Shown here in pieces: positions 1 through 64,000 of a DNA stretch of 64,000 nt. A model generated the notes under the pieces. It made no database searches. It was given only the letters and a program-made list of their open reading frames with translations, and was not told where the DNA came from. This stretch comes from Salinisphaera sp. Q1T1-3 (GTDB lineage Bacteria > Pseudomonadota > Gammaproteobacteria > Nevskiales > Salinisphaeraceae). The position numbers and the translations under genes were made by a program. Position 1 is the stretch's first letter. Each line of letters opens with the position of its first letter. The DNA lies in NCBI RefSeq assembly GCF_003602005.1, contig NZ_QZWD01000013.1, positions 1 to 64,000 on the forward strand. The letters are read 5' to 3'.

Positions 1-630
1 AACGCCAGCCATGAAAGGCCCGCTTGCGCGGACATTCATACCAGCAACCTGTATATGGTGGTTGCTATCAACCGCGGCAGAGCGTTTGCCTACGGATTGC
101 TCGCATTCGGCCAAAAGGCCGACTGCTCGGCCCTTCGGGCCCAGTCGCGTGACGCGACTGTCCGGGCGAGCTTACTCGCCCGTCAAACACGGGCTTCTCG
201 TCTGGGCCGCAACGCCAGCCATGAAAGGCCCGCTTGCGCGGACATTCATACCAGCGACCTGTATATGGTGGTTGCTATCAACCGCGGCAGAGCGTTTGCC
301 TACGGATTGCTCGCATTCGGCCAAAAGGCCGACTGCTCGGCCCTTCGGGCCCAGTCGCGTGACGCGACTGTCCGGGCGAGCTTGCTCGCCCGTCGAACAC
401 GGGCTTCTCGTCTGGGCCGCAACGCCAGCCATGAAAGGCCCGCTTGCGCGGACATTCATACCAGCAACCTGTATATGGTGGTTGCTATCAACCGCGGCAG
501 AGCGTTTGCCTACGGATTGCTCGCATTCGGCCAAAAGGCCGACTGCTCGGCCCTTCGGGCCCAGTCGCGTGACGCGACTGTCCGGGCGAGCTTACTCGCC
601 CGTCGAACACGGGCTTCTCGTCTGGGCCGC
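1..630. repeat. Tandem array, three 210-bp units
   Basis: Units at 1-210, 211-420 and 421-630 are nearly identical; I see differences at only a few bases (for example ccagcAacct/ccagcGacct, cttActcgcc/cttGctcgcc, cgtcAaacac/cgtcGaacac). A fourth unit begins at 631 but runs into the tRNA-Gln terminator. Each unit starts with a degenerate copy of that terminator stem (ggcccgcttgcgcgg). Each unit is packed with short inverted repeats: gggcgag/ctcgccc, agtcgcg/cgcgact, ggccc/gggcc and agcaacc/ggttgct. Because 210 is a multiple of 3, all frames repeat in phase and give artefactual repetitive ORFs. The array probably continues to the left of the window. No function is recognised. Confidence 0.95.
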
Positions 631-640
631 AACGCCAGCC

Positions 641-673
641 ATAAAAAAGGCCCGCTTGCGCGGGCCTTTGTTA
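641..673 (-). terminator. Intrinsic terminator of tRNA-Gln
   Basis: Read on the minus strand, the sequence just after the tRNA CCA end forms the hairpin AAAGGCCCGC-GCAA-GCGGGCCTTTTTT. It has a GC-rich 10-bp stem, a GCAA tetraloop and a run of T. Its left flank merges with the 210-bp repeat array, whose units carry decayed copies of the same stem. Confidence 0.9.
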
Positions 674-747
674 TGGCTGGGGATGAGGGATTCGAACCCC
701 CACTGACGGAGTCAGAGTCCGTAGTCCTACCATTAGACGAATCCCCA
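674..747 (-). tRNA. tRNA-Gln (anticodon CTG)
   Basis: The 74-nt minus-strand sequence folds as a tRNA. Acceptor TGGGGAT pairs with ATCCCCA, followed by G and an encoded CCA. The anticodon stem ACGGA/TCCGT encloses loop CTCTGAC, giving anticodon CTG, which reads CAG (Gln). The T-loop is GTTCGAATC. The first acceptor base U is typical of tRNA-Gln. It lies 56 bp downstream of rpsI on the same strand and is followed by an intrinsic terminator. Confidence 0.96.
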
Positions 748-758
748 GTAACCTGGTT

Positions 759-793
759 CGACGGGCGTATCGCACTCGACCATACGCCCGTCG
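759..793 (-). other. Perfect 12-bp hairpin between rpsI and tRNA-Gln
   Basis: cgacgggcgtat (759-770) and atacgcccgtcg (782-793) are perfect inverted repeats with an 11-nt loop, between the rpsI stop and the tRNA 5' end. No T-run follows on the minus strand, so it is not a classical terminator. It may be an mRNA 3'-end or processing stem, or a partial attenuator. Confidence 0.7.
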
Positions 794-803
794 TGCAGTC
801 GCT

Positions 804-1196
804 TTAGCGCTTGGAGTACTGCGGCGACTTGCGGGCCTTGTGAAGACCGATCTTCTTGCGCTCGACCTTACGGGCGTCGCGGGTCATGTAGCCAGCCGCA
901 CGCAGCGCCGGACGCATGCCCTCGTCGTAGTCGACCAGCGCACGGGCCAGACCGTGGCGAATGGCGCCGGCCTGACCGTTCGGGCCGCCGCCGTTGACGG
1001 TGATCGTGATATCGAAACGATCGACCGAGTCCGTGGCCTCAAGTGCTTGGCGCACGATCATGCGCGAGGTCGGACGACCGAAATATTCGTCCAGCGTCTT
1101 CTTGTTGACCGTGATCTGACCGGATCCCGGCTTGATGAAGACGCGGGCGGCGGCGGTCTTGCGACGGCCAGTGCCGTAGGACTGTTCGGTTGCCAT
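804..1196 (-). CDS. rpsI: 30S ribosomal protein S9 (uS9)
   Basis: This 130-residue protein is a component of the small ribosomal subunit; its C-terminal tail reaches the P site and contacts tRNA. The sequence shows the family signature [14 protein letters not shown] in the middle and the conserved basic end [11 protein letters not shown], where the terminal Ser-Lys-Arg is the tRNA-contacting tail. Length is normal for bacterial S9. It follows rplM with only 3 bp between them, the universal rplM-rpsI operon. The tRNA-Gln gene lies downstream on the same strand and may be part of the same transcript. Confidence 0.98.
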
Positions 1197-1199
1197 GCT

Positions 1200-1628
1200 T
1201 TAAATCTCCAGCGTCTGCGGCTGCTGAGCGGTGTGCGGATGGTCCGCGTTCGGGTAGACACGCAGCTTGCGCGCCAGCTGACGGCCCAGCGGGCCCTTGG
1301 GCAGCATGCCCTTCACGGCGTGCTCGATGACGCGCTCGGGATGCGTGGCCAACTGCTTTTCCAGCGAGATCGACTTCATGTTGCCGACGTAACCGGTAAA
1401 GCGGTAATAGAATTTCTGCTGCGGCTTCTTGCCTGTGACCTTCACGTTCGCCGCGTTGACGACCACGATGTGATCACCGACATCCATGTGCGGCGTGTAT
1501 TCCGGCTTGTGCTTACCGCGCAGGCGGAACGCGACTTCGGTAGCCAGACGGCCCAGCGTCTTGTCCGTCGCATCGACGACAAACCAGTCGCCGGGAACCT
1601 CGTTTTTCTTCGCGGAAAACGTCTTCAT
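1200..1628 (-). CDS. rplM: 50S ribosomal protein L13 (uL13)
   Basis: This 142-residue protein is an early-assembling large-subunit protein. It opens with MKTFSAK, followed by the conserved W-x-V-V-D-A-T-x-K-x-L-G-R-L-A segment, and has the family motifs GDHIVVVNA near residue 55 and [10 protein letters not shown] near residue 110. Length matches the family. It is the first gene of the rplM-rpsI operon and is preceded by a good sigma-70 promoter at 1683-1711. Confidence 0.98.
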
Positions 1629-1682
1629 TGCAATACTCGTCAGCCGTAGCGAAACACAGCAGCGCCGCTGCGAAAGCGCGCA

Positions 1683-1711
1683 ATTCTATAGCCGCCGCCC
1701 GCGTTTTGCAA
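1683..1711 (-). promoter_or_regulatory. Sigma-70 promoter of rplM-rpsI
   Basis: On the minus strand there is a -35 TTGCAA (1706-1711), a 17-bp GC-rich spacer and a -10 TAGAAT (1683-1688). Transcription would start near 1675, leaving a leader of about 45 nt before the rplM ATG. Confidence 0.7.
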
Positions 1712-1749
1712 CGCTATTTTTCGCAAACGACGGCAAGGACTGTCCAAGG

Positions 1750-2346
1750 CTACTCGCACTTCCGGATGATGGTCTCCAGGGCGACACGCTGGCTACGGGG
1801 CCGGCGCTTCGGATAACCGTACCAGATGAGGCCGACGGCGTATTCCCGTGCGGGATCGGCACCGGCGATTTCGAGAAAATCCGGCTCTCGCGTGATTGCC
1901 CCACTCGCCCATTTGGTGCCGATGCCGGCAGCGTGCAGATACAGGCTCAGGTTCTGTATGGCGCAGGCGCAGGCCGCATAGTCCTCTGCGGCTCGTTGTG
2001 TCTCGTTGGTCTTTTCGCACGTGACCACCAGCCAGCCGGGCATCTGCGACCAGCGCTCGCGCTTGGCCTCGGCGACTTCCGCGCCGCGTGAGGCCTGCAG
2101 GAGTCCGGTGTTCAGGGCCACGACTGCCTGTTGCGCTTTCGGCCCCAGGAGCGAGAAACGCCATGGCTGGGTCAGATGGTGATTCGGCGCCCAGCGCGCT
2201 GCGTCGATGGCCGCGATGATCGTTTCGCGCGGCGGCACTTCGCCGGCCACGAAATGATCGACGGTTCGTCGACCCTTGATGAGGGTCGCCACATCGACCG
2301 GGCTCACGGGGCTTTCGCTCATCGCTTGTCGATCGGTCATCGCCAT
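1750..2346 (-). CDS. Nitroreductase family protein
   Basis: This is a 198-residue FMN-dependent oxidoreductase of the nitroreductase fold. The N-terminal IKGRRTVDHF is the usual R-R-x-V-x-x-F flavin-binding start. AARWAPNHHLTQPWRF matches the A-x-x-A-P-(S/N)-x-x-x-x-Q-P-W-x-F segment, and a Gly-rich KWASGAI region follows. Short single-domain members of this type resemble YdjA. Candidate starts are ATG at 2346, 2340 and 2322; none has a strong ribosome-binding site. The first candidate abuts the TA at the end of an interspersed repeat (2347-2657), so the native promoter and leader were probably displaced or replaced by the insertion. The substrate is unknown. Confidence 0.85.
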   Translation of the reverse strand: MAMTDRQAMSESPVSPVDVATLIKGRRTVDHFVAGEVPPRETIIAAIDAARWAPNHHLTQPWRFSLLGPKAQQAVVALNTGLLQASRGAEVAEAKRERWSQMPGWLVVTCEKTNETQRAAEDYAACACAIQNLSLYLHAAGIGTKWASGAITREPDFLEIAGADPAREYAVGLIWYGYPKRRPRSQRVALETIIRKCE

Positions 2347-2657
2347 AGGGCCTGTTGAGGTTTCGTTCGAGCGCCTTTTCGTCGAGAGACCGCTGTGTGT
2401 CCGGCAAGGCGCGAGCCGCCGATCGTGGCGTGCCGCGATCCAGACGCGCAACGCCGCCGGGCGCCCATCGTCGATTTTTCATGGGCGGCCCAACCCGAAG
2501 GGACAAGCACCCCAAAATCAAGGATACGACGGCAATCCAGCGTTGTCGCCCGCGGGTGCAGAATGACGGCACGGCGCGCACGACGCCTCGTCTTGCCGCC
2601 CATCGTCAATTTCAGGGCGCGCTTGGCGCGGATTCGCACGAAACATCAATAGGCCCT
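2347..2657. repeat. Family 1 MITE-like repeat, copy A (long form)
   Basis: This 311-bp element starts agggcctgttgaggtttcg and ends cgaaacatcaataggccct, so the termini are imperfect inverted repeats of about 20 bp. It is flanked by TA on both sides. The interior contains the hairpin region around gatcgtgg and the ggcggcaag...gccgccc core seen in other copies. No coding sequence is credible. Its right end supplies the TAG stop of lptE, and its left end touches the nitroreductase start. Confidence 0.9.
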
Positions 2658-3252
2658 AGTCCGTGCTTGCACCCGATGCCGGATCGCCCGTGGCGCCGAC
2701 ATCGCGCTGGTTGTGTCGGGCGATCCGCTCGAGCACCCGGTTGGCCAGATCTTCCTGCATTTGATTCAGCAGATGGCGGCGCTCGTCGTCGGAGGACAGT
2801 TGCTGCGTCGCATCGCTGGTGTATTCACGACTGTCCACGACGGTCTCGCCGGTGAGCTGGTCGGCACCCCGCACGCTGTAATTGAAGATCGCTCGGACCG
2901 TCACCTCGTAGACCGACGAGTCGCCGTCCACCGGGCTGACCGCCACGGTCCGCTGATTGCTCTGCACGCTGACGATGCGCAGCTCGGCCGGCGCCCCGCC
3001 GTCGCCCAGCAGATGCCGCCGGCGCAGACGCTGGCGCAGTGCGGTGACGAGCTCGGGGTCACCGACGCTGTAGTCGTCGTGATAGGTCACGTCCATGCGA
3101 TCGATGCCCTTGGGCAACGGGTTCGCGCCCTGCAGGTGGAAACCGCATCCCGCGAGCCAGAGCAGGAGCAGGCTGCCGACCGCCAGCCGCCCCAGGCCGG
3201 TCGCCGATCGTTTCGACGCTGTGCGAATGACGTGGACATGCATGATCGTCAC
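2656..3252 (-). CDS. lptE: LPS-assembly lipoprotein LptE
   Basis: LptE is the outer-membrane lipoprotein that plugs the LptD barrel and helps insert LPS. The 198-residue product has a basic N-region, a hydrophobic segment and the lipobox LAGC with the lipidated Cys36, followed by GFHLQG, the classic LptE/RlpB start. The rest is a compact alpha/beta domain with S-x-x-x-R-x-V-like strands. It follows leuS, the standard gammaproteobacterial order. The chosen GTG start overlaps the leuS stop (GTGA); an ATG three codons in (3243) is also possible. The stop codon TAG lies in the end of repeat copy A. Confidence 0.93.
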
Positions 3253-5693
3253 ACCACCAGATTCACGAGTTTACCGGGCACCACGATCGTCTTCTTGATC
3301 GGCTGACCGTCGATATGACGCGCCACGTTGACATCTTCGACGGCGGTCCTGGCCACTGTATCGCGATCGGCATCCGCAGGCACATCGATACGTGCCCGCA
3401 CCTTGCCATTGACCTGGACAACCAGCGTGATGGATTCGCGCACCTGCGCGGCCGCCTCGGCGACCGGCCAGGCTTCGGCCATGACCAGCGTATCGTGGCC
3501 GAGCGCACGCCAGAGCGCGTCACAGATATGCGGGGCGATCGGCGCGAGCATCTTGATGATCGCCTCGAGGGATTCCTGGCGCACGGCCTGGGTCTCGGCA
3601 TCACACGTCTCTTCGACGCGGCCGATGGCGTTGGCCAGTTCCATGACGGCGGCGATCGCCGTGTTGAAGGTGTGGCGCCGGCCGACATCGTCCCCGACCT
3701 TGGCGATGGTCTCGTGGGTCTTGCGTCGCAGTTCCGCCGCGGCTTCGCCCTCGGCCCCCGTGGCCGGCGCGACCAGCCCGTTGTCCACGTGCGTGGCCAC
3801 CAGCCGCCACAGCCGGTTGAGGAAGCGATGTGCCCCCTCCACGCCGGATTCCGACCATTCCAGCGACTGGTCCGGCGGGGCGGCGAACATGGAGAACAGG
3901 CGCACCGTATCGGCGCCGTAGGTTTCGATGAGCGCCTGAGGGTCGACCGTGTTGCCCTTGGACTTGGACATCTTGGCCCCGTCCTTGAGCACCATGCCCT
4001 GCGTCAGCAGCGCCTTGAACGGCTCGTCCGCGCGCGCCAGGCCGACATCTCGCATCAGCTTCTGGAAGAAACGGGCATAGAGCAGGTGCAGAATCGCGTG
4101 CTCGATACCGCCGACGTACTGATCGACCGGCATCCAGTAATGCGCCCGGTCGTCGATCATCGAATCGGCATCGGGGCACGTGAACCGCGCGAAATACCAG
4201 GACGACTCCATGAAAGTGTCGAAGGTATCGGTCTCGCGCCGGGCGTCGCGCCCGCACTGCGGACACGTGCAATTCACGAATTCGGGCATGTCCGGCAACG
4301 GCGAGCCGGCGCCCTCGGGCGTGACGTTTTCAGGCAGCACGACCGGCAGGTCGGACTCGGGGACGGCGACCGGCCCGCAATCGTCGCAGTGGATGATCGG
4401 GATCGGCGCACCCCAGTAGCGCTGGCGTGACAGTCCCCAATCGCGCAGCCGATATTGTGTCTTGCGGCGCGCCGTGCCGCGGGCCTCCAGCCGATCGGCG
4501 ATGTCACCGAAGGCCTGCTCGAACGTCTTGCCGTCGTCCTCGCCGGAATTGATCAGTACGCCCTTCTCGACCGCCGCAGCCGAGCTGATGTCCGGCGTGT
4601 TGCCCTCGGCGTCGGCGATCACTGGCACGATCGGCAAATCGTAGGCCGTGGCGAATTCCCAGTCGCGCTGGTCGTGGCCGGGTACGCTCATCACGGCACC
4701 GGTGCCATATCCCATGAGCACGAAGTTGGCGACAAAGATCGGCAGGCGCGCGCCGGACAGCGGATGCACAGCCTCGATCGGCAGGCGATAGCCCTTCTTG
4801 TCGCGCGTTTCCAGGCCGGCCTCAGCGGTGCCGGCGCGCCGGCATTCCTCGCAGAAGGCTGCCAGCTCGGCATCGGTATCGGCTGCGGCGGCCACCAGCG
4901 GATGGTCGGCCGCCAGTGCCATGTAGGTCACGCCGTGCAGCGTATCCGGGCGCGTGGTGTAGACCGTCAGCGGCGTGTCCTGGCCGGCGACGTCGAAATC
5001 GATCTCGAGACCGGTCGAGCGGCCGATCCAGTTGGCCTGCATTGTCTTGACCGCATCCGGCCAGCCGTCGAGGCCATCGAGATCATCCAGCAGTTCGTCG
5101 GCGTAATCCGTGATCCGGGCGAACCATTGCGGGATCGCCCGCTGCTCGACGATCGCCCCGGACCGCCAGCCCCGCCCGTCGACCACCTGCTCGTTCGCCA
5201 GCACGGTCTGATCGACCGGATCCCAGTTGACCACCGATTCACGGCGATACACCAGGCCCTGCTCGAACAGCTTCGTGAACAGCCACTGCTCCCAGCGATA
5301 GTAATCCGGGTCGCAGGTCGCGATCTCACGCGACCAGTCATAGGCAAAGCCCAATTGTTTGAGCTGGCCGCGCATGGCCGCGATGTTCTCGCGGGTCCAC
5401 TGCGCCGGCGGCACGCCGTTCTTGATGGCCGCGTTCTCGGCCGGCAGACCGAAGGCATCCCAGCCCATCGGCTGCAGCACGTTGCGGCCGCACATCCGGT
5501 GATAGCGGCTGATCACGTCCCCGATGGTGTAATTGCGCACATGGCCCATGTGCAGCTTGCCGCTCGGGTACGGAAACATCGACAGGCAATAGAACTTCTC
5601 GCGATCGTCGGCGACAACGCGAAACGCATCGGCGTCGGCCCAGCGTCGCTGGACGTCGGATTCGATGGTGTCGAAACGATAGCTCGGTTCCAT
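3249..5693 (-). CDS. leuS: Leucine--tRNA ligase
   Basis: This class I aminoacyl-tRNA synthetase charges tRNA-Leu. Start at MEPSYRF gives 814 residues, within the bacterial range and matching the family N-terminus (x-Y-x-F-x-x-I-E-x-x-x-Q-x-x-W). The HIGH-type signature is HMGH (residues 48-51) after PYPSGKL. The CP1 editing domain with the Thr-rich [11 protein letters not shown] motif follows, and the KMSKS loop appears intact in [11 protein letters not shown] zinc-binding-like Cys-x2-Cys (NCTCPQCG) is present. The tail VNGKVRARI is the conserved C-terminal domain. An upstream in-frame extension lacks family similarity and was rejected. Confidence 0.98.
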
Positions 5694-5782
5694 GGCGCGA
5701 AACAGCCCGGCAGAAGACAAGGAAAGAGCGAGAGTGTAATACCTAGCCCGGGCCGTGTCCCGCCATGACTCACCGGGTCGGC

Positions 5783-7336
5783 CTATACCCGCCGGGCAAG
5801 CTCGCGCCGTCGCTCGGCGATGCCGTCTCGACGTCGCCGCCGCCATCCCAGCAGCCCCGCCGCCAGACCGCCGAGCAACACGATGGCTGCCGAGGCGCTC
5901 GCGACCGGTGTCTCGCCGTGCCGTGCATAGGGCGTGGCCCCGGTCCGGGGAATCACATGCCCGACGAGCCGCGCGGTGGTGTCTTCAGCGGTCCGATCGT
6001 AGACCCGTCCGGTGAAGTCGATGATGGCGCTGATCCCGGTGTTGGCCGCCCGGACCATCGGCCGCCCGGCCTCGGCAGCCCGCATCCGTGCGATCTGAAG
6101 ATGCTGGGCCGGGCCGATGGTGCCGGCAAACCAGCCGTCATTGGTCACATTGACAAGCACACCGGCAGCCGGCAGATCGCGGATCACGTTGCGACCGAAC
6201 ACATCCTCGAAACAGATCGTGGCGCCAAGACGCACCGACCCGGCGTGCAACAGGCGCTGATCGGCGGCGCCCGTGGCCAGGCGACCGATCGGCGCGCCGA
6301 GCCCGTCGAGCAGCGCGTCCAGCCAGGCGGGGCCCGGCACGTATTCACCAAACGGCACCAGATGGCGCTTGTGGTATTCCCCCTGGCCCGCCCCCAACGC
6401 CACGAGCGCGTTGTAATAGGAACCGGGTTCCCGCCCGCCACGCAGGACACCGGCAAGCACGGTCTTGCCCTCGGCGCGTGCCGTCTTGCCGACCGCGTCC
6501 AGCGCCGGCATCACCAACGCCATCGGCGCGGGTACGGCCACCTCCGGCCAGACGACGAGATCGGCGTCGGTTCGCCGTGTCATCGCGGCATAGCGATCGA
6601 TCGTCGGCGCCAGATTGTCCGGGCGCCACTTGTCGTGCTGGGCGACATTGCCCTGCATCACGGCCACCGAGAGCGGCGCCGAGGCGCGCTGGGTCCAGTG
6701 CACCGCCGGCGGCAGGCACCACAGGAGCAGCGGCAGCGCCAGCGCCAGCCCGCAAGCGATCAGACGCGCCACCAGCCCGCCGACATAGAGCATATAGATG
6801 CCCCCGGCGGCGCTGACGAGCAGGAAGGACCAGCCGTGCACGCCCACCACCGGCGCGATCCCGTTGACCGGGATATCCGTTGCGGCATAACCGATGGCCA
6901 GCCAGTCGAAACCGCTGAACAGCCAGCTGCGCAGCCATTCGGCCAGCGTCCAGGTCGCCGGTACGACGCACAGCGCCCAGGGCGTGAGCGGCAAACGGCG
7001 CATCGCCCCGACGAGCGCCCCCGCCAGCGCCGGATACAACGCCAGATAGAGCGCGAGTCCGGCCGTGGCCAGACCGGCCAGCACCGCCGGCATGCCGGCG
7101 TTGGCATGCATGGCGACATAGACCCAGTGAATGCCGGTGGCGAACTGGGCAACGCCGAAAACGAAACCTCGCCAGGCCGCGCGTCGCGCACCGACGCCAC
7201 GCCATAGCGCGACCAGGCCGAGCACGGCGGCGAGTGTGGCCGGCCAGGCCGCGAACGGCGCGAACCCGAGCGTGGCCAGCACGCCGAACAGTGCCGGGAG
7301 CAGACCGTCGGCCAACAGCTTCTTGAGGCGCGTCAT
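5783..7336 (-). CDS. lnt: Apolipoprotein N-acyltransferase
   Basis: Lnt adds the third acyl chain to the N-terminal Cys of lipoproteins at the inner membrane. The 517-residue product begins with six or seven hydrophobic membrane segments (residues 8-210), followed by a periplasmic nitrilase-like domain. The catalytic triad is visible: Glu265 in WPEVAVP, Lys323 in [14 protein letters not shown] and Cys375 in TICFED. The downstream NVTNDGWF and [13 protein letters not shown] motifs are typical. A final membrane helix precedes a basic tail. It lies between leuS and corC, as in many gammaproteobacteria, where corC and lnt are linked. Confidence 0.97.
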
Positions 7337-7350
7337 GGACGTCGGACGCG

Positions 7351-8202
7351 CTATTCGGCGGCTTCGGGCAGAACCGTCATCTGAAACAGATGAATGCGCC
7401 GCGAGTCGGCACGCTGCACGTTGAACTGAAAGCGATCGATGATGGTGGTCTCGCCGCGACCGGGCATGTGCCCGAACTCGTGCATGACCAGACCGCCGAC
7501 CGTGTCGAAATCATCGTCGGAAAAGGCGGTGCCGAAATAACGGTTGAATTCCTCGATCGGCGTCAGCGCATGCAACTGATAGCGGTTCTTGTCCTGTCGC
7601 AGGATGTTCGCGCCCTCGGCCTCGTCATATTCGTCGTCGATCTCGCCGACGATCTGTTCGAGGGCATCCTCGATGGTCACCAGCCCGGCGACACCGCCGT
7701 ATTCGTCGACCACAACCGCCATGTGATTGCGCGAGGCCTTGAATTCCTTGAGCAGCACGTTGACGCGCTTGGATTCCGGCACATAAACCGCCGGCCGCAG
7801 CACCCGGTCCAGCGAGAAACCCGCGTCGTCGCCGGCGGCGTCCGCCACGCCCAGCAGATCCTTGGCCAGCAGGATACCGACGACTTCATCGCGCGATTCG
7901 CCGATGACCGGGAACCGCGAATGCCCGGACTCCACGGCAGCCGAGAGCACCTCGGCGAGTGCCGCATCGGACTCGATGACCACCATCTGGGAGCGCGGCA
8001 CCATGATGTCCCGCACGTGCTGTTCGGAAACACGCAGCACGCCCTGCATCATCCACAGGGCATCGACATCCAGCAGCTGATTCTCCTGTGCCTCGGCCAG
8101 CACTTCGACCAGCTCTTCTCGATCGCGCGGCGGGCCCGCCAGGCTCATGCCGATCTGGCGCAGCCAGCCGCCTCTAGACTGGTCGCTGTCGTCGTCGCTC
8201 AT
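7351..8202 (-). CDS. corC: CorC/HlyC-type transporter-associated CBS protein
   Basis: CorC is a cytosolic protein with two CBS domains (about residues 60-185) and a C-terminal CorC_HlyC domain; it is linked to magnesium and cobalt efflux. Characteristic segments are VRDIMVPRSQM, SRFPVIGE, VVVDEYGGVAGLVTIEDALEQIVGEI and the C-terminal DTVGGLVMHEFGHMP. The start at MSDDDSDQ (8202) matches the family N-terminus; an upstream ATG at 8232 would add ten residues and is less likely. The gene is adjacent to ybeY and lnt, the usual order. Confidence 0.94.
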   Translation of the reverse strand: MSDDDSDQSRGGWLRQIGMSLAGPPRDREELVEVLAEAQENQLLDVDALWMMQGVLRVSEQHVRDIMVPRSQMVVIESDAALAEVLSAAVESGHSRFPVIGESRDEVVGILLAKDLLGVADAAGDDAGFSLDRVLRPAVYVPESKRVNVLLKEFKASRNHMAVVVDEYGGVAGLVTIEDALEQIVGEIDDEYDEAEGANILRQDKNRYQLHALTPIEEFNRYFGTAFSDDDFDTVGGLVMHEFGHMPGRGETTIIDRFQFNVQRADSRRIHLFQMTVLPEAAE

Positions 8203-8261
8203 GGTCTCGCGGCCGGTGCCGCCTCCTCCCATCGATTGTCGGACGCCATCCCTGCCGGCGA

Positions 8262-8750
8262 TCAGCCGGGCGGCGTGGCCGCCGCCGTCGCACCGTAGGG
8301 ATCGGCATAGCCGAGATGCGCCATGACCCGGCGCTCGGCCGCTTCCATGATCTCGGCCTCATCGTCGCCGATATGATCGTAACCCAGCAAGTGAAACGTC
8401 CCGTGCACGACCATGTGCAGCAGGTGCGCGGTCTCGGTCTTGCCCTGGGCGGCGGCCTCGTCGGCCACCACCGGCATGCAGATCGCCAGATCGCCGAGCA
8501 TGTGCAGCCCGGGCAACGCGGCATCCGCCGGAAACGATAGCACGTTGGTCGCGTAGGGCTTGTCGCGGAAACGACCGTTCAGGTCCGCCGATTCGGCGCG
8601 CTCGATGAGCCGGACGTCGAGGGCAACGACGGTCTCGTCATCGTCGGCGATGCCGGCCTCGGCCAACACCGCGGCCACGGCTGCCTCGAGACCCGCGCGA
8701 TCGGGCGCGGCATCAAGCCCATCGGCGACGGCCAGCTCCAGCGTGATCAT
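8262..8750 (-). CDS. ybeY: Endoribonuclease YbeY (rRNA maturation)
   Basis: YbeY is a zinc-dependent single-strand endoribonuclease for 16S rRNA 3'-end maturation and ribosome quality control. The metal site is visible as H-G-x-F-H-L-L-G-Y-D-H, with His116, His120 and His126. Preceding landmarks are L-N-x-x-F-R-x-K-x-Y-x-T-N-V-L-S-F-P and GDLAIC. Length 162 is normal. Its ATG overlaps the phoH stop (ATGA), so the two are translationally coupled. Confidence 0.97.
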
Positions 8751-9763
8751 CCGGCGTGGCGGTTCGCATCGCCCGCCGACGTCTCGCGCTCGGCCTCTTC
8801 GTCGTAGGCAGCCACGATGCGCTGCACGAGCGGATGGCGTACCACATCGGCCGCCGCGAAACGGGTCACACTGATGCCGTCGATGCGCTTGAGCAGACGC
8901 ACCGCGTGCGACAGCCCGCTGGCCTTGGACGACGGCAGGTCGACCTGGGTCATGTCGCCCGTGACCACGGCCGTGGAGCCGAACCCGATGCGCGTCAGAA
9001 ACATCTTCATCTGGGCGACGGTCGTGTTCTGGGCCTCATCAAGAATGATGAAGGCCTCGTTGAGCGTGCGCCCGCGCATGTAGGCCAACGGTGCGATCTC
9101 GATGACCTGCTGCTCGATCAGCCGGCCGACGCGCTCGAAACCGAGCATTTCGTAAAGCGCGTCATAGAGCGGCCGCAGATAGGGATCGATCTTCTGTGCC
9201 AGATCGCCGGGCAGGAAACCGAGGTTCTCACCCGCCTCGACCGCCGGCCGCACCAGTAGCAGGCGTCGCACGCGCTCGGACTCGAGCGCGTCGACCGCCG
9301 CGGCCACGGCGAGATAGGTCTTGCCGGTGCCGGCCGGGCCAATGCCGAAGTTCAAGTCGTGACTCGCCAGATTGGCGAGATAACGCCGCTGGTTCGGACC
9401 TCGACCGCGCACCAGGCCGTTACGGGTCTTGATCACGACATCGCGGCGCGGCTCGTCTTCGGAAACGGCAGCGGCGGCTTCGTGCCGCTCGCGTTCGGCC
9501 GTACGCGCCACGACATGGACCCGCTCGGTGTCCAGCGCGCCGGACGCGGTGGCGGCATACAACTCGTTGAGCGTGTCGATGGCCGCCTCGGCCGCGGGCT
9601 CGGCCCCTTCGACCTGAAACAGGTGTCCGCGGTTGTGCACGGCCACATCGAGCGTGTTCTCGATCAGCCGCAGATGCCCATCCTGCGGGCCACACAGATG
9701 GGCCAGCCGGGTCATGTCGGGCGGGTCGAGTTCGAGCGTCTTGCGTACGGTGTTATCGGCCAA
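8747..9763 (-). CDS. ybeZ: PhoH-family ATPase (YbeZ)
   Basis: This P-loop ATPase of the PhoH family works with YbeY in RNA metabolism. The Walker A is [11 protein letters not shown] and the Walker B is [11 protein letters not shown]; the sensor region GDMTQVDLP and the C-terminal RHPLVQRIV are diagnostic. It has 338 residues, including the N-terminal KH-like region typical of YbeZ rather than the short phosphate-starvation PhoH. The start codon appears to be TTG (9763); no better ATG is nearby. It sits between miaB and ybeY in the usual order. Confidence 0.93.
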
Positions 9764-9800
9764 AACGATCCAGCAGGGTTGAAAGGCGAATGACGATCGA

Positions 9801-11192
9801 TCAGTCGACCGTCGCCAGGGCCGGCGTCTCGTCTGCCGGCTCAGACGTTTTTATGCGGCCTCGCAGCGAATTATCCAAGGCCTCGGTGATCTCGACTTCG
9901 ATGAAATGGCCGGCCATGCGCGGATGGCCTTCGAAATTCACCCAGCGATTGGAATCCGTGCGGCCGGCCATCTGGCCGCCCCCGCGCTTGGATTCCCGCT
10001 CGACGAGCACGCGCTGGGTGGTGCCCACGAGATCATTCATGAACTGCCGATTGAAATCAGCGATGCGGTCCTGGACCTGTTTGAGGCGCTGTTTCTTGAG
10101 CTCGCGCGACTCGGTGTCCGGCATGTCGGCGGCCGGCGTGCCCGGGCGGGCGCTGTAGATGAACGAGAACGCCGCATCGAAACCGATCCGATCGACCAGC
10201 GCCATGGTGGCCGCAAATTCGGCTTCCCCCTCACCCGGATGGCCGACGATGAGATCGGTGGACAGACTGATGTCCGGCCGCACGGCACGCAGTTTCTCGA
10301 TGCGTGCGATGAAGTGCTCGACGCTATAGCCACGATTCATCAGGTTGAGCACCGTATTCGAACCCGACTGCACCGGCAGATGCAGATAATTGGCCAGCTT
10401 CGGCACCCGGGCATAGGCTTCGATCAGCGCGTCCGAGAACTCCAGCGGATGGCTGGTGGTGTAACGAATCCGCTCGATGCCCTCGATTTCGGCCACGAAC
10501 TCCACGAGCATCGCCAGGTCGCAGATCGAGCCGTCGGCCATCGGCCCGCGATAACCGTTGACGTTCTGGCCGAGCAGCGTGATCTCCTTGACGCCCTGCT
10601 CGGCGAGCTCGGCGACTTCCAGGATCACGTCGTCGAACGGCCGCGAGATCTCCTCGCCGCGGGTATAGGGCACCACGCAGAAGCTGCAGTATTTCGAGCA
10701 GCCTTCCATGATCGAGACGAACGCTGTCGCGCCTTCGGCCCGGGCCGGCGGCATGTGATCGAACTTGTCGATCTCCGGGAACGCGATATCGACGATGCCG
10801 GCACCGTTGTCGGCTATGTCGTCGAGCAGCTGCGGCAGGCGATGCAGCGTCTGCGGGCCGAAGACCATGTCCACGAACGGTGCGCGCTCGCGAATGACGT
10901 GGCCTTCCTGCGAGGCCACGCAGCCGCCGACCCCGATCACCAGATCCGGGTTGGCGTCTTTCAGCGGCTTCCAGCGGCCCAGCTGCGAGAACACCTTCTC
11001 CTGCGCCTTCTCGCGGATCGAGCAGGTATTGAGCAGGATGATGTCGGCCTCTTCCGGCGAGCCGACCCGTGTCGCGCCGCGATCCTTGGCCAGCACGTCG
11101 ACCATCTTGGCCGAATCGTATTCGTTCATCTGGCAACCCCAGGTGGCCACGAACACTTTCGGCGCGCTGTTGCTATCCACCGTTTCGGACAT
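9801..11192 (-). CDS. miaB: tRNA-2-methylthio-N6-dimethylallyladenosine synthase
   Basis: MiaB is a radical-SAM enzyme that methylthiolates i6A37 in tRNAs reading UNN codons. The 463-residue protein has the N-terminal UPF0004 domain with Cys residues in [16 protein letters not shown] and GGCVA, which bind the auxiliary 4Fe-4S cluster. The radical-SAM motif is C-x3-C-x2-C (GCSKYCSFC), and a C-terminal TRAM domain ends the protein. Start at MSETVDS (11192) fits the family; the upstream open frame belongs to no known domain. It is first in the miaB-phoH-ybeY-corC-lnt run. Confidence 0.97.
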
Positions 11193-11235
11193 CGCGATCG
11201 AACCGTTGATTGAAATCCGAGATTGACCGGACAGT

Positions 11236-12471
11236 CTAACCCATTCGGTCGAACGTCGCGGCATGCCGGGCTGCGCGGGCGCGCATGGCCGGCCAACGCG
11301 CCCGCAGCCACTCGACGCGCGCGGCCGCGGTGCGCGACAGCGCCACAGCCGGTTGCTCGATCGTGCGATGCGCCAGGTCACTGATGACAAAACTCATGAC
11401 CAGAATCGCGGCCAGCAGCCAGCCGAGCGGCACATGGCCGGCAAAGACGTGCAGCATGGCAAGCAGCACGAGCGGATGGAACAGATACAGGCTGTAGGAG
11501 ATCCGCCCCAGATACAGACCGGGCCCGCTTTCCAGCAGACGCCGAACCCCCGGCTCGGCCGCTGCGGTGACGAGCAACAGTGCAGCCGCGATCATCAACG
11601 GCCAATCGTAGGGCATCATCGTCGTCAGGCCGGTGACGTGCATCGCCCGGCCGCCATACACGTAGAGCGTGGCCGTCAGCACGCCGAGCAGAACACGCGT
11701 ACGCCCGGGCAGATTCGCATAGGCCGCGAACAGCCGCTCACGGTGTGCGGCCAGGCTCGCCCCGAGCGCGAACGCCAGCAGATAGTGCACGGTGTAGACA
11801 TAGGCCGTCAGCCCGCCGTGGGCCGCGAAGCCGGCGATGTGCATCGCCTCGCGCTCGGCCGGTTGGCGCAGCGCGACCATCGTCACACTGGCCACCAGAA
11901 ACGGCATGAGTGCGGCCCACCAGCGCAGACGCCGGACCATCAAAAAGATCAGCGGAAACACCAGCGAGATGCGCATCTCGTGTACCAACGTCCAGATCGT
12001 GAAGTCGTAACGATCGGCGTTGAACTGGCCGAGAAACCACAGATGCGCGCCGATCGCCGGCCAGGTGACGGGCCACGACCAGAATTTGTTGATCCAGCCG
12101 TTGAAGCCGATCAGCGTATCGCCGATCACGGCGTGCGCCCCGATGATGCCGAGCACGATAGCCGCCAGATACGGCACATACAGTCGTACCACGCGCTTGG
12201 CGACATAAGCCGGCATCGAGACCTGTGCGCCCGCCAGCAACAGATAGAGCACGAATCCGCTCAGGACATAGAACACCACCACCGCCGCATGCCCCTGCCA
12301 GAAGACATGCAGCGGCGTGGCGGCCGCCATCCGCGTCCAGTCGAAGAAACGGGCATAGGCAGCATTCGCCTGGCCCTGCATCACCAGAAACAGATGACTC
12401 ACGAGCACACTGACCGCTGCCAGGCCGCGCAGCGAGTCGAAGGCATGGATACGAGAAGACGCCACGGGCAT
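11236..12471 (-). CDS. Acyltransferase family 3 membrane protein
   Basis: This is a 411-residue integral membrane O-acyltransferase of the OafA/NodX type, with about ten hydrophobic segments. The family start is clear: an R[12 protein letters not shown] segment followed by VLVSHLF, where the conserved His is the proposed catalytic residue. An arginine-rich [10 protein letters not shown] loop follows the second segment. Such enzymes modify surface polysaccharide, peptidoglycan or lipids with acetyl or other acyl groups; the substrate here is unknown. It is on the same strand as miaB but is probably a separate unit. Confidence 0.88.
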
Positions 12472-12790
12472 CGTCGTGCTCTCTTTGGCCGCCCGGCGGC
12501 CGGTCGCGGGAATCTGCCCCTACGACGACGCTCGGTATCGATCGGTTCCACGCGCTAGGTCAATTGAATCAACGACAAGCCATATCCGATTCCCCGGATG
12601 CGACAAGCCGGTGCTGACTCGAGCGGCACGGCGTCAGCGGCTGCGCGGGCCGCATACGATGGCTACACTGGCGTATCAATCGCGTCGGGGCCTGCCAGCA
12701 ACGACAGGCGATGCCAGGCGGCCCGATATCGCCGAGCGCGCGCCCCGACGCCAGAGACACCCGGTCGCCCACGCTGAGGAAGCCGTAGCC
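12472..12790. other. Divergent intergenic region without recognised gene
   Basis: These 319 bp separate the acyltransferase (minus) from the phosphatase-like gene (plus), so both promoters should lie here. The segment around 12560-12600 is more AT-rich. I see no convincing -35/-10 pair, repeat element or RNA gene. Confidence 0.5.
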
Positions 12791-13240
12791 ATGTCCGATT
12801 ACCCGAACGATCTGAACAACGCCCGTGATATCGGCGGCGATATCGTCACCGCCGGTCAGCCCAGCCGAGCGCAGCTGCAGGCCGCCGCAGCGGCCGGCGT
12901 GCACACGGTCATCAATCTGCGTCCGGCCGGCGAATTCGACGAATACGACGAAAGCGCGCTCGTGGCCGAGACCGGCATGCGTTATGTGCTCATCCCCGTC
13001 GCCGGTCCGGACGACATCAACGATGCCAACGCGCAGGCGCTCGATGACGCCCTGTCCGGCCCCGAGGCCACGCCGGCGCTGGTGCACTGTGCCAGCAGCA
13101 ACCGCGTTGGCGCGCTCATCGCTTATCGCGCCCGTCATCTGCAGGGCACGCCGGCCGACGAGGCCATGCAGCTCGGTCTGGCGGCCGGTCTGAACCCGCG
13201 GTCGCCGCTGCTCGAGGCCACCCGCGCCAAACTCGGCTGA
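12791..13240 (+). CDS. DUF442/Blh-like phosphatase-fold protein
   Basis: This 149-residue protein has the beta-lactamase-hydrolase-like (DUF442) phosphatase fold. Landmarks are V-T-A-G-Q-P-S near the start, T-V-I-N-L-R-P-x-x-E-F-D-E and the P-loop-like HCASSNRVGAL. The Cys-x4-Arg arrangement matches the DUF442 form rather than the strict Cys-x5-Arg of tyrosine phosphatases. In many bacteria this domain is fused to a metallo-beta-lactamase domain with persulfide dioxygenase activity. Here the partner fold is on a separate gene 7.4 kb away (20683-21549). Function is unproven; a role in sulfide detoxification is an inference. Confidence 0.82.
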   Translation: MSDYPNDLNNARDIGGDIVTAGQPSRAQLQAAAAAGVHTVINLRPAGEFDEYDESALVAETGMRYVLIPVAGPDDINDANAQALDDALSGPEATPALVHCASSNRVGALIAYRARHLQGTPADEAMQLGLAAGLNPRSPLLEATRAKLG

Positions 13241-13307
13241 TTCATCTTGTGGCGATGGCGCGGCGCGCGTGCATCGCTTTCGCGCGCCGGCGACGCCCGG
13301 CGTCCGT

Positions 13308-15032
13308 TCAGAGCAGACGCAGATAGCGCCAGAAACGCGCGTTACCGCGTGCCGCCGCGGCGCGCGGCACGCGCTCGACGACGCGGCCGGCCTCGATGAG
13401 CGCGATCTCGTCGACCAGGCGCAGAGCCGCCGGCCGGTGACTGACCAGGATCGTCGTGCGGCCGGCCATGAGTGTGGCCAGATACGCCAGCACGTCGGCT
13501 TCGGTCTCGGCATCCAGGCCCTCGGTCGGCTCGTCGAGGATCAGAATCGGCGCATCGGCCAGAATCGCGCGGGCGATGGCCAACCGTCGACGCTCGCCCC
13601 CCGACAATCGCGCCCCGTTCTCACCGAGCGGCGTGGCCAGTCCGTGCGATAGTGCCGCCACCCGCTCGGCCAGTCCGACACCGCTCAGCGCCGACCACAG
13701 GGTCGCCTCGTCGGCCGTCGGATGCGCCAGCCGCAGATTCGCGGCCACGCTCGCATTGAATAGATGGGTGCGCTGGGCCACGACCATCGTCAACCCGCGC
13801 AGCGCCGTACCGCTCATTGCATCGACCGCGACGCCGCCGATCATGACCCGGCCCGCCTCGATCGGCCAGAAACGCAGCAACGTGTTGATCAGGCTTGTCT
13901 TACCGGCACCGCTCGGACCAACGAGCGCCAGCGCCTGGCCGGCTGGCACACTCAGATCGAGGCCGTCGAGCGCCGGTGCCGGCGATGTGTCGTAGTGCAT
14001 CGTCACGCCTTGCCAGGTTACGTCGAAGCGACTGGGCACAGCGACCGGCGTCACCGGTTCGGCGACCGCGGGCTCGGCATCGATGATCTCGAAGACGCGC
14101 CGGGCCGCCGCCCGTGTCTCGGCGAGCGCCCGAAACGCCGCCGGCAATGGCGCCACCGCCTCGAAGCTCGCAATGACCAGAAAGACCAGCATGGCGAGCA
14201 CCGGGCCGCTGATCGCCTGTGCCGAGACGAGTGGAATCGCGACGATGAGCGTGGCCCACACGGTCAGATGCGTCAGCAGTCCGGCGATCGCATCGGCCAC
14301 GGCATCGCGGATCGCATCGGCGCGTTGCGCACCGATCAGGCGCGCGGATTGTGCCGCGATACGACTCGCCGCGGCAGCGCTCGCCCGGTAGACCCACAGT
14401 TCGCCTAGCCCGCGGACGCTGTCGGCCGCTGTTGTCCGCAGCGTGGCCAGCGCCGCGAGCCGCGCATGGCCCGTGGCGCGTCCGAGCGAGAACGCCAGCA
14501 GCGGCAGCACCACCCCGGCGCCGAGCAATCCGAGCAGGCTGACCAGGGCGACGACCGGACTGAAACCGGCAACGAAGCACTCGATCGCCACCAGGCTGAG
14601 CGCGGCCGCGGCCACGGGCACCAGGACACGCAGATAGAAATTGTCCAGCGTATCGATGTCCGCGCGCATGCGGCTGAGCAGGTCGGCCGTTCGAAACGGC
14701 TGCAGCCGCGCCGGGGCCAGCGGAATGAGCCGGGTATAGAAATCGACACGTAGGGTGGCCAGCACGCGCAACGTCGCATCGTGCGTGACCAGCCGTTCCA
14801 GATAACGCCCGACCGAGCGCACGATGGCCAGCCCGCGAATACCGGCCGCCGGCGCAAAGAAATCGATCGCCACACGGCCGAGGCCGGCCAGCGCCATCGA
14901 GGTGATGAACCAGCCGGACAGCCCCATCAAGGCGACGTTGGCCAGAATGACGAGCGTGGCCAGCGCGATACCGGCCAGCAGCAATCGCCGCTGCCCGGTC
15001 AGCAATCCGAACAGACGTCGCCAATCGCTCAT
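13308..15032 (-). CDS. cydC: Cysteine/glutathione ABC exporter subunit CydC
   Basis: CydC forms with CydD the inner-membrane ABC exporter of cysteine and glutathione needed for cytochrome bd assembly. The 574-residue half-transporter has an N-terminal six-helix membrane domain (about residues 15-310) and a C-terminal ATPase. The latter has Walker A GPSGAGKTSLI, signature LSGGERRRLAIARA and Walker B ILILDEPTEGLD. The N-terminal LFGLLTGQRRLLLAGI resembles CydC proteins. Its ATG overlaps the cydD stop (ATGA). It ends the cydAB-small ORF-cydDC run. Confidence 0.94.
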   Translation of the reverse strand: MSDWRRLFGLLTGQRRLLLAGIALATLVILANVALMGLSGWFITSMALAGLGRVAIDFFAPAAGIRGLAIVRSVGRYLERLVTHDATLRVLATLRVDFYTRLIPLAPARLQPFRTADLLSRMRADIDTLDNFYLRVLVPVAAAALSLVAIECFVAGFSPVVALVSLLGLLGAGVVLPLLAFSLGRATGHARLAALATLRTTAADSVRGLGELWVYRASAAAASRIAAQSARLIGAQRADAIRDAVADAIAGLLTHLTVWATLIVAIPLVSAQAISGPVLAMLVFLVIASFEAVAPLPAAFRALAETRAAARRVFEIIDAEPAVAEPVTPVAVPSRFDVTWQGVTMHYDTSPAPALDGLDLSVPAGQALALVGPSGAGKTSLINTLLRFWPIEAGRVMIGGVAVDAMSGTALRGLTMVVAQRTHLFNASVAANLRLAHPTADEATLWSALSGVGLAERVAALSHGLATPLGENGARLSGGERRRLAIARAILADAPILILDEPTEGLDAETEADVLAYLATLMAGRTTILVSHRPAALRLVDEIALIEAGRVVERVPRAAAARGNARFWRYLRLL

Positions 15033-16798
15033 GGGCCGGCCTCATCGGCACGATAGAGCGACCACAGCCGCGCGTAGCGGCCGTCGGCGCGCATGAGCGC
15101 CTTGTGCGTGCCACGTTCGACGATACCGCCCTCGGCCAGCACCAGAATCTCGTCGGCGCGCCGGACCGTGTCGAGCCGGTGTGCGATGACCAGAACCATG
15201 CGATCCCGGGCCAGATCGGCCAGCGCGTCGCCAAGCCGGGTTTCGCTGTCCGGATCGAGACTGGCCGTGGGCTCGTCCAGCACCACGAGGCGCGCATCGG
15301 ACAGAAACGCCCGGGCAAGCGCGATACGCTGGATCTGGCCCCCGGACAGCCCCTCGCCGCGATCGGCCACCGGCGTGTCGTAGCCGTGCGGTAACGCCTT
15401 GATGAAGCCATCCGCGCGGGCCCGCCGTGCGGCCTCGTGCAGCGCACTGGCATCGGCCGTCGGGCAGCCGAGCCGTATATTGTCGGCGATCGTGCCGTCA
15501 AAAAGCGTGGGCGTCTGCGGCACCCAGGCGATCTGATCGAACCAGCCGGCATCCGCGATCATCGCAAGATCCCGGCCGTCGACCGTGATGCCACCACGAC
15601 TCGGTGCCAGAAACCCGAGCAGTAGATAGGCCAGTGTCGTCTTGCCCGCCCCGCTGGGCCCGACGACCGCCAGCGTGCGCCCGGGCGTCAGCTCGAACGA
15701 GACATCCTCGAACAGCGGTGTCCGGGCATCGGCATGCTGGAAACCGACGCGGTCGAATCGCAGATGGGCCGCCGGCCCGGATGGCGCGGCGCTACCGATG
15801 GCGGTCGCCGCCGGCGTCGTCTCATCCAGCATGGCGACCAGCCCTTCGGCGGCACCGAGCGCTTCCATGCGGGCGTGATACTGACTGCCCATGTCACGCA
15901 GCGGCCGATAGAACTCCGGCGCAACGAGCAGCACGAACAACCCCGGTAGGAAAGACATCTCGCCGTAGTAGAGCCGGAAACCGATGTAGACCGCGACCAT
16001 GGCGATCGACAGCGTGACGACGAATTCCAGAATCAGGGACGAAACGAACGCCAGTCGCAGAATCGCCAGCGTGTCGCGGCGATAGCGTGCGGACATGTCG
16101 GCCACGACCGCGATTTCCCGCTGCGCGGCGCCGAACAGTCGAAGCGTGGTCAGGCCTTCGATGGCATCGAAGAAGTGCCCACTCATGCGGGCCAGACGAC
16201 GCCACTGGCGCTGATTGAGCGCTTCCGTGCCCTTGCCGATGAGCACCATGAAAAACGGCACGATCGGCGCCGTCACGCACAGGATCACGCCCGAGACCCA
16301 GTCGCTTGGAAAGATCACGACGAGCATGATCAACGGCAATGCCGCCGCCAGCGCGACCTGGGGCAGATAATCCCGGTAATAGCGATCCATCGACTCGATC
16401 GCATCCGCGACCAGATGGGCTGCCTGCCCGCTGCGCGCCGCGCGCGCCCAGGCCGGCCCGAGCGCGATGAGATGGGCGAACAGATCGCGCCGCAGCTCCT
16501 GCTTCGCCCGAGCGGCCAGCTCGAAGGACAACACCGAGCGTAACGCCCCGACGACCGCACGCGCCCCGAAGACGCCGAGCAGACCGGCCAGCGGATATGC
16601 CAGCGCATCCAGCCCCTGCCCGTCGATGACCACCGAGGAGATCACATCGGCCAGCAACCACGCCTGCAACAGGATCAGCGGTGCATCGAGCAGGCCGGCC
16701 GCGACGGCAGCTCGCAGCACGCCGCGTCGACCGTCGAGACGCGCCTTGAGCCAGCGCTCTCGTGTCCGGGTGACCGTCTTCGACGTGTTGTTGCTCAT
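15029..16798 (-). CDS. cydD: Cysteine/glutathione ABC exporter subunit CydD
   Basis: CydD is the partner half of the CydDC thiol exporter. The 589-residue protein has six membrane helices (about residues 25-320) and an ATPase domain with Walker A GPSGAGKTTLAYLLLG, signature LSGGQIQRIALARAF and Walker B LVVLDEPTASLDPDSE. Its position directly before cydC with a 4-bp overlap, and downstream of the cytochrome bd genes, supports CydD over a generic exporter. Confidence 0.94.
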   Translation of the reverse strand: MSNNTSKTVTRTRERWLKARLDGRRGVLRAAVAAGLLDAPLILLQAWLLADVISSVVIDGQGLDALAYPLAGLLGVFGARAVVGALRSVLSFELAARAKQELRRDLFAHLIALGPAWARAARSGQAAHLVADAIESMDRYYRDYLPQVALAAALPLIMLVVIFPSDWVSGVILCVTAPIVPFFMVLIGKGTEALNQRQWRRLARMSGHFFDAIEGLTTLRLFGAAQREIAVVADMSARYRRDTLAILRLAFVSSLILEFVVTLSIAMVAVYIGFRLYYGEMSFLPGLFVLLVAPEFYRPLRDMGSQYHARMEALGAAEGLVAMLDETTPAATAIGSAAPSGPAAHLRFDRVGFQHADARTPLFEDVSFELTPGRTLAVVGPSGAGKTTLAYLLLGFLAPSRGGITVDGRDLAMIADAGWFDQIAWVPQTPTLFDGTIADNIRLGCPTADASALHEAARRARADGFIKALPHGYDTPVADRGEGLSGGQIQRIALARAFLSDARLVVLDEPTASLDPDSETRLGDALADLARDRMVLVIAHRLDTVRRADEILVLAEGGIVERGTHKALMRADGRYARLWSLYRADEAGP

Positions 16799-16816
16799 AG
16801 CCGCCCTACCTCGGGC

Positions 16817-17065
16817 CTACGACTGTCCCCGGTGGGACGGCGCCGGGCCGGTCGCGCGCCACAGGATCAACGATAACGACAGCGCGAACACGGCCATTCC
16901 GCCGCCGGCGAACCACAGCCCGGTGCCGAGCCCACCGAACAGCCGATCGACCAGCACCAGGCCCAGCACGGGCGGCAGCAAGAACCCCGCCGCGGCCAGC
17001 GCCAACAGGCCCCGGCGTCGCCGGGAATACGCGCCCGTCTTCGCGCCTGTCGGTGTGTCGTTCAC
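16817..17065 (-). CDS. Small two-helix membrane protein in the cyd operon
   Basis: This 82-residue product has a basic N-terminus (YSRRRRG) followed by two strongly hydrophobic segments at roughly residues 20-40 and 47-69. It starts at GTG with a good GAGG ribosome-binding site about 8 nt upstream. It lies between cydB and cydD on the same strand, 18 bp from cydD. It is longer than CydX and lacks its Trp-Tyr start; it does not look like a recognised YbgE. I do not recognise the family; a role in oxidase assembly is only a guess from position. Confidence 0.6.
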   Translation of the reverse strand: MNDTPTGAKTGAYSRRRRGLLALAAAGFLLPPVLGLVLVDRLFGGLGTGLWFAGGGMAVFALSLSLILWRATGPAPSHRGQS

Positions 17066-17095
17066 GCGCTTGCCTCAAGCGTCCGCCGTGGTTCA

Positions 17096-17184
17096 GGCAA
17101 GGCGCGCGTCGCCGGTCGCCGCCTGCCACGATCCGACATCGCAGCGCCGCACGGCACCCATCGTCGATGCCTCATGAGCGGCCC
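17096..17184. repeat. Decayed fragment of family 1 repeat
   Basis: The segment ggcaaggcgcgcgtcgccggtcg...cacccatcgtcgatg...gagcggccc aligns with the first third of copy A (ggcaaggcgcgagccgccgatcg...gcccatcgtcgattt...gggcggccc) with scattered substitutions. Neither terminal inverted repeat is present. It lies just downstream of the cydB stop, again at a gene 3' end. Confidence 0.65.
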
Positions 17185-17214
17185 GACCTCTGATGACAGC
17201 GCACGCCTGCGAGC

Positions 17215-18264
17215 CTAGTGATGGCTCGGCCCGTAGCCGGTGAGTTTCGACACACGCGCCCGGAACACCCAGATCTGGTACCAGTTGTAGACCAGCATGA
17301 CCGGCAGAAAGCCCCCCATGGCCATCGTGAACGTGACCAGCGAGACCGAGGGACTGGCTGCGTCGTAGATCGTCCAGGTATTCGGCACCAGCCACGGCAG
17401 CATCGTGAACATCATCGCCAGCCACATGATGGCAATGGCGGCGTTGAGCCACATGATCGCCGCCACATCGCGTTCAGCGCGCGCCGAGCGGCGCATGCGC
17501 ACCACGGTATAGACCGTGGCCAGGCCCACGATCGCCCAGACCCAGGCGTAGGGCCCAAGCCACTTGTCACTGGCCCAGGGGAACTTGAGCAGGCTCCAGA
17601 CCACGGTGATCACCACCGCGATCAACGAGGCATGGAAGGATCGATCGACCCAGCGAGCGGCATGCTGGCGAATCTCTTCATCCCGCTCGAAGCGGGCCCG
17701 CACGAACAGACTGCCCGCCAGACAGGCCGCGATTACTGCGCCGAGCCCGGTCCAGACACTGAACGGCGAAACGAAACGCCACAGCCCGCCGGCATAGGTG
17801 GGCACCTGATCGTCGCTCAAGGGGAAACCCTCGAGCGTGGCGCCCATCGCCATGCCGGCGAAGAACAGCGTGGTGAGGCTGGCAAAGCCGAAAAGACCGT
17901 CCCACAGCGGCCGACTACGCGCCGAATGGTGACGGAACTCGAGTGCGATCGCTCGCATCATGATGCTCCACAAGACGATCGCCAACGGCACCAGCAGATA
18001 ATGGAAAGCCGAGCCGTAGACCAGCGGGAAGGTGCCGAACAGAATGCCGCCGGCCACCACCAGCCACGTCTCGTTGGCATCCCACGTGCCGGCCATCGCC
18101 GCGGTCACCCCGCCCCGGGCCTCCGGGTCCCGGACGAACAGCGAGAACACGCCGGCACCCAGGTCGGCACCGTCGAGCATGATATAGAGCAGAAAGCTGA
18201 ATCCGAGCGCGAACCACCACGCATGAATGATCAGCCAACGCAGGTCAGTGATATCGGGCGTCAC
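17215..18264 (-). CDS. cydB: Cytochrome bd ubiquinol oxidase subunit II
   Basis: CydB is the second core subunit of the cytochrome bd quinol oxidase. The 349-residue membrane protein has about eight hydrophobic helices. Family landmarks are DGADLGAG in the first helix, GTWDANETWLVVAGG, and the C-terminal PNTWTIYDAASP region. It starts at GTG with a GAGGA ribosome-binding site and follows cydA by 11 bp. The short length resembles the cyanide-insensitive (CioB) group. Part of the cydAB-small ORF-cydDC operon. Confidence 0.96.
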   Translation of the reverse strand: MTPDITDLRWLIIHAWWFALGFSFLLYIMLDGADLGAGVFSLFVRDPEARGGVTAAMAGTWDANETWLVVAGGILFGTFPLVYGSAFHYLLVPLAIVLWSIMMRAIALEFRHHSARSRPLWDGLFGFASLTTLFFAGMAMGATLEGFPLSDDQVPTYAGGLWRFVSPFSVWTGLGAVIAACLAGSLFVRARFERDEEIRQHAARWVDRSFHASLIAVVITVVWSLLKFPWASDKWLGPYAWVWAIVGLATVYTVVRMRRSARAERDVAAIMWLNAAIAIMWLAMMFTMLPWLVPNTWTIYDAASPSVSLVTFTMAMGGFLPVMLVYNWYQIWVFRARVSKLTGYGPSHH

Positions 18265-18275
18265 GTCATCTGTCC

Positions 18276-19712
18276 TCAGGGGCGTTCGTAGGCCGGCGCC
18301 GCATCATCGTCGTCGGGCTGGGATTCAAGATGGCCGAGCCATTCGTCGCCGCCGCGCAGCACCGGCGCTTCCATGTCCGGCCCGTGACGGATCACCTTGG
18401 CCATGAAGTACCAGGTGAAAGCCCAGACCACGAGCTCGAAGACGATGAAACCGACGAGCCACGTCGTGGCACCGGCCACCGTCATGCGGCTGACGCCGTC
18501 CTCGATGCGCATCATGCCGTCGACCAGCCAGGGCTGACGTGCGACTTCACGCGTCCACCAGCCGGTCCAGATCGCCAGGAACGGCAGAAAACCGCCGACG
18601 ATCGCCGCGCGCAGAAACCAACGGGTCTCGGTCACGCCGAGCGCCGTCAGGCGGCCCTTGTAGATCAGGCGCACGCCCCAGAAGGCAAGCAGCGCCAGCA
18701 ACACACCGATAGCCACCATCACCCGGAAACCGTAGAACGGCACCCAGACCGGCGGCCGCTCGGCCTCGGGAAACTGGTCCAGGCCAGGCACGACACCGTT
18801 CCAGCTGTGGGTCTCGATGAGACTCAAGGCATGCGGAATCGTGATCGCCCAGTCGTTGTCGCCGGCCGCATCGTTGGGCCAGGCGATGATATGCCAGCCG
18901 GTATTGACGCTGCCGTCGTCGTTGTACGTGTGATAGTGGCCTTCCATGGCCGCCAGCGCCGCCGGCTGATTTTCACCGATGACCTGACCGAGCTCGTCGC
19001 CCATGTAGATCTGCAGCGGCGCCACGAGGGCAGCCGCCAGCAGCGCCCAGGCCAGCGGGCGCTGGAACAGAGCCACGTGGCGCTGCTTGAGGATGAAATA
19101 GGCTGCCACGGCGATCACGAAGAACAACGCCATTTCCGTGGCTGCGATCCACATGTGGAAGAACGACGACAGGAAACTGGGATTGAAGATCGCCGCCCCC
19201 CAGTCCGTGACGTTGAAGATACCGTCACGCAGCTCGACGCCGTCAGGCGTCTGCATCCACGAATTGGCATTCATGATCCAGAACGCCGACAGCGTCGACG
19301 ACAGCATCACGTTGAACGTGGCAAACAGATGCATGCGCCGGCTGATCTTGCCCCAGCCGAAGATCATCAGGCCGATGAACCCGGCCTCGTACATGAAAGC
19401 CGTGATCGTCTCGTAACCCAGCACATTGCCGAAATAAGGCCCGGCGGCCTGAGAGAACGGACCGTAGAGGATGCCGAAAGCCATCTCCATCGTCACACCG
19501 GTAGCCACGCCGGCCCCGAAGTTGATGATGAACAGTTTTTCGAAGAAGCGCGTCAACCGATACCAGGCATCGTCCTCGGTGCGCATCCAGCGCCACTCGG
19601 CGAAGAACAGCAACAGCGCCAGACCGATGGTCAGCGGCGGATAGAGGAAATGCATGCTGGCCACCCAGGCAAAATCGAGGCGGGTGAGCATGATGGCGGT
19701 TGCGCTTTCCAT
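18276..19712 (-). CDS. cydA: Cytochrome bd ubiquinol oxidase subunit I
   Basis: CydA carries hemes b558, b595 and d, and oxidises quinol while reducing oxygen to water. The 478-residue protein shows the conserved start L-T-R-L-D-F-A-W-V-A-S-M-H-F-L-Y-P-P, the EMAFGILYGPF and GYETITAFMYEAGF segments, and GENQPAALAAMEGHY around the quinol-binding loop. That loop is short, as in CioA-type oxidases. An internal ATG at 19688 (MLTRLDF) is an alternative start. It is first in the operon; the region upstream is AT-rich. Confidence 0.96.
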   Translation of the reverse strand: MESATAIMLTRLDFAWVASMHFLYPPLTIGLALLLFFAEWRWMRTEDDAWYRLTRFFEKLFIINFGAGVATGVTMEMAFGILYGPFSQAAGPYFGNVLGYETITAFMYEAGFIGLMIFGWGKISRRMHLFATFNVMLSSTLSAFWIMNANSWMQTPDGVELRDGIFNVTDWGAAIFNPSFLSSFFHMWIAATEMALFFVIAVAAYFILKQRHVALFQRPLAWALLAAALVAPLQIYMGDELGQVIGENQPAALAAMEGHYHTYNDDGSVNTGWHIIAWPNDAAGDNDWAITIPHALSLIETHSWNGVVPGLDQFPEAERPPVWVPFYGFRVMVAIGVLLALLAFWGVRLIYKGRLTALGVTETRWFLRAAIVGGFLPFLAIWTGWWTREVARQPWLVDGMMRIEDGVSRMTVAGATTWLVGFIVFELVVWAFTWYFMAKVIRHGPDMEAPVLRGGDEWLGHLESQPDDDDAAPAYERP

Positions 19713-19757
19713 GACGAATTACTCAGCGATAGCCATGCCGTATCGTGAGTAAATAAT

Positions 19758-19788
19758 ACTATAGTCTTATACGATTAGGCAGGGACAA
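19758..19788 (-). promoter_or_regulatory. Candidate promoter of the cyd operon
   Basis: This is a sharply AT-rich stretch upstream of cydA. On the minus strand there is TTGTCC (19783-19788) and TATAGT (19758-19763) with a long 19-bp spacer. The spacing is suboptimal, which would suit an activated promoter. No clear FNR/ANR box (TTGAT-N4-ATCAA) is seen. Confidence 0.35.
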
Positions 19789-19800
19789 TTTGTCGCACCG

Positions 19801-20055
19801 CCGGTGATCGGCCCTGCCCGTCAAAAGGCATAACGCACCGCCTGCCTCACACATCGCAACACGATGGGCGCCCGGATGCGCACGCCTGAGGCGACGCGGC
19901 GCCATCAGCACCGGTCAGGCGCTGGATATCCGCGCACAATGTCGCCGTTGCCGCCTCGCGATACGTCGCGTGGACTCAGAGCCCCGGCGCGGCGACCGGA
20001 CCGCGTGGCAATCCGTCATGAAGGCTCGGTGCGGTGATGTCTGCGACCGACGATC
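19801..20055. other. Intergenic DNA without recognised content
   Basis: This is the region between the cyd promoter and the family 2 repeat. Reading frames that cross it lack codon structure or similarity. I see no gene, repeat or RNA. Confidence 0.4.
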
Positions 20056-20240
20056 GTTATTAACCCGGCATAAGAATAGATGATTTTTCGGGTTGACAAC
20101 GCGCGTGTGCGACAGCACGCGCGCCACGGCCAACAGCCGTGACGCCATTGAAAATAAAAAGACGGACAAGTGCCGGCGTTTCTTTCGATGGCGTTGAAAA
20201 CAGCTGACGTCGTCAGCTGTTCTGGTGCCGGATTCATAAC
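20056..20240. repeat. Family 2 MITE-like repeat, copy 1
   Basis: This 185-bp element begins gttattaacccggcataa and ends gtgccggattcataac; its ends are imperfect inverted repeats of about 16 bp. Internal hairpins include cgcgtgtgcgacagcacgcg, cacggccaacagccgtg and the long palindrome acagctgacgtcgtcagctgt. Two more copies occur at 30309-30493 (inverted) and 49271-49457. It has no coding capacity. Confidence 0.9.
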
Positions 20241-20391
20241 AGGCCAACGCACCTTCTGACGACCGATCGCCCGGCCCGAGCGAGCCCGGCGATCGTTCGA
20301 AGGCCTGTCGGTGCCTTGTGGGAGGCTGCGCCAGGGCGGCGCACGGATCAATCCGCCAGGTTCTATCGCCTGACGACACGACCTACACCCC

Positions 20392-20684
20392 AGGGCGTGT
20401 TGATGTTTCTTGCGAATCCGCGCTAAGCGCGCCCTGAAATTGACGATGGGCGGCAAGACGAGGCGTCGTGCGCGCCGTGCCGTCATTCTGCACCCGCGGG
20501 CGACAACGCTGGATTGCCGTCGTGTTCTTGGTTTTGGGGCGCTTGTCCCTTCGGGTTGGGCCGCCCATGAAAAATCGACGATGGGCGCCCGGCGGCGTTG
20601 CGAGTCGCCGATCGTGGCACGCCACGATCGACAACTCGCGCCTTGCCGGACACGCTGCGGTCTCTCGACGAAAAGGCGGGCCCT
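20392..20684. repeat. Family 1 repeat, copy B (long form, inverted, end-truncated)
   Basis: This element is in the opposite orientation to copy A: agggcgtgttgatgtttcttgcg at the left, then the long core. At the right, after tctctcgacgaaaaggcg it jumps straight to ggccct, so about 19 bp of the inner terminal repeat (ctcgaacgaaacctcaaca) are missing. The last bases ccctag supply the TAG stop of the metallo-beta-lactamase-fold gene on the minus strand. Confidence 0.88.
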
Positions 20685-21549
20685 AGAACCGATCGAGCGG
20701 TATCTTCAGGTAAGTGCTGCCGTTGTCCTCGGCCGGCGGCCGCTGCCCGCCGCGCAGGTTGATCTGCAACGCCGCGAGCATGCGGTCGGGTATGGGCAGC
20801 TCGGTATCCCGCGCCTGGCGCAACGCAACGTATTCCGCGGCATCGGCCACCTGCAGATGGGGATTGTGCGCCCGCTGCGCGGCCACGCTGGATTCCCAGG
20901 CCGGTGCTCGGCCGCCGGGCCGATAATCGTGGCCGGTAAACAGCCGGGTCTCGTCCGGCAACGCGAGAATCCGCTGGATCGTATCGTAGAGCGCGCGAGC
21001 GTCGGCCCCGGGGAAATCCGCGCGGGCAGTGCCGAAATCAGGCTGGAAGAGCGTGTCATGAACGAAGGCCGCGTCGCCGACGCGATACGTGATCGACGCC
21101 AGCGTATGGCCCGGCGAGAACATGACGTGCGCCGTCAGATGCCCGATCCGAAAGGTCTCGCCGTCCGCGAAGAGCCGGTCCCACTGACGCCCGTCGGCCG
21201 GTAGCGCATCTCCGAGATTGTAGATCGCCTGCCAGAGCTGCTGAACCGCGATCACCTCGGCGCCGATAGCCCGCGGCGCGCCGGTCATACGGCCGAGATA
21301 ACCGGCCGCGGAGAAATGATCGGCATGGGGATGCGTATCCAGAACCCAGTCCACCCCCAGCTCCCGCCGTTCGATGAACGCCAGGATCTCGTCGGCGTGC
21401 CGGGTCGAGGTGCGCCCGCTGGCCGGGTCGTAATCCCAGACGGGATCGACGATCGCGCATCGAGCGCTGGCATTGTCGATCACCACGTACTGCACGCTGC
21501 CAGTGGGCTCGTGGTAGAAGCCCACGACTTCGGGTCGTTCGGATGGCAT
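20683..21549 (-). CDS. MBL-fold hydrolase, persulfide dioxygenase-like
   Basis: This 288-residue metallo-beta-lactamase-fold protein has the metal motif THPHADHFSAA (H-x-H-x-D-H). Later ligands are in FSPGHT, the Asp in FVHDTLFQPD and the His in FTGHDYRPGG. The long substrate loop and the VDPVWDYDPASGRTS start match the ETHE1/Blh persulfide dioxygenase-like group, which oxidises glutathione persulfide with non-heme iron. The related DUF442 domain that is often fused to this fold is encoded at 12791-13240. The stop codon lies in the end of repeat copy B. Confidence 0.88.
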   Translation of the reverse strand: MPSERPEVVGFYHEPTGSVQYVVIDNASARCAIVDPVWDYDPASGRTSTRHADEILAFIERRELGVDWVLDTHPHADHFSAAGYLGRMTGAPRAIGAEVIAVQQLWQAIYNLGDALPADGRQWDRLFADGETFRIGHLTAHVMFSPGHTLASITYRVGDAAFVHDTLFQPDFGTARADFPGADARALYDTIQRILALPDETRLFTGHDYRPGGRAPAWESSVAAQRAHNPHLQVADAAEYVALRQARDTELPIPDRMLAALQINLRGGQRPPAEDNGSTYLKIPLDRF

Positions 21550-21748
21550 CAGGCGTTCATGAGTCGGCGGGCGCGCGTGCGGGCGGCTCGATCGTGCGAT
21601 CGCCCGATCCGCATCGACAACAGCGCGGCCGGCACACGAACAGCCACCCCGATACGGCGGTCGGCTCGGCGCGGGATACCGAACAGACCCCGCGCCTGAA
21701 CGGGCTCAGGCCGAATGCGTTCGCGCGTCCAACGCCGCATCGCGCCGA

Positions 21749-22273
21749 TCAGAACGGAATATCGTCGTCCAGATCGTCGTCGAAGCTCGGCTCCCCGGCT
21801 GGCTGCGGCGACTGATATTGCGGCTGTCCGCCGCGCTGGTTGTTCCCGTTGCCACCGCCCTGCTGACCGCCGCCACTGCGCTGCTGGCCACCGCCGCCGA
21901 ACGGTGCACTGCCGCCACCGCCCTGGCCGCCGCCACGCGAGTCCAGCATCTGCATTTCGTTGGCCACGATTTCGGTGGTGTAGCGATCCTGACCGTCCTG
22001 GCCCTGCCACTTGCGGGTCTGGATCCGACCTTCGACGTAAACCTTCGAGCCCTTGCGCAGATATTCGCCGGCCACTTCGGCAAGCCGCGCGAAGAACACG
22101 ACGCGATGCCATTCGGTGCGCTCCTGTGTTTCGCCCGACGACTTGTCGCGCCACGTCTCGGACGTCGCGATATTGACGTTGGTGACCGCCGTGCCGCCGG
22201 CGGTATAGCGGGTTTCCGGGTCCGCGCCCAGATTCCCGACGATGATCGCTTTGTTGATGCCTCGGCTGGCCAT
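21749..22273 (-). CDS. ssb: Single-stranded DNA-binding protein
   Basis: SSB coats ssDNA and recruits repair and replication proteins through its acidic tail. The 174-residue protein has an N-terminal OB fold (to about residue 110) with [14 protein letters not shown], then a Gly/Gln-rich flexible linker, then the conserved tip DDDIPF. It is the first gene downstream of the MFS transporter on the same strand, in the ssb-MFS-uvrA neighbourhood common in gammaproteobacteria. Confidence 0.98.
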
Positions 22274-22305
22274 GAAAAGACTCCGTGATCGGTTGCGCCC
22301 GGCGC

Positions 22306-23685
22306 CTACGCGGATTGCGCGGCGGCGTCGTGCGAGGGTCGGGCGAAACGGTTGAGCGCGTCCGGCGCCACCACTTTGCCATCGAATTTGATGTATGCCA
22401 CCTCGTCGTCCGGGACCACGACGGCCTCGAACACACCGTCGACGGTCTCGATCTCGGCCGCGAGCCGGCGGGCTTCATCATCGCCGATCACGCCGACGTT
22501 GACCATGTGCGTCCGGGCAAAGCGCGGTTGCGGCATGCTGATCGCCACGATCAGCCAGACGGCACCGACCAGCGCACAGAAGCCGAACACGCCCGGCTCG
22601 CCGAGAAATCCGTAGGCCCAGCCGCCGACCGTGCCGCCGATGAAGATGCCCAGGAACTGCGATGAGGAATAAATGCCCATTGCCGTGCCCTTGGCATCGG
22701 CCGGCGCGACCTTGGAGATCAGCGACGGCAGACTCGCCTCCATGATGTTGAAGGCAGCGAAGAACAACGTCAGCAGCACCAGGATCTCGACGAGACTGTC
22801 GCGATAGACCGCGAACACGGCCGGCGTCAGGCAGAGCACCGCCACCGAGGCCACGAAGACCGGCTTCATCCGGCGCTTGGCTTCGGCCAGGATCACGGCC
22901 GGAATCATCAGCGCGACAGAGACCGCCAGCGTCGGCAGATAGATGATCCACTGCCAGTCCTGATGAATGCCGAGCACGCCGCGCAGCATGTTGGGCAGCG
23001 CGATGAAGCTGGCGGTGAGGATGGCGTGCAACGCGAAGATCGCGAAATCCAGGCGCAACAGCTCGCCGTCGGCCAACACCCGGCCGAACAGCGCCGGCAC
23101 AGCCTGGGTGTCGCGATGTGAACGCACATTGCGCGGCGTCGGCGTGACCAGATAGAGCACCGCGATCCCGGCGATCGCCAACAGCGCGGTGAACCAGAAG
23201 ATGCCAGGCACCCCGACCCACGCATTGAGCAGCGGCCCCGCCACCAGCGCCAGCGCGAAGGCCAGCCCGATCGTCAGGCCGATGGTGGCCATCGCCTTGG
23301 TACGCGACTCCTCATGGGTCAGATCCGCGTTGAGCGCGAGAATGGTCGAACCGACGGCTCCGGCGCCCTGCAGGATTCGCCCGAAGATGACGCCGTAAAT
23401 CGTGGTCGAGAGCGCGGCCACGACGCTGCCCGCGGCGAAGATGAGCAGGCCCAGGGCGATCATGCGCTTGCGCCCGATCCGGTCCGAGGCGAAGCCGAAC
23501 GGGATCTGCAGGATCGCCTGGGTGAGGCCGTAGGCGCCGAGCGCCAGCCCGACCGTGGTCGGCGTCGAGCCGGTCAGATTCTGTGCATAGAAGGTGAACA
23601 CCGGGTAGATCATGAACAGACCCAGCATCCGTAACGAGAAAATACCCGCGAGCGAGAATGCCGCACGCGATTCGATTCGGTTCAT
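22306..23685 (-). CDS. MFS transporter, YajR-like with C-terminal YAM domain
   Basis: This 459-residue protein of the major facilitator superfamily has twelve predicted helices. Motif A between helices 2 and 3 reads [13 protein letters not shown]. The last ~70 residues (after about 390) form a soluble ferredoxin-like domain, [18 protein letters not shown]..., as in YajR. Substrate is unknown. It is divergent from uvrA and directly upstream of ssb, a conserved synteny. Confidence 0.9.
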
Positions 23686-23847
23686 GGCCGCCCCTCGATG
23701 ACCCAGTGATCTTGCCGCACCGCACGGCTTGCGGCGTGTGCGGATCGGCCGAGGCGCGTCGTGGCAGCCGGCGCGTCCGGCGACAGGCGCGCAAGCCTAT
23801 CACAGGCCCGGTGTATTCCCGGGCACGGCGCGGCTTGTAGCCAGCGC

Positions 23848-23853
23848 TATACT
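23848..23853 (+). promoter_or_regulatory. Candidate -10 box of uvrA
   Basis: TATACT lies 29 bp upstream of the uvrA ATG in the 197-bp divergent region. I see no convincing -35. I also see no intact LexA box (CTGT-N8-ACAG), so SOS control is not supported by the sequence. Confidence 0.3.
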
Positions 23854-23882
23854 GTGTGGTTTATCCCTGCGCGAGCCATCGC

Positions 23883-26837
23883 ATGGAAAGCCATATCCGC
23901 ATCCGCGGCGCCCGGACCCATAACCTGGCCGATATCGATGTCGACCTGCCCCGCGATCAGCTGATCGTGATCACCGGGCTGTCGGGCTCCGGGAAATCGA
24001 GCCTGGCCTTCGACACGATCTATGCCGAGGGCCAGCGACGCTATGTCGAGTCCCTGTCGGCCTATGCGCGGCAGTTCCTGTCGATGATGGAAAAACCCGA
24101 TCTGGATTCCATCGAGGGCCTGTCGCCGGCGATTTCGATCGAACAGAAATCGACCTCGCACAACCCGCGTTCCACGGTCGGCACCGTCACCGAGATCCAC
24201 GATTACCTGCGCCTGCTGTTCGCCCGTGCGGGCACGCCCTACTGCCCGCATCACGACGAACCGCTGGCCGCACAGAGTGTTTCGGAGATGGTCGACCAGA
24301 CGTTGACCAAGGAAGCCGAGTCGGCCTGGATGCTGCTGGCCCCGGTGATTCGTTCGCGCAAGGGCGAACATCGCGAGATCTTCGAACAGATGCGCGGCCA
24401 GGGCTTCGTGCGCATGCGTGTCGACGGCGAGATCGTCGAGCTCGACGACGGCGTCCCCGAGCTGGACCCGAAGAAGAAACACGATCTCGAAGTCGTGGTC
24501 GATCGCTTCAAGATTCGCGACGACATCCAGCAGCGTCTGGCCGAGTCCTTCGAGACCGCCCTGCGCCTGTCGGAGGGCATCGCCTGGATCATGCCCTGGC
24601 GGGGCGCATCCGAGCCGGAAGTGTTTTCCTCGCAGTTCGCCTGCCCGGTCTGTGGCTACGCCATCAACGACATGGAACCGCGCCTGTTCTCGTTCAACTC
24701 GCCGCACGGTGCCTGTACCACCTGCGACGGCCTGGGCTCGCAGAGCGTGTTCGACGTCGATCGGGTGATCACCGACGATACATTGAGCCTGGCCGGCGGC
24801 GCGGTACGCGGCTGGGATCGCCGCAACCCCTATTTCTTCGGCCTGATCGAATCGCTGGCCGAAACCTATGACTTCAACGTCGACACGCCCTGGGCCGAGC
24901 TGCCGGACGAGGCCCGGCAGGTCATCCTGCACGGCTCCGGTGGCAAGAAGATCGAATTCCGGTATACCAATGCCCGCGGCAACACTCGCCGTCGCAAGCA
25001 CGCGTTCGAGGGCGTGCTCGACAACATGCAGCGTCGCTATGCCGAGACCGACTCGATGGCGGTCCGCGAGGAGCTGTCCAAGTACCTGTCCGACAAGGCC
25101 TGCCCGGCCTGTCACGGCACGCGTCTGAACGTGGCGGCCCGGCACGTGCGTGTCGCCGACCGGACGCTGCCGGACATCAACGCCGCGAGCATCGCCGATG
25201 CCTACGAGATCGCCGACACGCTCTCGATTCCCGGCCACCGCGCCGAGATCGCCGCGCCGATTCTCAAGGAGATCAACCAGCGGCTGAAATTCCTGCTGGA
25301 TGTGGGGCTCGACTACCTCACCCTGTCGCGCTCGGCCGAGACCCTGTCCGGCGGCGAAGCCCAGCGCATCCGCCTGGCCAGCCAGATCGGCGCCGGGCTG
25401 GTGGGCGTGATGTATGTCCTGGACGAACCCTCGATCGGGCTCCACCAGCGCGACAATCGCCGCCTGCTCAACACGCTCGAGCGCCTGCGCGATCTCGGCA
25501 ACACCGTGATCGTGGTCGAGCACGACGAGGATGCCATCCGCGAAGCCGATTATCTGGTCGACATGGGCCCCGGCGCCGGCGATCACGGCGGCCAACTCAT
25601 CGCCCAGGGCACGGCCGACGAAGTCGCGGCCTGCGAGGCGTCGCTGACCGGCCAGTATCTGTCCGGCAAGGCCACGATCCCGGTGCCGGCCGAGCGCATC
25701 GCCTACGACACCGCGCGCCAGATCTCCATCCGCGGGGCCCGCGGCAACAATCTGCAGAACGTCGATGCCGCCTTTTCCATGGGGCAGTTGACCTGCATCA
25801 CCGGGGTCTCGGGCTCGGGCAAGTCCACGCTGATCAACGAAACGCTGTTTCCGGCCGCCGCGCGCCAGGTCAATCGCGCAGTCGCCCGGGCCGCCCCGGT
25901 CACCGCCATCGACGGCCTGGAGCATCTCGACAAGGTCATCGATATCAACCAGGCCCCGATCGGGCGGACGCCGCGATCCAATCCGGCCACTTACACCGGG
26001 TTGTTCGGCACCATTCGCGAACTGTTCGCCAACACCCCGGAAGCACGGCAGCGCGGCTACAAGCCGGGGCGGTTCTCGTTCAACGTCAAGGGCGGCCGCT
26101 GCGAAACCTGTCAGGGCGATGGCGTGATCAAGGTGGAGATGCACTTCCTGCCGGACATCTACGTCACCTGCGAGACCTGTCACGGGGCGCGCTACAACCG
26201 CGAGACGCTGGAGGTCCATTACAAGGGCAAGACGATCGCTGACGTGCTGGACATGCGCGTCGAGGCCGCGCGCGAGTTCTTCTCCCCGGTGCCGAGCCTC
26301 AAACGCAAGCTCGACACGCTCATGGATGTCGGCCTGTCCTACGTCAAACTCGGCCAGAACGCGACCACCCTGTCCGGTGGCGAGGCCCAGCGCATCAAGC
26401 TGGCCCGTGAACTGTCCAAGCGCGATACCGGGCGCACGCTCTATCTGCTGGACGAGCCGACCACCGGTCTGCATTTCCACGACATCAAACAGCTGCTGGC
26501 CGTGCTGCTGCGTCTGCGCGAAGCCGGCAATGCCGTGGTCGTCATCGAGCACAATCTCGATGTGATCAAGACCGCGGACTGGCTGATCGATCTGGGCCCG
26601 GAAGGCGGCGCCGGAGGCGGCACCATCATCGCGACCGGCACGCCGGAGGACGTCGCGGCGATCGAGGCCTCGCACACGGGGCGTTTCCTCAAGCCGTTAC
26701 TGGGCGAGAGCCGCCCGGGCACCGGGCACAACACCGCCGGCGACAAGCGCGATCTCGCCCTGCCGCCGAAAAAGGAAAAGAAGACCAAGAAGAGCGCATC
26801 GACAACATCCCGCAAGAAGAACACCACGAAGACGTGA
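23883..26837 (+). CDS. uvrA: Excinuclease ABC subunit A
   Basis: UvrA is the damage-sensing ATPase of nucleotide excision repair. Two ABC-type ATPase halves are visible: Walker [13 protein letters not shown] and [12 protein letters not shown], and two signatures LSGGEAQRI. Zinc-finger Cys pairs appear in CPVCGY...CTTCDG and CETCQG...CETCHG. Start at [15 protein letters not shown] (23883) fits the family; the upstream in-frame residues do not. The 984-residue product is about 40 residues longer than the E. coli protein because of a Lys/Thr/Ser-rich tail after the [11 protein letters not shown] segment. Confidence 0.98.
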
Positions 26838-26846
26838 TGCGATAGC

Positions 26847-26884
26847 GGCCCGCGCGCTCGTCGATGATGGCGGGCGGGCCTCTT
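26847..26884 (+). terminator. Possible terminator after uvrA
   Basis: ggcccgc (26847-26853) and gcgggcc (26874-26880) form a stem with a 20-nt loop, followed by tcttc. The stem is short and the T-run poor, but it lies between convergent uvrA and pgeF. Confidence 0.3.
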
Positions 26885-26933
26885 CATGCGGGGCCGAGTG
26901 CCATGGTCGCGCCGTCACGGGCGCGCCCCCCCT

Positions 26934-27683
26934 TCACACCTGAGCGGTCGACCAGACGAGCGTGGCCATCCGCCCGGTGAGCCCTTGGTCGCGGCGATGC
27001 GAGTAGAAGTCCGACGACTCGACGGTGCAGACATCCCCACCACTGACTTCATGCAGACCGGCCCGGCGCAATCGGGCACGTGCCAGGGCATGGATGTCGG
27101 CTCGGAACGTCCCGGGCCGACCGGTCTCGCGAAAGGCGACGTGATCGTCGCCGTGGGCATCGACGAAGGCCGCGCGGACCTCGGCGCCGACCTCGAAACG
27201 TCGCGGCCCGATCGCAGGGCCCAACCAGGCCAGCAGATCGCGCGGGTGGGCCGGCAACGCCTCGATTGTGGCTTCGAGCACCCCGGCGGCCAACCCGCGC
27301 CAGCCGGCATGCGCAGCCCCGAAGCATCGTCCGGCGCGGTCGCAGAACACGACCGGCAGGCAGTCCGCGGTGAGAATGGCAACCACGCGATCGGGCCGGG
27401 TGGCGATCGCGGCGTCGGCCTCGCCCGGGCACTGGGCATCCAGATCCACAACGGTGGTGCCGTGAACCTGGGTCAGCCAGACCGGCTCGGCGGGCAGATC
27501 GAGCGCGGCGACCAATGCCCGCCGGTTGGCCGTGACGGCAGCAGGCACATCATCGACGTGCATCCCCAGATTGAGCGTATCGAACGGCGGCGCGCTGACG
27601 CCACCGGTTCGTCGGGTCGTGCCGGCCCGCATATGCGGCGGCGCCGACCAGTTTGCGGCGACAAAGTCAGTGGCCGGGTTCAT
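26934..27683 (-). CDS. pgeF: Peptidoglycan editing factor PgeF / multicopper-like (YfiH)
   Basis: This protein belongs to the YfiH (DUF152) family. Members have purine nucleoside phosphorylase or deaminase activity and keep L-Ser out of peptidoglycan stems. The 249-residue protein shows WLTQVHG, ILTADCLPVVF, AHAGWRGL and YSHRRDQGLTGRMA, which supply the His/Cys zinc ligands and substrate residues. Its ATG overlaps the rluD stop (ATGA); rluD-pgeF is a conserved pair. Confidence 0.95.
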   Translation of the reverse strand: MNPATDFVAANWSAPPHMRAGTTRRTGGVSAPPFDTLNLGMHVDDVPAAVTANRRALVAALDLPAEPVWLTQVHGTTVVDLDAQCPGEADAAIATRPDRVVAILTADCLPVVFCDRAGRCFGAAHAGWRGLAAGVLEATIEALPAHPRDLLAWLGPAIGPRRFEVGAEVRAAFVDAHGDDHVAFRETGRPGTFRADIHALARARLRRAGLHEVSGGDVCTVESSDFYSHRRDQGLTGRMATLVWSTAQV

Positions 27684-28654
27684 GGCGCATGATCCGCGGC
27701 ATCGGCCGCCAGGGCGTCGAGCAGCGCCTGAAAATCCGCCGGGCGCGGGGCTTCCCAGGCCATGTCGTCCCCGGTGGTCGGATGCGTCAATCCCAGGCGG
27801 GCCGCATGCAGGGCCTGTCGCCGAAAACCACGCAGCACATCCACGAACGCCGGCGCGGAATCCTTGGGCAGCGCCAGGCGTCGGCCGTAGACCGGGTCGC
27901 CCAGCAGTGGATAGCGGATATGCGCCATATGCACACGGATCTGGTGCGTGCGACCGGTCTCGAGCTGGCAGCGTACGTGTGTATGGGCCCGATAGCGGGT
28001 GATCACGCGATAGTGGGTGACGGCATCCCGCCCTTCTTCGCGCACGGCCATCTTCTTGCGATCCATCGGATGCCGGTCGATGGGCGCATCGACATGACCG
28101 CCGGCCGTCATCACGCCGACCGAGACCGCCTCGTATTCGCGCTTGACGGTCCGTTCGGCCAGATCGGCGACGAGCTGCTTGTGCGCGGCAAACGTCCGCG
28201 CGACGACGAGGATGCCCGAGGTGTCCTTATCCAGCCGATGCACGATGCCGGCGCGCGGCAGTGCTGCCAGCGCCGGATCATGCGCAAGCAGCGCATTGGC
28301 GAGCGTACCGTCGGGGTTGCCCGCCCCCGGATGCATCACCAGCCCGGCCGGCTTGTCGAGCACGATGATATCGGCGTCCTCGTAAATGATGTTCAGCGCG
28401 ATCGGCTCGGGGGCAAGCGTCTCGTCATGTGATGTCACGGGCACGCGCAGATGCACGAGCTCGCCGCCGGCCACCGCGGTCTTGGGCGCGGGCGAACCGT
28501 CGTCGACGGTCAGCGTGCCCTCGGTGAGCCATTGCTTGAGGCGCGACCGGGAATAATCGGGCAACAGGTCGGCCAGGGCCCGATCCAGCCGCTGCCCGGC
28601 GGCGCTCTCGGGCAGCCGAACGATGATCTCGTCGTCGGCGTTGTGATCCGACAT
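27680..28654 (-). CDS. rluD: 23S rRNA pseudouridine synthase D
   Basis: RluD makes pseudouridines in helix 69 of 23S rRNA. The 324-residue protein has an N-terminal S4 domain (RLDRALADLLPDYSRSRLKQW) and a catalytic domain with HRLDKDTSG carrying the catalytic Asp, plus RTHQIRVHMAH and the C-terminal RQALHAARL. Start at MSDHNADD (28654) is chosen; an ATG one codon upstream is equivalent. The gene is divergent from bamD, the usual gammaproteobacterial arrangement. Confidence 0.95.
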   Translation of the reverse strand: MSDHNADDEIIVRLPESAAGQRLDRALADLLPDYSRSRLKQWLTEGTLTVDDGSPAPKTAVAGGELVHLRVPVTSHDETLAPEPIALNIIYEDADIIVLDKPAGLVMHPGAGNPDGTLANALLAHDPALAALPRAGIVHRLDKDTSGILVVARTFAAHKQLVADLAERTVKREYEAVSVGVMTAGGHVDAPIDRHPMDRKKMAVREEGRDAVTHYRVITRYRAHTHVRCQLETGRTHQIRVHMAHIRYPLLGDPVYGRRLALPKDSAPAFVDVLRGFRRQALHAARLGLTHPTTGDDMAWEAPRPADFQALLDALAADAADHAP

Positions 28655-28698
28655 CATCGTTTCGCCATCGTGAAGAGCGTCTTGCACGCCACGGTCGT

Positions 28699-28728
28699 AT
28701 GACTCGCTGGAAACATCATAGGTATACT
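28699..28728 (+). promoter_or_regulatory. Candidate promoter of bamD
   Basis: ATGACT (28699-28704) and TATACT (28723-28728) are separated by 18 bp in the short divergent region between rluD and bamD. The -10 is good and the -35 is weak. Confidence 0.4.
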
Positions 28729-28779
28729 TTCGACTTGTTTTGCATATCAAAAGCGCGGATCAACGCGCTCGGGGCTTGC

Positions 28780-29850
28780 ATGCGACAGATTGTTCTCGCG
28801 CTCGGCGTGGTAGCCACGCTGGTTCTGACCGGCTGTGCTTCTGACAAGGGCATCGACGAATCCGGCTACAGCAAGAAACCGCTTGTGGACCGCCAGGGCA
28901 AAAAGCTCAAGTCGGCGGATGCCAAGCGGATCTACGACTCGGCGCGTGACTATCTGATGCATGGCCAGCCCGGTCAGGCACTGCCATTGTACGCCGAGGT
29001 GACGGCACGTTTCCCGTTTTCGAAATACGCCCCGCAGTCGGAGCTGGAAACGGTGGCGGCCCATTACCAGACGACCGATTACGACCAGGCCGTGGATGCC
29101 GCGGACCGGTTCATCAAACAGCATCCGCGTAACCCGCATGTCGACTACGCGTACTACATGCGTGGGCTTTCCAACTACGCGCGCAACCAGCCGGGCCTGC
29201 TGCTGGCCAACCCCGACAAGCGCAACGTGGTGTATCTGAAGCAGGCGTTCAACGACTTCAGTCTGCTGGTCAAGAATTATCCGGACAGCGTTTACGCCAA
29301 GGACGCCCAGCTGCACATGATCGACATCCGCAACCGGGTCGCCGAGTTCGATCTGCGCATCGCAGAGTACTACCAGAAGCGCCGGGCTTATGTGGCTGCC
29401 GCACGCCGGGCCGAGGACATCGTGACCAATTACCAGGGCTCGACCGCCGTCCCGCGCGCGCTTGAGGTCATGGAAAGCGCGTATCTGAAGCTCGATCAGC
29501 CGGACCTGGCCGAGGATACGCACGCCCTGCTCCAGACCTCGTATCCGAACTATCTGTTGCACCGTGACGAGTTCTATCGTCAGCAGGCCGGCGACAAGCC
29601 GAATTACAAGCTGCCCGCGATCGACGCGCCGCCGGCACCCGGACAGCCAGTCTCCGATGACGACAGTGACGACGACACCGGCGCCAACAGCACGACCGAT
29701 GCGGCCACGTCGTCCACGAGCCAGCCCGCCGGCAATCAGACGAGCCCGGCTTCGGGCTCGAGCGAGGACAGTGGCTGGTCGCTCGGCTCCGGCCGCATCG
29801 GCACGCATGATCCGCGCCGCCTGCCCGAGCACGACACCGACTCGCCTTAG
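28780..29850 (+). CDS. bamD: Outer membrane protein assembly factor BamD
   Basis: BamD is the essential lipoprotein of the BAM complex that folds outer-membrane barrels. The 356-residue product has a signal sequence with lipobox LTGC (Cys19) and then TPR-like repeats (residues ~45-250) with YDSARDYLMHGQ and AYYMRGLSNY. It ends in a long low-complexity Asp/Ser/Thr-rich tail (after ~residue 280) that makes it about 100 residues longer than E. coli BamD. Start at MRQIVLALG gives a proper signal peptide. The TAG stop overlaps the first bases of repeat copy C. Confidence 0.95.
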   Translation: MRQIVLALGVVATLVLTGCASDKGIDESGYSKKPLVDRQGKKLKSADAKRIYDSARDYLMHGQPGQALPLYAEVTARFPFSKYAPQSELETVAAHYQTTDYDQAVDAADRFIKQHPRNPHVDYAYYMRGLSNYARNQPGLLLANPDKRNVVYLKQAFNDFSLLVKNYPDSVYAKDAQLHMIDIRNRVAEFDLRIAEYYQKRRAYVAAARRAEDIVTNYQGSTAVPRALEVMESAYLKLDQPDLAEDTHALLQTSYPNYLLHRDEFYRQQAGDKPNYKLPAIDAPPAPGQPVSDDDSDDDTGANSTTDAATSSTSQPAGNQTSPASGSSEDSGWSLGSGRIGTHDPRRLPEHDTDSP

Positions 29851-30110
29851 GGCGTGTTGATGTTTCGTTCGAGCGCCTTTTCGTCGAGAGACCGCAGTGT
29901 GTCCGGCAAGGCGCGAGTTGTCGATCGTGGCCTGCCACGATCGGCGACTCGCAACGCCGCAGGGCGCGAGTGGCGGCCAGGCGGCGACAAGACAAGGCAT
30001 CGTGAGCGCTTGGCGAGGCCCAGCCACGTGAGCGCGCGATAACGCTAGATTGTCGTCGCTTGGCCGCTGGCCCTTGGGGTTGCCCATCCCGTGACGACAT
30101 GCCCCAGGGC
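29849..30110. repeat. Family 1 repeat, copy C (rearranged)
   Basis: The left end agggcgtgttgatgtttcgttcgagcgccttttcgtcgagagaccgc is intact and is followed by the gatcgtgg...ccacgatc hairpin. After about 29970 the core continues as a diverged segment resembling the inverted core of other long copies (caagacaaggcatcgtgagcg..., aacgctagattgtcgtcg, ttggggttgcccatcc). No right-hand terminal repeat is found. The right boundary is approximate. Confidence 0.7.
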
Positions 30111-30308
30111 GCGCGGTCGCACAAGACAAGAGCGGCCTTGCGTGATCGCCGCCGCGCGGCCCGTGATACCGGTTCGCGTTATCGCAACATCGCCCCGGCT
30201 TGTGGCGTGATTCGATTGGCTCGCCGGGCGTTCACGCGCGCCAACTCATGATTCTTCTTTCAACCGAAAGTCAGATGCGCCACGTCCCGGACCGCCGGCG
30301 ACCGGTGG
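30111..30308. other. Intergenic DNA without recognised content
   Basis: This segment lies between repeat copy C and family 2 copy 2, with no gene or RNA recognised. Long open frames antisense to bamD run through it but have no family similarity. Confidence 0.4.
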
Positions 30309-30493
30309 GTTATTAATCCGGCACCCAAACAGCTGACGACGTCAGCTGTTTTCAACGCCATCGAAAGAAACGCTGGCACTTGTCCGTCTTTTTATTTTCA
30401 ATGGCTTCACGGCCGTTGGCCGTGGCGCGCGTGCTGTCGCACACGCGCGTTATCAACCCGAAGAATCATCTATTTTTATGCCGGGTTAATAAC
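30309..30493. repeat. Family 2 MITE-like repeat, copy 2 (inverted)
   Basis: This is the reverse complement of copy 1: gttattaatccggcac at the left and ttatgccgggttaataac at the right, 185 bp, with the same internal palindrome acagctgacgacgtcagctgt and the cacggccgttggccgtg and cgcgcgtgctgtcgcacacgcgcg stems. Confidence 0.9.
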
Positions 30494-30496
30494 AGC

Positions 30497-30532
30497 TGTG
30501 ATCGCGGCGAATTGGAACCCGCCGCGATCACA
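30497..30532 (-). terminator. Strong 13-bp hairpin downstream of nadE
   Basis: Arms 30497-30509 and 30520-30532 (tgtgatcgcggcg / cgccgcgatcaca) are perfectly complementary with a 10-nt loop, 15 bp after the nadE stop. No uridine tract follows, so it may be a rho-independent-like or 3'-protecting stem. It abuts family 2 copy 2. Confidence 0.5.
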
Positions 30533-30546
30533 TGCGGCCGACCGGC

Positions 30547-32163
30547 TCAGAGATCGCCGTAGACCGCCGTGATCGGATAGCGCCGATCCCGCCCGAACGC
30601 GCGATGCGTGATCTTCGGCCCCGGCGCGGCCTGGCGGCGCTTGTATTCGTTGCGTCGGATCAGGCCGGCGGCCTGTCGGACATCGGCTTCCGCGTAACCA
30701 CGGGCGATGATGTCCTCGATCGAGGCATCGTCTTCGACATAGGCCTCGATAATCGGATCGAGCGTGTCGTACTCGGGCAGCGTATCGGTATCGGCCTGAT
30801 CGTCGCGCAGCTCGGCCGACGGCGGCCGGGTGATCACACGCTCGGGAATAACTGCACCGCGGGTGTTGCGAAAACGGGCAAGCCGATAGACCCAGGTCTT
30901 GTAGACGTCCTTGAGCGGAGCGAAGCCACCACACATATCGCCATACAACGTGGCATAGCCGACCGCCATTTCCGACTTGTTGCCGGTGGCCAGCACGACA
31001 TGGCCGAACTTGTTGGACAACGACATCAGCAGCGCGCCGCGAATTCGCGACTGCAGATTCTCCTCGGCGGTATCCGGCGCCCTGTCGCCGAACAGCGGCG
31101 ACAGGGTCGACAGCATCGCCTCGAAGCTCGCCTCGATCGGCACCTCCTCGTAGCGTGCGCCCATGCGTTCAGCCTGATCGGCCGCATCGGTATTGCTGAT
31201 ATCGGCGGTATAACGCGACGGCAGCGAGATTGCCCAGACCCTCTCACCGCCGAGCGCATCGGCCGCTACAGCCAGGGCGAGCGCCGAGTCGATCCCGCCG
31301 GACAGACCGATCAACACACCGGGGAACCCGTTGCGATCGACATAGTCGCGCGTGGCCCGGACCAGGGCATCGTAGATCAGCGCTTCGGCCGAGGGCATCG
31401 GCGAGACGTCGCCGTCGACGGCACTGTCCTGCCAGGCCAGCGTGTAGACGCCGGCATCGAAGGCCGGCGCGCGGGCGCCGAGCGCTCCATCCATGCCGAC
31501 GGCAAACGAGCGGCCGTCGAAGACCAGCTCGTCCTGGCCACCGACGCAGTTGATGTAGCAGACCGCCAGCCCATTGTCGCGCGCCCGCTGGCCGACCAGA
31601 GCCTCACGTTCGGCCTGCTTGTCGGCATGGAACGGCGAGGCATTGAGATTGACCAGAATCTCGGCACCGGCAGCAGCCGCCTGAGCGGCCGGCCCCTCTT
31701 CCCAGATGTCTTCGCAGATCGTCACGCCGATACGCCGACCGGCGTGCTCGAACACGCATGGCGCATCGCCCGGGCGATAGTGGCGACGCTCATCGAATAC
31801 GCCGTAGTTGGGCAGGCACTGCTTGCGATAATGCGCGATGCGCTCGCCGTCGCGCAGAACGACTGCGGCGTTGTAGATGCTCTCTCCGACATATTCCGGA
31901 TAGCCGATGACGGCCGTGATGCCGTGAATCTGCTCGGTCAGGGTCGCCAGCGCGGCATCGATCGCCGCCGGCAGGCCCTGCCGCAGCAGCAGATCGTCCG
32001 GCGGATAACCGATGAGCGCCAGCTCCGGCACCACCACCACGTCGGCGGCATCGCGATCACGGGCCGTCGCAGCGGCTTCAGTGATCTGTCGTGTGTTGCC
32101 CTCGATGTCGCCGACCCAGACATTGAGCTGGGCCATGGCGATCCGTAACGATGAGTCAGCCAT
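30547..32163 (-). CDS. nadE: Glutamine-dependent NAD+ synthetase
   Basis: NadE makes NAD+ from deamido-NAD+ using glutamine nitrogen. The 538-residue protein is the two-domain form. The N-terminal nitrilase-like glutaminase has Glu in VVPELALIGYPP, Lys in HYRKQCLPNYGVFDE and Cys in VTICEDIWE. The C-terminal NAD synthase has the PP-loop GLSGGIDSAL and ATGNKSE, GDMCGGFAPLKDVYKT. All key residues are present. It is monocistronic or followed only by repeats. Confidence 0.97.
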   Translation of the reverse strand: MADSSLRIAMAQLNVWVGDIEGNTRQITEAAATARDRDAADVVVVPELALIGYPPDDLLLRQGLPAAIDAALATLTEQIHGITAVIGYPEYVGESIYNAAVVLRDGERIAHYRKQCLPNYGVFDERRHYRPGDAPCVFEHAGRRIGVTICEDIWEEGPAAQAAAAGAEILVNLNASPFHADKQAEREALVGQRARDNGLAVCYINCVGGQDELVFDGRSFAVGMDGALGARAPAFDAGVYTLAWQDSAVDGDVSPMPSAEALIYDALVRATRDYVDRNGFPGVLIGLSGGIDSALALAVAADALGGERVWAISLPSRYTADISNTDAADQAERMGARYEEVPIEASFEAMLSTLSPLFGDRAPDTAEENLQSRIRGALLMSLSNKFGHVVLATGNKSEMAVGYATLYGDMCGGFAPLKDVYKTWVYRLARFRNTRGAVIPERVITRPPSAELRDDQADTDTLPEYDTLDPIIEAYVEDDASIEDIIARGYAEADVRQAAGLIRRNEYKRRQAAPGPKITHRAFGRDRRYPITAVYGDL

Positions 32164-32174
32164 GCGATGTTTCT

Positions 32175-32621
32175 TCAGACGTCGGTGGAATCGAGCTCGA
32201 CGGCGTCGAGATCATCGGGATGCTTGGGCAACGCGTCGGCGATATCGACAACCCGTTGCGCATAGAACAGATGCACGCTCGGCTGGACGCGTTCCGGCAG
32301 GCTGTCCTCGTTGGCGGCCCGAAATCGTTCGTTGGGAATGACGATATGACCGCGGCGATTGCGGCCATGGACAAGCCGGCCGCAGTTGGAGCAATGATAG
32401 CGCCACATGCGGCGCCCGAACTGGCGATGCGCGATCAGATCCGCCCCGGTACCGACCCGACGCTTGATCGCCTCGCTGGGCCAGGCACTGGCGTTGAACA
32501 GATCGACGCCGTACATTTCGCGACAACTCTGGCAGTGACAGATGGCACTCAGCACTGGCGTGCCGTCCACGTCCAGCTGGATCGCGCCACAATCGCAGGT
32601 CAGATGAAAGGTCTGGGCCAA
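32175..32621 (-). CDS. GFA/CENP-V family zinc protein, paralogue 1
   Basis: This 148-residue protein has the GFA fold (PF04828). The zinc-binding motifs are C-D-C-G near residue 9, C-H-C-Q-S-C near residue 28 and C-S-N-C near residue 77. The family is named for glutathione-dependent formaldehyde activation, but most members are uncharacterised. Start appears to be TTG with GGAG upstream. A diverged paralogue lies 257 bp upstream on the same strand, separated by repeat copy D. The nadE start lies 11 bp beyond the stop. Confidence 0.85.
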   Translation of the reverse strand: MAQTFHLTCDCGAIQLDVDGTPVLSAICHCQSCREMYGVDLFNASAWPSEAIKRRVGTGADLIAHRQFGRRMWRYHCSNCGRLVHGRNRRGHIVIPNERFRAANEDSLPERVQPSVHLFYAQRVVDIADALPKHPDDLDAVELDSTDV

Positions 32622-32691
32622 TTGCCGCTCCGGCTCGAAAGCGCCCTATGATCGCACGGCGCGATGACCGATAAAACGATCCGGGCGCCCA

Positions 32692-32865
32692 AGGCCTGTT
32701 GCGGTTTCGTGCGAGTCCGCGCCAAGCGCGCCCTGAAACTGACGATGGGCGCCCTGCGGCGTTGCGAGTCTGGATCGTGGCACGCCACGATCGGCGACTC
32801 GCGCCTTGCAGGACACACTGCCGTGTCTCGACGAAAAGGCGCTCGAACGAAACATCAACAGGCCC
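32692..32865. repeat. Family 1 repeat, copy D (short form, inverted)
   Basis: This is a 174-bp element: aaggcctgttgcggtttcgtgcgag at the left, cgctcgaacgaaacatcaacaggcc at the right. It lacks the ~130-bp core of long copies, the join being at ctgacgatgggcgccc. It holds the stem gatcgtggcacgccacgatc. It is inserted between the two GFA paralogues. Confidence 0.9.
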
Positions 32866-32878
32866 CAGGCCACCTCGA

Positions 32879-33301
32879 CTACATCCCGAGTGCTTCACCA
32901 CCCATGGATTTCTCGAGATCGTCGTCCACATCGAGCACGCGCTCGCGATAGAACAGATGCAGCGACGGCGCGAGTGCAGCTGGCAGCTTGCCGCCGTTGG
33001 CCTTTCGGAACACCCCGTGCGGGATTACCGGAATCCCCGGGGCATGACGCCCGTACATGATCATGCCGCACTGTGGGCAGCCATAGCGCGTCATATCCTT
33101 GTCCGTCATCGTGTGCACGAAAAGCCGGGCTTCGTCGGGTAACTGGACGTCGTTGTCGTCCCAGCCCGTCGCCGACAGCACATCCACCGAATAGAGGGAC
33201 CGGCAACTGCCGCAGTGGCAGTACAGCGACACCTTGGGCGTACCGGTCGCTGTCATGGTCACATGGCCACAGTCACAGCTCAGTTCGTATGTCTCGCTCA
33301 T
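32879..33301 (-). CDS. GFA/CENP-V family zinc protein, paralogue 2
   Basis: This is a 140-residue GFA-fold protein starting MSETYELSCDCG. Zinc Cys motifs are CDCG, CHCGSC and CPQC, in the same spacing as the neighbouring paralogue. Shared segments include S-L-H-L-F-Y near the C-terminus and P-x-x-x-F-R-x-A-N. The pair arose by duplication. The reaction is unknown. Confidence 0.85.
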   Translation of the reverse strand: MSETYELSCDCGHVTMTATGTPKVSLYCHCGSCRSLYSVDVLSATGWDDNDVQLPDEARLFVHTMTDKDMTRYGCPQCGMIMYGRHAPGIPVIPHGVFRKANGGKLPAALAPSLHLFYRERVLDVDDDLEKSMGGEALGM

Positions 33302-33368
33302 GGATCGAACGGTTACAAGTGATGAAAGCATCACAGCACGACCCGGCGATGTGATCCTATAACACGCC

Positions 33369-33544
33369 AGGGCCTGTTGAGGTTTCGTTCGAGTCCGCGC
33401 CAAGCGCGCCCTGAAACTGACGATGGGCGCCCTGCGGCGTTGCGAGTCTGGATCGTGGCACGCCACGATCGGCAACTCGCGCCTTGCCGGACACACGGCG
33501 GTCTCTCGACGAAAAGGCGCTCGAACGAAACCTCAACAGGCCCT
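33369..33544. repeat. Family 1 repeat, copy E (short form, inverted)
   Basis: This is the best-preserved short copy, 176 bp: agggcctgttgaggtttcgttcgag at the left and ctcgaacgaaacctcaacaggccct at the right, a perfect 25-bp inverted repeat. The internal stem gatcgtggcacgccacgatc is perfect. It is nearly identical to copy D, 0.5 kb away. It sits between GFA paralogue 2 and the sucD terminator. Confidence 0.93.
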
Positions 33545-33587
33545 GGATTGGCCCGACCGCCGGCCAACGGCCTCACCCGCGGGAGAA

Positions 33588-33622
33588 CAAAAAAAACCGG
33601 CACCCCGAAGGATGCCGGTTTC
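33588..33622 (-). terminator. Intrinsic terminator of sucCD
   Basis: Read on the minus strand, AAACCGGCATCCTTCGGGGTGCCGG forms a stem with a CTTCGG-type loop, followed by eight T. It lies 24 bp after the sucD stop. Confidence 0.92.
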
Positions 33623-33646
33623 GACGGACGAAGCCGATTGTGGCAA

Positions 33647-34516
33647 TCAGCCCAGCACTTCTTCCATCTTGGTACCGATCTCGGCGGTCGAGCGCACGGT
33701 GGCAACACCGGCGGCTTCCAGAGCCGCGAACTTGTCGTCTGCGGTGCCCTTGCCGCCCGAGATGATGGCACCGGCATGGCCCATGCGCTTGCCCGGGGGC
33801 GCGGTCACACCCGCGATGTAGGCCACGACCGGCTTGCTCATGTTGTGCTTGATGTATTCGGCCGCTTCTTCCTCGGCCGTGCCGCCGATTTCGCCGACCA
33901 TGACCACGCCTTCGGTCTGCGGGTCGTTCTCGAACATTTCGAGCACGTCGGTGAAGTCCAGGCCGTGGATCGGATCACCGCCGATGCCGACACAGGTCGA
34001 CTGGCCCAGACCGTTATGGGTGGTCTGGAAGACGGCTTCATAGGTCAGCGTGCCGGACCGGGAGACGATGCCGATCTTGCCTTTCTGGTGAATATGCGCC
34101 GGCATGATGCCGATCTTGCACTCACCCGGCGTGATCACGCCCGGGCAGTTCGGGCCGATAAGCACCGAATCGGATTCGTCGAGCACGGCGCGTACCTTGA
34201 GCATGTCCATGACCGGGATGTGCTCGGTGATGCAGATGATGGTCGCAATACCCGCGGCTTCGGCCTCGAGGATGGCATCGGCGGCGAACGGCGCCGGCAC
34301 ATAGATCATCGTGGCGTTGGCGCCGGTCTCGCGGACCGCGTCCGCGCAGGTGTTGAACACCGGCCGGTCCAGATGGGTCTGGCCGCCGCGGCCCGGGGTC
34401 ACACCGCCGACGATGTTGGTGCCGTAGGCAATGCACTGCTCGGAGTGGAACGTGCCCTGGCTGCCGGTGAAGCCCTGGACGATGAGTTTGGTGTCTTGGT
34501 TGACGAGAATGCTCAT
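33647..34516 (-). CDS. sucD: Succinate--CoA ligase alpha subunit
   Basis: SucD is the CoA-binding subunit of succinyl-CoA synthetase in the TCA cycle. The 289-residue protein starts [26 protein letters not shown] (CoA-binding Rossmann domain). It carries the phosphohistidine segment [14 protein letters not shown], whose His is the phosphorylated residue. Also present are [20 protein letters not shown] and [12 protein letters not shown]. It is downstream of sucC by 49 bp and ends at a strong terminator. Confidence 0.98.
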
Positions 34517-34565
34517 GAGTCGATCCTGATCTTGAATGCTGTCGGGATGGGCGATCGGGCAGCGC

Positions 34566-35729
<1,164 letters not shown>

Positions 35730-35852
35730 GGCATCGCCTCACTATGTGTCAAAACCCATAAATCGGCGCGCATTGTCGCGTCTTGCGCATATGATCACAA
35801 CTTGCTTAAAAAACGGCTCATGCTCGCCCGTTGCCCGGCCACGGAGCGCGTC

Positions 35853-36071
35853 ATGGGCCGTCTGATCCTGATCGGCCTGGCGATCTTCGCGGTCTTTCTC
35901 GTGCTCCGACGCATTCGCTGGCCGCAGGGGCACGGACTGGATCGCAAGTCGCGCCGTTTCGAGTCGACCGTGCGTTGCGTGCGCTGCGGGGCCTATGTCG
36001 CCCGTCGACACGCCGAGACGTGTGACGATGGGCCGGTCTGTCGCATTCACGCCACGGATCCGGAACGCTGA
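35853..36071 (+). CDS. PP0621-like small membrane-anchored Cys protein
   Basis: This 72-residue protein has one N-terminal hydrophobic helix (LILIGLAIFAVFLVL), a basic stretch and then two Cys pairs, C42-x2-C45 and C57/C63, probably a metal-binding knuckle. It matches the PP0621 family in size and layout. The position just upstream of pilC also fits, since such genes accompany pil and coaE genes in Pseudomonas-like genomes. An in-frame ATG at 35820 is less likely. Function unknown. Confidence 0.78.
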   Translation: MGRLILIGLAIFAVFLVLRRIRWPQGHGLDRKSRRFESTVRCVRCGAYVARRHAETCDDGPVCRIHATDPER

Positions 36072-36146
36072 AAACCGGGCAGCGCCCCCATGTCGGCCTC
36101 GGCTGCGGTATCGTCGAGCTCACGCGCCCGGGGAGCGAATCGCGTC

Positions 36147-37373
36147 ATGGCACAGGCAGAGACCGACAATCAGCTGTTTTTCTGGATCGGCACCGATCGC
36201 AACGGCGAGCGCATCAAGGGCCAGACCGAGGGCCCCAACGAGGCAATGGTCCGGGCATTGCTGCGTCGTCAGCAGATCAACCCGATCCGGGTGCGCAAGA
36301 AGACCACGCTGTTCGGCCTGGGCAAGAAACGCCGCAAGAAGATCACCAGCGGCGATATCGCAGTCTTCTCCCGGCAACTGGCCACGATGCTTTCGGCCGG
36401 CGTGCCGCTGGTCCAGTCGCTGGATATCGTGGCCGGCGGCGCCACGAATCCGGCGTTGCGCGCGCTGGTCCGCACCATCCGGGACGACATCGAAAACGGC
36501 ATGCCGCTGGCCGAGGCACTCGCCCGGCATCCCCGGCATTTCGACGATCTCTACGTGAACCTGGTCGCGGCCGGCGAACGGTCGGGCGCGCTGGAGTCCC
36601 TGCTGGACAAGATCGCCACGTACAAGGAGAAAACCGAGGCGATCAAGGCCAAGGTCCGCAAGGCCCTGTTCTATCCGTCGGCAGTGATCGCCGTGGCGAT
36701 CGTGGTCATGGGCATTCTCCTGTATTTCGTGGTGCCCCAGTTCCAGTCGCTGTTCGCCGGCTTCGGCGCTGACCTGCCCGCCTTCACCCTGATGGTGATC
36801 GGGCTGTCGCACGGCGTGCAGCGGTGGTGGTGGCTCATCCTGCTGGCTGTCGGCGGCGCGGCCTACGGTTTCATCACCGCCCGTCGACGCTCGCGCCGTT
36901 TCCGCCGTGGCCTCGATCGTGCCGCACTGCGCCTGCCGGTGATCGGCAACATCGTCTACGATGCGGCCGTGGCCCGCTTTTCCCGGACGCTGGCGACCAT
37001 GTTCGCGGCCGGGGTACCGCTGGTCGAAGCACTGGACTCGGTCGCACGCGCGGCTGGCAACGTGGTCTTCGAGGATGCGATCTTCCAGATGCGCAATCAG
37101 GTCTCGTCCGGTCAGTCACTGGCGCTTGCCACCGAGAACACGGGACGTTTTCCGAGCATGGCACAGCAGATGATCAAGATCGGTGAGGAGGCCGGCGCGC
37201 TGGATGCGATGTGCTCGCGCGTGGCCGATTTCTACGAGGCCGAGGTGGATGCCCGCGTCGATGTGCTCTCGTCGCTGCTCGAGCCGCTGATCATGGCCGT
37301 GATCGGCGTGCTGGTCGGCGGCCTGGTCATTGCCATGTATCTGCCGATCTTCAAACTCGGGTCCGTGGTCTGA
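36147..37373 (+). CDS. pilC: Type IV pilus inner-membrane platform protein PilC
   Basis: PilC (GspF family) is the inner-membrane platform of the type IV pilus machine and couples to the assembly and retraction ATPases. The 408-residue protein has two repeated T2SF domains (about residues 75-195 and 275-400), each with the F-x-R-x-L-A-T-M-x-x-A-G-V-P-L motif, and three hydrophobic segments. Start at MAQAETDNQ is preferred over an upstream extension. pilD overlaps its stop (TGATG). The usual pilB neighbour is absent. Confidence 0.95.
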   Translation: MAQAETDNQLFFWIGTDRNGERIKGQTEGPNEAMVRALLRRQQINPIRVRKKTTLFGLGKKRRKKITSGDIAVFSRQLATMLSAGVPLVQSLDIVAGGATNPALRALVRTIRDDIENGMPLAEALARHPRHFDDLYVNLVAAGERSGALESLLDKIATYKEKTEAIKAKVRKALFYPSAVIAVAIVVMGILLYFVVPQFQSLFAGFGADLPAFTLMVIGLSHGVQRWWWLILLAVGGAAYGFITARRRSRRFRRGLDRAALRLPVIGNIVYDAAVARFSRTLATMFAAGVPLVEALDSVARAAGNVVFEDAIFQMRNQVSSGQSLALATENTGRFPSMAQQMIKIGEEAGALDAMCSRVADFYEAEVDARVDVLSSLLEPLIMAVIGVLVGGLVIAMYLPIFKLGSVV

Positions 37374-38248
37374 TGCAGGCCTACGCCGGTCTGCCCCTCT
37401 GGTTCGTTGTCCTGTCCGCGATCGTGCTCGGTCTGATCGTGGGCAGTTTTCTGAATGTGGTGATCCTGCGACTGCCACGCATGCTCGAGGCACGCTGGGC
37501 GGCCGAAGCCGCCGCGGCCGACGCATCCGACCTCGCCGATACGACGCCGGTCAGCCTGGCTGCCCCGGCTTCGCACTGTCCGCATTGCCGGACGCCGATC
37601 AAGGCCTGGCACAACGTGCCACTACTCGGGTATCTGGGGCTGCGCGGTCGGTGTGCCGCCTGCGGTCATCGTATCTCCGCCCTATATCCTCTGGTCGAGG
37701 CCGCAGCGGCCGCGATCGCCTGTCTCGTACTCTATCGGTTCGGGCTGACGCCGGCCGGCGGGACCGCCCTGCTCGCCTCCTGGCTCTTGCTGGCACTGGC
37801 AGTCATCGATGCCCGGACCCAGCTGCTGCCCGACGTGTTGACGCTGTCGCTGCTATGGCTCGGACTGCTGGCCAGCGTCATCGGCATCGGGCCGGCCACC
37901 GCCGTCTCGCCGGCCGATGCCATCATCGGGGCGGCGGCCGGCTACGGCGTGCTCTGGCTCGTTTTCACGGCCTTCAAGTGCCTGACCGGCAAGCACGGCA
38001 TGGGCCACGGCGATTTCAAGCTGTTGGCCGCACTCGGCGCCTGGCTGGGCTGGCAACAACTCCCACTGGTCCTGCTCATGGCGTCGCTCGGCGGCTCGTT
38101 GATCGGCATCGCGCTGATGGCCACCGGCCGGCTCGACCGCGGCACGCCCATGCCTTTCGGCCCCTGGCTTGCCGGCGCCGGCTGGCTGGCGCTCATCGCA
38201 GGCGATACAATTATGGCCGCTTATTTGACGCTTTCGGGATTGCGCTAG
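37373..38248 (+). CDS. pilD: Prepilin peptidase / N-methyltransferase PilD
   Basis: PilD cleaves and N-methylates type IV prepilins and pseudopilins at the inner membrane. The 291-residue protein has the GSFLNVVILRLP start, a cytoplasmic zinc tetracysteine (CPHC...CAAC) and the aspartyl protease residues in VIDARTQLLPD and MGHGDFKLL. About eight hydrophobic helices are present. Its ATG overlaps the pilC stop. Confidence 0.96.
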   Translation: MQAYAGLPLWFVVLSAIVLGLIVGSFLNVVILRLPRMLEARWAAEAAAADASDLADTTPVSLAAPASHCPHCRTPIKAWHNVPLLGYLGLRGRCAACGHRISALYPLVEAAAAAIACLVLYRFGLTPAGGTALLASWLLLALAVIDARTQLLPDVLTLSLLWLGLLASVIGIGPATAVSPADAIIGAAAGYGVLWLVFTAFKCLTGKHGMGHGDFKLLAALGAWLGWQQLPLVLLMASLGGSLIGIALMATGRLDRGTPMPFGPWLAGAGWLALIAGDTIMAAYLTLSGLR

Positions 38249-38306
38249 ACGTGTTCATGTTCCTCTCTGCGGCTCGCCGCCTCGCCAATCTCCGTTGCCC
38301 GACATC

Positions 38307-38948
38307 ATGAGTGATCGACTCACGATCGGCCTGACGGGCGGTATTGCAAGCGGCAAGTCGGTGGTCTCAGCAGCGTTCGAGCGCCTGGGCGTGAGCGTTG
38401 TCGATGCCGACACCGTCGCCCGCGAGATCGTCGCCCCCGGCGAACCGGCGCTTGACGAGATCCGGGCACGCTTCGGCGCGCATCTGATCGACGACAACGG
38501 CGCGCTCAAGCGTCGCGCACTGCGTGAAATCGTCTTCGACGACGCCGAGGCCCGGCGCGATCTTGAAGCGATCACGCATCCGCGCATTCGCGAGGCGCTT
38601 CGTATCCAGCGGGACGCGGCCGAATCCGAGTACTGCATTCTGGTCGTGCCGCTGCTGGCCAAGTCCAACATGATCGATCTGGTCGACCGGGTGCTCGTCA
38701 TCGATGCCCCGGAGTCCGTTCAGCTCGAACGTCTGATGGGTCGCGACGACATCGACGATGCACTGGCACGCAAGATGATCGCCGCGCAGGAGGATCGTGC
38801 CGAACGCCTGGCGGTCGCGCACGATGTGTTGATCAACACCGGACCGCGCAAGGACATCGCGGATCTGGCCGCGGCATTCCATGCCGGCTACCAGCGCCTG
38901 GCCCGTGGCGAGATCGCCGATCTGCCGCCCTTGCACCTGCCGGGCTGA
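38307..38948 (+). CDS. coaE: Dephospho-CoA kinase
   Basis: CoaE catalyses the last step of CoA synthesis. The 213-residue protein has Walker A GLTGGIASGKS, the VVDADTVAREIV dephospho-CoA segment and the HPRIRE motif. Start at MSDRLTIG (38307) is chosen over an upstream TTG. It follows pilD in the standard pilD-coaE-zapD-yacG order. Confidence 0.96.
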   Translation: MSDRLTIGLTGGIASGKSVVSAAFERLGVSVVDADTVAREIVAPGEPALDEIRARFGAHLIDDNGALKRRALREIVFDDAEARRDLEAITHPRIREALRIQRDAAESEYCILVVPLLAKSNMIDLVDRVLVIDAPESVQLERLMGRDDIDDALARKMIAAQEDRAERLAVAHDVLINTGPRKDIADLAAAFHAGYQRLARGEIADLPPLHLPG

Positions 38949-39025
38949 ATCGAATGGCCGGATGGGTCGACAGTGGCGATCCGCCGCTTGCTGATCGTAT
39001 CTCGTCACCGACGCCGGAGAGCCGC

Positions 39026-39796
39026 ATGGGCGACGATGGCCTGCTCTGTTACGAACAGCCGCTCAACGAGCGTGTGCGTACGTTCCTGCGTCTGGAACAT
39101 CTGACGGCGCGCTTCCACTACCATGCGGCCGATCACAGCTTCTGGGGTCGACGTGCGACTGTCGATGCCGTTCTGGATCTGCTCAACATCATGTCGCGCC
39201 ACGATATCCGCGGCGAGGTGAGCCGCGCGCTTGTCCACCGGCGCGGCACGCTCGCACAGCTCGCCGATCGCGACGACGTGGACGGCGGCGCACTGGCACG
39301 GGTGCTCGCCGAACTCGACGCCGTCAGCGACGACATGGCACGCATCCCGCCGCAGTTCTCGTCCTATCTCCTGCGCGACAACGAATTGCTGGCCAGCGTG
39401 AACAACCGCAGCGCGATCGCCGGCGGTACCTGCAGCTTCGACCTGCCCGGCTATCGCCACTGGCTGGCCCAGCCAGCGGCGCGACTCGACGCCGACATCG
39501 CGGCGTGGATGTCGCGCGTGAGCCCGATCGAAAACGGTGTGACGGTCCTGCTGCGCCTGTTGCGCGATGCCGGCGAGATGTCCCGTCAGACAGCCGGCGG
39601 TGGGGTCTATCTGCACAATACCGCGCCGGGAACCCAGCTCATTCGGGTCATGCTCGATGCCCCGAGCGTGTTTCCCGAAATCAGCGCCGGACGCCATCGA
39701 GCCACGGTACGCTTCATGAGCGTCGACCCGACACGGGGCCGGGTCCGCCAGACCGACCAGGACATTTCGTTCGGCATGGCTTGCTGCCGTTTCTGA
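39026..39796 (+). CDS. zapD: Cell division protein ZapD
   Basis: ZapD binds and bundles FtsZ filaments at the division ring. The 256-residue protein begins near YEQPLNERVRTFLRLEHL, the family signature, and continues with FHYHA and the LLDLLNIMSRHDIRGEV-type helices. The C-terminal beta domain includes GGVYLHNTAPG. The position between coaE and yacG is universal in this group. Confidence 0.95.
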   Translation: MGDDGLLCYEQPLNERVRTFLRLEHLTARFHYHAADHSFWGRRATVDAVLDLLNIMSRHDIRGEVSRALVHRRGTLAQLADRDDVDGGALARVLAELDAVSDDMARIPPQFSSYLLRDNELLASVNNRSAIAGGTCSFDLPGYRHWLAQPAARLDADIAAWMSRVSPIENGVTVLLRLLRDAGEMSRQTAGGGVYLHNTAPGTQLIRVMLDAPSVFPEISAGRHRATVRFMSVDPTRGRVRQTDQDISFGMACCRF

Positions 39797-39873
39797 ATCC
39801 GCCGTGCGCGCGGGCCTCGATCGATGAACCCGACCCGGCGCAGCTTTATTCTCCCACGATTGCGGGGGCCGGC

Positions 39874-40080
39874 ATGACCACCCAAAAAACCATCGATTGC
39901 CCACAGTGCGGCGAACCCGCGGACATGAGTCGCGACAACGTCTATCGCCCGTTCTGCTCGCGTCGCTGCAAGCTGATTGATCTGGGCGACTGGCTGGACG
40001 AGTCGAACCGGATCGCCGACCCGGACGGCACGGCCCCGACGCCCATGTCGGGGCTGGACGATGACGGCACGCCACACTGA
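39874..40080 (+). CDS. yacG: DNA gyrase inhibitor YacG
   Basis: YacG is a small zinc protein that can inhibit DNA gyrase. The 68-residue product has the four zinc Cys as CPQC and C-S-R-R-C, then the KLIDLGDWLDE motif, all typical. It ends the pilC-to-yacG run on the plus strand and converges with the Nudix gene. Confidence 0.95.
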   Translation: MTTQKTIDCPQCGEPADMSRDNVYRPFCSRRCKLIDLGDWLDESNRIADPDGTAPTPMSGLDDDGTPH

Positions 40081-40096
40081 ACGCAGCCGTGCTTGG

Positions 40097-41065
40097 TCAG
40101 CTGCCGGGCCAGAACTCCCGAATGCCGGCCACGCCCTGCGCGTAATGGTCGAGGGCCGGCGCGAGATCAGTCGGCCCGAGTCCGCCGAGCGCGTACACCG
40201 ATAACGCGCGCTCGCCGCGATACGCCTCGAAGGCCGGCCACCCGAGCGGTCGCGCTTCCGGGTGTGACGCCGTCCGCGCGACCGGCGAAAGCGTGGCGAA
40301 ATCCGCGCCGAGCGTTTCGGCGTGTGCGAGTTCGTCGCTGTCGTGCGTGGATACCGCGAACCAGCGATCGCGTCCGATCGGGCGGTCGTCGGCACGCTGA
40401 GCACGACGCGCCGACCAGTGCAGGCCGTGCGCGTTCAGGCGCTCGACCAGCGCCGCACTGCGGTCCAGCAGCACACGGGCCGAAAACGGTCGTGCACGGA
40501 CCAGTACATCTCGGGCGAGCGCCGCGTAGTCATCGTCTTCCAGCTGGGGCTGGCGCAGGCGCAGCATCGGGGGCGTATCCGGCGTACCTTGATGGCGCAG
40601 CGCCCGGTCGAGCGCCGAGAACCAGCTCTCGCGCGCCTCGCGCGTACGGCCGACCGGCGGCGTTATCAGATAGACCGGCGGCAACGACAGCGCGGCCAGA
40701 ATCACGTCGGTGGCCGGCAGCAACTCGACGCCCGAAAGCGCATCGCGATCACACCAGCGGACCGCTTGCCCTTCTCGACCGGCAGCTTCACCGGTCCACT
40801 GATCGATACGTGCCACGTGCAGCCGCACCGGACGCGGCCCGCGGTCGTGCGTAAAGCGGATCAAGGGTCGACTGCGCAGATTGGTGACGCCGATCTCTTC
40901 GGCCAGTTCGCGCGACAGACAGGTCTCGATCGACTCGTCTGGCTCGCGCTTGCCGCCCGGAAACTCCCAGAAGCCGGCACCGGGCGTATCCGGCCGTCGA
41001 CGCGCGATGAGCACGCGGCCGCGCGAATCGACGAGCACGCCGACGGCAATATCGATCGGCACCAT
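40097..41065 (-). CDS. mutT: 8-oxo-dGTP diphosphatase MutT fused to thiamine-phosphate synthase-like domain
   Basis: This 322-residue two-domain protein starts with a Nudix hydrolase domain (to ~130) that has the full box G-x5-E-x7-R-E-L-A-E-E-I-G (GGKREPDESIET...). The remainder is a TIM-barrel domain like TenI/ThiE with THDSDELAHAETLGADFATLSPV and VYALGGL. This fusion is common in Pseudomonas-type MutT. It cleans oxidised dGTP; the ThiE-like half has uncertain activity. The start codon overlaps the argJ stop (TGATG). Confidence 0.92.
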   Translation of the reverse strand: MVPIDIAVGVLVDSRGRVLIARRRPDTPGAGFWEFPGGKREPDESIETCLSRELAEEIGVTNLRSRPLIRFTHDRGPRPVRLHVARIDQWTGEAAGREGQAVRWCDRDALSGVELLPATDVILAALSLPPVYLITPPVGRTREARESWFSALDRALRHQGTPDTPPMLRLRQPQLEDDDYAALARDVLVRARPFSARVLLDRSAALVERLNAHGLHWSARRAQRADDRPIGRDRWFAVSTHDSDELAHAETLGADFATLSPVARTASHPEARPLGWPAFEAYRGERALSVYALGGLGPTDLAPALDHYAQGVAGIREFWPGS

Positions 41066-42279
41066 CAGCTGCGATATTCGGCGTTGATGCGTACGTACTC
41101 GTACGACAGATCCGAGGTATAGATCGTCGTCGCGGCCTGGCCGCGCCCCAGATCGACGTGCACCGTGAACTCCGGTCGCGCCATGACGGCGGCGGCCTCG
41201 GATTCGATGTAATCCGGCCGCGGCTGGCCGCCGGCCACGATCGCGACGTCGTCGAGCGCGATATCCACCCGATCGATCGCCAGCGCCTCGATCGGCGCGC
41301 GCCCCACGGCCGCCAGGATACGGCCCCAGTTGGGGTCGCCGGCGAAGGCAGCTGTCTTGAACAACGGCGACTGCGCCACCGTGAAACCGACCGCTCGGGC
41401 CTCGGCCTCGTCGCCTGCCCCGGCGACCGCGATTCGGATGAAACGCGTGGCCCCTTCGGCATCACGCACGATCGCCGTGGCCAGCTCGGTCATCACCTCG
41501 ACGAGCGCATCCACGAACGCCGGCCAGCCGGGCTGGCTGGCGTCGAGCGAGGCACTCTGGCCGGTCGCGCTGAGTGTGACCGCGTCATTGGTCGAGGTAT
41601 CCCCGTCGACCGTGATGCTGTTGAACGAGCGCTGGTTGGCGACAACCAGCGCCTCGTGCAGATCGGCTTCCGGAATATCGGCGTCGGTGGCCAGAAACGC
41701 CAGCATGGTGGCCATGTCCGGGCGAATCATGCCCGAGCCCTTGGCGATGCCGGTCAACCGGACACGTTGCCCGGCGCCGAGCGCGATCTCTCGGCTGACG
41801 CCCTTGGGCACGGTGTCGGTGGTCATGATCGCTCGTGCCGCAGCAAGCCAGCCGCTGTCCGGACGGTCCGCACTCAGCTGCCCCACTGCCGGCATCATGC
41901 GCGACAACGGCAGGCGTTGGCCGATGACACCGGTGGAGAACGGCAACACCTCGGCGGCCTCGAGCCCGGCGGCGTCGGCGATCTGTTCACACAGCTTGAG
42001 CCCGTCCTGCTCACCCGCCAGGCCGGTCCCGGCATTGGCATTGCCGCTGTTGACCAACAGGGCCCGCGGTGCGGTTGCCGTCAGATGACGGCGTGCGATC
42101 TGGACCGGCGCGGCGGCAAACGCATTGCGCGTGAACAGGCCGGTCGTTCGCGTGCCGGCATCGAGCCAGAGTACAGCGATATCGTCACGATCCGGGGCCT
42201 TGATCGCCGCACCGATGGTCGACCAGTGCGTGCCGGCGACCGGCGCCAGCGACGCCGGAGCCTCGAGATTTACTGCCAT
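41065..42279 (-). CDS. argJ: Bifunctional glutamate N-acetyltransferase / N-acetylglutamate synthase
   Basis: ArgJ recycles the acetyl group in arginine synthesis. The 404-residue precursor self-cleaves before the nucleophilic Thr in MATMLAFLATDA. Other landmarks are LLVNSGNANAGTG, VLPFSTGVIGQ and SFNSITVDGDTSTND. The C-terminal end NAEYRS is typical. Located between secA and mutT on the same strand, in Pseudomonas-like order. Confidence 0.97.
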   Translation of the reverse strand: MAVNLEAPASLAPVAGTHWSTIGAAIKAPDRDDIAVLWLDAGTRTTGLFTRNAFAAAPVQIARRHLTATAPRALLVNSGNANAGTGLAGEQDGLKLCEQIADAAGLEAAEVLPFSTGVIGQRLPLSRMMPAVGQLSADRPDSGWLAAARAIMTTDTVPKGVSREIALGAGQRVRLTGIAKGSGMIRPDMATMLAFLATDADIPEADLHEALVVANQRSFNSITVDGDTSTNDAVTLSATGQSASLDASQPGWPAFVDALVEVMTELATAIVRDAEGATRFIRIAVAGAGDEAEARAVGFTVAQSPLFKTAAFAGDPNWGRILAAVGRAPIEALAIDRVDIALDDVAIVAGGQPRPDYIESEAAAVMARPEFTVHVDLGRGQAATTIYTSDLSYEYVRINAEYRS

Positions 42280-42312
42280 GAGCCACTCATTGGTGGGAAT
42301 GCCCGCACTGGT

Positions 42313-45141
42313 TCACGAGGCGTCTCGCCCGTGGCAGTGCTTGTATTTCTTGCCCGACCCGCAGGGACAGGTCTCGTTGCGCCCGATCTTGCGTCCGTCA
42401 CGCACGAAGGTCTCGGGCCGATCGCCTTCATCGCCGACAGTGGGACCCGAATCGACGGGTTGGCCAGCGCCGGGCAGATTCGCCTGCGCGGCGGTTTCCG
42501 GCGCGATCGGGGCGGCATCGGCGACCTCGACCTGGGGCTCGGCGGCATTCGCCTGGGCCGCGGCAATGGCCTGTTCGGCAGCCGAGGACGCCTCCTCGTG
42601 CTGGTATTCCATGGCCGCCATCTGGCGACGCCGATCCTCGCGTGCCTCTTCGGTGATCTGGGCATCCACGCGCCCGCGGGCAAGCACGGTCACGGCCTCG
42701 TGCTTCAAACGCGTGAGCATGTTGTTGAACATCTCGAAGGCTTCGCGCTTGTATTCGTTCTTGGGATCCTTCTGGGCATAGCCGCGCAGATGGATGCCCT
42801 TGCGCAGATAGTCCATGGCCGCCAGATGCTCGCGCCAGAGCGAGTCCAGCACCTGCAGGACCACCGACTTCTCGATCTGGGCCATGTTGGCCGCGCCGGC
42901 GTATTCGCGTTTTTCCTCGTAGGTGTTTCTCAGCTGCGTGGCGATCCGCTCGCGCAACCCTTCCTCGTCGAGCCGGTCTTCCTCGTCGAGCCACTGCTGG
43001 ATCGGCATGGCCTGACCGAAATCCCTTTCGATGGCGTGCTCCAGCCCTTCGACATCCCACTGTTCCTCAAGGCTGGCCGGCGGGACATGCTCGGAGATGG
43101 CGGCTTCGACGACATCCGTCCAGATGTTGTCGACCAGTTCCGAGACTTCCTCGGCATCCATGATCTCGTTGCGCTGCTCGTAGACAACCTGGCGCTGGTC
43201 ATTGGCCACGTTGTCGTATTCAAGCAGCTGCTTGCGGATATCGAAATGATGACGCTCGACCTTCTGCTGAGCGTTCTCGATCGCCCGCGTCACCCACTTG
43301 TGTTCGATCGCCTCGCCTTCCTCGAGACCGAGGTTCTGCAGCATCGAGCGCAGCCGCGGCGGCGTGAAGATCCGCATGAGACTGTCTTCGAGCGACAGAT
43401 AGAAGCGTGAGGCACCGGGGTCACCCTGGCGCCCGGAACGGCCGCGCAGCTGGTTGTCGACACGCCGCGATTCGTGGCGCTCGGAGCCGATCACGTACAG
43501 CCCACCGGCCTCCAGCACGGCCTCGTGCGTCTTGGACCACTCGTCGCGCAGGCGCTGCCGGCCGGCCTCGTCGTCTTCCTCGAGGGCGGCCAAAGCCTCC
43601 TCGATGTTGCCGCCGAGCACGATATCAGTACCACGGCCGGCCATGTTGGTGGCGATGGTCACCGCCCCCGGACGCCCGGCCTGGGCAATGATATCGGCCT
43701 CGCGCTCGTGCTGCTTGGCGTTGAGCACTTCGTGGCGGATACCGCGACGGGAAAGAAGCTGCGAAAGCAGCTCCGAGGCATCGATCGACGCCGTGCCGAT
43801 GAGCACGGGCTGCCCGGCCTGGCTGGCCGTAACCGCCTCTTCGGCGATCGCCTCGAATTTCTCGCGCCCGCTCATATAGATCTGGTCAGGCAGGTCGCGA
43901 CGCGCGAGCGGGCGGTTGGTCGGGATCACGACCACTTCCAGGCCATAGATGGACTGGAACTCGAAAGCCTCGGTGTCGGCCGTGCCGGTCATCCCCGACA
44001 GTTTGTTGTAGAGCCGGAAGAAATTCTGGAAGGTGATCGAGGCCAGCGTCTGATTCTCTTTCTGAATCGCCACGCCTTCCTTGGCTTCGATGGCCTGATG
44101 CAGGCCGTCCGACCAGCGCCGACCGGGCATGGTGCGCCCGGTGAACTCGTCGACGATGACGATCTCACCGTTGGCGACGATGTATTCAATGTCCTTGGTA
44201 TAGAGCGTGTGTGCGCGCAGGGCCGCGTTCATGTGGTGCATGAGCGCCACGTTATTCGCGTCGTAGAGCGACTCTTCCGGGTCGAGCAGACCGGATTCGC
44301 GCATCAGCTGCTCGACCTTCTGATGACCGTCCTCGGTCAGATAGGCCTGCTTGTTCTTCTCCTCGGTGAAATAGTCACCGGGGCCGTCCTCCTCGGCCTG
44401 CTCGCTCAGATGCTCGACGAGCGTGTCGACCGACAGCGAGGTCTGCGGGTCGTCATCGGTCGGCCCGGAGATGATCAGCGGCGTCCGGGCTTCGTCGATG
44501 AGGATCGAGTCGACTTCGTCGATGATGGCGTAGTTCAACGCCCGCTGGACACGATCGGCCGGCGTGAAGGCCATGTTGTCGCGCAGGTAGTCGAAGCCGT
44601 ATTCGTTGTTCGTGCCGTAGGTGATGTCGCAGGCATACGCCGCACGCTTGGCATCCGTGTCCTGGCCCGAGAAGATCACCCCGACGGTCAGCCCCAGGAA
44701 TCGATAGAGCCGTCCCATCCATTCGGCGTCGCGCGCGGCCAGATAGTCGTTGACCGTGACGATGTGCACGCCCTTGCCTTCGAGCGCGTTGAGATAGGTC
44801 GCGAGCGTGGCGACGAGTGTCTTGCCCTCGCCGGTCTTCATCTCCGCGATCTTGCCCTGATGCAGCACCTGCCCGCCGACCAGCTGGACATCGAAATGCC
44901 GCATGCCAAGCACGCGCTTGGCGGCCTCGCGAACCACCGCGAAGCCCTCGCTGAGCAGATCGTCCAGGTCGGCACCGTCGGCCAGACGTTCGCGGAACTC
45001 GACCGTCTTCGCCGCGAGCTGTTCGTCGGACAGGTCTTCGTAATCCGCCTCGCGGGAATTCACGGCGTCGGCGATCTTGTGCATGCGTTTGACCACACGC
45101 TGATTGCGACTGCCGATGAGTTTGGTCAGAAAATTGCTCAT
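42313..45141 (-). CDS. secA: Preprotein translocase ATPase SecA
   Basis: SecA is the motor of Sec protein export. The 942-residue protein has [13 protein letters not shown] (Walker A), [33 protein letters not shown] and [18 protein letters not shown]. It also has the C-terminal zinc SEC-C motif [13 protein letters not shown]. Between ~865 and 915 there is an Ala-rich linker typical of gammaproteobacterial SecA. It is divergent from dciA. Confidence 0.98.
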
Positions 45142-45301
45142 GAACCCTCGTCGTATTGCCCGAGCGGCGAAATCCCTTCAATGGAAAGACCGCGATGATA
45201 ACGCAAGCTCCGGCAGACTCTTAAAACTGCGTGCAGACGACGGTCGCGGCCGCTGCGGCTGCTACCATGCCAATTCACACCTGCGCCGTACATCGTACGT
45301 T

Positions 45302-45754
45302 ATGGGGTCGACCCCGCAGTCAATCCAGTCCCTGTTGCATATCGCGGCTCCGGACCTCGCGGACGTGCTCGGGCGCGCGCGTTTCCTCGCGCGCATGCGA
45401 CGCGCGCTGCTCGACGTGCTCCCGGCTGCGATCGCCGCCGAATTCCAGGTCGCTGCCTACGATCATTACGTGCTGCGGCTCCACGTGAGCAATGCTGCCT
45501 GGGCGACCCGCCTGCGCTACATGGACGCCGCGCTGAAACAGGCGCTGGCCCAGCGCATGCGGCTGCAGATCGACCGGATCGACATCAAGGTGCGCCCGGT
45601 CGGGCTTGGCCCGTTCCAGCCGACGGACCGCCCGCGCTATCTGTCACCGAGCTCGCGCCAGCATATCGAACGGACCGCCCACTACATCGAGGATGCGCCT
45701 CTGGCCGATGCGCTTCGACGCCTGGCCGCGGCTGGGCGACAGGACCCGGACTAG
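45302..45754 (+). CDS. dciA: DciA-like replicative helicase loader (DUF721)
   Basis: DciA loads the DnaB helicase in bacteria lacking DnaC. The 150-residue protein has the DUF721 fold in its first ~95 residues: a LARMRRALLDVLPA helix followed by strands with LRLHVSNAAWATRLRYM. The rest is a basic tail. Position divergent from secA is the standard dciA location. The TAG stop is made by the first bases of repeat copy F. I cannot tell whether the extreme C-terminus was altered by the insertion. Confidence 0.88.
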   Translation: MGSTPQSIQSLLHIAAPDLADVLGRARFLARMRRALLDVLPAAIAAEFQVAAYDHYVLRLHVSNAAWATRLRYMDAALKQALAQRMRLQIDRIDIKVRPVGLGPFQPTDRPRYLSPSSRQHIERTAHYIEDAPLADALRRLAAAGRQDPD

Positions 45755-46061
45755 GGCCTGTTGAGGTTTCGTTCGCGCGCCTTTTCGTCGAGAGACCGCA
45801 GTGTCCTGCAAGGCGCGAGTCGCCGGTCGTGGCGTGCCAAGATCCAGACTCGCAACGCCGCGGGGCGCCCATCGTCGATTTTTCATGGGCGGCCCAACCC
45901 TTCAGGACAAGTGCCCCAACATCAAAAACACGACGGCAATCCAGCGTTCTAGCACGCTGGCGCAGCATGACACGCTATGCGTGCGACGCCTCGTCTTGCC
46001 GCCCATCGTCAATTTCAGGGCGCACTCGGCGCGGACTCGCACGAAACCTCAACACGCCCTA
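45753..46061. repeat. Family 1 repeat, copy F (long form)
   Basis: This is a ~308-bp element in the same orientation as copy A: agggcctgttgaggtttcgttcgcg to cgcacgaaacctcaacacgccct. It is flanked by TA on both sides (ctaGGGCC...CGCCCtag). It lies between the dciA stop and the ABC exporter stop (convergent genes). Confidence 0.92.
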
Positions 46062-46073
46062 GGTCGACACATT

Positions 46074-47831
46074 CTAGGCCGTCGCGCGCGCGTCATCGGC
46101 CATGCGGGTGGCGTGCCCGTTCTCGATGCGATAAACGATATCCGAGCGCTCGGTCAGCGCTGCGCGGTGGGATACCGCGAGCACGGTATGTTCCTCGCCG
46201 AGTGCGGCCAGCGTGGCGCTGACTTCGCGCTCGGTGTCCGGGTCGAGCGCGCTCGTGGCCTCGTCGAGAATGACCAGACGCGGCTTGTGCACCAGCGCCC
46301 GCGCGATCACGATGCGCTGTCTCTGGCCGCCGGACAAGCGGCCGCCGTGTTCGCCGACACTGGTATGCATGCCCTCGCTGAGCGCGCTGACGAATGCCCA
46401 GGCGCCGGCTTTTCTGAGTGCCGTCTCCACGTCGGCCTCGGTCAGGCTGTCGTCGCCGATGGCGATGTTGTTGTAGACCGTCTCGTGCAGCAGCACCGTA
46501 TCCTGTGGCACGTAGCCGATCATGTGCCGCCAGGCGCGGATATCCAGATCGTCGATCGGTGCGTCGTCGATGAGCACCCGGCCCGAACTGGCACGCAGCA
46601 GCCCGATGATCAGATCGATGAGCGTCGTCTTGCCGGCTCCGGAGAAGCCGACCAGCGTGGTGAACTGACCGGCCGGGATGTCGATATCCACGTCGTGCAG
46701 CACGGTACGCCCACCGTAGGCAAAGCTGACGTGCTCGAGCCGGATCCCCCGATGCAGGCTCGGACTGCGCTCGCCGAATCCCTCTTCGCGGGCATCGCGG
46801 GCTTCGTCGATCGCCTCGTCCATGGCCCAGTAGAAGGCTTCCTTGGACACGAGTTTCTGATACTCCTGCTGCAGTTTCGACAACTTGGTCAGCAGACGCG
46901 CCAGGACGATGGTCAGCACCATGATCTCGGACAGTTCGAGGTCGAGCAGCGTCAGCGACGCCGCGACACCGGCCACCAGCACCAGACCGATCAGCAGCTC
47001 CTGAACCGCCTTGAGAGTCTCCGAAGCGAGCACGCTGGTCCGCAACGCATCGTTGAGATGGCGCGTCTGCCGCTCGAGCATCTGATCCATGTGTTGTTCG
47101 CGGGCCATTGCCTTGAGCGGCTTCAGCGAGGACAGCGAATCGGTCAACAGGGCCATGAGCTGCTGAAAGGCGCCCTTCTGCTGGCTGCCAGCCTCGCGCG
47201 AGATCGAGACCATGATCTTGAGCAGCATGAAGATGCCGGCGCCGATCAGAATCGCCAGCCCCGCGATCTTCCAGTTGATGAGCAGCGCCACGGCCAGAAA
47301 CACCGCCGACTGTGAACTGATCGAGGCCAGATTCGCCAGGCTCTGGAACGCGCCGGCGCTGTTCGTGGCCTCGGTCGAGATGGAATTGGCCAGTCGACCG
47401 GTTCGCTGGCTGAGGAAATATTCCCAGCGCGAGGCCGACAGGGCCCGCAGGAAAGCCAGACGCGTGTCTGTGGCGATCGCAGCGACCGTGTAACCGACCT
47501 CGCGATAGGCCAGCAGCGTCAACCCGGCCTTGACGACCAACCCGATGACGACCAGCACGACCATGGTCGAGATCGTCGGATTGATCGAGGCCCAGTGCAG
47601 GGTCTGGGTCAGAAAGTCGGTGGTCTTGTGGCCGACCATGTTGGCGCTGTCGCCGGTGGCGATGCTCAGCAGCGGCAACAGTGTCGACAGGCTCAGCCCC
47701 TCGGCCACGCTGGCGATCGACAGCGCCAGCCAGACGACGATGACCTGCTTCGGGTAATTGCGAAAGAAATCTCTGATCAGTTGCACGTGCTCGGACTCAT
47801 CGTTGATCCATACCGGGCGCACAATGTTCAA
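46074..47831 (-). CDS. ABC-type exporter (half transporter, MsbA-like)
   Basis: This 585-residue half transporter has an N-terminal membrane domain with about six helices (to ~330) and a C-terminal ATPase. ATPase motifs are Walker A GFSGAGKTTLID, signature LSGGQRQRIVIARAL and Walker B LVILDEATSALD. The substrate is unknown; the divergent glycosyltransferase suggests a lipid-linked glycan or LPS. Start is TTG (47831) or GTG three codons later. Confidence 0.85.
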   Translation of the reverse strand: MNIVRPVWINDESEHVQLIRDFFRNYPKQVIVVWLALSIASVAEGLSLSTLLPLLSIATGDSANMVGHKTTDFLTQTLHWASINPTISTMVVLVVIGLVVKAGLTLLAYREVGYTVAAIATDTRLAFLRALSASRWEYFLSQRTGRLANSISTEATNSAGAFQSLANLASISSQSAVFLAVALLINWKIAGLAILIGAGIFMLLKIMVSISREAGSQQKGAFQQLMALLTDSLSSLKPLKAMAREQHMDQMLERQTRHLNDALRTSVLASETLKAVQELLIGLVLVAGVAASLTLLDLELSEIMVLTIVLARLLTKLSKLQQEYQKLVSKEAFYWAMDEAIDEARDAREEGFGERSPSLHRGIRLEHVSFAYGGRTVLHDVDIDIPAGQFTTLVGFSGAGKTTLIDLIIGLLRASSGRVLIDDAPIDDLDIRAWRHMIGYVPQDTVLLHETVYNNIAIGDDSLTEADVETALRKAGAWAFVSALSEGMHTSVGEHGGRLSGGQRQRIVIARALVHKPRLVILDEATSALDPDTEREVSATLAALGEEHTVLAVSHRAALTERSDIVYRIENGHATRMADDARATA

Positions 47832-48011
47832 CGACTGTCACCAGCCGTGATGCACGCGTTCAGATACGACGCGGTATCCTTCGTCGCTCGATTTTACGCT
47901 CGTCTGTTCACCATTGCTGTCGCTTGCATCGTACAGTCTCCAGGCGTCGGGCGCCGCAGTGGCGTTGGCGGCATGTGTCCGGCGTCCAGCGCCCCCCAGG
48001 ATGGCCCCGTG

Positions 48012-49265
48012 ATGAGCGGCGTCGACCGGTCACGTCTGGCGATTTTCACGTCGTCTCTCGGCGGCGGTGGTGTCCAGCGTTCGATGCGCAATCTAGCCGT
48101 CGCGCTGGTCGACCGCGGTTACGCCGTGGATCTGATCGTGTGTCACGACGACCCGACCCTGGCTGGCGAACTACGACGGGCCGGGGTTCACGTGACCGTT
48201 CTGTCGGCCAGTACCGCCGGCCTCGGGCGTCTACTGGCGCTGGCGGCTGATCCGGGCGGTTGGCGCGAGCTGGGGCCGACGGTTCTGTGGCCGCTCAAAA
48301 CCTGGCGCAAGCTCGATTTTCTGGCCGGGCTTCGCGACCATCTGCGCGCGCGACCGCCGATCGGCCTGCTCTCGGCCATGACACAGTGCAATCTCGTGGC
48401 CGTGTGGGCCCATCGACTGGCCGGTCGTCCCGGCCGCGTGGTGGTCAGCGAACGCAACATGCTCTCGTCGTTCATTACCCGATATCAAGACAAGTCACGC
48501 TGGCGTCATCTCGCGCCGCTCGTGCGCCGTACCTATGCTCGCGCTGATGCAATCATCGGCGTCTCGCAGGCCGTGGCCGACGATCTGATCGACTGCGCCG
48601 GCCTGGACCGCGCCCGACTGCACACCGCTCCGAACCCGGTGATCGATACCACGCTACGTCATCATGCCGGCCAGCCGCGACGAGACGGCTGGTTCGCGCC
48701 CGGCCAGGCACCGGTCGTGCTGGGCGTCGGGCGGCTCGTCGACCAGAAGGATCCCCACACTCTCCTGCGTGCGTTCGCCCGCGTGCGGGCAAATCGCCCG
48801 GTGCGCCTGGTGCTGATCGGCGACGGCGACGAACGGGCTGCGCTGGCCGACCATGCCACCCGACTTGGCGTGGCCGACGATGTCGCCCTGCCCGGCTGGG
48901 ATGAACAACCCTTCTCTGCGATGGCCGCAGCCGGGGTTTTCGTCCTGCCGTCCCGCTGGGAGGGGCTGCCGGGCGTGCTGATCCAGGCGCTGGCCTGCGG
49001 CTGCCCGGTCGTGGCCACGGATTGTCCCGGCGGCAGTGCCGAGGTTCTGGACAACGGCCGATACGGCGCGCTGGTGGCCGTCGGCGACGAGATCGCGATG
49101 GCGCGCGCCATCGAGGCCGCACTCGACACGCCTGGAGAGGTCGCCGTGCGCCGTGAGCACGCGGAGCGCTACTCGGCCAACAACGCCGCCGCCTGCTACG
49201 CCGCGTTGCTAGATCCGGCGGCCACCAGGCCCTCAGCCCCGACCGAGGCTTCGATTCCAGCCTAG
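48012..49265 (+). CDS. Glycosyltransferase family 4 protein
   Basis: This 417-residue GT-B fold enzyme starts LAIFTSSLGGGGVQRSMRNLA, the usual GT4 donor/acceptor loop. The C-terminal half has VLGVGRLVDQKDPHTLLRAFA, the EGLPGVLIQALACGCPVVATDCPGG nucleotide-sugar site and a final helix. Similar proteins build O-antigen or exopolysaccharide. It is divergent from an ABC exporter; its exact sugar and acceptor are unknown. An earlier ATG near 47974 is possible. Confidence 0.87.
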   Translation: MSGVDRSRLAIFTSSLGGGGVQRSMRNLAVALVDRGYAVDLIVCHDDPTLAGELRRAGVHVTVLSASTAGLGRLLALAADPGGWRELGPTVLWPLKTWRKLDFLAGLRDHLRARPPIGLLSAMTQCNLVAVWAHRLAGRPGRVVVSERNMLSSFITRYQDKSRWRHLAPLVRRTYARADAIIGVSQAVADDLIDCAGLDRARLHTAPNPVIDTTLRHHAGQPRRDGWFAPGQAPVVLGVGRLVDQKDPHTLLRAFARVRANRPVRLVLIGDGDERAALADHATRLGVADDVALPGWDEQPFSAMAAAGVFVLPSRWEGLPGVLIQALACGCPVVATDCPGGSAEVLDNGRYGALVAVGDEIAMARAIEAALDTPGEVAVRREHAERYSANNAAACYAALLDPAATRPSAPTEASIPA

Positions 49266-49270
49266 AGCCT

Positions 49271-49457
49271 GTTATTAGCCCGGCATAAAAATAGATGATT
49301 TCTCAGGTTGATAACACGCGTGTGCGAAAGCACGCGCGCCACGGCCAACGGCCGTGAAGCCATTGAAGATAAAAAGACGGACAAGTGCCGGTGTTTATTC
49401 TTCGATGGCGTTGAAAAAAGCTGACGTCGTCAGCTGTTTTGGTGCCGGATTCATAAC
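49271..49457. repeat. Family 2 MITE-like repeat, copy 3
   Basis: This is a 187-bp copy in the same orientation as copy 1: gttattagcccggcataa to gtgccggattcataac, with the agctgacgtcgtcagct palindrome and the cacggccaacggccgtg stem. It begins 5 bp after the glycosyltransferase stop. Confidence 0.9.
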
Positions 49458-49489
49458 ACGTCCCGCGTGCGCCGCGCCGGCACTCATTT

Positions 49490-49533
49490 TTATTGCAAGA
49501 CAAGGCATCGGGCGCGTACGGCCGTCATTCTGC
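49490..49533. repeat. Fragment of family 1 core
   Basis: gcaagacaaggcatcgggcgcgtacggccgtcattctgc matches the gcaagacgaggcgtcgtgcgcgccgtgccgtcattctgc core of copy B with about five changes. It lies directly before copy G, suggesting nested or repeated insertion. Confidence 0.65.
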
Positions 49534-49536
49534 CTT

Positions 49537-49834
49537 AGGGCCTGTTGAGGTTTCGTGCGAGTCCGCGCCAAGCGCTGTTCTGCGCAAGACGAGGCGTCGC
49601 ACGCATAGCGTGTCATTCTGCGCCAGCGTGCTGGAACCCTGTATTGCCGTCGTGTCTTTGATTTTGGGGCGCTTGTCCCTTCGGGTTGGGCCGCCCATGA
49701 AAAATCGACGATGGGCGTCCGGCGACGTTGCGAGCCTTGATCGCGGCACGCCACGATACGGCGACTCGCGCCTTGCCGGACACACGACGGTCTCTCGACG
49801 AAAAGGCGCTCGAACGAAACCTCAACAGGCCTTA
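49537..49834. repeat. Family 1 repeat, copy G (long form, inverted)
   Basis: About 298 bp from agggcctgttgaggtttcgtgcgag to ctcgaacgaaacctcaacaggcct, flanked ctTA...TAg. The ccctgaaactgacgatgggcgg segment after the left end is replaced, giving a slightly rearranged core. Confidence 0.92.
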
Positions 49835-49835
49835 G

Positions 49836-50094
49836 TGTCGTCAGGACACAGGCAGTCGCATCAGCGGCCAGGCATGGGCCACAACGGCGGGCTGGGCCGA
49901 TGGGGCGATGCAAAACGCCGGACAGCGGATTCGTCACGACTCGGTTGGGAGCTGCTCATGGTCCCGCCATTCAGCCTTGCCGTTCACGCATTGGCCCGGC
50001 GACACCGCGGGCACGTGCGTTTTGTCTTGCACCCAATGGCCTGCGGTACGCCGATTCATTCGTGTTGAACAGGCCCGAGCCGAATGCCGTCGCC
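49836..50094. other. Intergenic DNA without recognised content
   Basis: These 259 bp lie between repeat copy G and the end of the sulfotransferase gene. No gene, RNA or repeat is recognised; any operon terminator here is not obvious. Confidence 0.4.
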
Positions 50095-51096
50095 TCACTT
50101 GGCCTCGAGATCGCGAATCACCTGACGCAACGCCTGGATCGGGCTGGCCGGATTCCAACGGACGCGCTCGGTCTCGGCGCGGCGATGATCGAACTCGGCC
50201 AGAAACGGCCCCAACGCCTCGACGTCACGAGCCAACGCCTGCCAGCGCCGCCCGAACTCATCGGAGGCCTGCGAGAGCTCGTCCGCCGCCACGGCATCCA
50301 GCAACTGATATCCCTCGGCGGTCCAGCGATTGACCGCCGGATCGGCCAGCAGATCCTCGCGCGAGAATCGCGACGCCGGTTTGTCCTGTTGCAGGAATTT
50401 CGTCGCGTACTCCTCGATGCCCGCAGCCTGATCGGGGCCGACGGGCAACCCGAGGTCCCGGGCGACACGCATCAATTGGCCACGCGGATCGGCCATCAGT
50501 CGATCGAAATCCACCACCGCACGCGGCCGACCTGCCGTGCGCGCGAAATAAGGCACCACGTTGACCAGCCATTCCATGTCGGACCAGACCTGTCGGCCAC
50601 GCTGCGGGTTGATCTTGCCGCGCGAGCGCGCGACCGACATGGGATTGCGCAAGGCGATCAAGTAGCGCGTATCCAGACCCAGGGCGGCGTGAATGCCTTC
50701 CCAGAACGGCATCGTGCGCAGGGTCCGCGAATACTTGTAGCCCCACAGCGGTGTGTTGCCGAACCGTGCGCCCAGCGTGGCCACGGCATCCGCCTGGATG
50801 GCCTTCATGCGCGGCGTCTCGAACTCGGCATCATCGAGCAGGCGCACGCTATGCCCACGAATCCCCAGCGCCGACTTCAGGCGCTTGCTGATCGCCAGCA
50901 CGTCGTTGTCCTCGAAGAACCCGGTGGGATTCTTGCCGCCGGCACGACGCAGATTGGCGCCGAGATCAACGCCGAGCGCCGACAGACCGCGCGTGATCGC
51001 ACTTGTCCCGCTGCGGCCGGCACCAAGCACGGCGACCACCGTCGAGCGCTCGGGATCCGGCGGCGGCACCACGGCCGCGGCATCGGCTTCAGACAT
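50095..51096 (-). CDS. Sulfotransferase family protein
   Basis: This 333-residue protein has the PAPS-dependent sulfotransferase fold. The 5'-phosphosulfate loop is VLGAGRSGTSAITRGL (near residue 24), and the 3'-phosphate segment is YLIALRNPMSVARSRGK, with the conserved Arg and Ser. The substrate is unknown. It is the last gene of the sphingolipid-type operon and overlaps the upstream oxygenase by 8 bp. Start ATG at 51096 has AGGAG upstream. Sulfation of a lipid or sugar made by this operon is an inference. Confidence 0.82.
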   Translation of the reverse strand: MSEADAAAVVPPPDPERSTVVAVLGAGRSGTSAITRGLSALGVDLGANLRRAGGKNPTGFFEDNDVLAISKRLKSALGIRGHSVRLLDDAEFETPRMKAIQADAVATLGARFGNTPLWGYKYSRTLRTMPFWEGIHAALGLDTRYLIALRNPMSVARSRGKINPQRGRQVWSDMEWLVNVVPYFARTAGRPRAVVDFDRLMADPRGQLMRVARDLGLPVGPDQAAGIEEYATKFLQQDKPASRFSREDLLADPAVNRWTAEGYQLLDAVAADELSQASDEFGRRWQALARDVEALGPFLAEFDHRRAETERVRWNPASPIQALRQVIRDLEAK

Positions 51097-51811
51097 CGCG
51101 GATCTCCTCGCCCTTGAGCCGGCCCTTGACGCGCCGGACCGCGGCACGCACCCGGTCGTTGATGACCACGATGAAGACCTTGCGATGCATGCCCTCGGGA
51201 CAGGTGATCTCGCGCACGCCGTGCCAGGATTTCGACTGCCGCTGGAACAGCAGGCTGTAGTTGCCCACGCTCTCGCCTTCGTAGGCGTCCGGAAAATCCT
51301 CGAATTCCGGCGCCGACTTGCGATCGAAGGCGCCGTGGTCGTCCAGAATCACGGTATCGCCGCCCCAATCCGGCGACCAGGTCTCCGGCGAGCTGAAGTA
51401 GAAGATATGCGAACCGAGCTTGCGCTGGGCATCGCAATGCGGCGAGACCGAAGCGCCTCGGGGCGCGTAGTGCCAGTGGAAATTGAGCTTGAACAGGCCG
51501 CGCCCGAACATCTTCTTGACGAAGTCGTAGTAGGCATCCGACTGCAGTTCGTCGATAAAGGCCTGCCAGTCATCGGAAATGCCCACCCGCGGTCGATATT
51601 CCAGCGAGTAGCGGTCGTGCGGTTTCTGCCCGTGCGAGCGTGCCTGGCCGAATTGCGGCGTCATGATCTCGGTGCTCGGCATGCTGGCCAGCAGCCGCGC
51701 ATAGCCTTCGTCGGTGAGCAGGCCGGCCGGATTGATCCAGGGATACGGGTCGGTCGCGCGGAAGGCCTTGCCATCCATGGCGGCAAGCTTGTCGAAGTCC
51801 AGATACGTCAT
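51089..51811 (-). CDS. 2OG-Fe(II) oxygenase-like protein
   Basis: This 240-residue double-stranded beta-helix protein has the iron triad His125-x-Asp127 (SPHCDAQ) and His197 (SWHGV), and the 2-oxoglutarate-binding Arg210 (MHRKVF). FYFSSPETWSPDWGGD resembles the prolyl-4-hydroxylase-type core. Its ATG overlaps the ELM1 gene stop (ATGA). A hydroxylase acting on a lipid, sugar or protein of this pathway is plausible but unproven. Confidence 0.82.
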   Translation of the reverse strand: MTYLDFDKLAAMDGKAFRATDPYPWINPAGLLTDEGYARLLASMPSTEIMTPQFGQARSHGQKPHDRYSLEYRPRVGISDDWQAFIDELQSDAYYDFVKKMFGRGLFKLNFHWHYAPRGASVSPHCDAQRKLGSHIFYFSSPETWSPDWGGDTVILDDHGAFDRKSAPEFEDFPDAYEGESVGNYSLLFQRQSKSWHGVREITCPEGMHRKVFIVVINDRVRAAVRRVKGRLKGEEIRDV

Positions 51812-52905
51812 GACGAGTGTCCAGTCGATTGACAGATCGCGGCAGCCGAGTCCATCGGCCGATCGCGTTCGAAGAGCGCGCGCACGGCCGACACGACCCG
51901 GGCCATATCGTCGGGCGGCGTTGCCGGCGACTCGGTGTCGACGAGCCCCGCATCGCGCAGCCCGGCGTGGAAAGCTGCGAAATCGCGGCGCGGCTTGTAC
52001 CAGCCGTTATAGACTAAAGCACGATGAATCGGCTTGACCATAGCCGGTAACGATCGTGGCGGCCGTATGGACGGCCATTCGAACAGTGTGACAGGCGCGC
52101 CCGTGGCCGCCGCTTCGGCCGGCAGAGAGGCCGAATCGCCGGTCACGAGGAAGCGTGCGCACAAGGCCAGAAATGCCGGATACGGGTTGTCCGGATCGTC
52201 GGCGCGCCAGGCATGAAAGTAATGGGGCACGGTCAGACCGGCGGCCAGCACATCGGCCGCCTCGCACGGCGTGCGTCGGCTCGTGGTGACCAGCAGCGAA
52301 CCGCCGGTCGCCTGTGCCATGGCGTTCGCGCGCTCGGCCAGGGCTCGGGCCGTGGTGGCATCGAAGCGATGGCTCGAACTCGTGCCACCCACCAGCACGC
52401 CGATCCAGGGGCCGGGCAGATGCGAAAGCCGGGGCCGCCAGGCACAAGCTGCGGCCTCGCGGGTTGCCGGCTCGACAACGTTGAGTGGCAGCGTGGTTCG
52501 CAACACGTTGGGCGCCGTCGGTACCCGGAACTGAGCACTCGTCACCACGAGATCGAAATACCGCGGGTTCATCTGCGTATGGAGCAGATGTACCAGTCGC
52601 GTGCGGTTGCCTGAGCGAGCCTTGATCCAGCGCGCCACGGGCGCAGCGCGACGCGAGGCCGCGATCACCAGATCCGGCCACGGCGGTTGCAGCGTCGCGG
52701 CGTCACGATCGAGCGTGAACGCATGCGCGCCGATCACTGGATTCGGCAGATGATTCAACACATTCCAGGACAACTGGCGTGTCTCGTACGGCCAGCCGAG
52801 TGCCTCGGCCAGCGCGATCATCTGCGCGTTTCCCCCGGCGCCCTCGCCGAGCAGCACCCAGACGTGCGGCGTCTCCGCGCCGGCTTCGCTCGCCTCAGCC
52901 GACAC
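51808..52905 (-). CDS. ELM1/GtrOC1-like family protein, single domain
   Basis: This protein belongs to the family annotated as mitochondrial fission ELM1 (DUF1022), a GT-B-like fold. Landmarks are VWVLLGEGAGGNAQMIALAEALGWP, IGVLVGGTSSSHRFD, LLVTTSRRTPCEA and FLVTGDSASLPAEAAATGAPV. With the GTG start at 52905 it has 365 residues; a GTG at 52962 would overlap the preceding gene by 68 bp. Bacterial members sit in envelope gene clusters and are thought to be glycosyltransferase-like. A homologous module is fused in the preceding gene. Confidence 0.8.
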   Translation of the reverse strand: MSAEASEAGAETPHVWVLLGEGAGGNAQMIALAEALGWPYETRQLSWNVLNHLPNPVIGAHAFTLDRDAATLQPPWPDLVIAASRRAAPVARWIKARSGNRTRLVHLLHTQMNPRYFDLVVTSAQFRVPTAPNVLRTTLPLNVVEPATREAAACAWRPRLSHLPGPWIGVLVGGTSSSHRFDATTARALAERANAMAQATGGSLLVTTSRRTPCEAADVLAAGLTVPHYFHAWRADDPDNPYPAFLALCARFLVTGDSASLPAEAAATGAPVTLFEWPSIRPPRSLPAMVKPIHRALVYNGWYKPRRDFAAFHAGLRDAGLVDTESPATPPDDMARVVSAVRALFERDRPMDSAAAICQSTGHSS

Positions 52906-55336
52906 GAACGCGGCTGTCCCCGGTCCGTGGCGTCTCGCTCTCGGCCTCGGCCGCCCGCTCACCGGGCAGCGGCAGCAGCGCCCGGATACGGCGCGCCAGC
53001 CATTCCGTTTCGTGCCATGCCGGCGGCCGCCAGCCCGTCAGCGAATCGCCGAGCATGCGGGCGACGCCCTGGTCCACCAGGGCATCGTGCAATTCCGGCA
53101 TGTTGCGACGCGGCACGAAGATCCGGCGTTCGACCAGGCGCGCGCAGATATATTGCAACCCTTCCTGCGGGCGCGCCGAACCGCGCTTGTTGAACCGGTC
53201 CTGCCCGGCCTGCGCGATGACCCGGTCCGCCAGGCGACGTCGCAGATTGGGCCGGGCCGTCGGCAGCGGGGCAATATAGACCGGCTTTCCGGTCGCCACC
53301 GCCTCGGCCAGCATCGACTCGCTTTCACCGGTCACGACCAGGACGTCGGCGTGTGCAAGATAGCCCAGATACGGGTTGCGGTCGGCCGAGTGTTCGCCCC
53401 AGCCAACCAGCGCATCGCGCTTGTACAACCCGGCGCGTATGGCATCCGTGGCCGACTGCGAGGTCCGCCGACTGGTCAGCACGGCAAGCTGCCCCGCGGC
53501 CGCATGGACCTGATCGCGGATGCGCTGGGTCAACGCCAGCGCGGTGTCATCGTCCAGGGCATGCTGGACGGTATCGCCGCCGACCAACCAGGCGACCCGC
53601 GGGCCTTCTGCGCCGGCGAACAGATCCGGCCATTCGGCCTCGGCCTCACGCAGCTGCGCGGTGGCTACCTTGCTCGGCGGCAGCAATGTCTCGATCTGAC
53701 GGGGATTCGGCGGCAGATCGAAGTGCTTGCAGACGATGGCGATGTTCTGGGTCTCGCCAATCCGCCCACCACGACGCCCCATGAGCACGAGTCGGGTCCG
53801 GGCCCGGCTGCGACGTGCCACAGCCCGCGCGGCCACGGCCGGCAGCCAGCCCGAGGCCACGATCACGTCCGGCCAGGGTGCGGCAAGTCCGTGCGGCCAT
53901 TCGGCTGCGCCGATGCCCAGCGCATCGCGCACGATCGCCCCGGCATAGGTCAGCGGCGACCGACGGATCGCGTGCTCGCTGACGGGCCAGCCAAGCGCCT
54001 GTGCCACGCCGAGTGTCTGGCTGCGATGGCCGGTCTTGTAATGCGTGAGCGCCCAGACCTGGGGATCGCGCCGCGCTAGTGCCCCCCCCGACCAGTACCA
54101 GACGCGCGGCTTGCGGATACGTCGCGGCTTGCGCACGACCAGACGCCAGTGACGATCCGGGGCCCGCGAGCCCGCCGAGACCAGCTGCTGGTACCACCAG
54201 ATCGCATCCGCCGGGGTGTCTCGTTCCTCGCTGGTATCCAGAGTGACCGCGACCACGACCGCACGCCGGGCGCGCGCGAACAGCGCATCGAGAATCCAGG
54301 GCGTATCGGTGTCGGGGATTTCGGCCAGACCGTCGGCGAACACCATGTCGACCGGTGCCGGCTCGGCGCGCGGGGCAACGAGATCGGCGAAATCGCACAT
54401 GGTGATTTCGATGTCCGCCATCGCCCGGCGCAGGCGCGCGCCGCGATCATAGCCGTAGTAGGCCGCGCGGCGCGCCCCAACGTCGGTGGCCGCGGCCACG
54501 AAATCCGCCAGCCGCGCCCGCGCGGGGGCCGCAAAATCGCCGATGTCGAAACGGCGCTTGAGCAGGGGCGATGGCTGCGCGCTGTTCCATACCTGAAAGC
54601 CAGCCGCATCGGCCTCGGCCTCGATCCGGTGCCAGATATCGGCCGCGGGATTGGCACCGTAGACGAAATCCTGCGGCGTCGGCCGCCAGGGCTGTGTGTG
54701 AATGGTGGTGTAGTGCACCACTTTCGACGCGTCCGCGACATATTCGGCATCGCGCGCGTTCCAGGCGTTGTCCAGATCACCCCAGAGATCGGCCTCGCGC
54801 ATGCGCCGCTCGAGCTCGCGGTTGCCGATGCGCCGTGCGCTGCGGCCGTTCCACAGACGAACCATCCGGGCACAGTCGATGAGCATGACCGACGTGTCGT
54901 GATCGTTGATCGACAGCACGCCGGCCTCCCCCATGTCGGCATCGAACAGCTCGGCCGGGTCACGCAGATAGATCTGATCGGTGTCGTTGTAGATCGCACG
55001 GCCCGTGCCGCCGGCCAGCTCGGGGATCATGAAGCGATAGTTCGTGAAACCGGTCAGCCACAGCCGTCGCTCGAACCCCTCGAAATCCTTCATGAGGTAG
55101 ATTTCATAGGTCCGGGCCGGATCGCGCACACGCTCGATCGAATAGACGAACGCCCGCTCCGCACGGAACTGCACGGCCTCCGTACCGAGAAAGATACGCA
55201 CCGGCGGCGCCTCCGACGGCGTCACATCGGCGTGCGGCGCCAGCGTGATGCACAACGGCGCACGCTGGCCGGAGTCGGCATGGCGCAAATCGCCCTCGAT
55301 CAGCGTTTCAGCGACACGTTTGATACGAATGGCCAC
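52895..55336 (-). CDS. Three-module fusion: GT-A-like / methyltransferase-like / ELM1
   Basis: This is an 813-residue protein with three regions. Residues ~45-225 resemble a GT-A glycosyltransferase: VRIFLGTEAVQFRAE, then a DxD metal motif in YNDTDQIYLRD (Asp118, Asp120). Residues ~270-405 look like a Rossmann methyltransferase (AYYGYDRGARLRRAM, MVFADGLAEI), though no clear GxGxG is seen. Residues ~427-790 form an ELM1 domain (VWALTHYKTGHRSQTLGVAQALGWP, LVGGDTVQHALDD, VTGESESMLAEAVATGKPV). Start GTG at 55336 has AGGTAAG upstream. It precedes the single-domain ELM1 gene. Activities are inferred. Confidence 0.8.
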   Translation of the reverse strand: MAIRIKRVAETLIEGDLRHADSGQRAPLCITLAPHADVTPSEAPPVRIFLGTEAVQFRAERAFVYSIERVRDPARTYEIYLMKDFEGFERRLWLTGFTNYRFMIPELAGGTGRAIYNDTDQIYLRDPAELFDADMGEAGVLSINDHDTSVMLIDCARMVRLWNGRSARRIGNRELERRMREADLWGDLDNAWNARDAEYVADASKVVHYTTIHTQPWRPTPQDFVYGANPAADIWHRIEAEADAAGFQVWNSAQPSPLLKRRFDIGDFAAPARARLADFVAAATDVGARRAAYYGYDRGARLRRAMADIEITMCDFADLVAPRAEPAPVDMVFADGLAEIPDTDTPWILDALFARARRAVVVAVTLDTSEERDTPADAIWWYQQLVSAGSRAPDRHWRLVVRKPRRIRKPRVWYWSGGALARRDPQVWALTHYKTGHRSQTLGVAQALGWPVSEHAIRRSPLTYAGAIVRDALGIGAAEWPHGLAAPWPDVIVASGWLPAVAARAVARRSRARTRLVLMGRRGGRIGETQNIAIVCKHFDLPPNPRQIETLLPPSKVATAQLREAEAEWPDLFAGAEGPRVAWLVGGDTVQHALDDDTALALTQRIRDQVHAAAGQLAVLTSRRTSQSATDAIRAGLYKRDALVGWGEHSADRNPYLGYLAHADVLVVTGESESMLAEAVATGKPVYIAPLPTARPNLRRRLADRVIAQAGQDRFNKRGSARPQEGLQYICARLVERRIFVPRRNMPELHDALVDQGVARMLGDSLTGWRPPAWHETEWLARRIRALLPLPGERAAEAESETPRTGDSRVRVG

Positions 55337-55413
55337 GACTTACCTGCCCGTTGCACTCACAGCGATTGATGCCGCGCCATTATACGACCGCATGCACCCA
55401 TTGATGCACGCGA

Positions 55414-56352
55414 TCATGCGTAACGTCGATGCACCTGTTTGGGCCAGCGCCGTTTCAGGCAGAGCCACTGGTCCGGATTCCGCGTGATCTCGGCCTCGAA
55501 CAGCGCGTTGATCTGACGCGACATGTCTAGAACGGCCTCATCGCGATTTGCGCAGGTCGCGCCCGCGGCAATCGGCGGATGGATGTTCACGCGGAACTGC
55601 GCGCCCGGGAGACGCTCGGCGATCACCGGCACCAGATCACAGTCGAAGCGCAGTGCCAGACGGGCCGGTGCGGTGTTGGTCATGGCCGGCTCGCCGAAGA
55701 ACGGCACGGATTCCCCGCTGTCCAGTCGCGTATCCACCGTCAGCCCGATGGACTGGCCCCTGCCCAGCGAGCGCATGAAGGCCCGCATCGCCCCGTCGCG
55801 CGAGACCAGCGGTGCCGCGAAGACACCCCGCAATCGATTGAGCAGACGATCGACGTAAGGATTCTGCTCGGGCGCATAGATCACCGGGATGACCAGTCCG
55901 TACTGGCGCCCGACCAGCGGCGCGAGCTGCCAGGGGCCGATATGGGCGGTGACGAAAACGGTTGGCCGCTCGGGGCTCGGCGTGACCGCGCCGGGCAGCT
56001 CGCGAAATTCGATCCGGCGTGACCGGGCCCGCCAGATACGGCCGAGATTGGCCAGCTCGGCCATGGCCACGCCGACATTGGCGAACGAGGCTCGCGTCAG
56101 GTGGGTGAGCCAGCCGGCATCGGCGTTGGCGAAAACCACGTTGAGATTGCGTCGGACCTTGTCGAGGCGCGGCGAAAAACGGCCGAACACCTCGCCCAGA
56201 CGCGCGCCGAGCGCCAGCGCCAGCCGCAACGGCAGGATACGGAAAAGCCCGACCACCGCGGCCACGCCGGCCGCCTCGGCCAGCCAGATCGGCTGGCGCA
56301 ACCACGCCGGCACCTGATGGCTCCGGCGCGTGGAAAAATAGAACCGCGGCAT
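55414..56352 (-). CDS. LpxL-like lysophospholipid acyltransferase with altered active site
   Basis: This is a 312-residue member of the Kdo2-lipid A acyltransferase (LpxL/HtrB) family. One hydrophobic N-terminal stretch precedes the acyltransferase domain; the RRNLNVVF and R-D-G-A-M-R-A-F segments are typical. In LpxL the catalytic motif is His-x4-Asp/Glu. Here it reads HIGPWQ, with Gln142 in the acidic position after His137. It may be inactive, use a different mechanism or act on another acceptor. The operon position between sphingolipid-type genes suggests an N- or O-acylation of the lipid. Confidence 0.82.
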   Translation of the reverse strand: MPRFYFSTRRSHQVPAWLRQPIWLAEAAGVAAVVGLFRILPLRLALALGARLGEVFGRFSPRLDKVRRNLNVVFANADAGWLTHLTRASFANVGVAMAELANLGRIWRARSRRIEFRELPGAVTPSPERPTVFVTAHIGPWQLAPLVGRQYGLVIPVIYAPEQNPYVDRLLNRLRGVFAAPLVSRDGAMRAFMRSLGRGQSIGLTVDTRLDSGESVPFFGEPAMTNTAPARLALRFDCDLVPVIAERLPGAQFRVNIHPPIAAGATCANRDEAVLDMSRQINALFEAEITRNPDQWLCLKRRWPKQVHRRYA

Positions 56353-56449
56353 AGCCCTCGTGCTCCTCCGAGTTCCGTGCGCTGCAGGATGGCCCGCGGC
56401 GTGACGCTCTCCCCCGAGTCGACGTCAGCCGCAGGCCGTAATGTGGAAC

Positions 56450-57211
56450 TTAGGCCATCGCCGCCCGATAACGTTCCTCCCAGGCACGCTGATTGGCCAG
56501 CGCGTCACGGAAGTAGCCGGTACGGCGGAGCGCAGCGATCATCGCCCGTGAAACAGCCTTGCCGGGCATGCCCATCGGCCGTTCGATATCGAACAGCAGC
56601 ACGGCGCGATAGCCGTCGGTTTCGTTCCAGACTTCATGCGGATACGTGTCGTCGAAGAAGAACATGCCGCCTTCCTCCCAGGCACAGTCCACGTCGTCGA
56701 CCTGAATCAGGCAACGCTCGGGCGAGTCGGGCACGCGCAGACCGATATGACAGCGCACCAGTCCCTTGGTCACGCCGCGGTGTCGCGGAATATGCTTGCC
56801 CGGGCCCAGGATGGAAAAGAACGCATTGGAAAGCCCTGGCACCTGTTCGAGCGCGGCCGCGGTCTGCGGGCACAGCTCGCAGCCGAAGTCCATGCGCGTG
56901 CCGAACCCCCAGAGCATGAAGGTCTTCCACTGATCGTCGGTCGAGATGCGCGCCTGGTCCGGGCTGATCTCCTGAAAGCTCGGCAGGGCCGCCCGCCGCT
57001 CGAGCAGCGCATCGAGTTCGTCACGCATGACCGGCCACTGGGCACGCAGGTTCTCGGCCCACGGGAACAGGGCGTTATCGAGCACCGGCGTGTCCGGAAT
57101 CTTGGATTGCGACGACAGGAAGTCCATCAACGATCCGCGGAACAGTCGCTTGCCGACCTTCTTGATCTTCTTGCGCCGGAGATCGGAAAAACCCTTGCCG
57201 TCTGCACTCAT
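56450..57211 (-). CDS. Aspartyl/asparaginyl beta-hydroxylase family protein, LpxO-like
   Basis: This is a 253-residue member of PF05118, the non-heme iron, 2-oxoglutarate enzymes. LpxO members hydroxylate the 2-position of lipid A secondary acyl chains. Landmarks are ILGPGKHIPRHRGVTKG, VRCHIGLRVP and FDDTYPHEVWN, where His155 and His192 are likely iron ligands; the C-terminal RAVLLFDIERP is conserved. ATG at 57211 is chosen over an upstream TTG. In this operon a 2-hydroxylation of a ceramide fatty acid is an attractive inference. Confidence 0.84.
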   Translation of the reverse strand: MSADGKGFSDLRRKKIKKVGKRLFRGSLMDFLSSQSKIPDTPVLDNALFPWAENLRAQWPVMRDELDALLERRAALPSFQEISPDQARISTDDQWKTFMLWGFGTRMDFGCELCPQTAAALEQVPGLSNAFFSILGPGKHIPRHRGVTKGLVRCHIGLRVPDSPERCLIQVDDVDCAWEEGGMFFFDDTYPHEVWNETDGYRAVLLFDIERPMGMPGKAVSRAMIAALRRTGYFRDALANQRAWEERYRAAMA

Positions 57212-57258
57212 GATCAACCTCGATTAAGACGTCCGAAGGCACGGACGAGCGCGACCGG

Positions 57259-58017
57259 TCAGCGACGCCCGCGACCGGCCATGATGCGGATATAGGCGCG
57301 AGACGGTAGCAACCGCAGGATACCCGCGGCAAATACCAGACTTGACGGCCCGCGCCAATACGGGATTCGACGGACGATCGCGCGGCTCATCCGCTCGACC
57401 GCCTGCGTCATGGCCATGCGCGGCCATTTCACGCGCTTGCCGGGCTTGGTGACGAAGCCCGGCTCGAGCAGCGTGACATCGATGCCGGTCTCCGCCAGAT
57501 CGATCGCCAGGCTCTCGGTGAAACGGGCGACGCCGGCCTTGGCCGCCGAATAGGCCGCCGCGTTCGGCAACCCCCGCGTGGCGGCCAGGCTGCCCATCAC
57601 CACGATATGACCGCGACCGGCCGCCTGCATCGGGGCCAGCACACAGCCGACGCTGTTCACGACCCCTTCGACGTTGAGCCGCAGGATATCGGCGATCGTC
57701 GCGGCATCATAAGCCGTCATGTCCGTGCGACTGCCGCCGCCGGCGTTGGCCACGAGCCGGGTAATGGCACCGGTATGCGCGGTCGCCTCGGCCAGCGCGG
57801 CCGCCAGTGTCTCACGATCGGTGACATCGGCCACGACAGCCCGGGCCTGGCCACCGGCCACCGTGATTTCCTCGACCAGTGTTTCGAGCAGCGCAGCGCG
57901 GCGAGCCAGCACGATGACCCTGTCGCCCCGGCTCGCCAGCGAGATGGCCAGTGCGCGCCCGATGCCTGAAGAGGCGCCGGTCACGAGCGTGACCTCCGAC
58001 GGTGCGGGCCGTGCCAT
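57259..58017 (-). CDS. Short-chain dehydrogenase/reductase
   Basis: This is a 252-residue classical SDR. The cofactor motif is TGASSGIG near residue 14, NAG follows around residue 91, and the active site is Ser...Y-S-A-A-K (near residues 143-159). A hydrophobic C-terminal region is present. It lies 21 bp after spt in the sphingolipid-type operon, so a 3-ketosphinganine or other lipid carbonyl reduction is possible; the CerR-like epimerase in the same operon may do this instead. Confidence 0.82.
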   Translation of the reverse strand: MARPAPSEVTLVTGASSGIGRALAISLASRGDRVIVLARRAALLETLVEEITVAGGQARAVVADVTDRETLAAALAEATAHTGAITRLVANAGGGSRTDMTAYDAATIADILRLNVEGVVNSVGCVLAPMQAAGRGHIVVMGSLAATRGLPNAAAYSAAKAGVARFTESLAIDLAETGIDVTLLEPGFVTKPGKRVKWPRMAMTQAVERMSRAIVRRIPYWRGPSSLVFAAGILRLLPSRAYIRIMAGRGRR

Positions 58018-58038
58018 GGCTGCCGGCCGCCGTGGTGC

Positions 58039-59238
58039 TCAGCCGGCCTCGCGCTGCATTTTCTGCAGGGCGATGGCGGTGTCGGCGAAGGCACCGATCA
58101 TGGTCTCGATCTGTGCGGTCGTATGACCGGCCGACAGGCTGGCGCGCACGAGACATCGGCCGTTGGGCGCCGCCGGCGGCAGCATCAGGTTGGTATATAC
58201 GCCGCGATCGAGCAGGCCCTGCCACATCCCCAGCGCCGCCTCACGCGAATCGTAGACCGTGGCGACCACCGGCCCCGGCGCTGCCCCCAGCTCGAAGCCG
58301 AGATTCGCGAGGCCGCGATGAAGCCGGGTCGCATTGTCCCAGATCCGTTCGCGCAGGGTGTCGTCGTCGCGCAGCCGCGCCAGCGCCGCGCGCGTGGAGG
58401 CGATCACCGAGGGCACCGAGGACGCCGTGAAGATATAGGGCCGGCTGGCATACCGAATCATGTCCAGATCCGTATGCGGGCTCACACAGAAACCGCCTGC
58501 GGAGCCGAGCGATTTCGAGAACGTGCCGACCACGAAATCAACCGCGTCGAGCACCCCCTCGGATTCGACGACGCCGCGCCCTTTTGCCCCGACGATGCCC
58601 ATGGAATGGGCTTCGTCGACCATGATGTACGCGCCGTGCTTCTTGACCACGCCGACGATCTCGGCCAATGGCGCAGCGTCGCCGAGCATGCTGTAAATGC
58701 CCTCGACCACAACCAGCGTCTGTCGGGCCGTCTCGCCCAGTCGCTTGAGCCGCCGATCCAGGTCGGCCGGATCGTTGTGCTTGAATCGCAGTGTCTTGGC
58801 ACCGCCCAGACGCAGGCCGTCGTAGATACTGGCATGACAATCGGCATCCAGCATGACGGTGTCGCGCGGGCCGACCAGCGTCGAGAGCATGCCCAGATTG
58901 GCCTGATAACCGGTCGAAAAGACCAGCCCGCGACGCATGCCGTAGAAATCGGCCAACTCCTGCTCGAGCGCGATATGGCCGGCATACGAGCCGTTGGCCA
59001 TGCGCGAGCCGGTGGTGCCGGTGCCGAGCGTGCGCACTGCATCCACCGCGGCCTCGACACAGTTCTCGTCGAAGGTCAGCCCAAGATAATTGTTGCTGCC
59101 GGCCAGGATGGTGCGTTGCCCGCGAATGATCGCTTCGGTCGACGACAGCACCCGGTCGAGCGGCACGGCCAACGGCTCGATGCCGGCCTCTTTCATCTGT
59201 CGCCGGACATCGGCGATCGGTTCGAACTTGTCGAACAG
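58039..59238 (-). CDS. spt: Serine palmitoyltransferase (Spt)
   Basis: Spt condenses serine with an acyl thioester to 3-oxosphinganine, the first step of sphingolipid synthesis. The ~399-residue alpha-oxoamine synthase-type PLP enzyme has His135 (DADCHASIYDG), Asp208 and His211 (VDEAHSMG) and the Schiff-base Lys242 (TFSKSLGS). GTGTTGSRMANGSY is typical of bacterial Spt. No ATG/GTG/TTG start occurs at the expected N-terminus: CTG at 59238, 2 bp after the acpR stop, gives the family start LFDKFEPI; the first ATG is at 59196. The frame is open upstream into cerR. Confidence 0.87.
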   Translation of the reverse strand: MFDKFEPIADVRRQMKEAGIEPLAVPLDRVLSSTEAIIRGQRTILAGSNNYLGLTFDENCVEAAVDAVRTLGTGTTGSRMANGSYAGHIALEQELADFYGMRRGLVFSTGYQANLGMLSTLVGPRDTVMLDADCHASIYDGLRLGGAKTLRFKHNDPADLDRRLKRLGETARQTLVVVEGIYSMLGDAAPLAEIVGVVKKHGAYIMVDEAHSMGIVGAKGRGVVESEGVLDAVDFVVGTFSKSLGSAGGFCVSPHTDLDMIRYASRPYIFTASSVPSVIASTRAALARLRDDDTLRERIWDNATRLHRGLANLGFELGAAPGPVVATVYDSREAALGMWQGLLDRGVYTNLMLPPAAPNGRCLVRASLSAGHTTAQIETMIGAFADTAIALQKMQREAG

Positions 59239-59240
59239 GC

Positions 59241-59489
59241 TTACGCGTCGATCGCCTCGTTCAGCGCTCGGGTCAGCTGATCCATCGTCTCCACGTCCGG
59301 CAGAAAGTTCAGCGGAATCGAGGTGTCCAGACGGTCCTCCAGCTCCATCATCACTTCCATCACCTGCACCGAATCCAGCCCCATGTCGTCGACCAGGCGT
59401 GTGGCCGGCGTGATCGTGAGCTGATCCGGCACGTACGGACTCAGCAGCTCGATCAGATGCGCGTAGATCTCGTCGTAGCGACTGCTCAT
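59241..59489 (-). CDS. acpR: Acyl carrier protein (AcpR-type)
   Basis: This is an 82-residue acyl carrier protein. The phosphopantetheine site is Asp39-Ser40 in MGLDSVQVMEV, in the usual helix II context. Upstream, GAGGA provides a ribosome-binding site for the ATG at 59489. In Caulobacter a dedicated ACP supplies the acyl group to Spt; the position between cerR and spt fits that. The gene is wholly nested in another frame of the cerR-spt reading frame. Confidence 0.9.
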   Translation of the reverse strand: MSSRYDEIYAHLIELLSPYVPDQLTITPATRLVDDMGLDSVQVMEVMMELEDRLDTSIPLNFLPDVETMDQLTRALNEAIDA

Positions 59490-59517
59490 CGGAATGGTCC
59501 TCGTCGTCGGGCGTGCG

Positions 59518-60444
59518 TTGTTCGCGCGCCCAGTCACAGGTGAGCGCCAGCCCGCGGGCCAGCGTGATGGTCGGGCGCCAGTCGAGCCGCTCGGCCAGCG
59601 GTTGGGTGTCGGCGACCCAGTCGCGATGCGTCAGCTCGCGTGCCTTGCCGGGCGTGAGCATCGGCGTATAGCCGGCCCACTGCGCCAACCGCTGATTGGC
59701 ACGCGCGGCCATCTGCAATCCCCGTGCCGAAACGCCCACACGACGAATGGGAGCACCGCGCAGACGACGAGCCTCGGCCAGCACATCGGCCCAGCGGTAG
59801 CCGCCGCGCTTGCCGTCGCTGATCTCGTAGACACCGCTGGCGCGCGCACCGTCAGCCAGCCAGGCACATACCGCGGACGCCAGATCATCGACATGCAACA
59901 TCGAGAACCGGGCCCCCGCGTCGCCGGGCGTCACCGCCAGTCCACGGCCCATCAGGGCGAACAACGGACCGAGCGCCGTATCACCGGCGCCGTAGACCGC
60001 CGGTGGCCGGAGCACGAGTGCCGGCGCAGGCGCATCGACGCCCGCCAGCAGGCACTCCATCGCGTATTTCGATCGCGCGTAGTCGGACACGTCGGGTTCA
60101 CGCGCCGCCAGCGACGAGAGCGCGAGCACCGGCAGCCCGCGCTGTGCCGCGGCCGCGAACAGATGTGCGCTGCCGTAGACGTTGACGCGCTCGAAGTCGG
60201 CCAGATCGCGACCACGCACGGCACCCGCGGCATGCACCACGGCATCGGCCCGTGCCACGAGGCCATCGAGCCCTTGCCCGCTCGTCAGATCGCCGCGCAC
60301 CGGCGCCGCGCCAAGTGCGCGCACCTCGCCCGCCGCTTCGGGGCGACGCACCAACGCGTTGACCGAATGCCCGGCCTGGATCAGGGCTCGGACGACGGCG
60401 CGCCCGATGAAACCGGACGCGCCGGTAACGGCGACACGCGCCAT
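59518..60444 (-). CDS. cerR: NAD-dependent epimerase family, ceramide reductase-like (CerR)
   Basis: This is an extended-SDR with TGASGFIGRAVV (residue 7 onward), the active-site Tyr122-x3-Lys126 (DYARSK) and a C-terminal substrate domain. About 309 residues belong to the family. In Caulobacter CerR reduces the 3-keto group of oxidised ceramide. It starts 4 bp after the acyl-AMP ligase stop. The given end (59518) is the last residue I consider family-like; no in-frame stop follows until the end of spt. Confidence 0.8.
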
Positions 60445-60448
60445 GAGA

Positions 60449-62224
60449 TCAGCCTGCCTGGCGTTCGCTGGCGTCCGACGCAGTCGTGGCAGGCGCCTGG
60501 CGCGCGTGCACGCGGTCCGTGAGCCGCTGGATGTAATCGTTACGCGCACCGGCACGCGACAATTTGCCCGAGGAGGTGCGCGGCAGCGTGTGCGGCGCCA
60601 CGGCCTCGACCAGGCACTCGACGCCGAATTCGCGCCGCATCAGCCCTTCGAGCCGGCCGATCAGCTCACGCCGGGCGGTCGTTTCACGCACACGGCACTG
60701 GATGACGAGGACCGCCGCGTCGTGGCCGTCCTCCGACGGCGCGGCGAACGCCAGTGCGTCGCCGGGACGCAGCTCGGGCTGCGCCTCGGCCAGCCATTCG
60801 AGGTCCTGCGGCCAGATATTGCGGCCGTTGACGATGATCAAGTCCTTCGCCCGGCCGGTGATGACGATGCGACGGCCGATCCGATAGCCCAGATCGCCGG
60901 TGTCCAGCCAGCCGTCATCCGAGAGCACGCGCGCGGTCTCCTCGGGGCGCTGGAAGTAACCCGACATGACACTCGGGCCACGCACATGCACGGCGCCGAC
61001 ACAGCGTTCGCCGAGCGCCTCGCCCTCGTCGTCACGAATTTCGAAATCGTATTCGGGCAACACCTCGCCACAATCGACGAAGCGGACCGTCCGGCCGGCC
61101 TGATCGGCTTCGGCCGGGACGGCCCTGCGCGTATCGGCCAGTGCTTCGGCATCGATGGTGTCGGTCGAAAGCCCCACATCCAGCGGTGCGAAACTGATCG
61201 CCAGCGAACACTCGGCCATGCCGTAGCAGGCCACGAAGGCGCGCGCATCGAAATGCGCCGGGGCAAGCGTTTCGGCGAACCGGCCCAGCGAATCCGGACG
61301 GATCGTTTCAGCGCCGGCGCCGGCGATGCGCCAGCTCGACAGATCGAAATCGTCGGCATTGTGGCGGATACGACGCGCGCAGAGCTCGTAGCCGAACGAG
61401 GGGCTGAACGAGATGGTGCCGCGATTGCGGCTGATCAGCGACAGCCACTGGCGCGGCCGCATGGCGAAATCGCGCGTGGCCAGATAGTCGACCGACCGCT
61501 GCGAGGTCAGCGCGGCCAGCATGAAACCGACCAGCCCCATGTCGTGGTATAGCGGCAGCCAGGAGACCAGACGATCATCGGCGCGCATCTGCACGCCCAG
61601 CTCCAGAATGCTCGACAGGTTCTGCATGACCTGGGCCTGGCTGATGACCACGCCACGCGGGAACTGGGTGCTGCCCGAGGTGTACTGGAGATAGGCGGTC
61701 CGCGTGACATCCGGCGCGGCCAGCGGCGATTCGCTGGGCGGCAGCGCCTCGAGCGACTCGTAGGTGCCAAGATGCGCGAGCGTCATGCCCTCGGCCGCGT
61801 CGGTCAGAAAGCTCATGAAGTCTTCGGGCGCCAGTGCCACATCGGCCTGGCAGCCGGCCAGCAGCGAGCGCAGCTGGCGAGTGTAGGCATCCCGACTGCC
61901 AAGCCCCACCGTGACCGGCAGCGGCACCGGCACGTAACCGGCGTACTGGCAGGCAAAGAAAGCGATCATGAAACCGGGCAGCGTATCGGCCACCAGCGCC
62001 ACGCGCGCGCCTTCGTCGAGGTTGAGCCCGATCAAGCGCGAGGCGGTCTCGCGAGCGCGATCGCGCAGCTCGCGATAACTCAGGGCGTGGGCCAGCTCGC
62101 CCCGGCCGTTGTAGAAGTTGAAGCCCGTCTCGCCCTCGCCTGCGTAGTCCAGCGCGTCGCCCAGTGTGGCAAAGTCGGCGCGACGCATCGGCAACCGGTG
62201 TTCGGTGGGCGTTGGCTTCATCAT
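60449..62224 (-). CDS. aasR: Acyl-AMP ligase / acyl-ACP synthetase (AasR-type)
   Basis: This is a 591-residue member of the fatty acyl-AMP ligase superfamily. The ATP/AMP signature is YTSGSTQFPRG (residues 181-191). Other motifs are SWLPLYHDMGLVG, the acyl-adenylate YGMAECS, DTGDLGY and the C-terminal LPRTSSGKLSR with the A10 Lys. With an ACP gene in the operon it probably loads a fatty acid on AcpR for Spt. It is first in the minus-strand operon, divergent from the bCerS-like gene. ATG at 62221 is an equal alternative start. Confidence 0.88.
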   Translation of the reverse strand: MMKPTPTEHRLPMRRADFATLGDALDYAGEGETGFNFYNGRGELAHALSYRELRDRARETASRLIGLNLDEGARVALVADTLPGFMIAFFACQYAGYVPVPLPVTVGLGSRDAYTRQLRSLLAGCQADVALAPEDFMSFLTDAAEGMTLAHLGTYESLEALPPSESPLAAPDVTRTAYLQYTSGSTQFPRGVVISQAQVMQNLSSILELGVQMRADDRLVSWLPLYHDMGLVGFMLAALTSQRSVDYLATRDFAMRPRQWLSLISRNRGTISFSPSFGYELCARRIRHNADDFDLSSWRIAGAGAETIRPDSLGRFAETLAPAHFDARAFVACYGMAECSLAISFAPLDVGLSTDTIDAEALADTRRAVPAEADQAGRTVRFVDCGEVLPEYDFEIRDDEGEALGERCVGAVHVRGPSVMSGYFQRPEETARVLSDDGWLDTGDLGYRIGRRIVITGRAKDLIIVNGRNIWPQDLEWLAEAQPELRPGDALAFAAPSEDGHDAAVLVIQCRVRETTARRELIGRLEGLMRREFGVECLVEAVAPHTLPRTSSGKLSRAGARNDYIQRLTDRVHARQAPATTASDASERQAG

Positions 62225-62697
62225 CGATCTACCTGTCCTGTAACGAGCACTGCAACGAAGTTAAAGCGCGCCGGTGCACGACCGTTTCGTCGCGCGAACA
62301 TCGAAGGCACGGGAAGCCGTCGCATGCGTGCAATCATCGAGCAGCGAACTGGGCGTGTCGGCCGAGCCGGACGGGCATGTCGAATGGGTCACGACACTGC
62401 AAGCTTTGCCAAATCACGCTGTTCGAACCGAAGTTGCACCAGACATCAACTGCGAAATCCTACTGCAAAGCGCATCAGTTTGCACTAGTGGCAACAGTCG
62501 ATCCGGGCGTTTACCCGGTTTTCCGGCATCCTGGCCGGACCGATGTCCGTGCAATCTTCGCACGCTGTGCGACGACGTTTTCCTGCGACGGGATTGTGAA
62601 CCATCGTGGGTTAAGAAATCGTTCAGAGCGAGCACACCTGCTATGCGTTGCGGGCTCGCGTATATTGCCGCCTGTCAGCCGCAACCCGAAATCCGCC
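62225..62697. promoter_or_regulatory. Divergent control region between aasR and bCerS-like genes
   Basis: This 473-bp non-coding stretch is clearly less GC-rich than its neighbours, especially 62390-62650. Promoters for both divergent transcripts should lie here. A TATATT at 62661-62666 could be a -10 for the plus-strand gene, but no good -35 is present. Reading frames crossing it lack family similarity. Confidence 0.45.
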
Positions 62698-63849
62698 ATG
62701 GCCGCACCGCACCCCGATCGCGCTGTCCAGATCGTCCCTGTTGCCGGCAAGCGCGAACTGACGCGCTTTCTGAAAGTTCCGCACACTGTCTACGCGAAGC
62801 GCCGCGAGTGGCGCGCGCCGTTGATGCTCGAGCGACGCATGCATCTGTCGGAAAAACAGAATCCGGCGTTCGAGCATCTAACCTGGCAAGCCTGGATCGC
62901 GGTGCGCGACGGTCGCGACATCGGCCGGATCACCGCGCAGATCGATGCGCTGCGCACCGCCGACGAAACCGAGCCGACCGGTTTTTTCGGGATGTTCGAA
63001 TGCATCGATGACGCCGACGCCGCAGCCGCGCTGATGGCCACGGCCGAGGCCTGGCTGGCCGAACGCGGCATGCACACCATCCAGGGCCCGTTCAATCTGA
63101 CGATCAATGATGAATGCGGCCTGCTCGTCGACGGCTTCGAAACCCCGCCGATGGCGATGATGCCGCACGGCCGGGACTACTACGCCGGGCTGGTCGAACA
63201 GTCCGGTTACCACACCGCCGTCGACATGCTCGCGTTCTGGCTCGACCTGCCGTTCACCCGGCCGCGTGCCATGCAGCGACTGCTCTCACGCTATGCCGGC
63301 CGGATACGGATCCGCCCGATCGAGCGCAAGCACTACGACCGCGAACTGGATACTCTGCGCGACATCTTCAACGACGCCTGGGCCAACAACTGGGGCTTCG
63401 TACCGTTCACCCAGGCCGAGTTCCGCGATCTGGGCCATACGCTCAAGCTACTGATTGCCGACGATCTCGTGCAGATCGCTGAAGTCGATGGACACCCGGC
63501 GGCCTTCATCGTCGGCCTGCCCAATATCAACGAAGCCGCCCGGGATCTCGGCGGACGGCTCGGCCCGATCGGCATCGGCAAATTGCTGTGGCGCCTCAAG
63601 GTCCGTTTTCCGAAGACCGTGCGTGTGCCGCTCATGGGCGTGCGCCAGGCCTATCAGGGCGGTCCGCTGGGTGCGGCGCTGGCCTTTGGGGTGATCGATG
63701 CCATGGAAACCGCGTTCTGCCGACACGGCGCCTCGGGCAGCGAGCTGTCCTGGATTCTCGCCGACAATCACGGCATGCGCGATATCATCGAGGCATTGGG
63801 CGGCCATGCCTACAAGACCTATCGCATGTACGAAAAGACATTGACATGA
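62698..63849 (+). CDS. Bacterial ceramide synthase-like GNAT protein (bCerS)
   Basis: This is a 383-residue GNAT-fold acyltransferase of the group that includes the Caulobacter bacterial ceramide synthase. Landmarks are VPHTVYAKRREWRAPL near the start, GPFNLTINDECGLLVDGFETPP, the NNWGFVPFT segment and WILADNHGMRDIIEALGG at the C-terminus. Start at MAAPHPDR (62698) is the first well-placed ATG. It would N-acylate a long-chain base. It is coupled to the next gene by ATGA. Confidence 0.83.
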   Translation: MAAPHPDRAVQIVPVAGKRELTRFLKVPHTVYAKRREWRAPLMLERRMHLSEKQNPAFEHLTWQAWIAVRDGRDIGRITAQIDALRTADETEPTGFFGMFECIDDADAAAALMATAEAWLAERGMHTIQGPFNLTINDECGLLVDGFETPPMAMMPHGRDYYAGLVEQSGYHTAVDMLAFWLDLPFTRPRAMQRLLSRYAGRIRIRPIERKHYDRELDTLRDIFNDAWANNWGFVPFTQAEFRDLGHTLKLLIADDLVQIAEVDGHPAAFIVGLPNINEAARDLGGRLGPIGIGKLLWRLKVRFPKTVRVPLMGVRQAYQGGPLGAALAFGVIDAMETAFCRHGASGSELSWILADNHGMRDIIEALGGHAYKTYRMYEKTLT

Positions 63850-64000
63850 CGCATGATACGCGCGCGCCGGCCGAACGCTGGGATGTCATCGTTCTGGCCG
63901 GCGATCGTGGCGCCAACGACCCGGTGGCCAGAGCCACGGGCGCCGGTTGCAAGGCGATGGCGCCGATCGCGGGCAAGCCCCTGCTCGCCCGCGTGCTCGA
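63846..64000 (+). CDS. Nucleotidyltransferase family protein (partial)
   Basis: This is the 5' part of a gene cut by the window end. The first ~51 residues include WDVIVLAGDRGANDPVARATG and KAMAPIAGKPLLARVL, the start of a MobA/GlmU-like NTP-transferase Rossmann domain. Its ATG overlaps the bCerS stop (ATGA), so the two are translated together. In ceramide gene clusters such an enzyme could activate a head group; this is an inference. Confidence 0.75.
   Translation, partial: MTHDTRAPAERWDVIVLAGDRGANDPVARATGAGCKAMAPIAGKPLLARVL

Follow-up and report, generated by a model that had tools for sequence, protein, structure and literature searches.

A cerR-spt fused reading frame that encloses acpR in the predicted ceramide locus of Salinisphaera sp. 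Q1T1-3

The window analyzed here comprises the first 64,000 nucleotides of contig NZ_QZWD01000013.1 from Salinisphaera sp. Q1T1-3, and its last part carries divergent and tightly packed genes which, judged from the protein families encoded, constitute a ceramide (sphingolipid) biosynthesis locus. On the minus strand, genes for sulfotransferase-like, 2OG oxygenase-like, two ELM1, LpxL-like, Asp/Arg hydroxylase family, SDR, Spt, ACP, CerR and acyl-AMP ligase proteins follow each other in this order, and an N-acyltransferase gene is divergently transcribed from the plus strand. The divergent ceramide gene set proposed in a first-pass annotation of the same DNA is therefore present, with both Spt (610 bits against the NCBIfam equivalog NF047599, cut-off 500) and the fatty acyl-AMP ligase AasR (60449..62224, minus strand; NF006624, 789 bits, cut-off 600) scoring above the NCBIfam cut-offs. 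That annotation had also considered that the PLP enzyme might group with KBL, BioF or HemA; this identity was rejected, as Spt profile models score clearly best and bacterial Spts are the closest matches among solved structures. The Spt sequence is 49% identical to Spt from Sphingomonas (2jg2 / 2x8u) over nearly its whole length, and two other matches to the Spt query in the genome are 36% and 30% identical. No further cerR or spt of comparable similarity was found in the genome of Salinisphaera sp. Q1T1-3, and searching it for 16S gave no match. CerR matches the Epimerase family PF01370, and chains of complex I subunit 9 are among its PDB matches, in line with an NAD-dependent epimerase/NDUFA9-type reductase. 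An ACP and an acyl-ACP synthetase, assigned at the family level, adjoin spt. The bCerS-like N-acyltransferase (62701..63849, plus strand) has a predicted tandem GNAT fold according to AF2 (pLDDT 89.6) and Foldseek (best match 7q3a, a tandem GNAT protein, E 5.7e-15), and a relative of it lies in the flank of spt at 54/89 loci, two of these being duplicates of two others.

Further genes on the minus strand encode proteins which might decorate the lipid. The classical SDR (57259..58017; PF00106, 158 bits) has general keto reductases and dehydrogenases as its closest solved sequences. The next gene (56450..57211; PF05118, 164 bits), conserved in the cluster, had been called LpxO-like; the assignment to the Asp/Arg hydroxylase family stands, but the OlsC profile (227 bits) scores higher than the LpxO profile (116 bits), each below its cut-off, and the protein is better described as an OlsC/LpxO-like acyl hydroxylase. 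It is followed by the LpxL-like acyltransferase (55414..56352; PF03279, 138 bits) and two ELM1-domain proteins, one (52895..55336) with PF06258 at residues 436-699 (179 bits) and about 430 N-terminal residues without assignment and the other (51808..52905) with 210 bits against PF06258. The families initially given for SDR, LpxL-like and both ELM1 proteins were thus recovered, whereas the 2OG-Fe(II) oxygenase-like (51089..51811; PF13640, 25.8 bits) and sulfotransferase-like (50095..51096; PF13469, 21.9 bits) proteins fall below their Pfam cut-offs of 27. The former gene is conserved in the cluster, and the latter occurs in 8/14 genomes of the genus, exactly those that bear spt.

The cluster comprises 15 genes and ends beyond the window, at a contig position of about 67,058. 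Its plus-strand unit continues with a nucleotidyltransferase gene (PF12804, NTP_transf_3, 49.6 bits), of which only the start lies in the window (63846..64000, running to 64655 on the contig), a DAGK-domain kinase gene (DAGK_cat, 43.6 bits) and a gene for a protein without Pfam match. Head-group-type enzymes are therefore encoded beyond the window, where the first-pass annotation had suggested looking for them. The nucleotidyltransferase shows weak similarity to CofC-type TIGR03552 (27.5 bits, under the cut-off), and CofC similarity is described for CC_1153 of Caulobacter (PMC11324152). The three genes were assessed from these profile matches as candidates for the ceramide kinase, CofC-like and CC_1161-like genes of the ceramide phosphoglycerate (CPG) pathway. 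We infer the decoration steps from these families, and the product is probably a decorated phospho- or glyco-sphingolipid. Downstream of the cluster end, lpxC lies on the opposite strand of the source contig; this linkage is not a constant feature, as the 2.4 kb that follow the cluster in genome G001 contain no lpxC.

Among 14 Salinisphaera genomes sampled, 8 contain spt, and the 15-gene cluster is kept in 8/8 of these and in 2 relatives. As all 15 genes recur together in 9/9 related stretches examined, their grouping is more than chance. The rarity of sphingolipids in the class had been overstated: a strong Spt match was detected in 21/369 class genomes drawn (E up to 1e-110) and in 36/85 genomes of the order (E up to 1e-100), and ceramide genes in gammaproteobacteria are already published (PMC9386255; PMC11324152).

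The real finding, which looks new, is that cerR and spt form a single reading frame within which acpR is nested. With all frames computed directly from the DNA, the cerR-spt frame (58039..60444, minus strand) comprises 801 codons without internal stop, corresponding to a calculated 84.5 kDa, and aligns contiguously and free of stops in 6 genomes of the genus. The CerR module (residues 1-308; 59521..60444) carries TGASGFIG at residue 7 and YARSK at residue 122 and matches Epimerase with 80 bits. It is followed by a linker (residues 309-400; 59245..59520) that is predicted by AF2 to be disordered, contains no in-frame ATG, GTG or TTG and from residue 319 onward consists of acpR DNA read in a different frame. 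The Spt module (58039..59244; NF047599) begins at residue 401, has its PLP lysine motif GTFSKS at residue 640 and in the window shows GTA as codon 1, where relatives have a start codon. The acyl carrier protein gene acpR (59241..59489, minus strand; PF00550, 34.7 bits) has its own ATG preceded by an SD-like GAGGA and encodes the attachment motif GLDS; it lies wholly inside the fused frame, over fusion residues 319-402 in a different frame, and both frames are open and conserved in the 6 genomes. In the AF2 model of the fusion, pLDDT is mostly 91-98 for CerR, below 50 for linker residues 310-391 and 393-396, and mostly above 90 for Spt, of which the N-terminal helix is modelled. The first-pass annotation treated spt as free-standing and overlooked this arrangement. 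A literature search covering few subscription papers turned up neither a fusion of CerR with Spt nor an overlapping acpR, and no study of sphingolipids in Salinisphaera.

Fused frame and nested acpR are present in 6/8 spt-bearing Salinisphaera genomes, which form one clade with moderate support (88/87; 90% of 200 bootstrap trees); S. hydrothermalis C41B8 belongs to the fused species. Spt codon 1 is GTA in three, CTG in two and CCC in one of the six, and at the comparison loci it is ATG, GTG or TTG in 17/17 others. Among named spt loci, a start codon lies within 6 nt in 78/80, and the two loci lacking it are both from Salinisphaera and duplicate two of the six fused genomes. At 55/80 named loci cerR was found, and only in the same two Salinisphaera loci does the CerR frame lack a stop before Spt; unfused named loci with cerR near spt have a stop before spt in 53/53 cases, with CerR in the frame of Spt at 19/53. 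In none of the six genomes does the Spt frame contain ATG, GTG or TTG between the acpR start and the end of Spt codon 12; the next ones are at Spt codons 13, 13, 17, 17, 25 and 27, and three of the six have one in-frame start codon 12-16 codons upstream of acpR. The distance between CerR (W289) and acpR takes four values (76, 82, 91 and 103 nt) and still the frame is kept, as it is in the one fused genome with a gap before Spt that is 42 nt longer.

T-ending acpR codons at positions where they would create a stop in the fused frame were counted as 0/94 in the six genomes and as 84/926 in the 57 unfused loci whose spt T3 was under 0.15; the six genomes are related, so that such tests are not independent. 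In this analysis 113/119 unfused loci were counted, the rest being left out for want of a 50-codon ACP match that could be used, and some genomes may be represented twice across the order, class and named locus sets. Avoidance of T before GA, AA or AG is in part general, as it is also seen in unfused loci (9% vs 18%). The pN/pS of the linker frame (2.21) is uninformative on linker selection because the acpR frame dominates. A chance open frame was seriously weighed, since long open frames precede some unfused spt genes: in two unfused class loci the Spt frame is, by chance, open for 1248 nt upstream, and in the unfused genome G004 the Spt frame is also open through acpR. An open frame by itself is weak evidence. 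Chance was nevertheless rejected, given that the same six genomes combine the lost spt start, the absent cerR stop and a common phase of the two genes.

It appears probable from these comparisons that Spt is made only as part of a cytosolic CerR-linker-Spt protein and AcpR from an internal start. The main rival reading, which we consider improbable, is a separate Spt, of a calculated 42.8 kDa, whose translation begins at a non-standard codon and is coupled to the 3' end of acpR. The CTG at codon 3 would be the foremost candidate for this start, with the CTG at codon 1 as an alternative in two genomes. CTG is found at Spt codon 3 in 6/6 fused genomes, the ATGA overlap of relatives is CTGA in two of them, and SD-like sites precede codon 1 in G013 (-12.1 kcal/mol), G005 (-9.3 kcal/mol) and the window (-5.9 kcal/mol), those of G013 and G005 being stronger than any before acpR and slightly lowering the odds of the fusion reading. 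However, CTG is a very weak start in bacteria and GTA is none, calculated SD pairing before codon 3 amounts to 0 to -4.8 kcal/mol (zero in 2/6), and in G001 neither codon 1 nor codon 3 is preceded by an SD-like site, with 44 nt separating the acpR stop from the CTG. Such a start would also give no reason why the CerR stop was lost and the phase maintained throughout the six genomes. A start further downstream, giving an Spt without its N-terminus, would find suitable codons (ATG at codon 17 in the window, GTG at codon 27 elsewhere), but a pN/pS of 0.31 shows conservation of Spt codons 2-16 at the protein level, LFDKF is identical across the six fused genomes and the residues concerned match the N-terminal part of solved Spts in alignment, making this very unlikely.

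Two further readings accept or replace the fusion in other ways. The predicted disorder of the linker (modelled pLDDT below 50) would suit a fusion protein that is cut there, with separate working enzymes; we regard this as quite unlikely, and even then translation would give one product, from a frame with acpR nested in it, in the same compartment. An AcpR-Spt fusion produced by a -1 frameshift late in acpR accords with the position of spt, which in each of the six genomes is at -1 relative to the acpR frame, but it was rejected as extremely unlikely, given that a slippery X XXY YYZ heptamer is absent from the acpR frame (0/6) and the missing cerR stop would not be explained.

For the CerR-linker-Spt protein, the following scheme is proposed. 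In this Salinisphaera clade, cerR and spt would have merged, and ribosomes that initiate on cerR would translate the acpR stretch in a frame other than that of acpR before entering spt. The product would be a single cytosolic polypeptide of about 800 residues, in which a disordered segment of about 90 residues links CerR to Spt. Initiation at a second site within this stretch, in the acpR frame, would yield AcpR, which AasR would load, and Spt would condense acyl-AcpR with serine. The long-chain base could then undergo immediate reduction by the tethered CerR, with NAD(P)H from the cytosol, and the divergently encoded tandem-GNAT bCerS would add the second acyl chain.

The five functions are the same as in Caulobacter crescentus, for which aasR-cerR-acpR-spt (CC_1165-1162) and cerS (CC_1154) are described; the first four are in the same order, with cerS on a separate transcript (PMC11324152; PMC9386255). 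The Caulobacter genes are described there as separate, whereas in Salinisphaera cerR and spt are one frame enclosing acpR, and the Sphingomonas Spt is likewise a stand-alone enzyme, in contrast to the Spt module of the fusion. Gammaproteobacterial ceramide/CPG clusters are described for Azotobacter vinelandii and Pseudomonas luteola, and spt for E. coli B; these are gammaproteobacterial sphingolipid gene sets, as is that of Salinisphaera, and the accessible portions of the sources describe no fusion (PMC11324152; PMC9386255). Compared with them as described there, the Salinisphaera cluster has additional SDR, acyl hydroxylase, LpxL-like, ELM1, 2OG and sulfotransferase-like genes.

On balance, we favor the view that this is a dual-coding gene, in which acpR lies whole inside the CerR-Spt fusion that it serves and the linker was overprinted on acpR after the cerR stop and the spt start were lost; the tether would hold CerR in the cytosol and allow 3-ketosphinganine to be reduced during its synthesis, contrary to the model of periplasmic reduction after acylation that was drawn from Caulobacter. 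Nested same-strand overlapping genes (overprinting) occur in bacteria, as in rnpA/rpmH of Thermus, where one gene likewise lies wholly within another in a different frame. Unlike in that case, the outer frame in Salinisphaera seems to be born by fusing two genes that flank an existing gene, so that the new coding sequence would be a linker and not a new protein.

In bacteria, the order of long-chain-base reduction and second acylation is disputed, and so is whether CerR acts in the cytosol or in the periplasm, which lacks NADH (PMC11087976; PMC11324152). Caulobacter CerR was periplasmic by two assays (PMC11087976), which fits poorly with a fusion to Spt. As Spt needs cytosolic acyl-AcpR, CerR should also be cytosolic in the fused species. 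The gene is unusual in being a fusion around and over a third gene, and gene-calling rules that disallow long overlaps may well overlook it or break it up. A natural CerR-Spt fusion would place both activities on one chain, making the reaction order testable and providing a ready reagent.

Contig C4, whose positions 1-64000 form the window, comprises 119,774 bases of a 3.87 Mb genome. Genes for a sulfotransferase-like and a 2OG-oxygenase-like protein, two ELM1 proteins, an LpxL-like protein, an Asp/Arg-hydroxylase, an SDR, Spt, AcpR, CerR and AasR lie on its minus strand with small gaps or overlaps, and a bCerS-like gene is the first of a divergent plus-strand unit, which bears out the divergent ceramide gene set proposed in the first-pass annotation. 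The PLP enzyme, read there as serine palmitoyltransferase (Spt), is indeed Spt and not BioF: the NCBIfam equivalog model NF047599 gives it 610 bits (cut-off 500), the bioF model only 312, under the cut-off of 426. The structures nearest to it are solved bacterial Spts. No match to bCerS was found in Pfam or NCBIfam. Its AlphaFold model (mean pLDDT 89.6) matches tandem GNAT N-acetyltransferases (7q3a, E 5.7e-15) and, of 89 loci searched (two genomes being counted twice), 54 carry a relative within the stretch covered beside spt, in agreement with the predicted N-acyltransferase. In the window, two inverted copies of a 173-bp interspersed repeat (45827-45999, minus; 49584-49756, plus) are 90% alike; the genome carries no fewer than 40 copies, about 143-181 bp long and 86-100% identical, a lower bound as 40 of 245 candidates were scored.

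In the window spt is not a free-standing gene, a point absent from the first-pass annotation. Here cerR and spt share one minus-strand frame of 801 residues (58039-60444) that is stop-free between them, and acpR (59241-59489, minus, 82 residues with a GLDS motif) lies inside it in a different frame, spanning residues 319-402. The predicted fused protein contains the Rossmann motif, YxxxK, the PLP lysine motif and the DEAHS motif, which presumably have the roles familiar from their families. The initiation codon of related Spts, which often overlaps the acpR stop (ATGA type), corresponds to GTA in the window. Among 23 loci compared, six from Salinisphaera, namely those of the window, Salinisphaera sp. 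GH4, S. hydrothermalis C41B8, G007, G009 and G013, have no start codon at codon 1 of spt (GTA in three, CTG in two, CCC in one), whereas the other 17 of 17 have ATG, GTG or TTG, and the shared stop-free CerR-Spt frame occurs in exactly those six. Between the acpR start and Spt codon 12, inclusive, the spt frame of the six is devoid of ATG, GTG and TTG; three have such a codon 12-16 codons before acpR, within the CerR tail. The Salinisphaera genomes G003 and G004 retain the spt ATG, and the CerR reading stops before Spt. The CerR match of G004 (stretch L053, about 9862-10805) is divided over two frames, owing to a gene frameshift or an assembly error.

The CerR-Spt fusion is unusual among the spt loci compared. 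Among the best 80 of 586 confirmed named loci, an upstream cerR in the same orientation could be identified in 55 and only two loci are fused, both being Salinisphaera and belonging to the six, and 78 of 78 unfused loci have a start codon at most 6 nt from the aligned position. No CerR frame running into Spt was found in 19 further class-level loci (CerR found in 16). The six form one clade in a tree of 18 Spt rows (88/87; 90% of 200 bootstrap trees).

Caution is needed in calling fusions on open frames alone, since two unfused gammaproteobacterial spt loci with an intact ATG (L084 and L085) have a 1248-nt open frame upstream by chance. When acpR was recoded synonymously with the codon usage of each genome, the spt frame was open in 0.2-7.7% of trials for the six taken separately; in unfused G004 it is likewise open through acpR (expected 3.7%). 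Where a T ending of an acpR codon would create a stop in the spt frame, 0 of 94 codons in the six end in T versus 47 of 287 at safe sites. The control of 57 unfused loci with spt T3 below 0.15 gave 84 of 926 versus 489 of 2670, and therefore T avoidance is partly general. All six fused loci are without any stop-making T versus 18 of 78 unfused loci with T3 below 0.20 (Fisher p 0.0003, which ignores relatedness). The phase is kept in the six despite four CerR-to-acpR distances and 42 extra bases before Spt in one genome; CerR is in the frame of Spt in 19 of 53 unfused loci. The pN/pS of Spt is 0.31 at codons 2-16 and 0.22 at codons 27-380, so the Spt N-terminus, which precedes almost all standard start codons, is kept as protein sequence.

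Frames, codons, conservation, clade and protein families are established from the sequence itself, from which we also infer that the long CerR-Spt frame is translated as one product and that AcpR would be made from an internal start inside the fused gene; the order of the steps and the lipid formed are predicted on the same basis. All six keep the acpR ATG, which is preceded by an SD-like site calculated at -3.3 to -5.9 kcal/mol. The strongest rival explanation is that Spt is still a separate protein begun at CTG, as each of the six has this triplet as Spt codon 3 and the old codon 1 follows a strong SD-like site in G013 (-12.1 kcal/mol) and in S. hydrothermalis C41B8 (-9.3 kcal/mol), where codon 1 is itself CTG. 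However, the SD before codon 3 is weak or absent, and in Salinisphaera sp. GH4 neither codon is preceded by an SD-like site and the acpR stop is 44 nt away. For a single CerR-Spt product of 801 residues, AlphaFold assigns CerR (1-308) a pLDDT of mostly 91-98; the value falls under 50 for residues 310-391 and 393-396 and exceeds 90 over most of Spt, whose first helix (403-419) reaches about 86-88. With a pTM of 0.57, the arrangement of the domains is not firmly predicted.

The surrounding cluster moves as one unit, with every one of its 15 genes, bounded by the sulfotransferase-like gene and the last gene on the plus strand, matched (E up to 1e-6) in nine of nine related stretches (seven from Salinisphaera, two from other family members). 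In 12 named spt loci that are more distant, the full set of five core genes was found in seven, an LpxO-like gene in two, an ELM1 match in two, and the sulfotransferase-like, 2OG, LpxL-like and SDR genes in none. Within Salinisphaera, 8 of 14 genomes have spt, the identical eight have the sulfotransferase-like gene, and nine have bCerS; in the ninth, G010, the contig breaks off some 550 bases before the start of bCerS, leaving the spt side unseen. The long ELM1 protein (52895-55336) has about 430 N-terminal residues without a Pfam match and aligns over nearly its full length in nine of nine related stretches.

Past 64000, where the first-pass annotation had suggested checking for head-group enzymes, the plus-strand unit goes on: a nucleotidyltransferase gene runs to 64655 and is followed by genes for a DAGK-domain kinase (65137-66108) and, last in the cluster, a protein without Pfam match (66105-67058). 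By family only, the first two recall Caulobacter CC_1153 (CofC-like) and CC_1160 (ceramide kinase), reported to act in ceramide phosphoglycerate synthesis (PMC11324152); that the third is the CC_1161 equivalent is a guess. Match positions place about 2.4 kb extra between the nucleotidyltransferase and kinase genes in G003, G004 and G016 (stretches L052, L053 and L059). Beyond the cluster, on the opposite strand of contig C4, lies lpxC (67478-68398, or 11478-12398 of stretch L009; PF03331, 374 bits), the committed lipid A gene, and then ftsZ and ftsA. It was matched in five of the nine related stretches; three of the other four end within or just past the last cluster gene, and in Salinisphaera sp. 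GH4 lpxC is absent from the 2.4 kb past the cluster. It adjoins the cluster in G010 as well. Sphingolipid is reported to aid survival of Caulobacter without LPS (PMC12275187).

In Caulobacter, mCherry/permeabilisation and beta-lactamase fusions were reported to show a periplasmic CerR but cytoplasmic Spt and bCerS, and it was proposed that acylation comes first, the authors themselves pointing to disagreement and to no free NADH in the periplasm (PMC11087976). In the Salinisphaera clade CerR is predicted to be fused to Spt. Spt is reported to use acyl-AcpR (PMC9386255), and CerR tethered to such an enzyme should share its compartment. The SDR gene beside spt could encode a second reductase. 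The fusion alone proves neither a reduction-first order nor an equal arrangement in Caulobacter; it favours a cytosolic location of CerR in this Salinisphaera clade.
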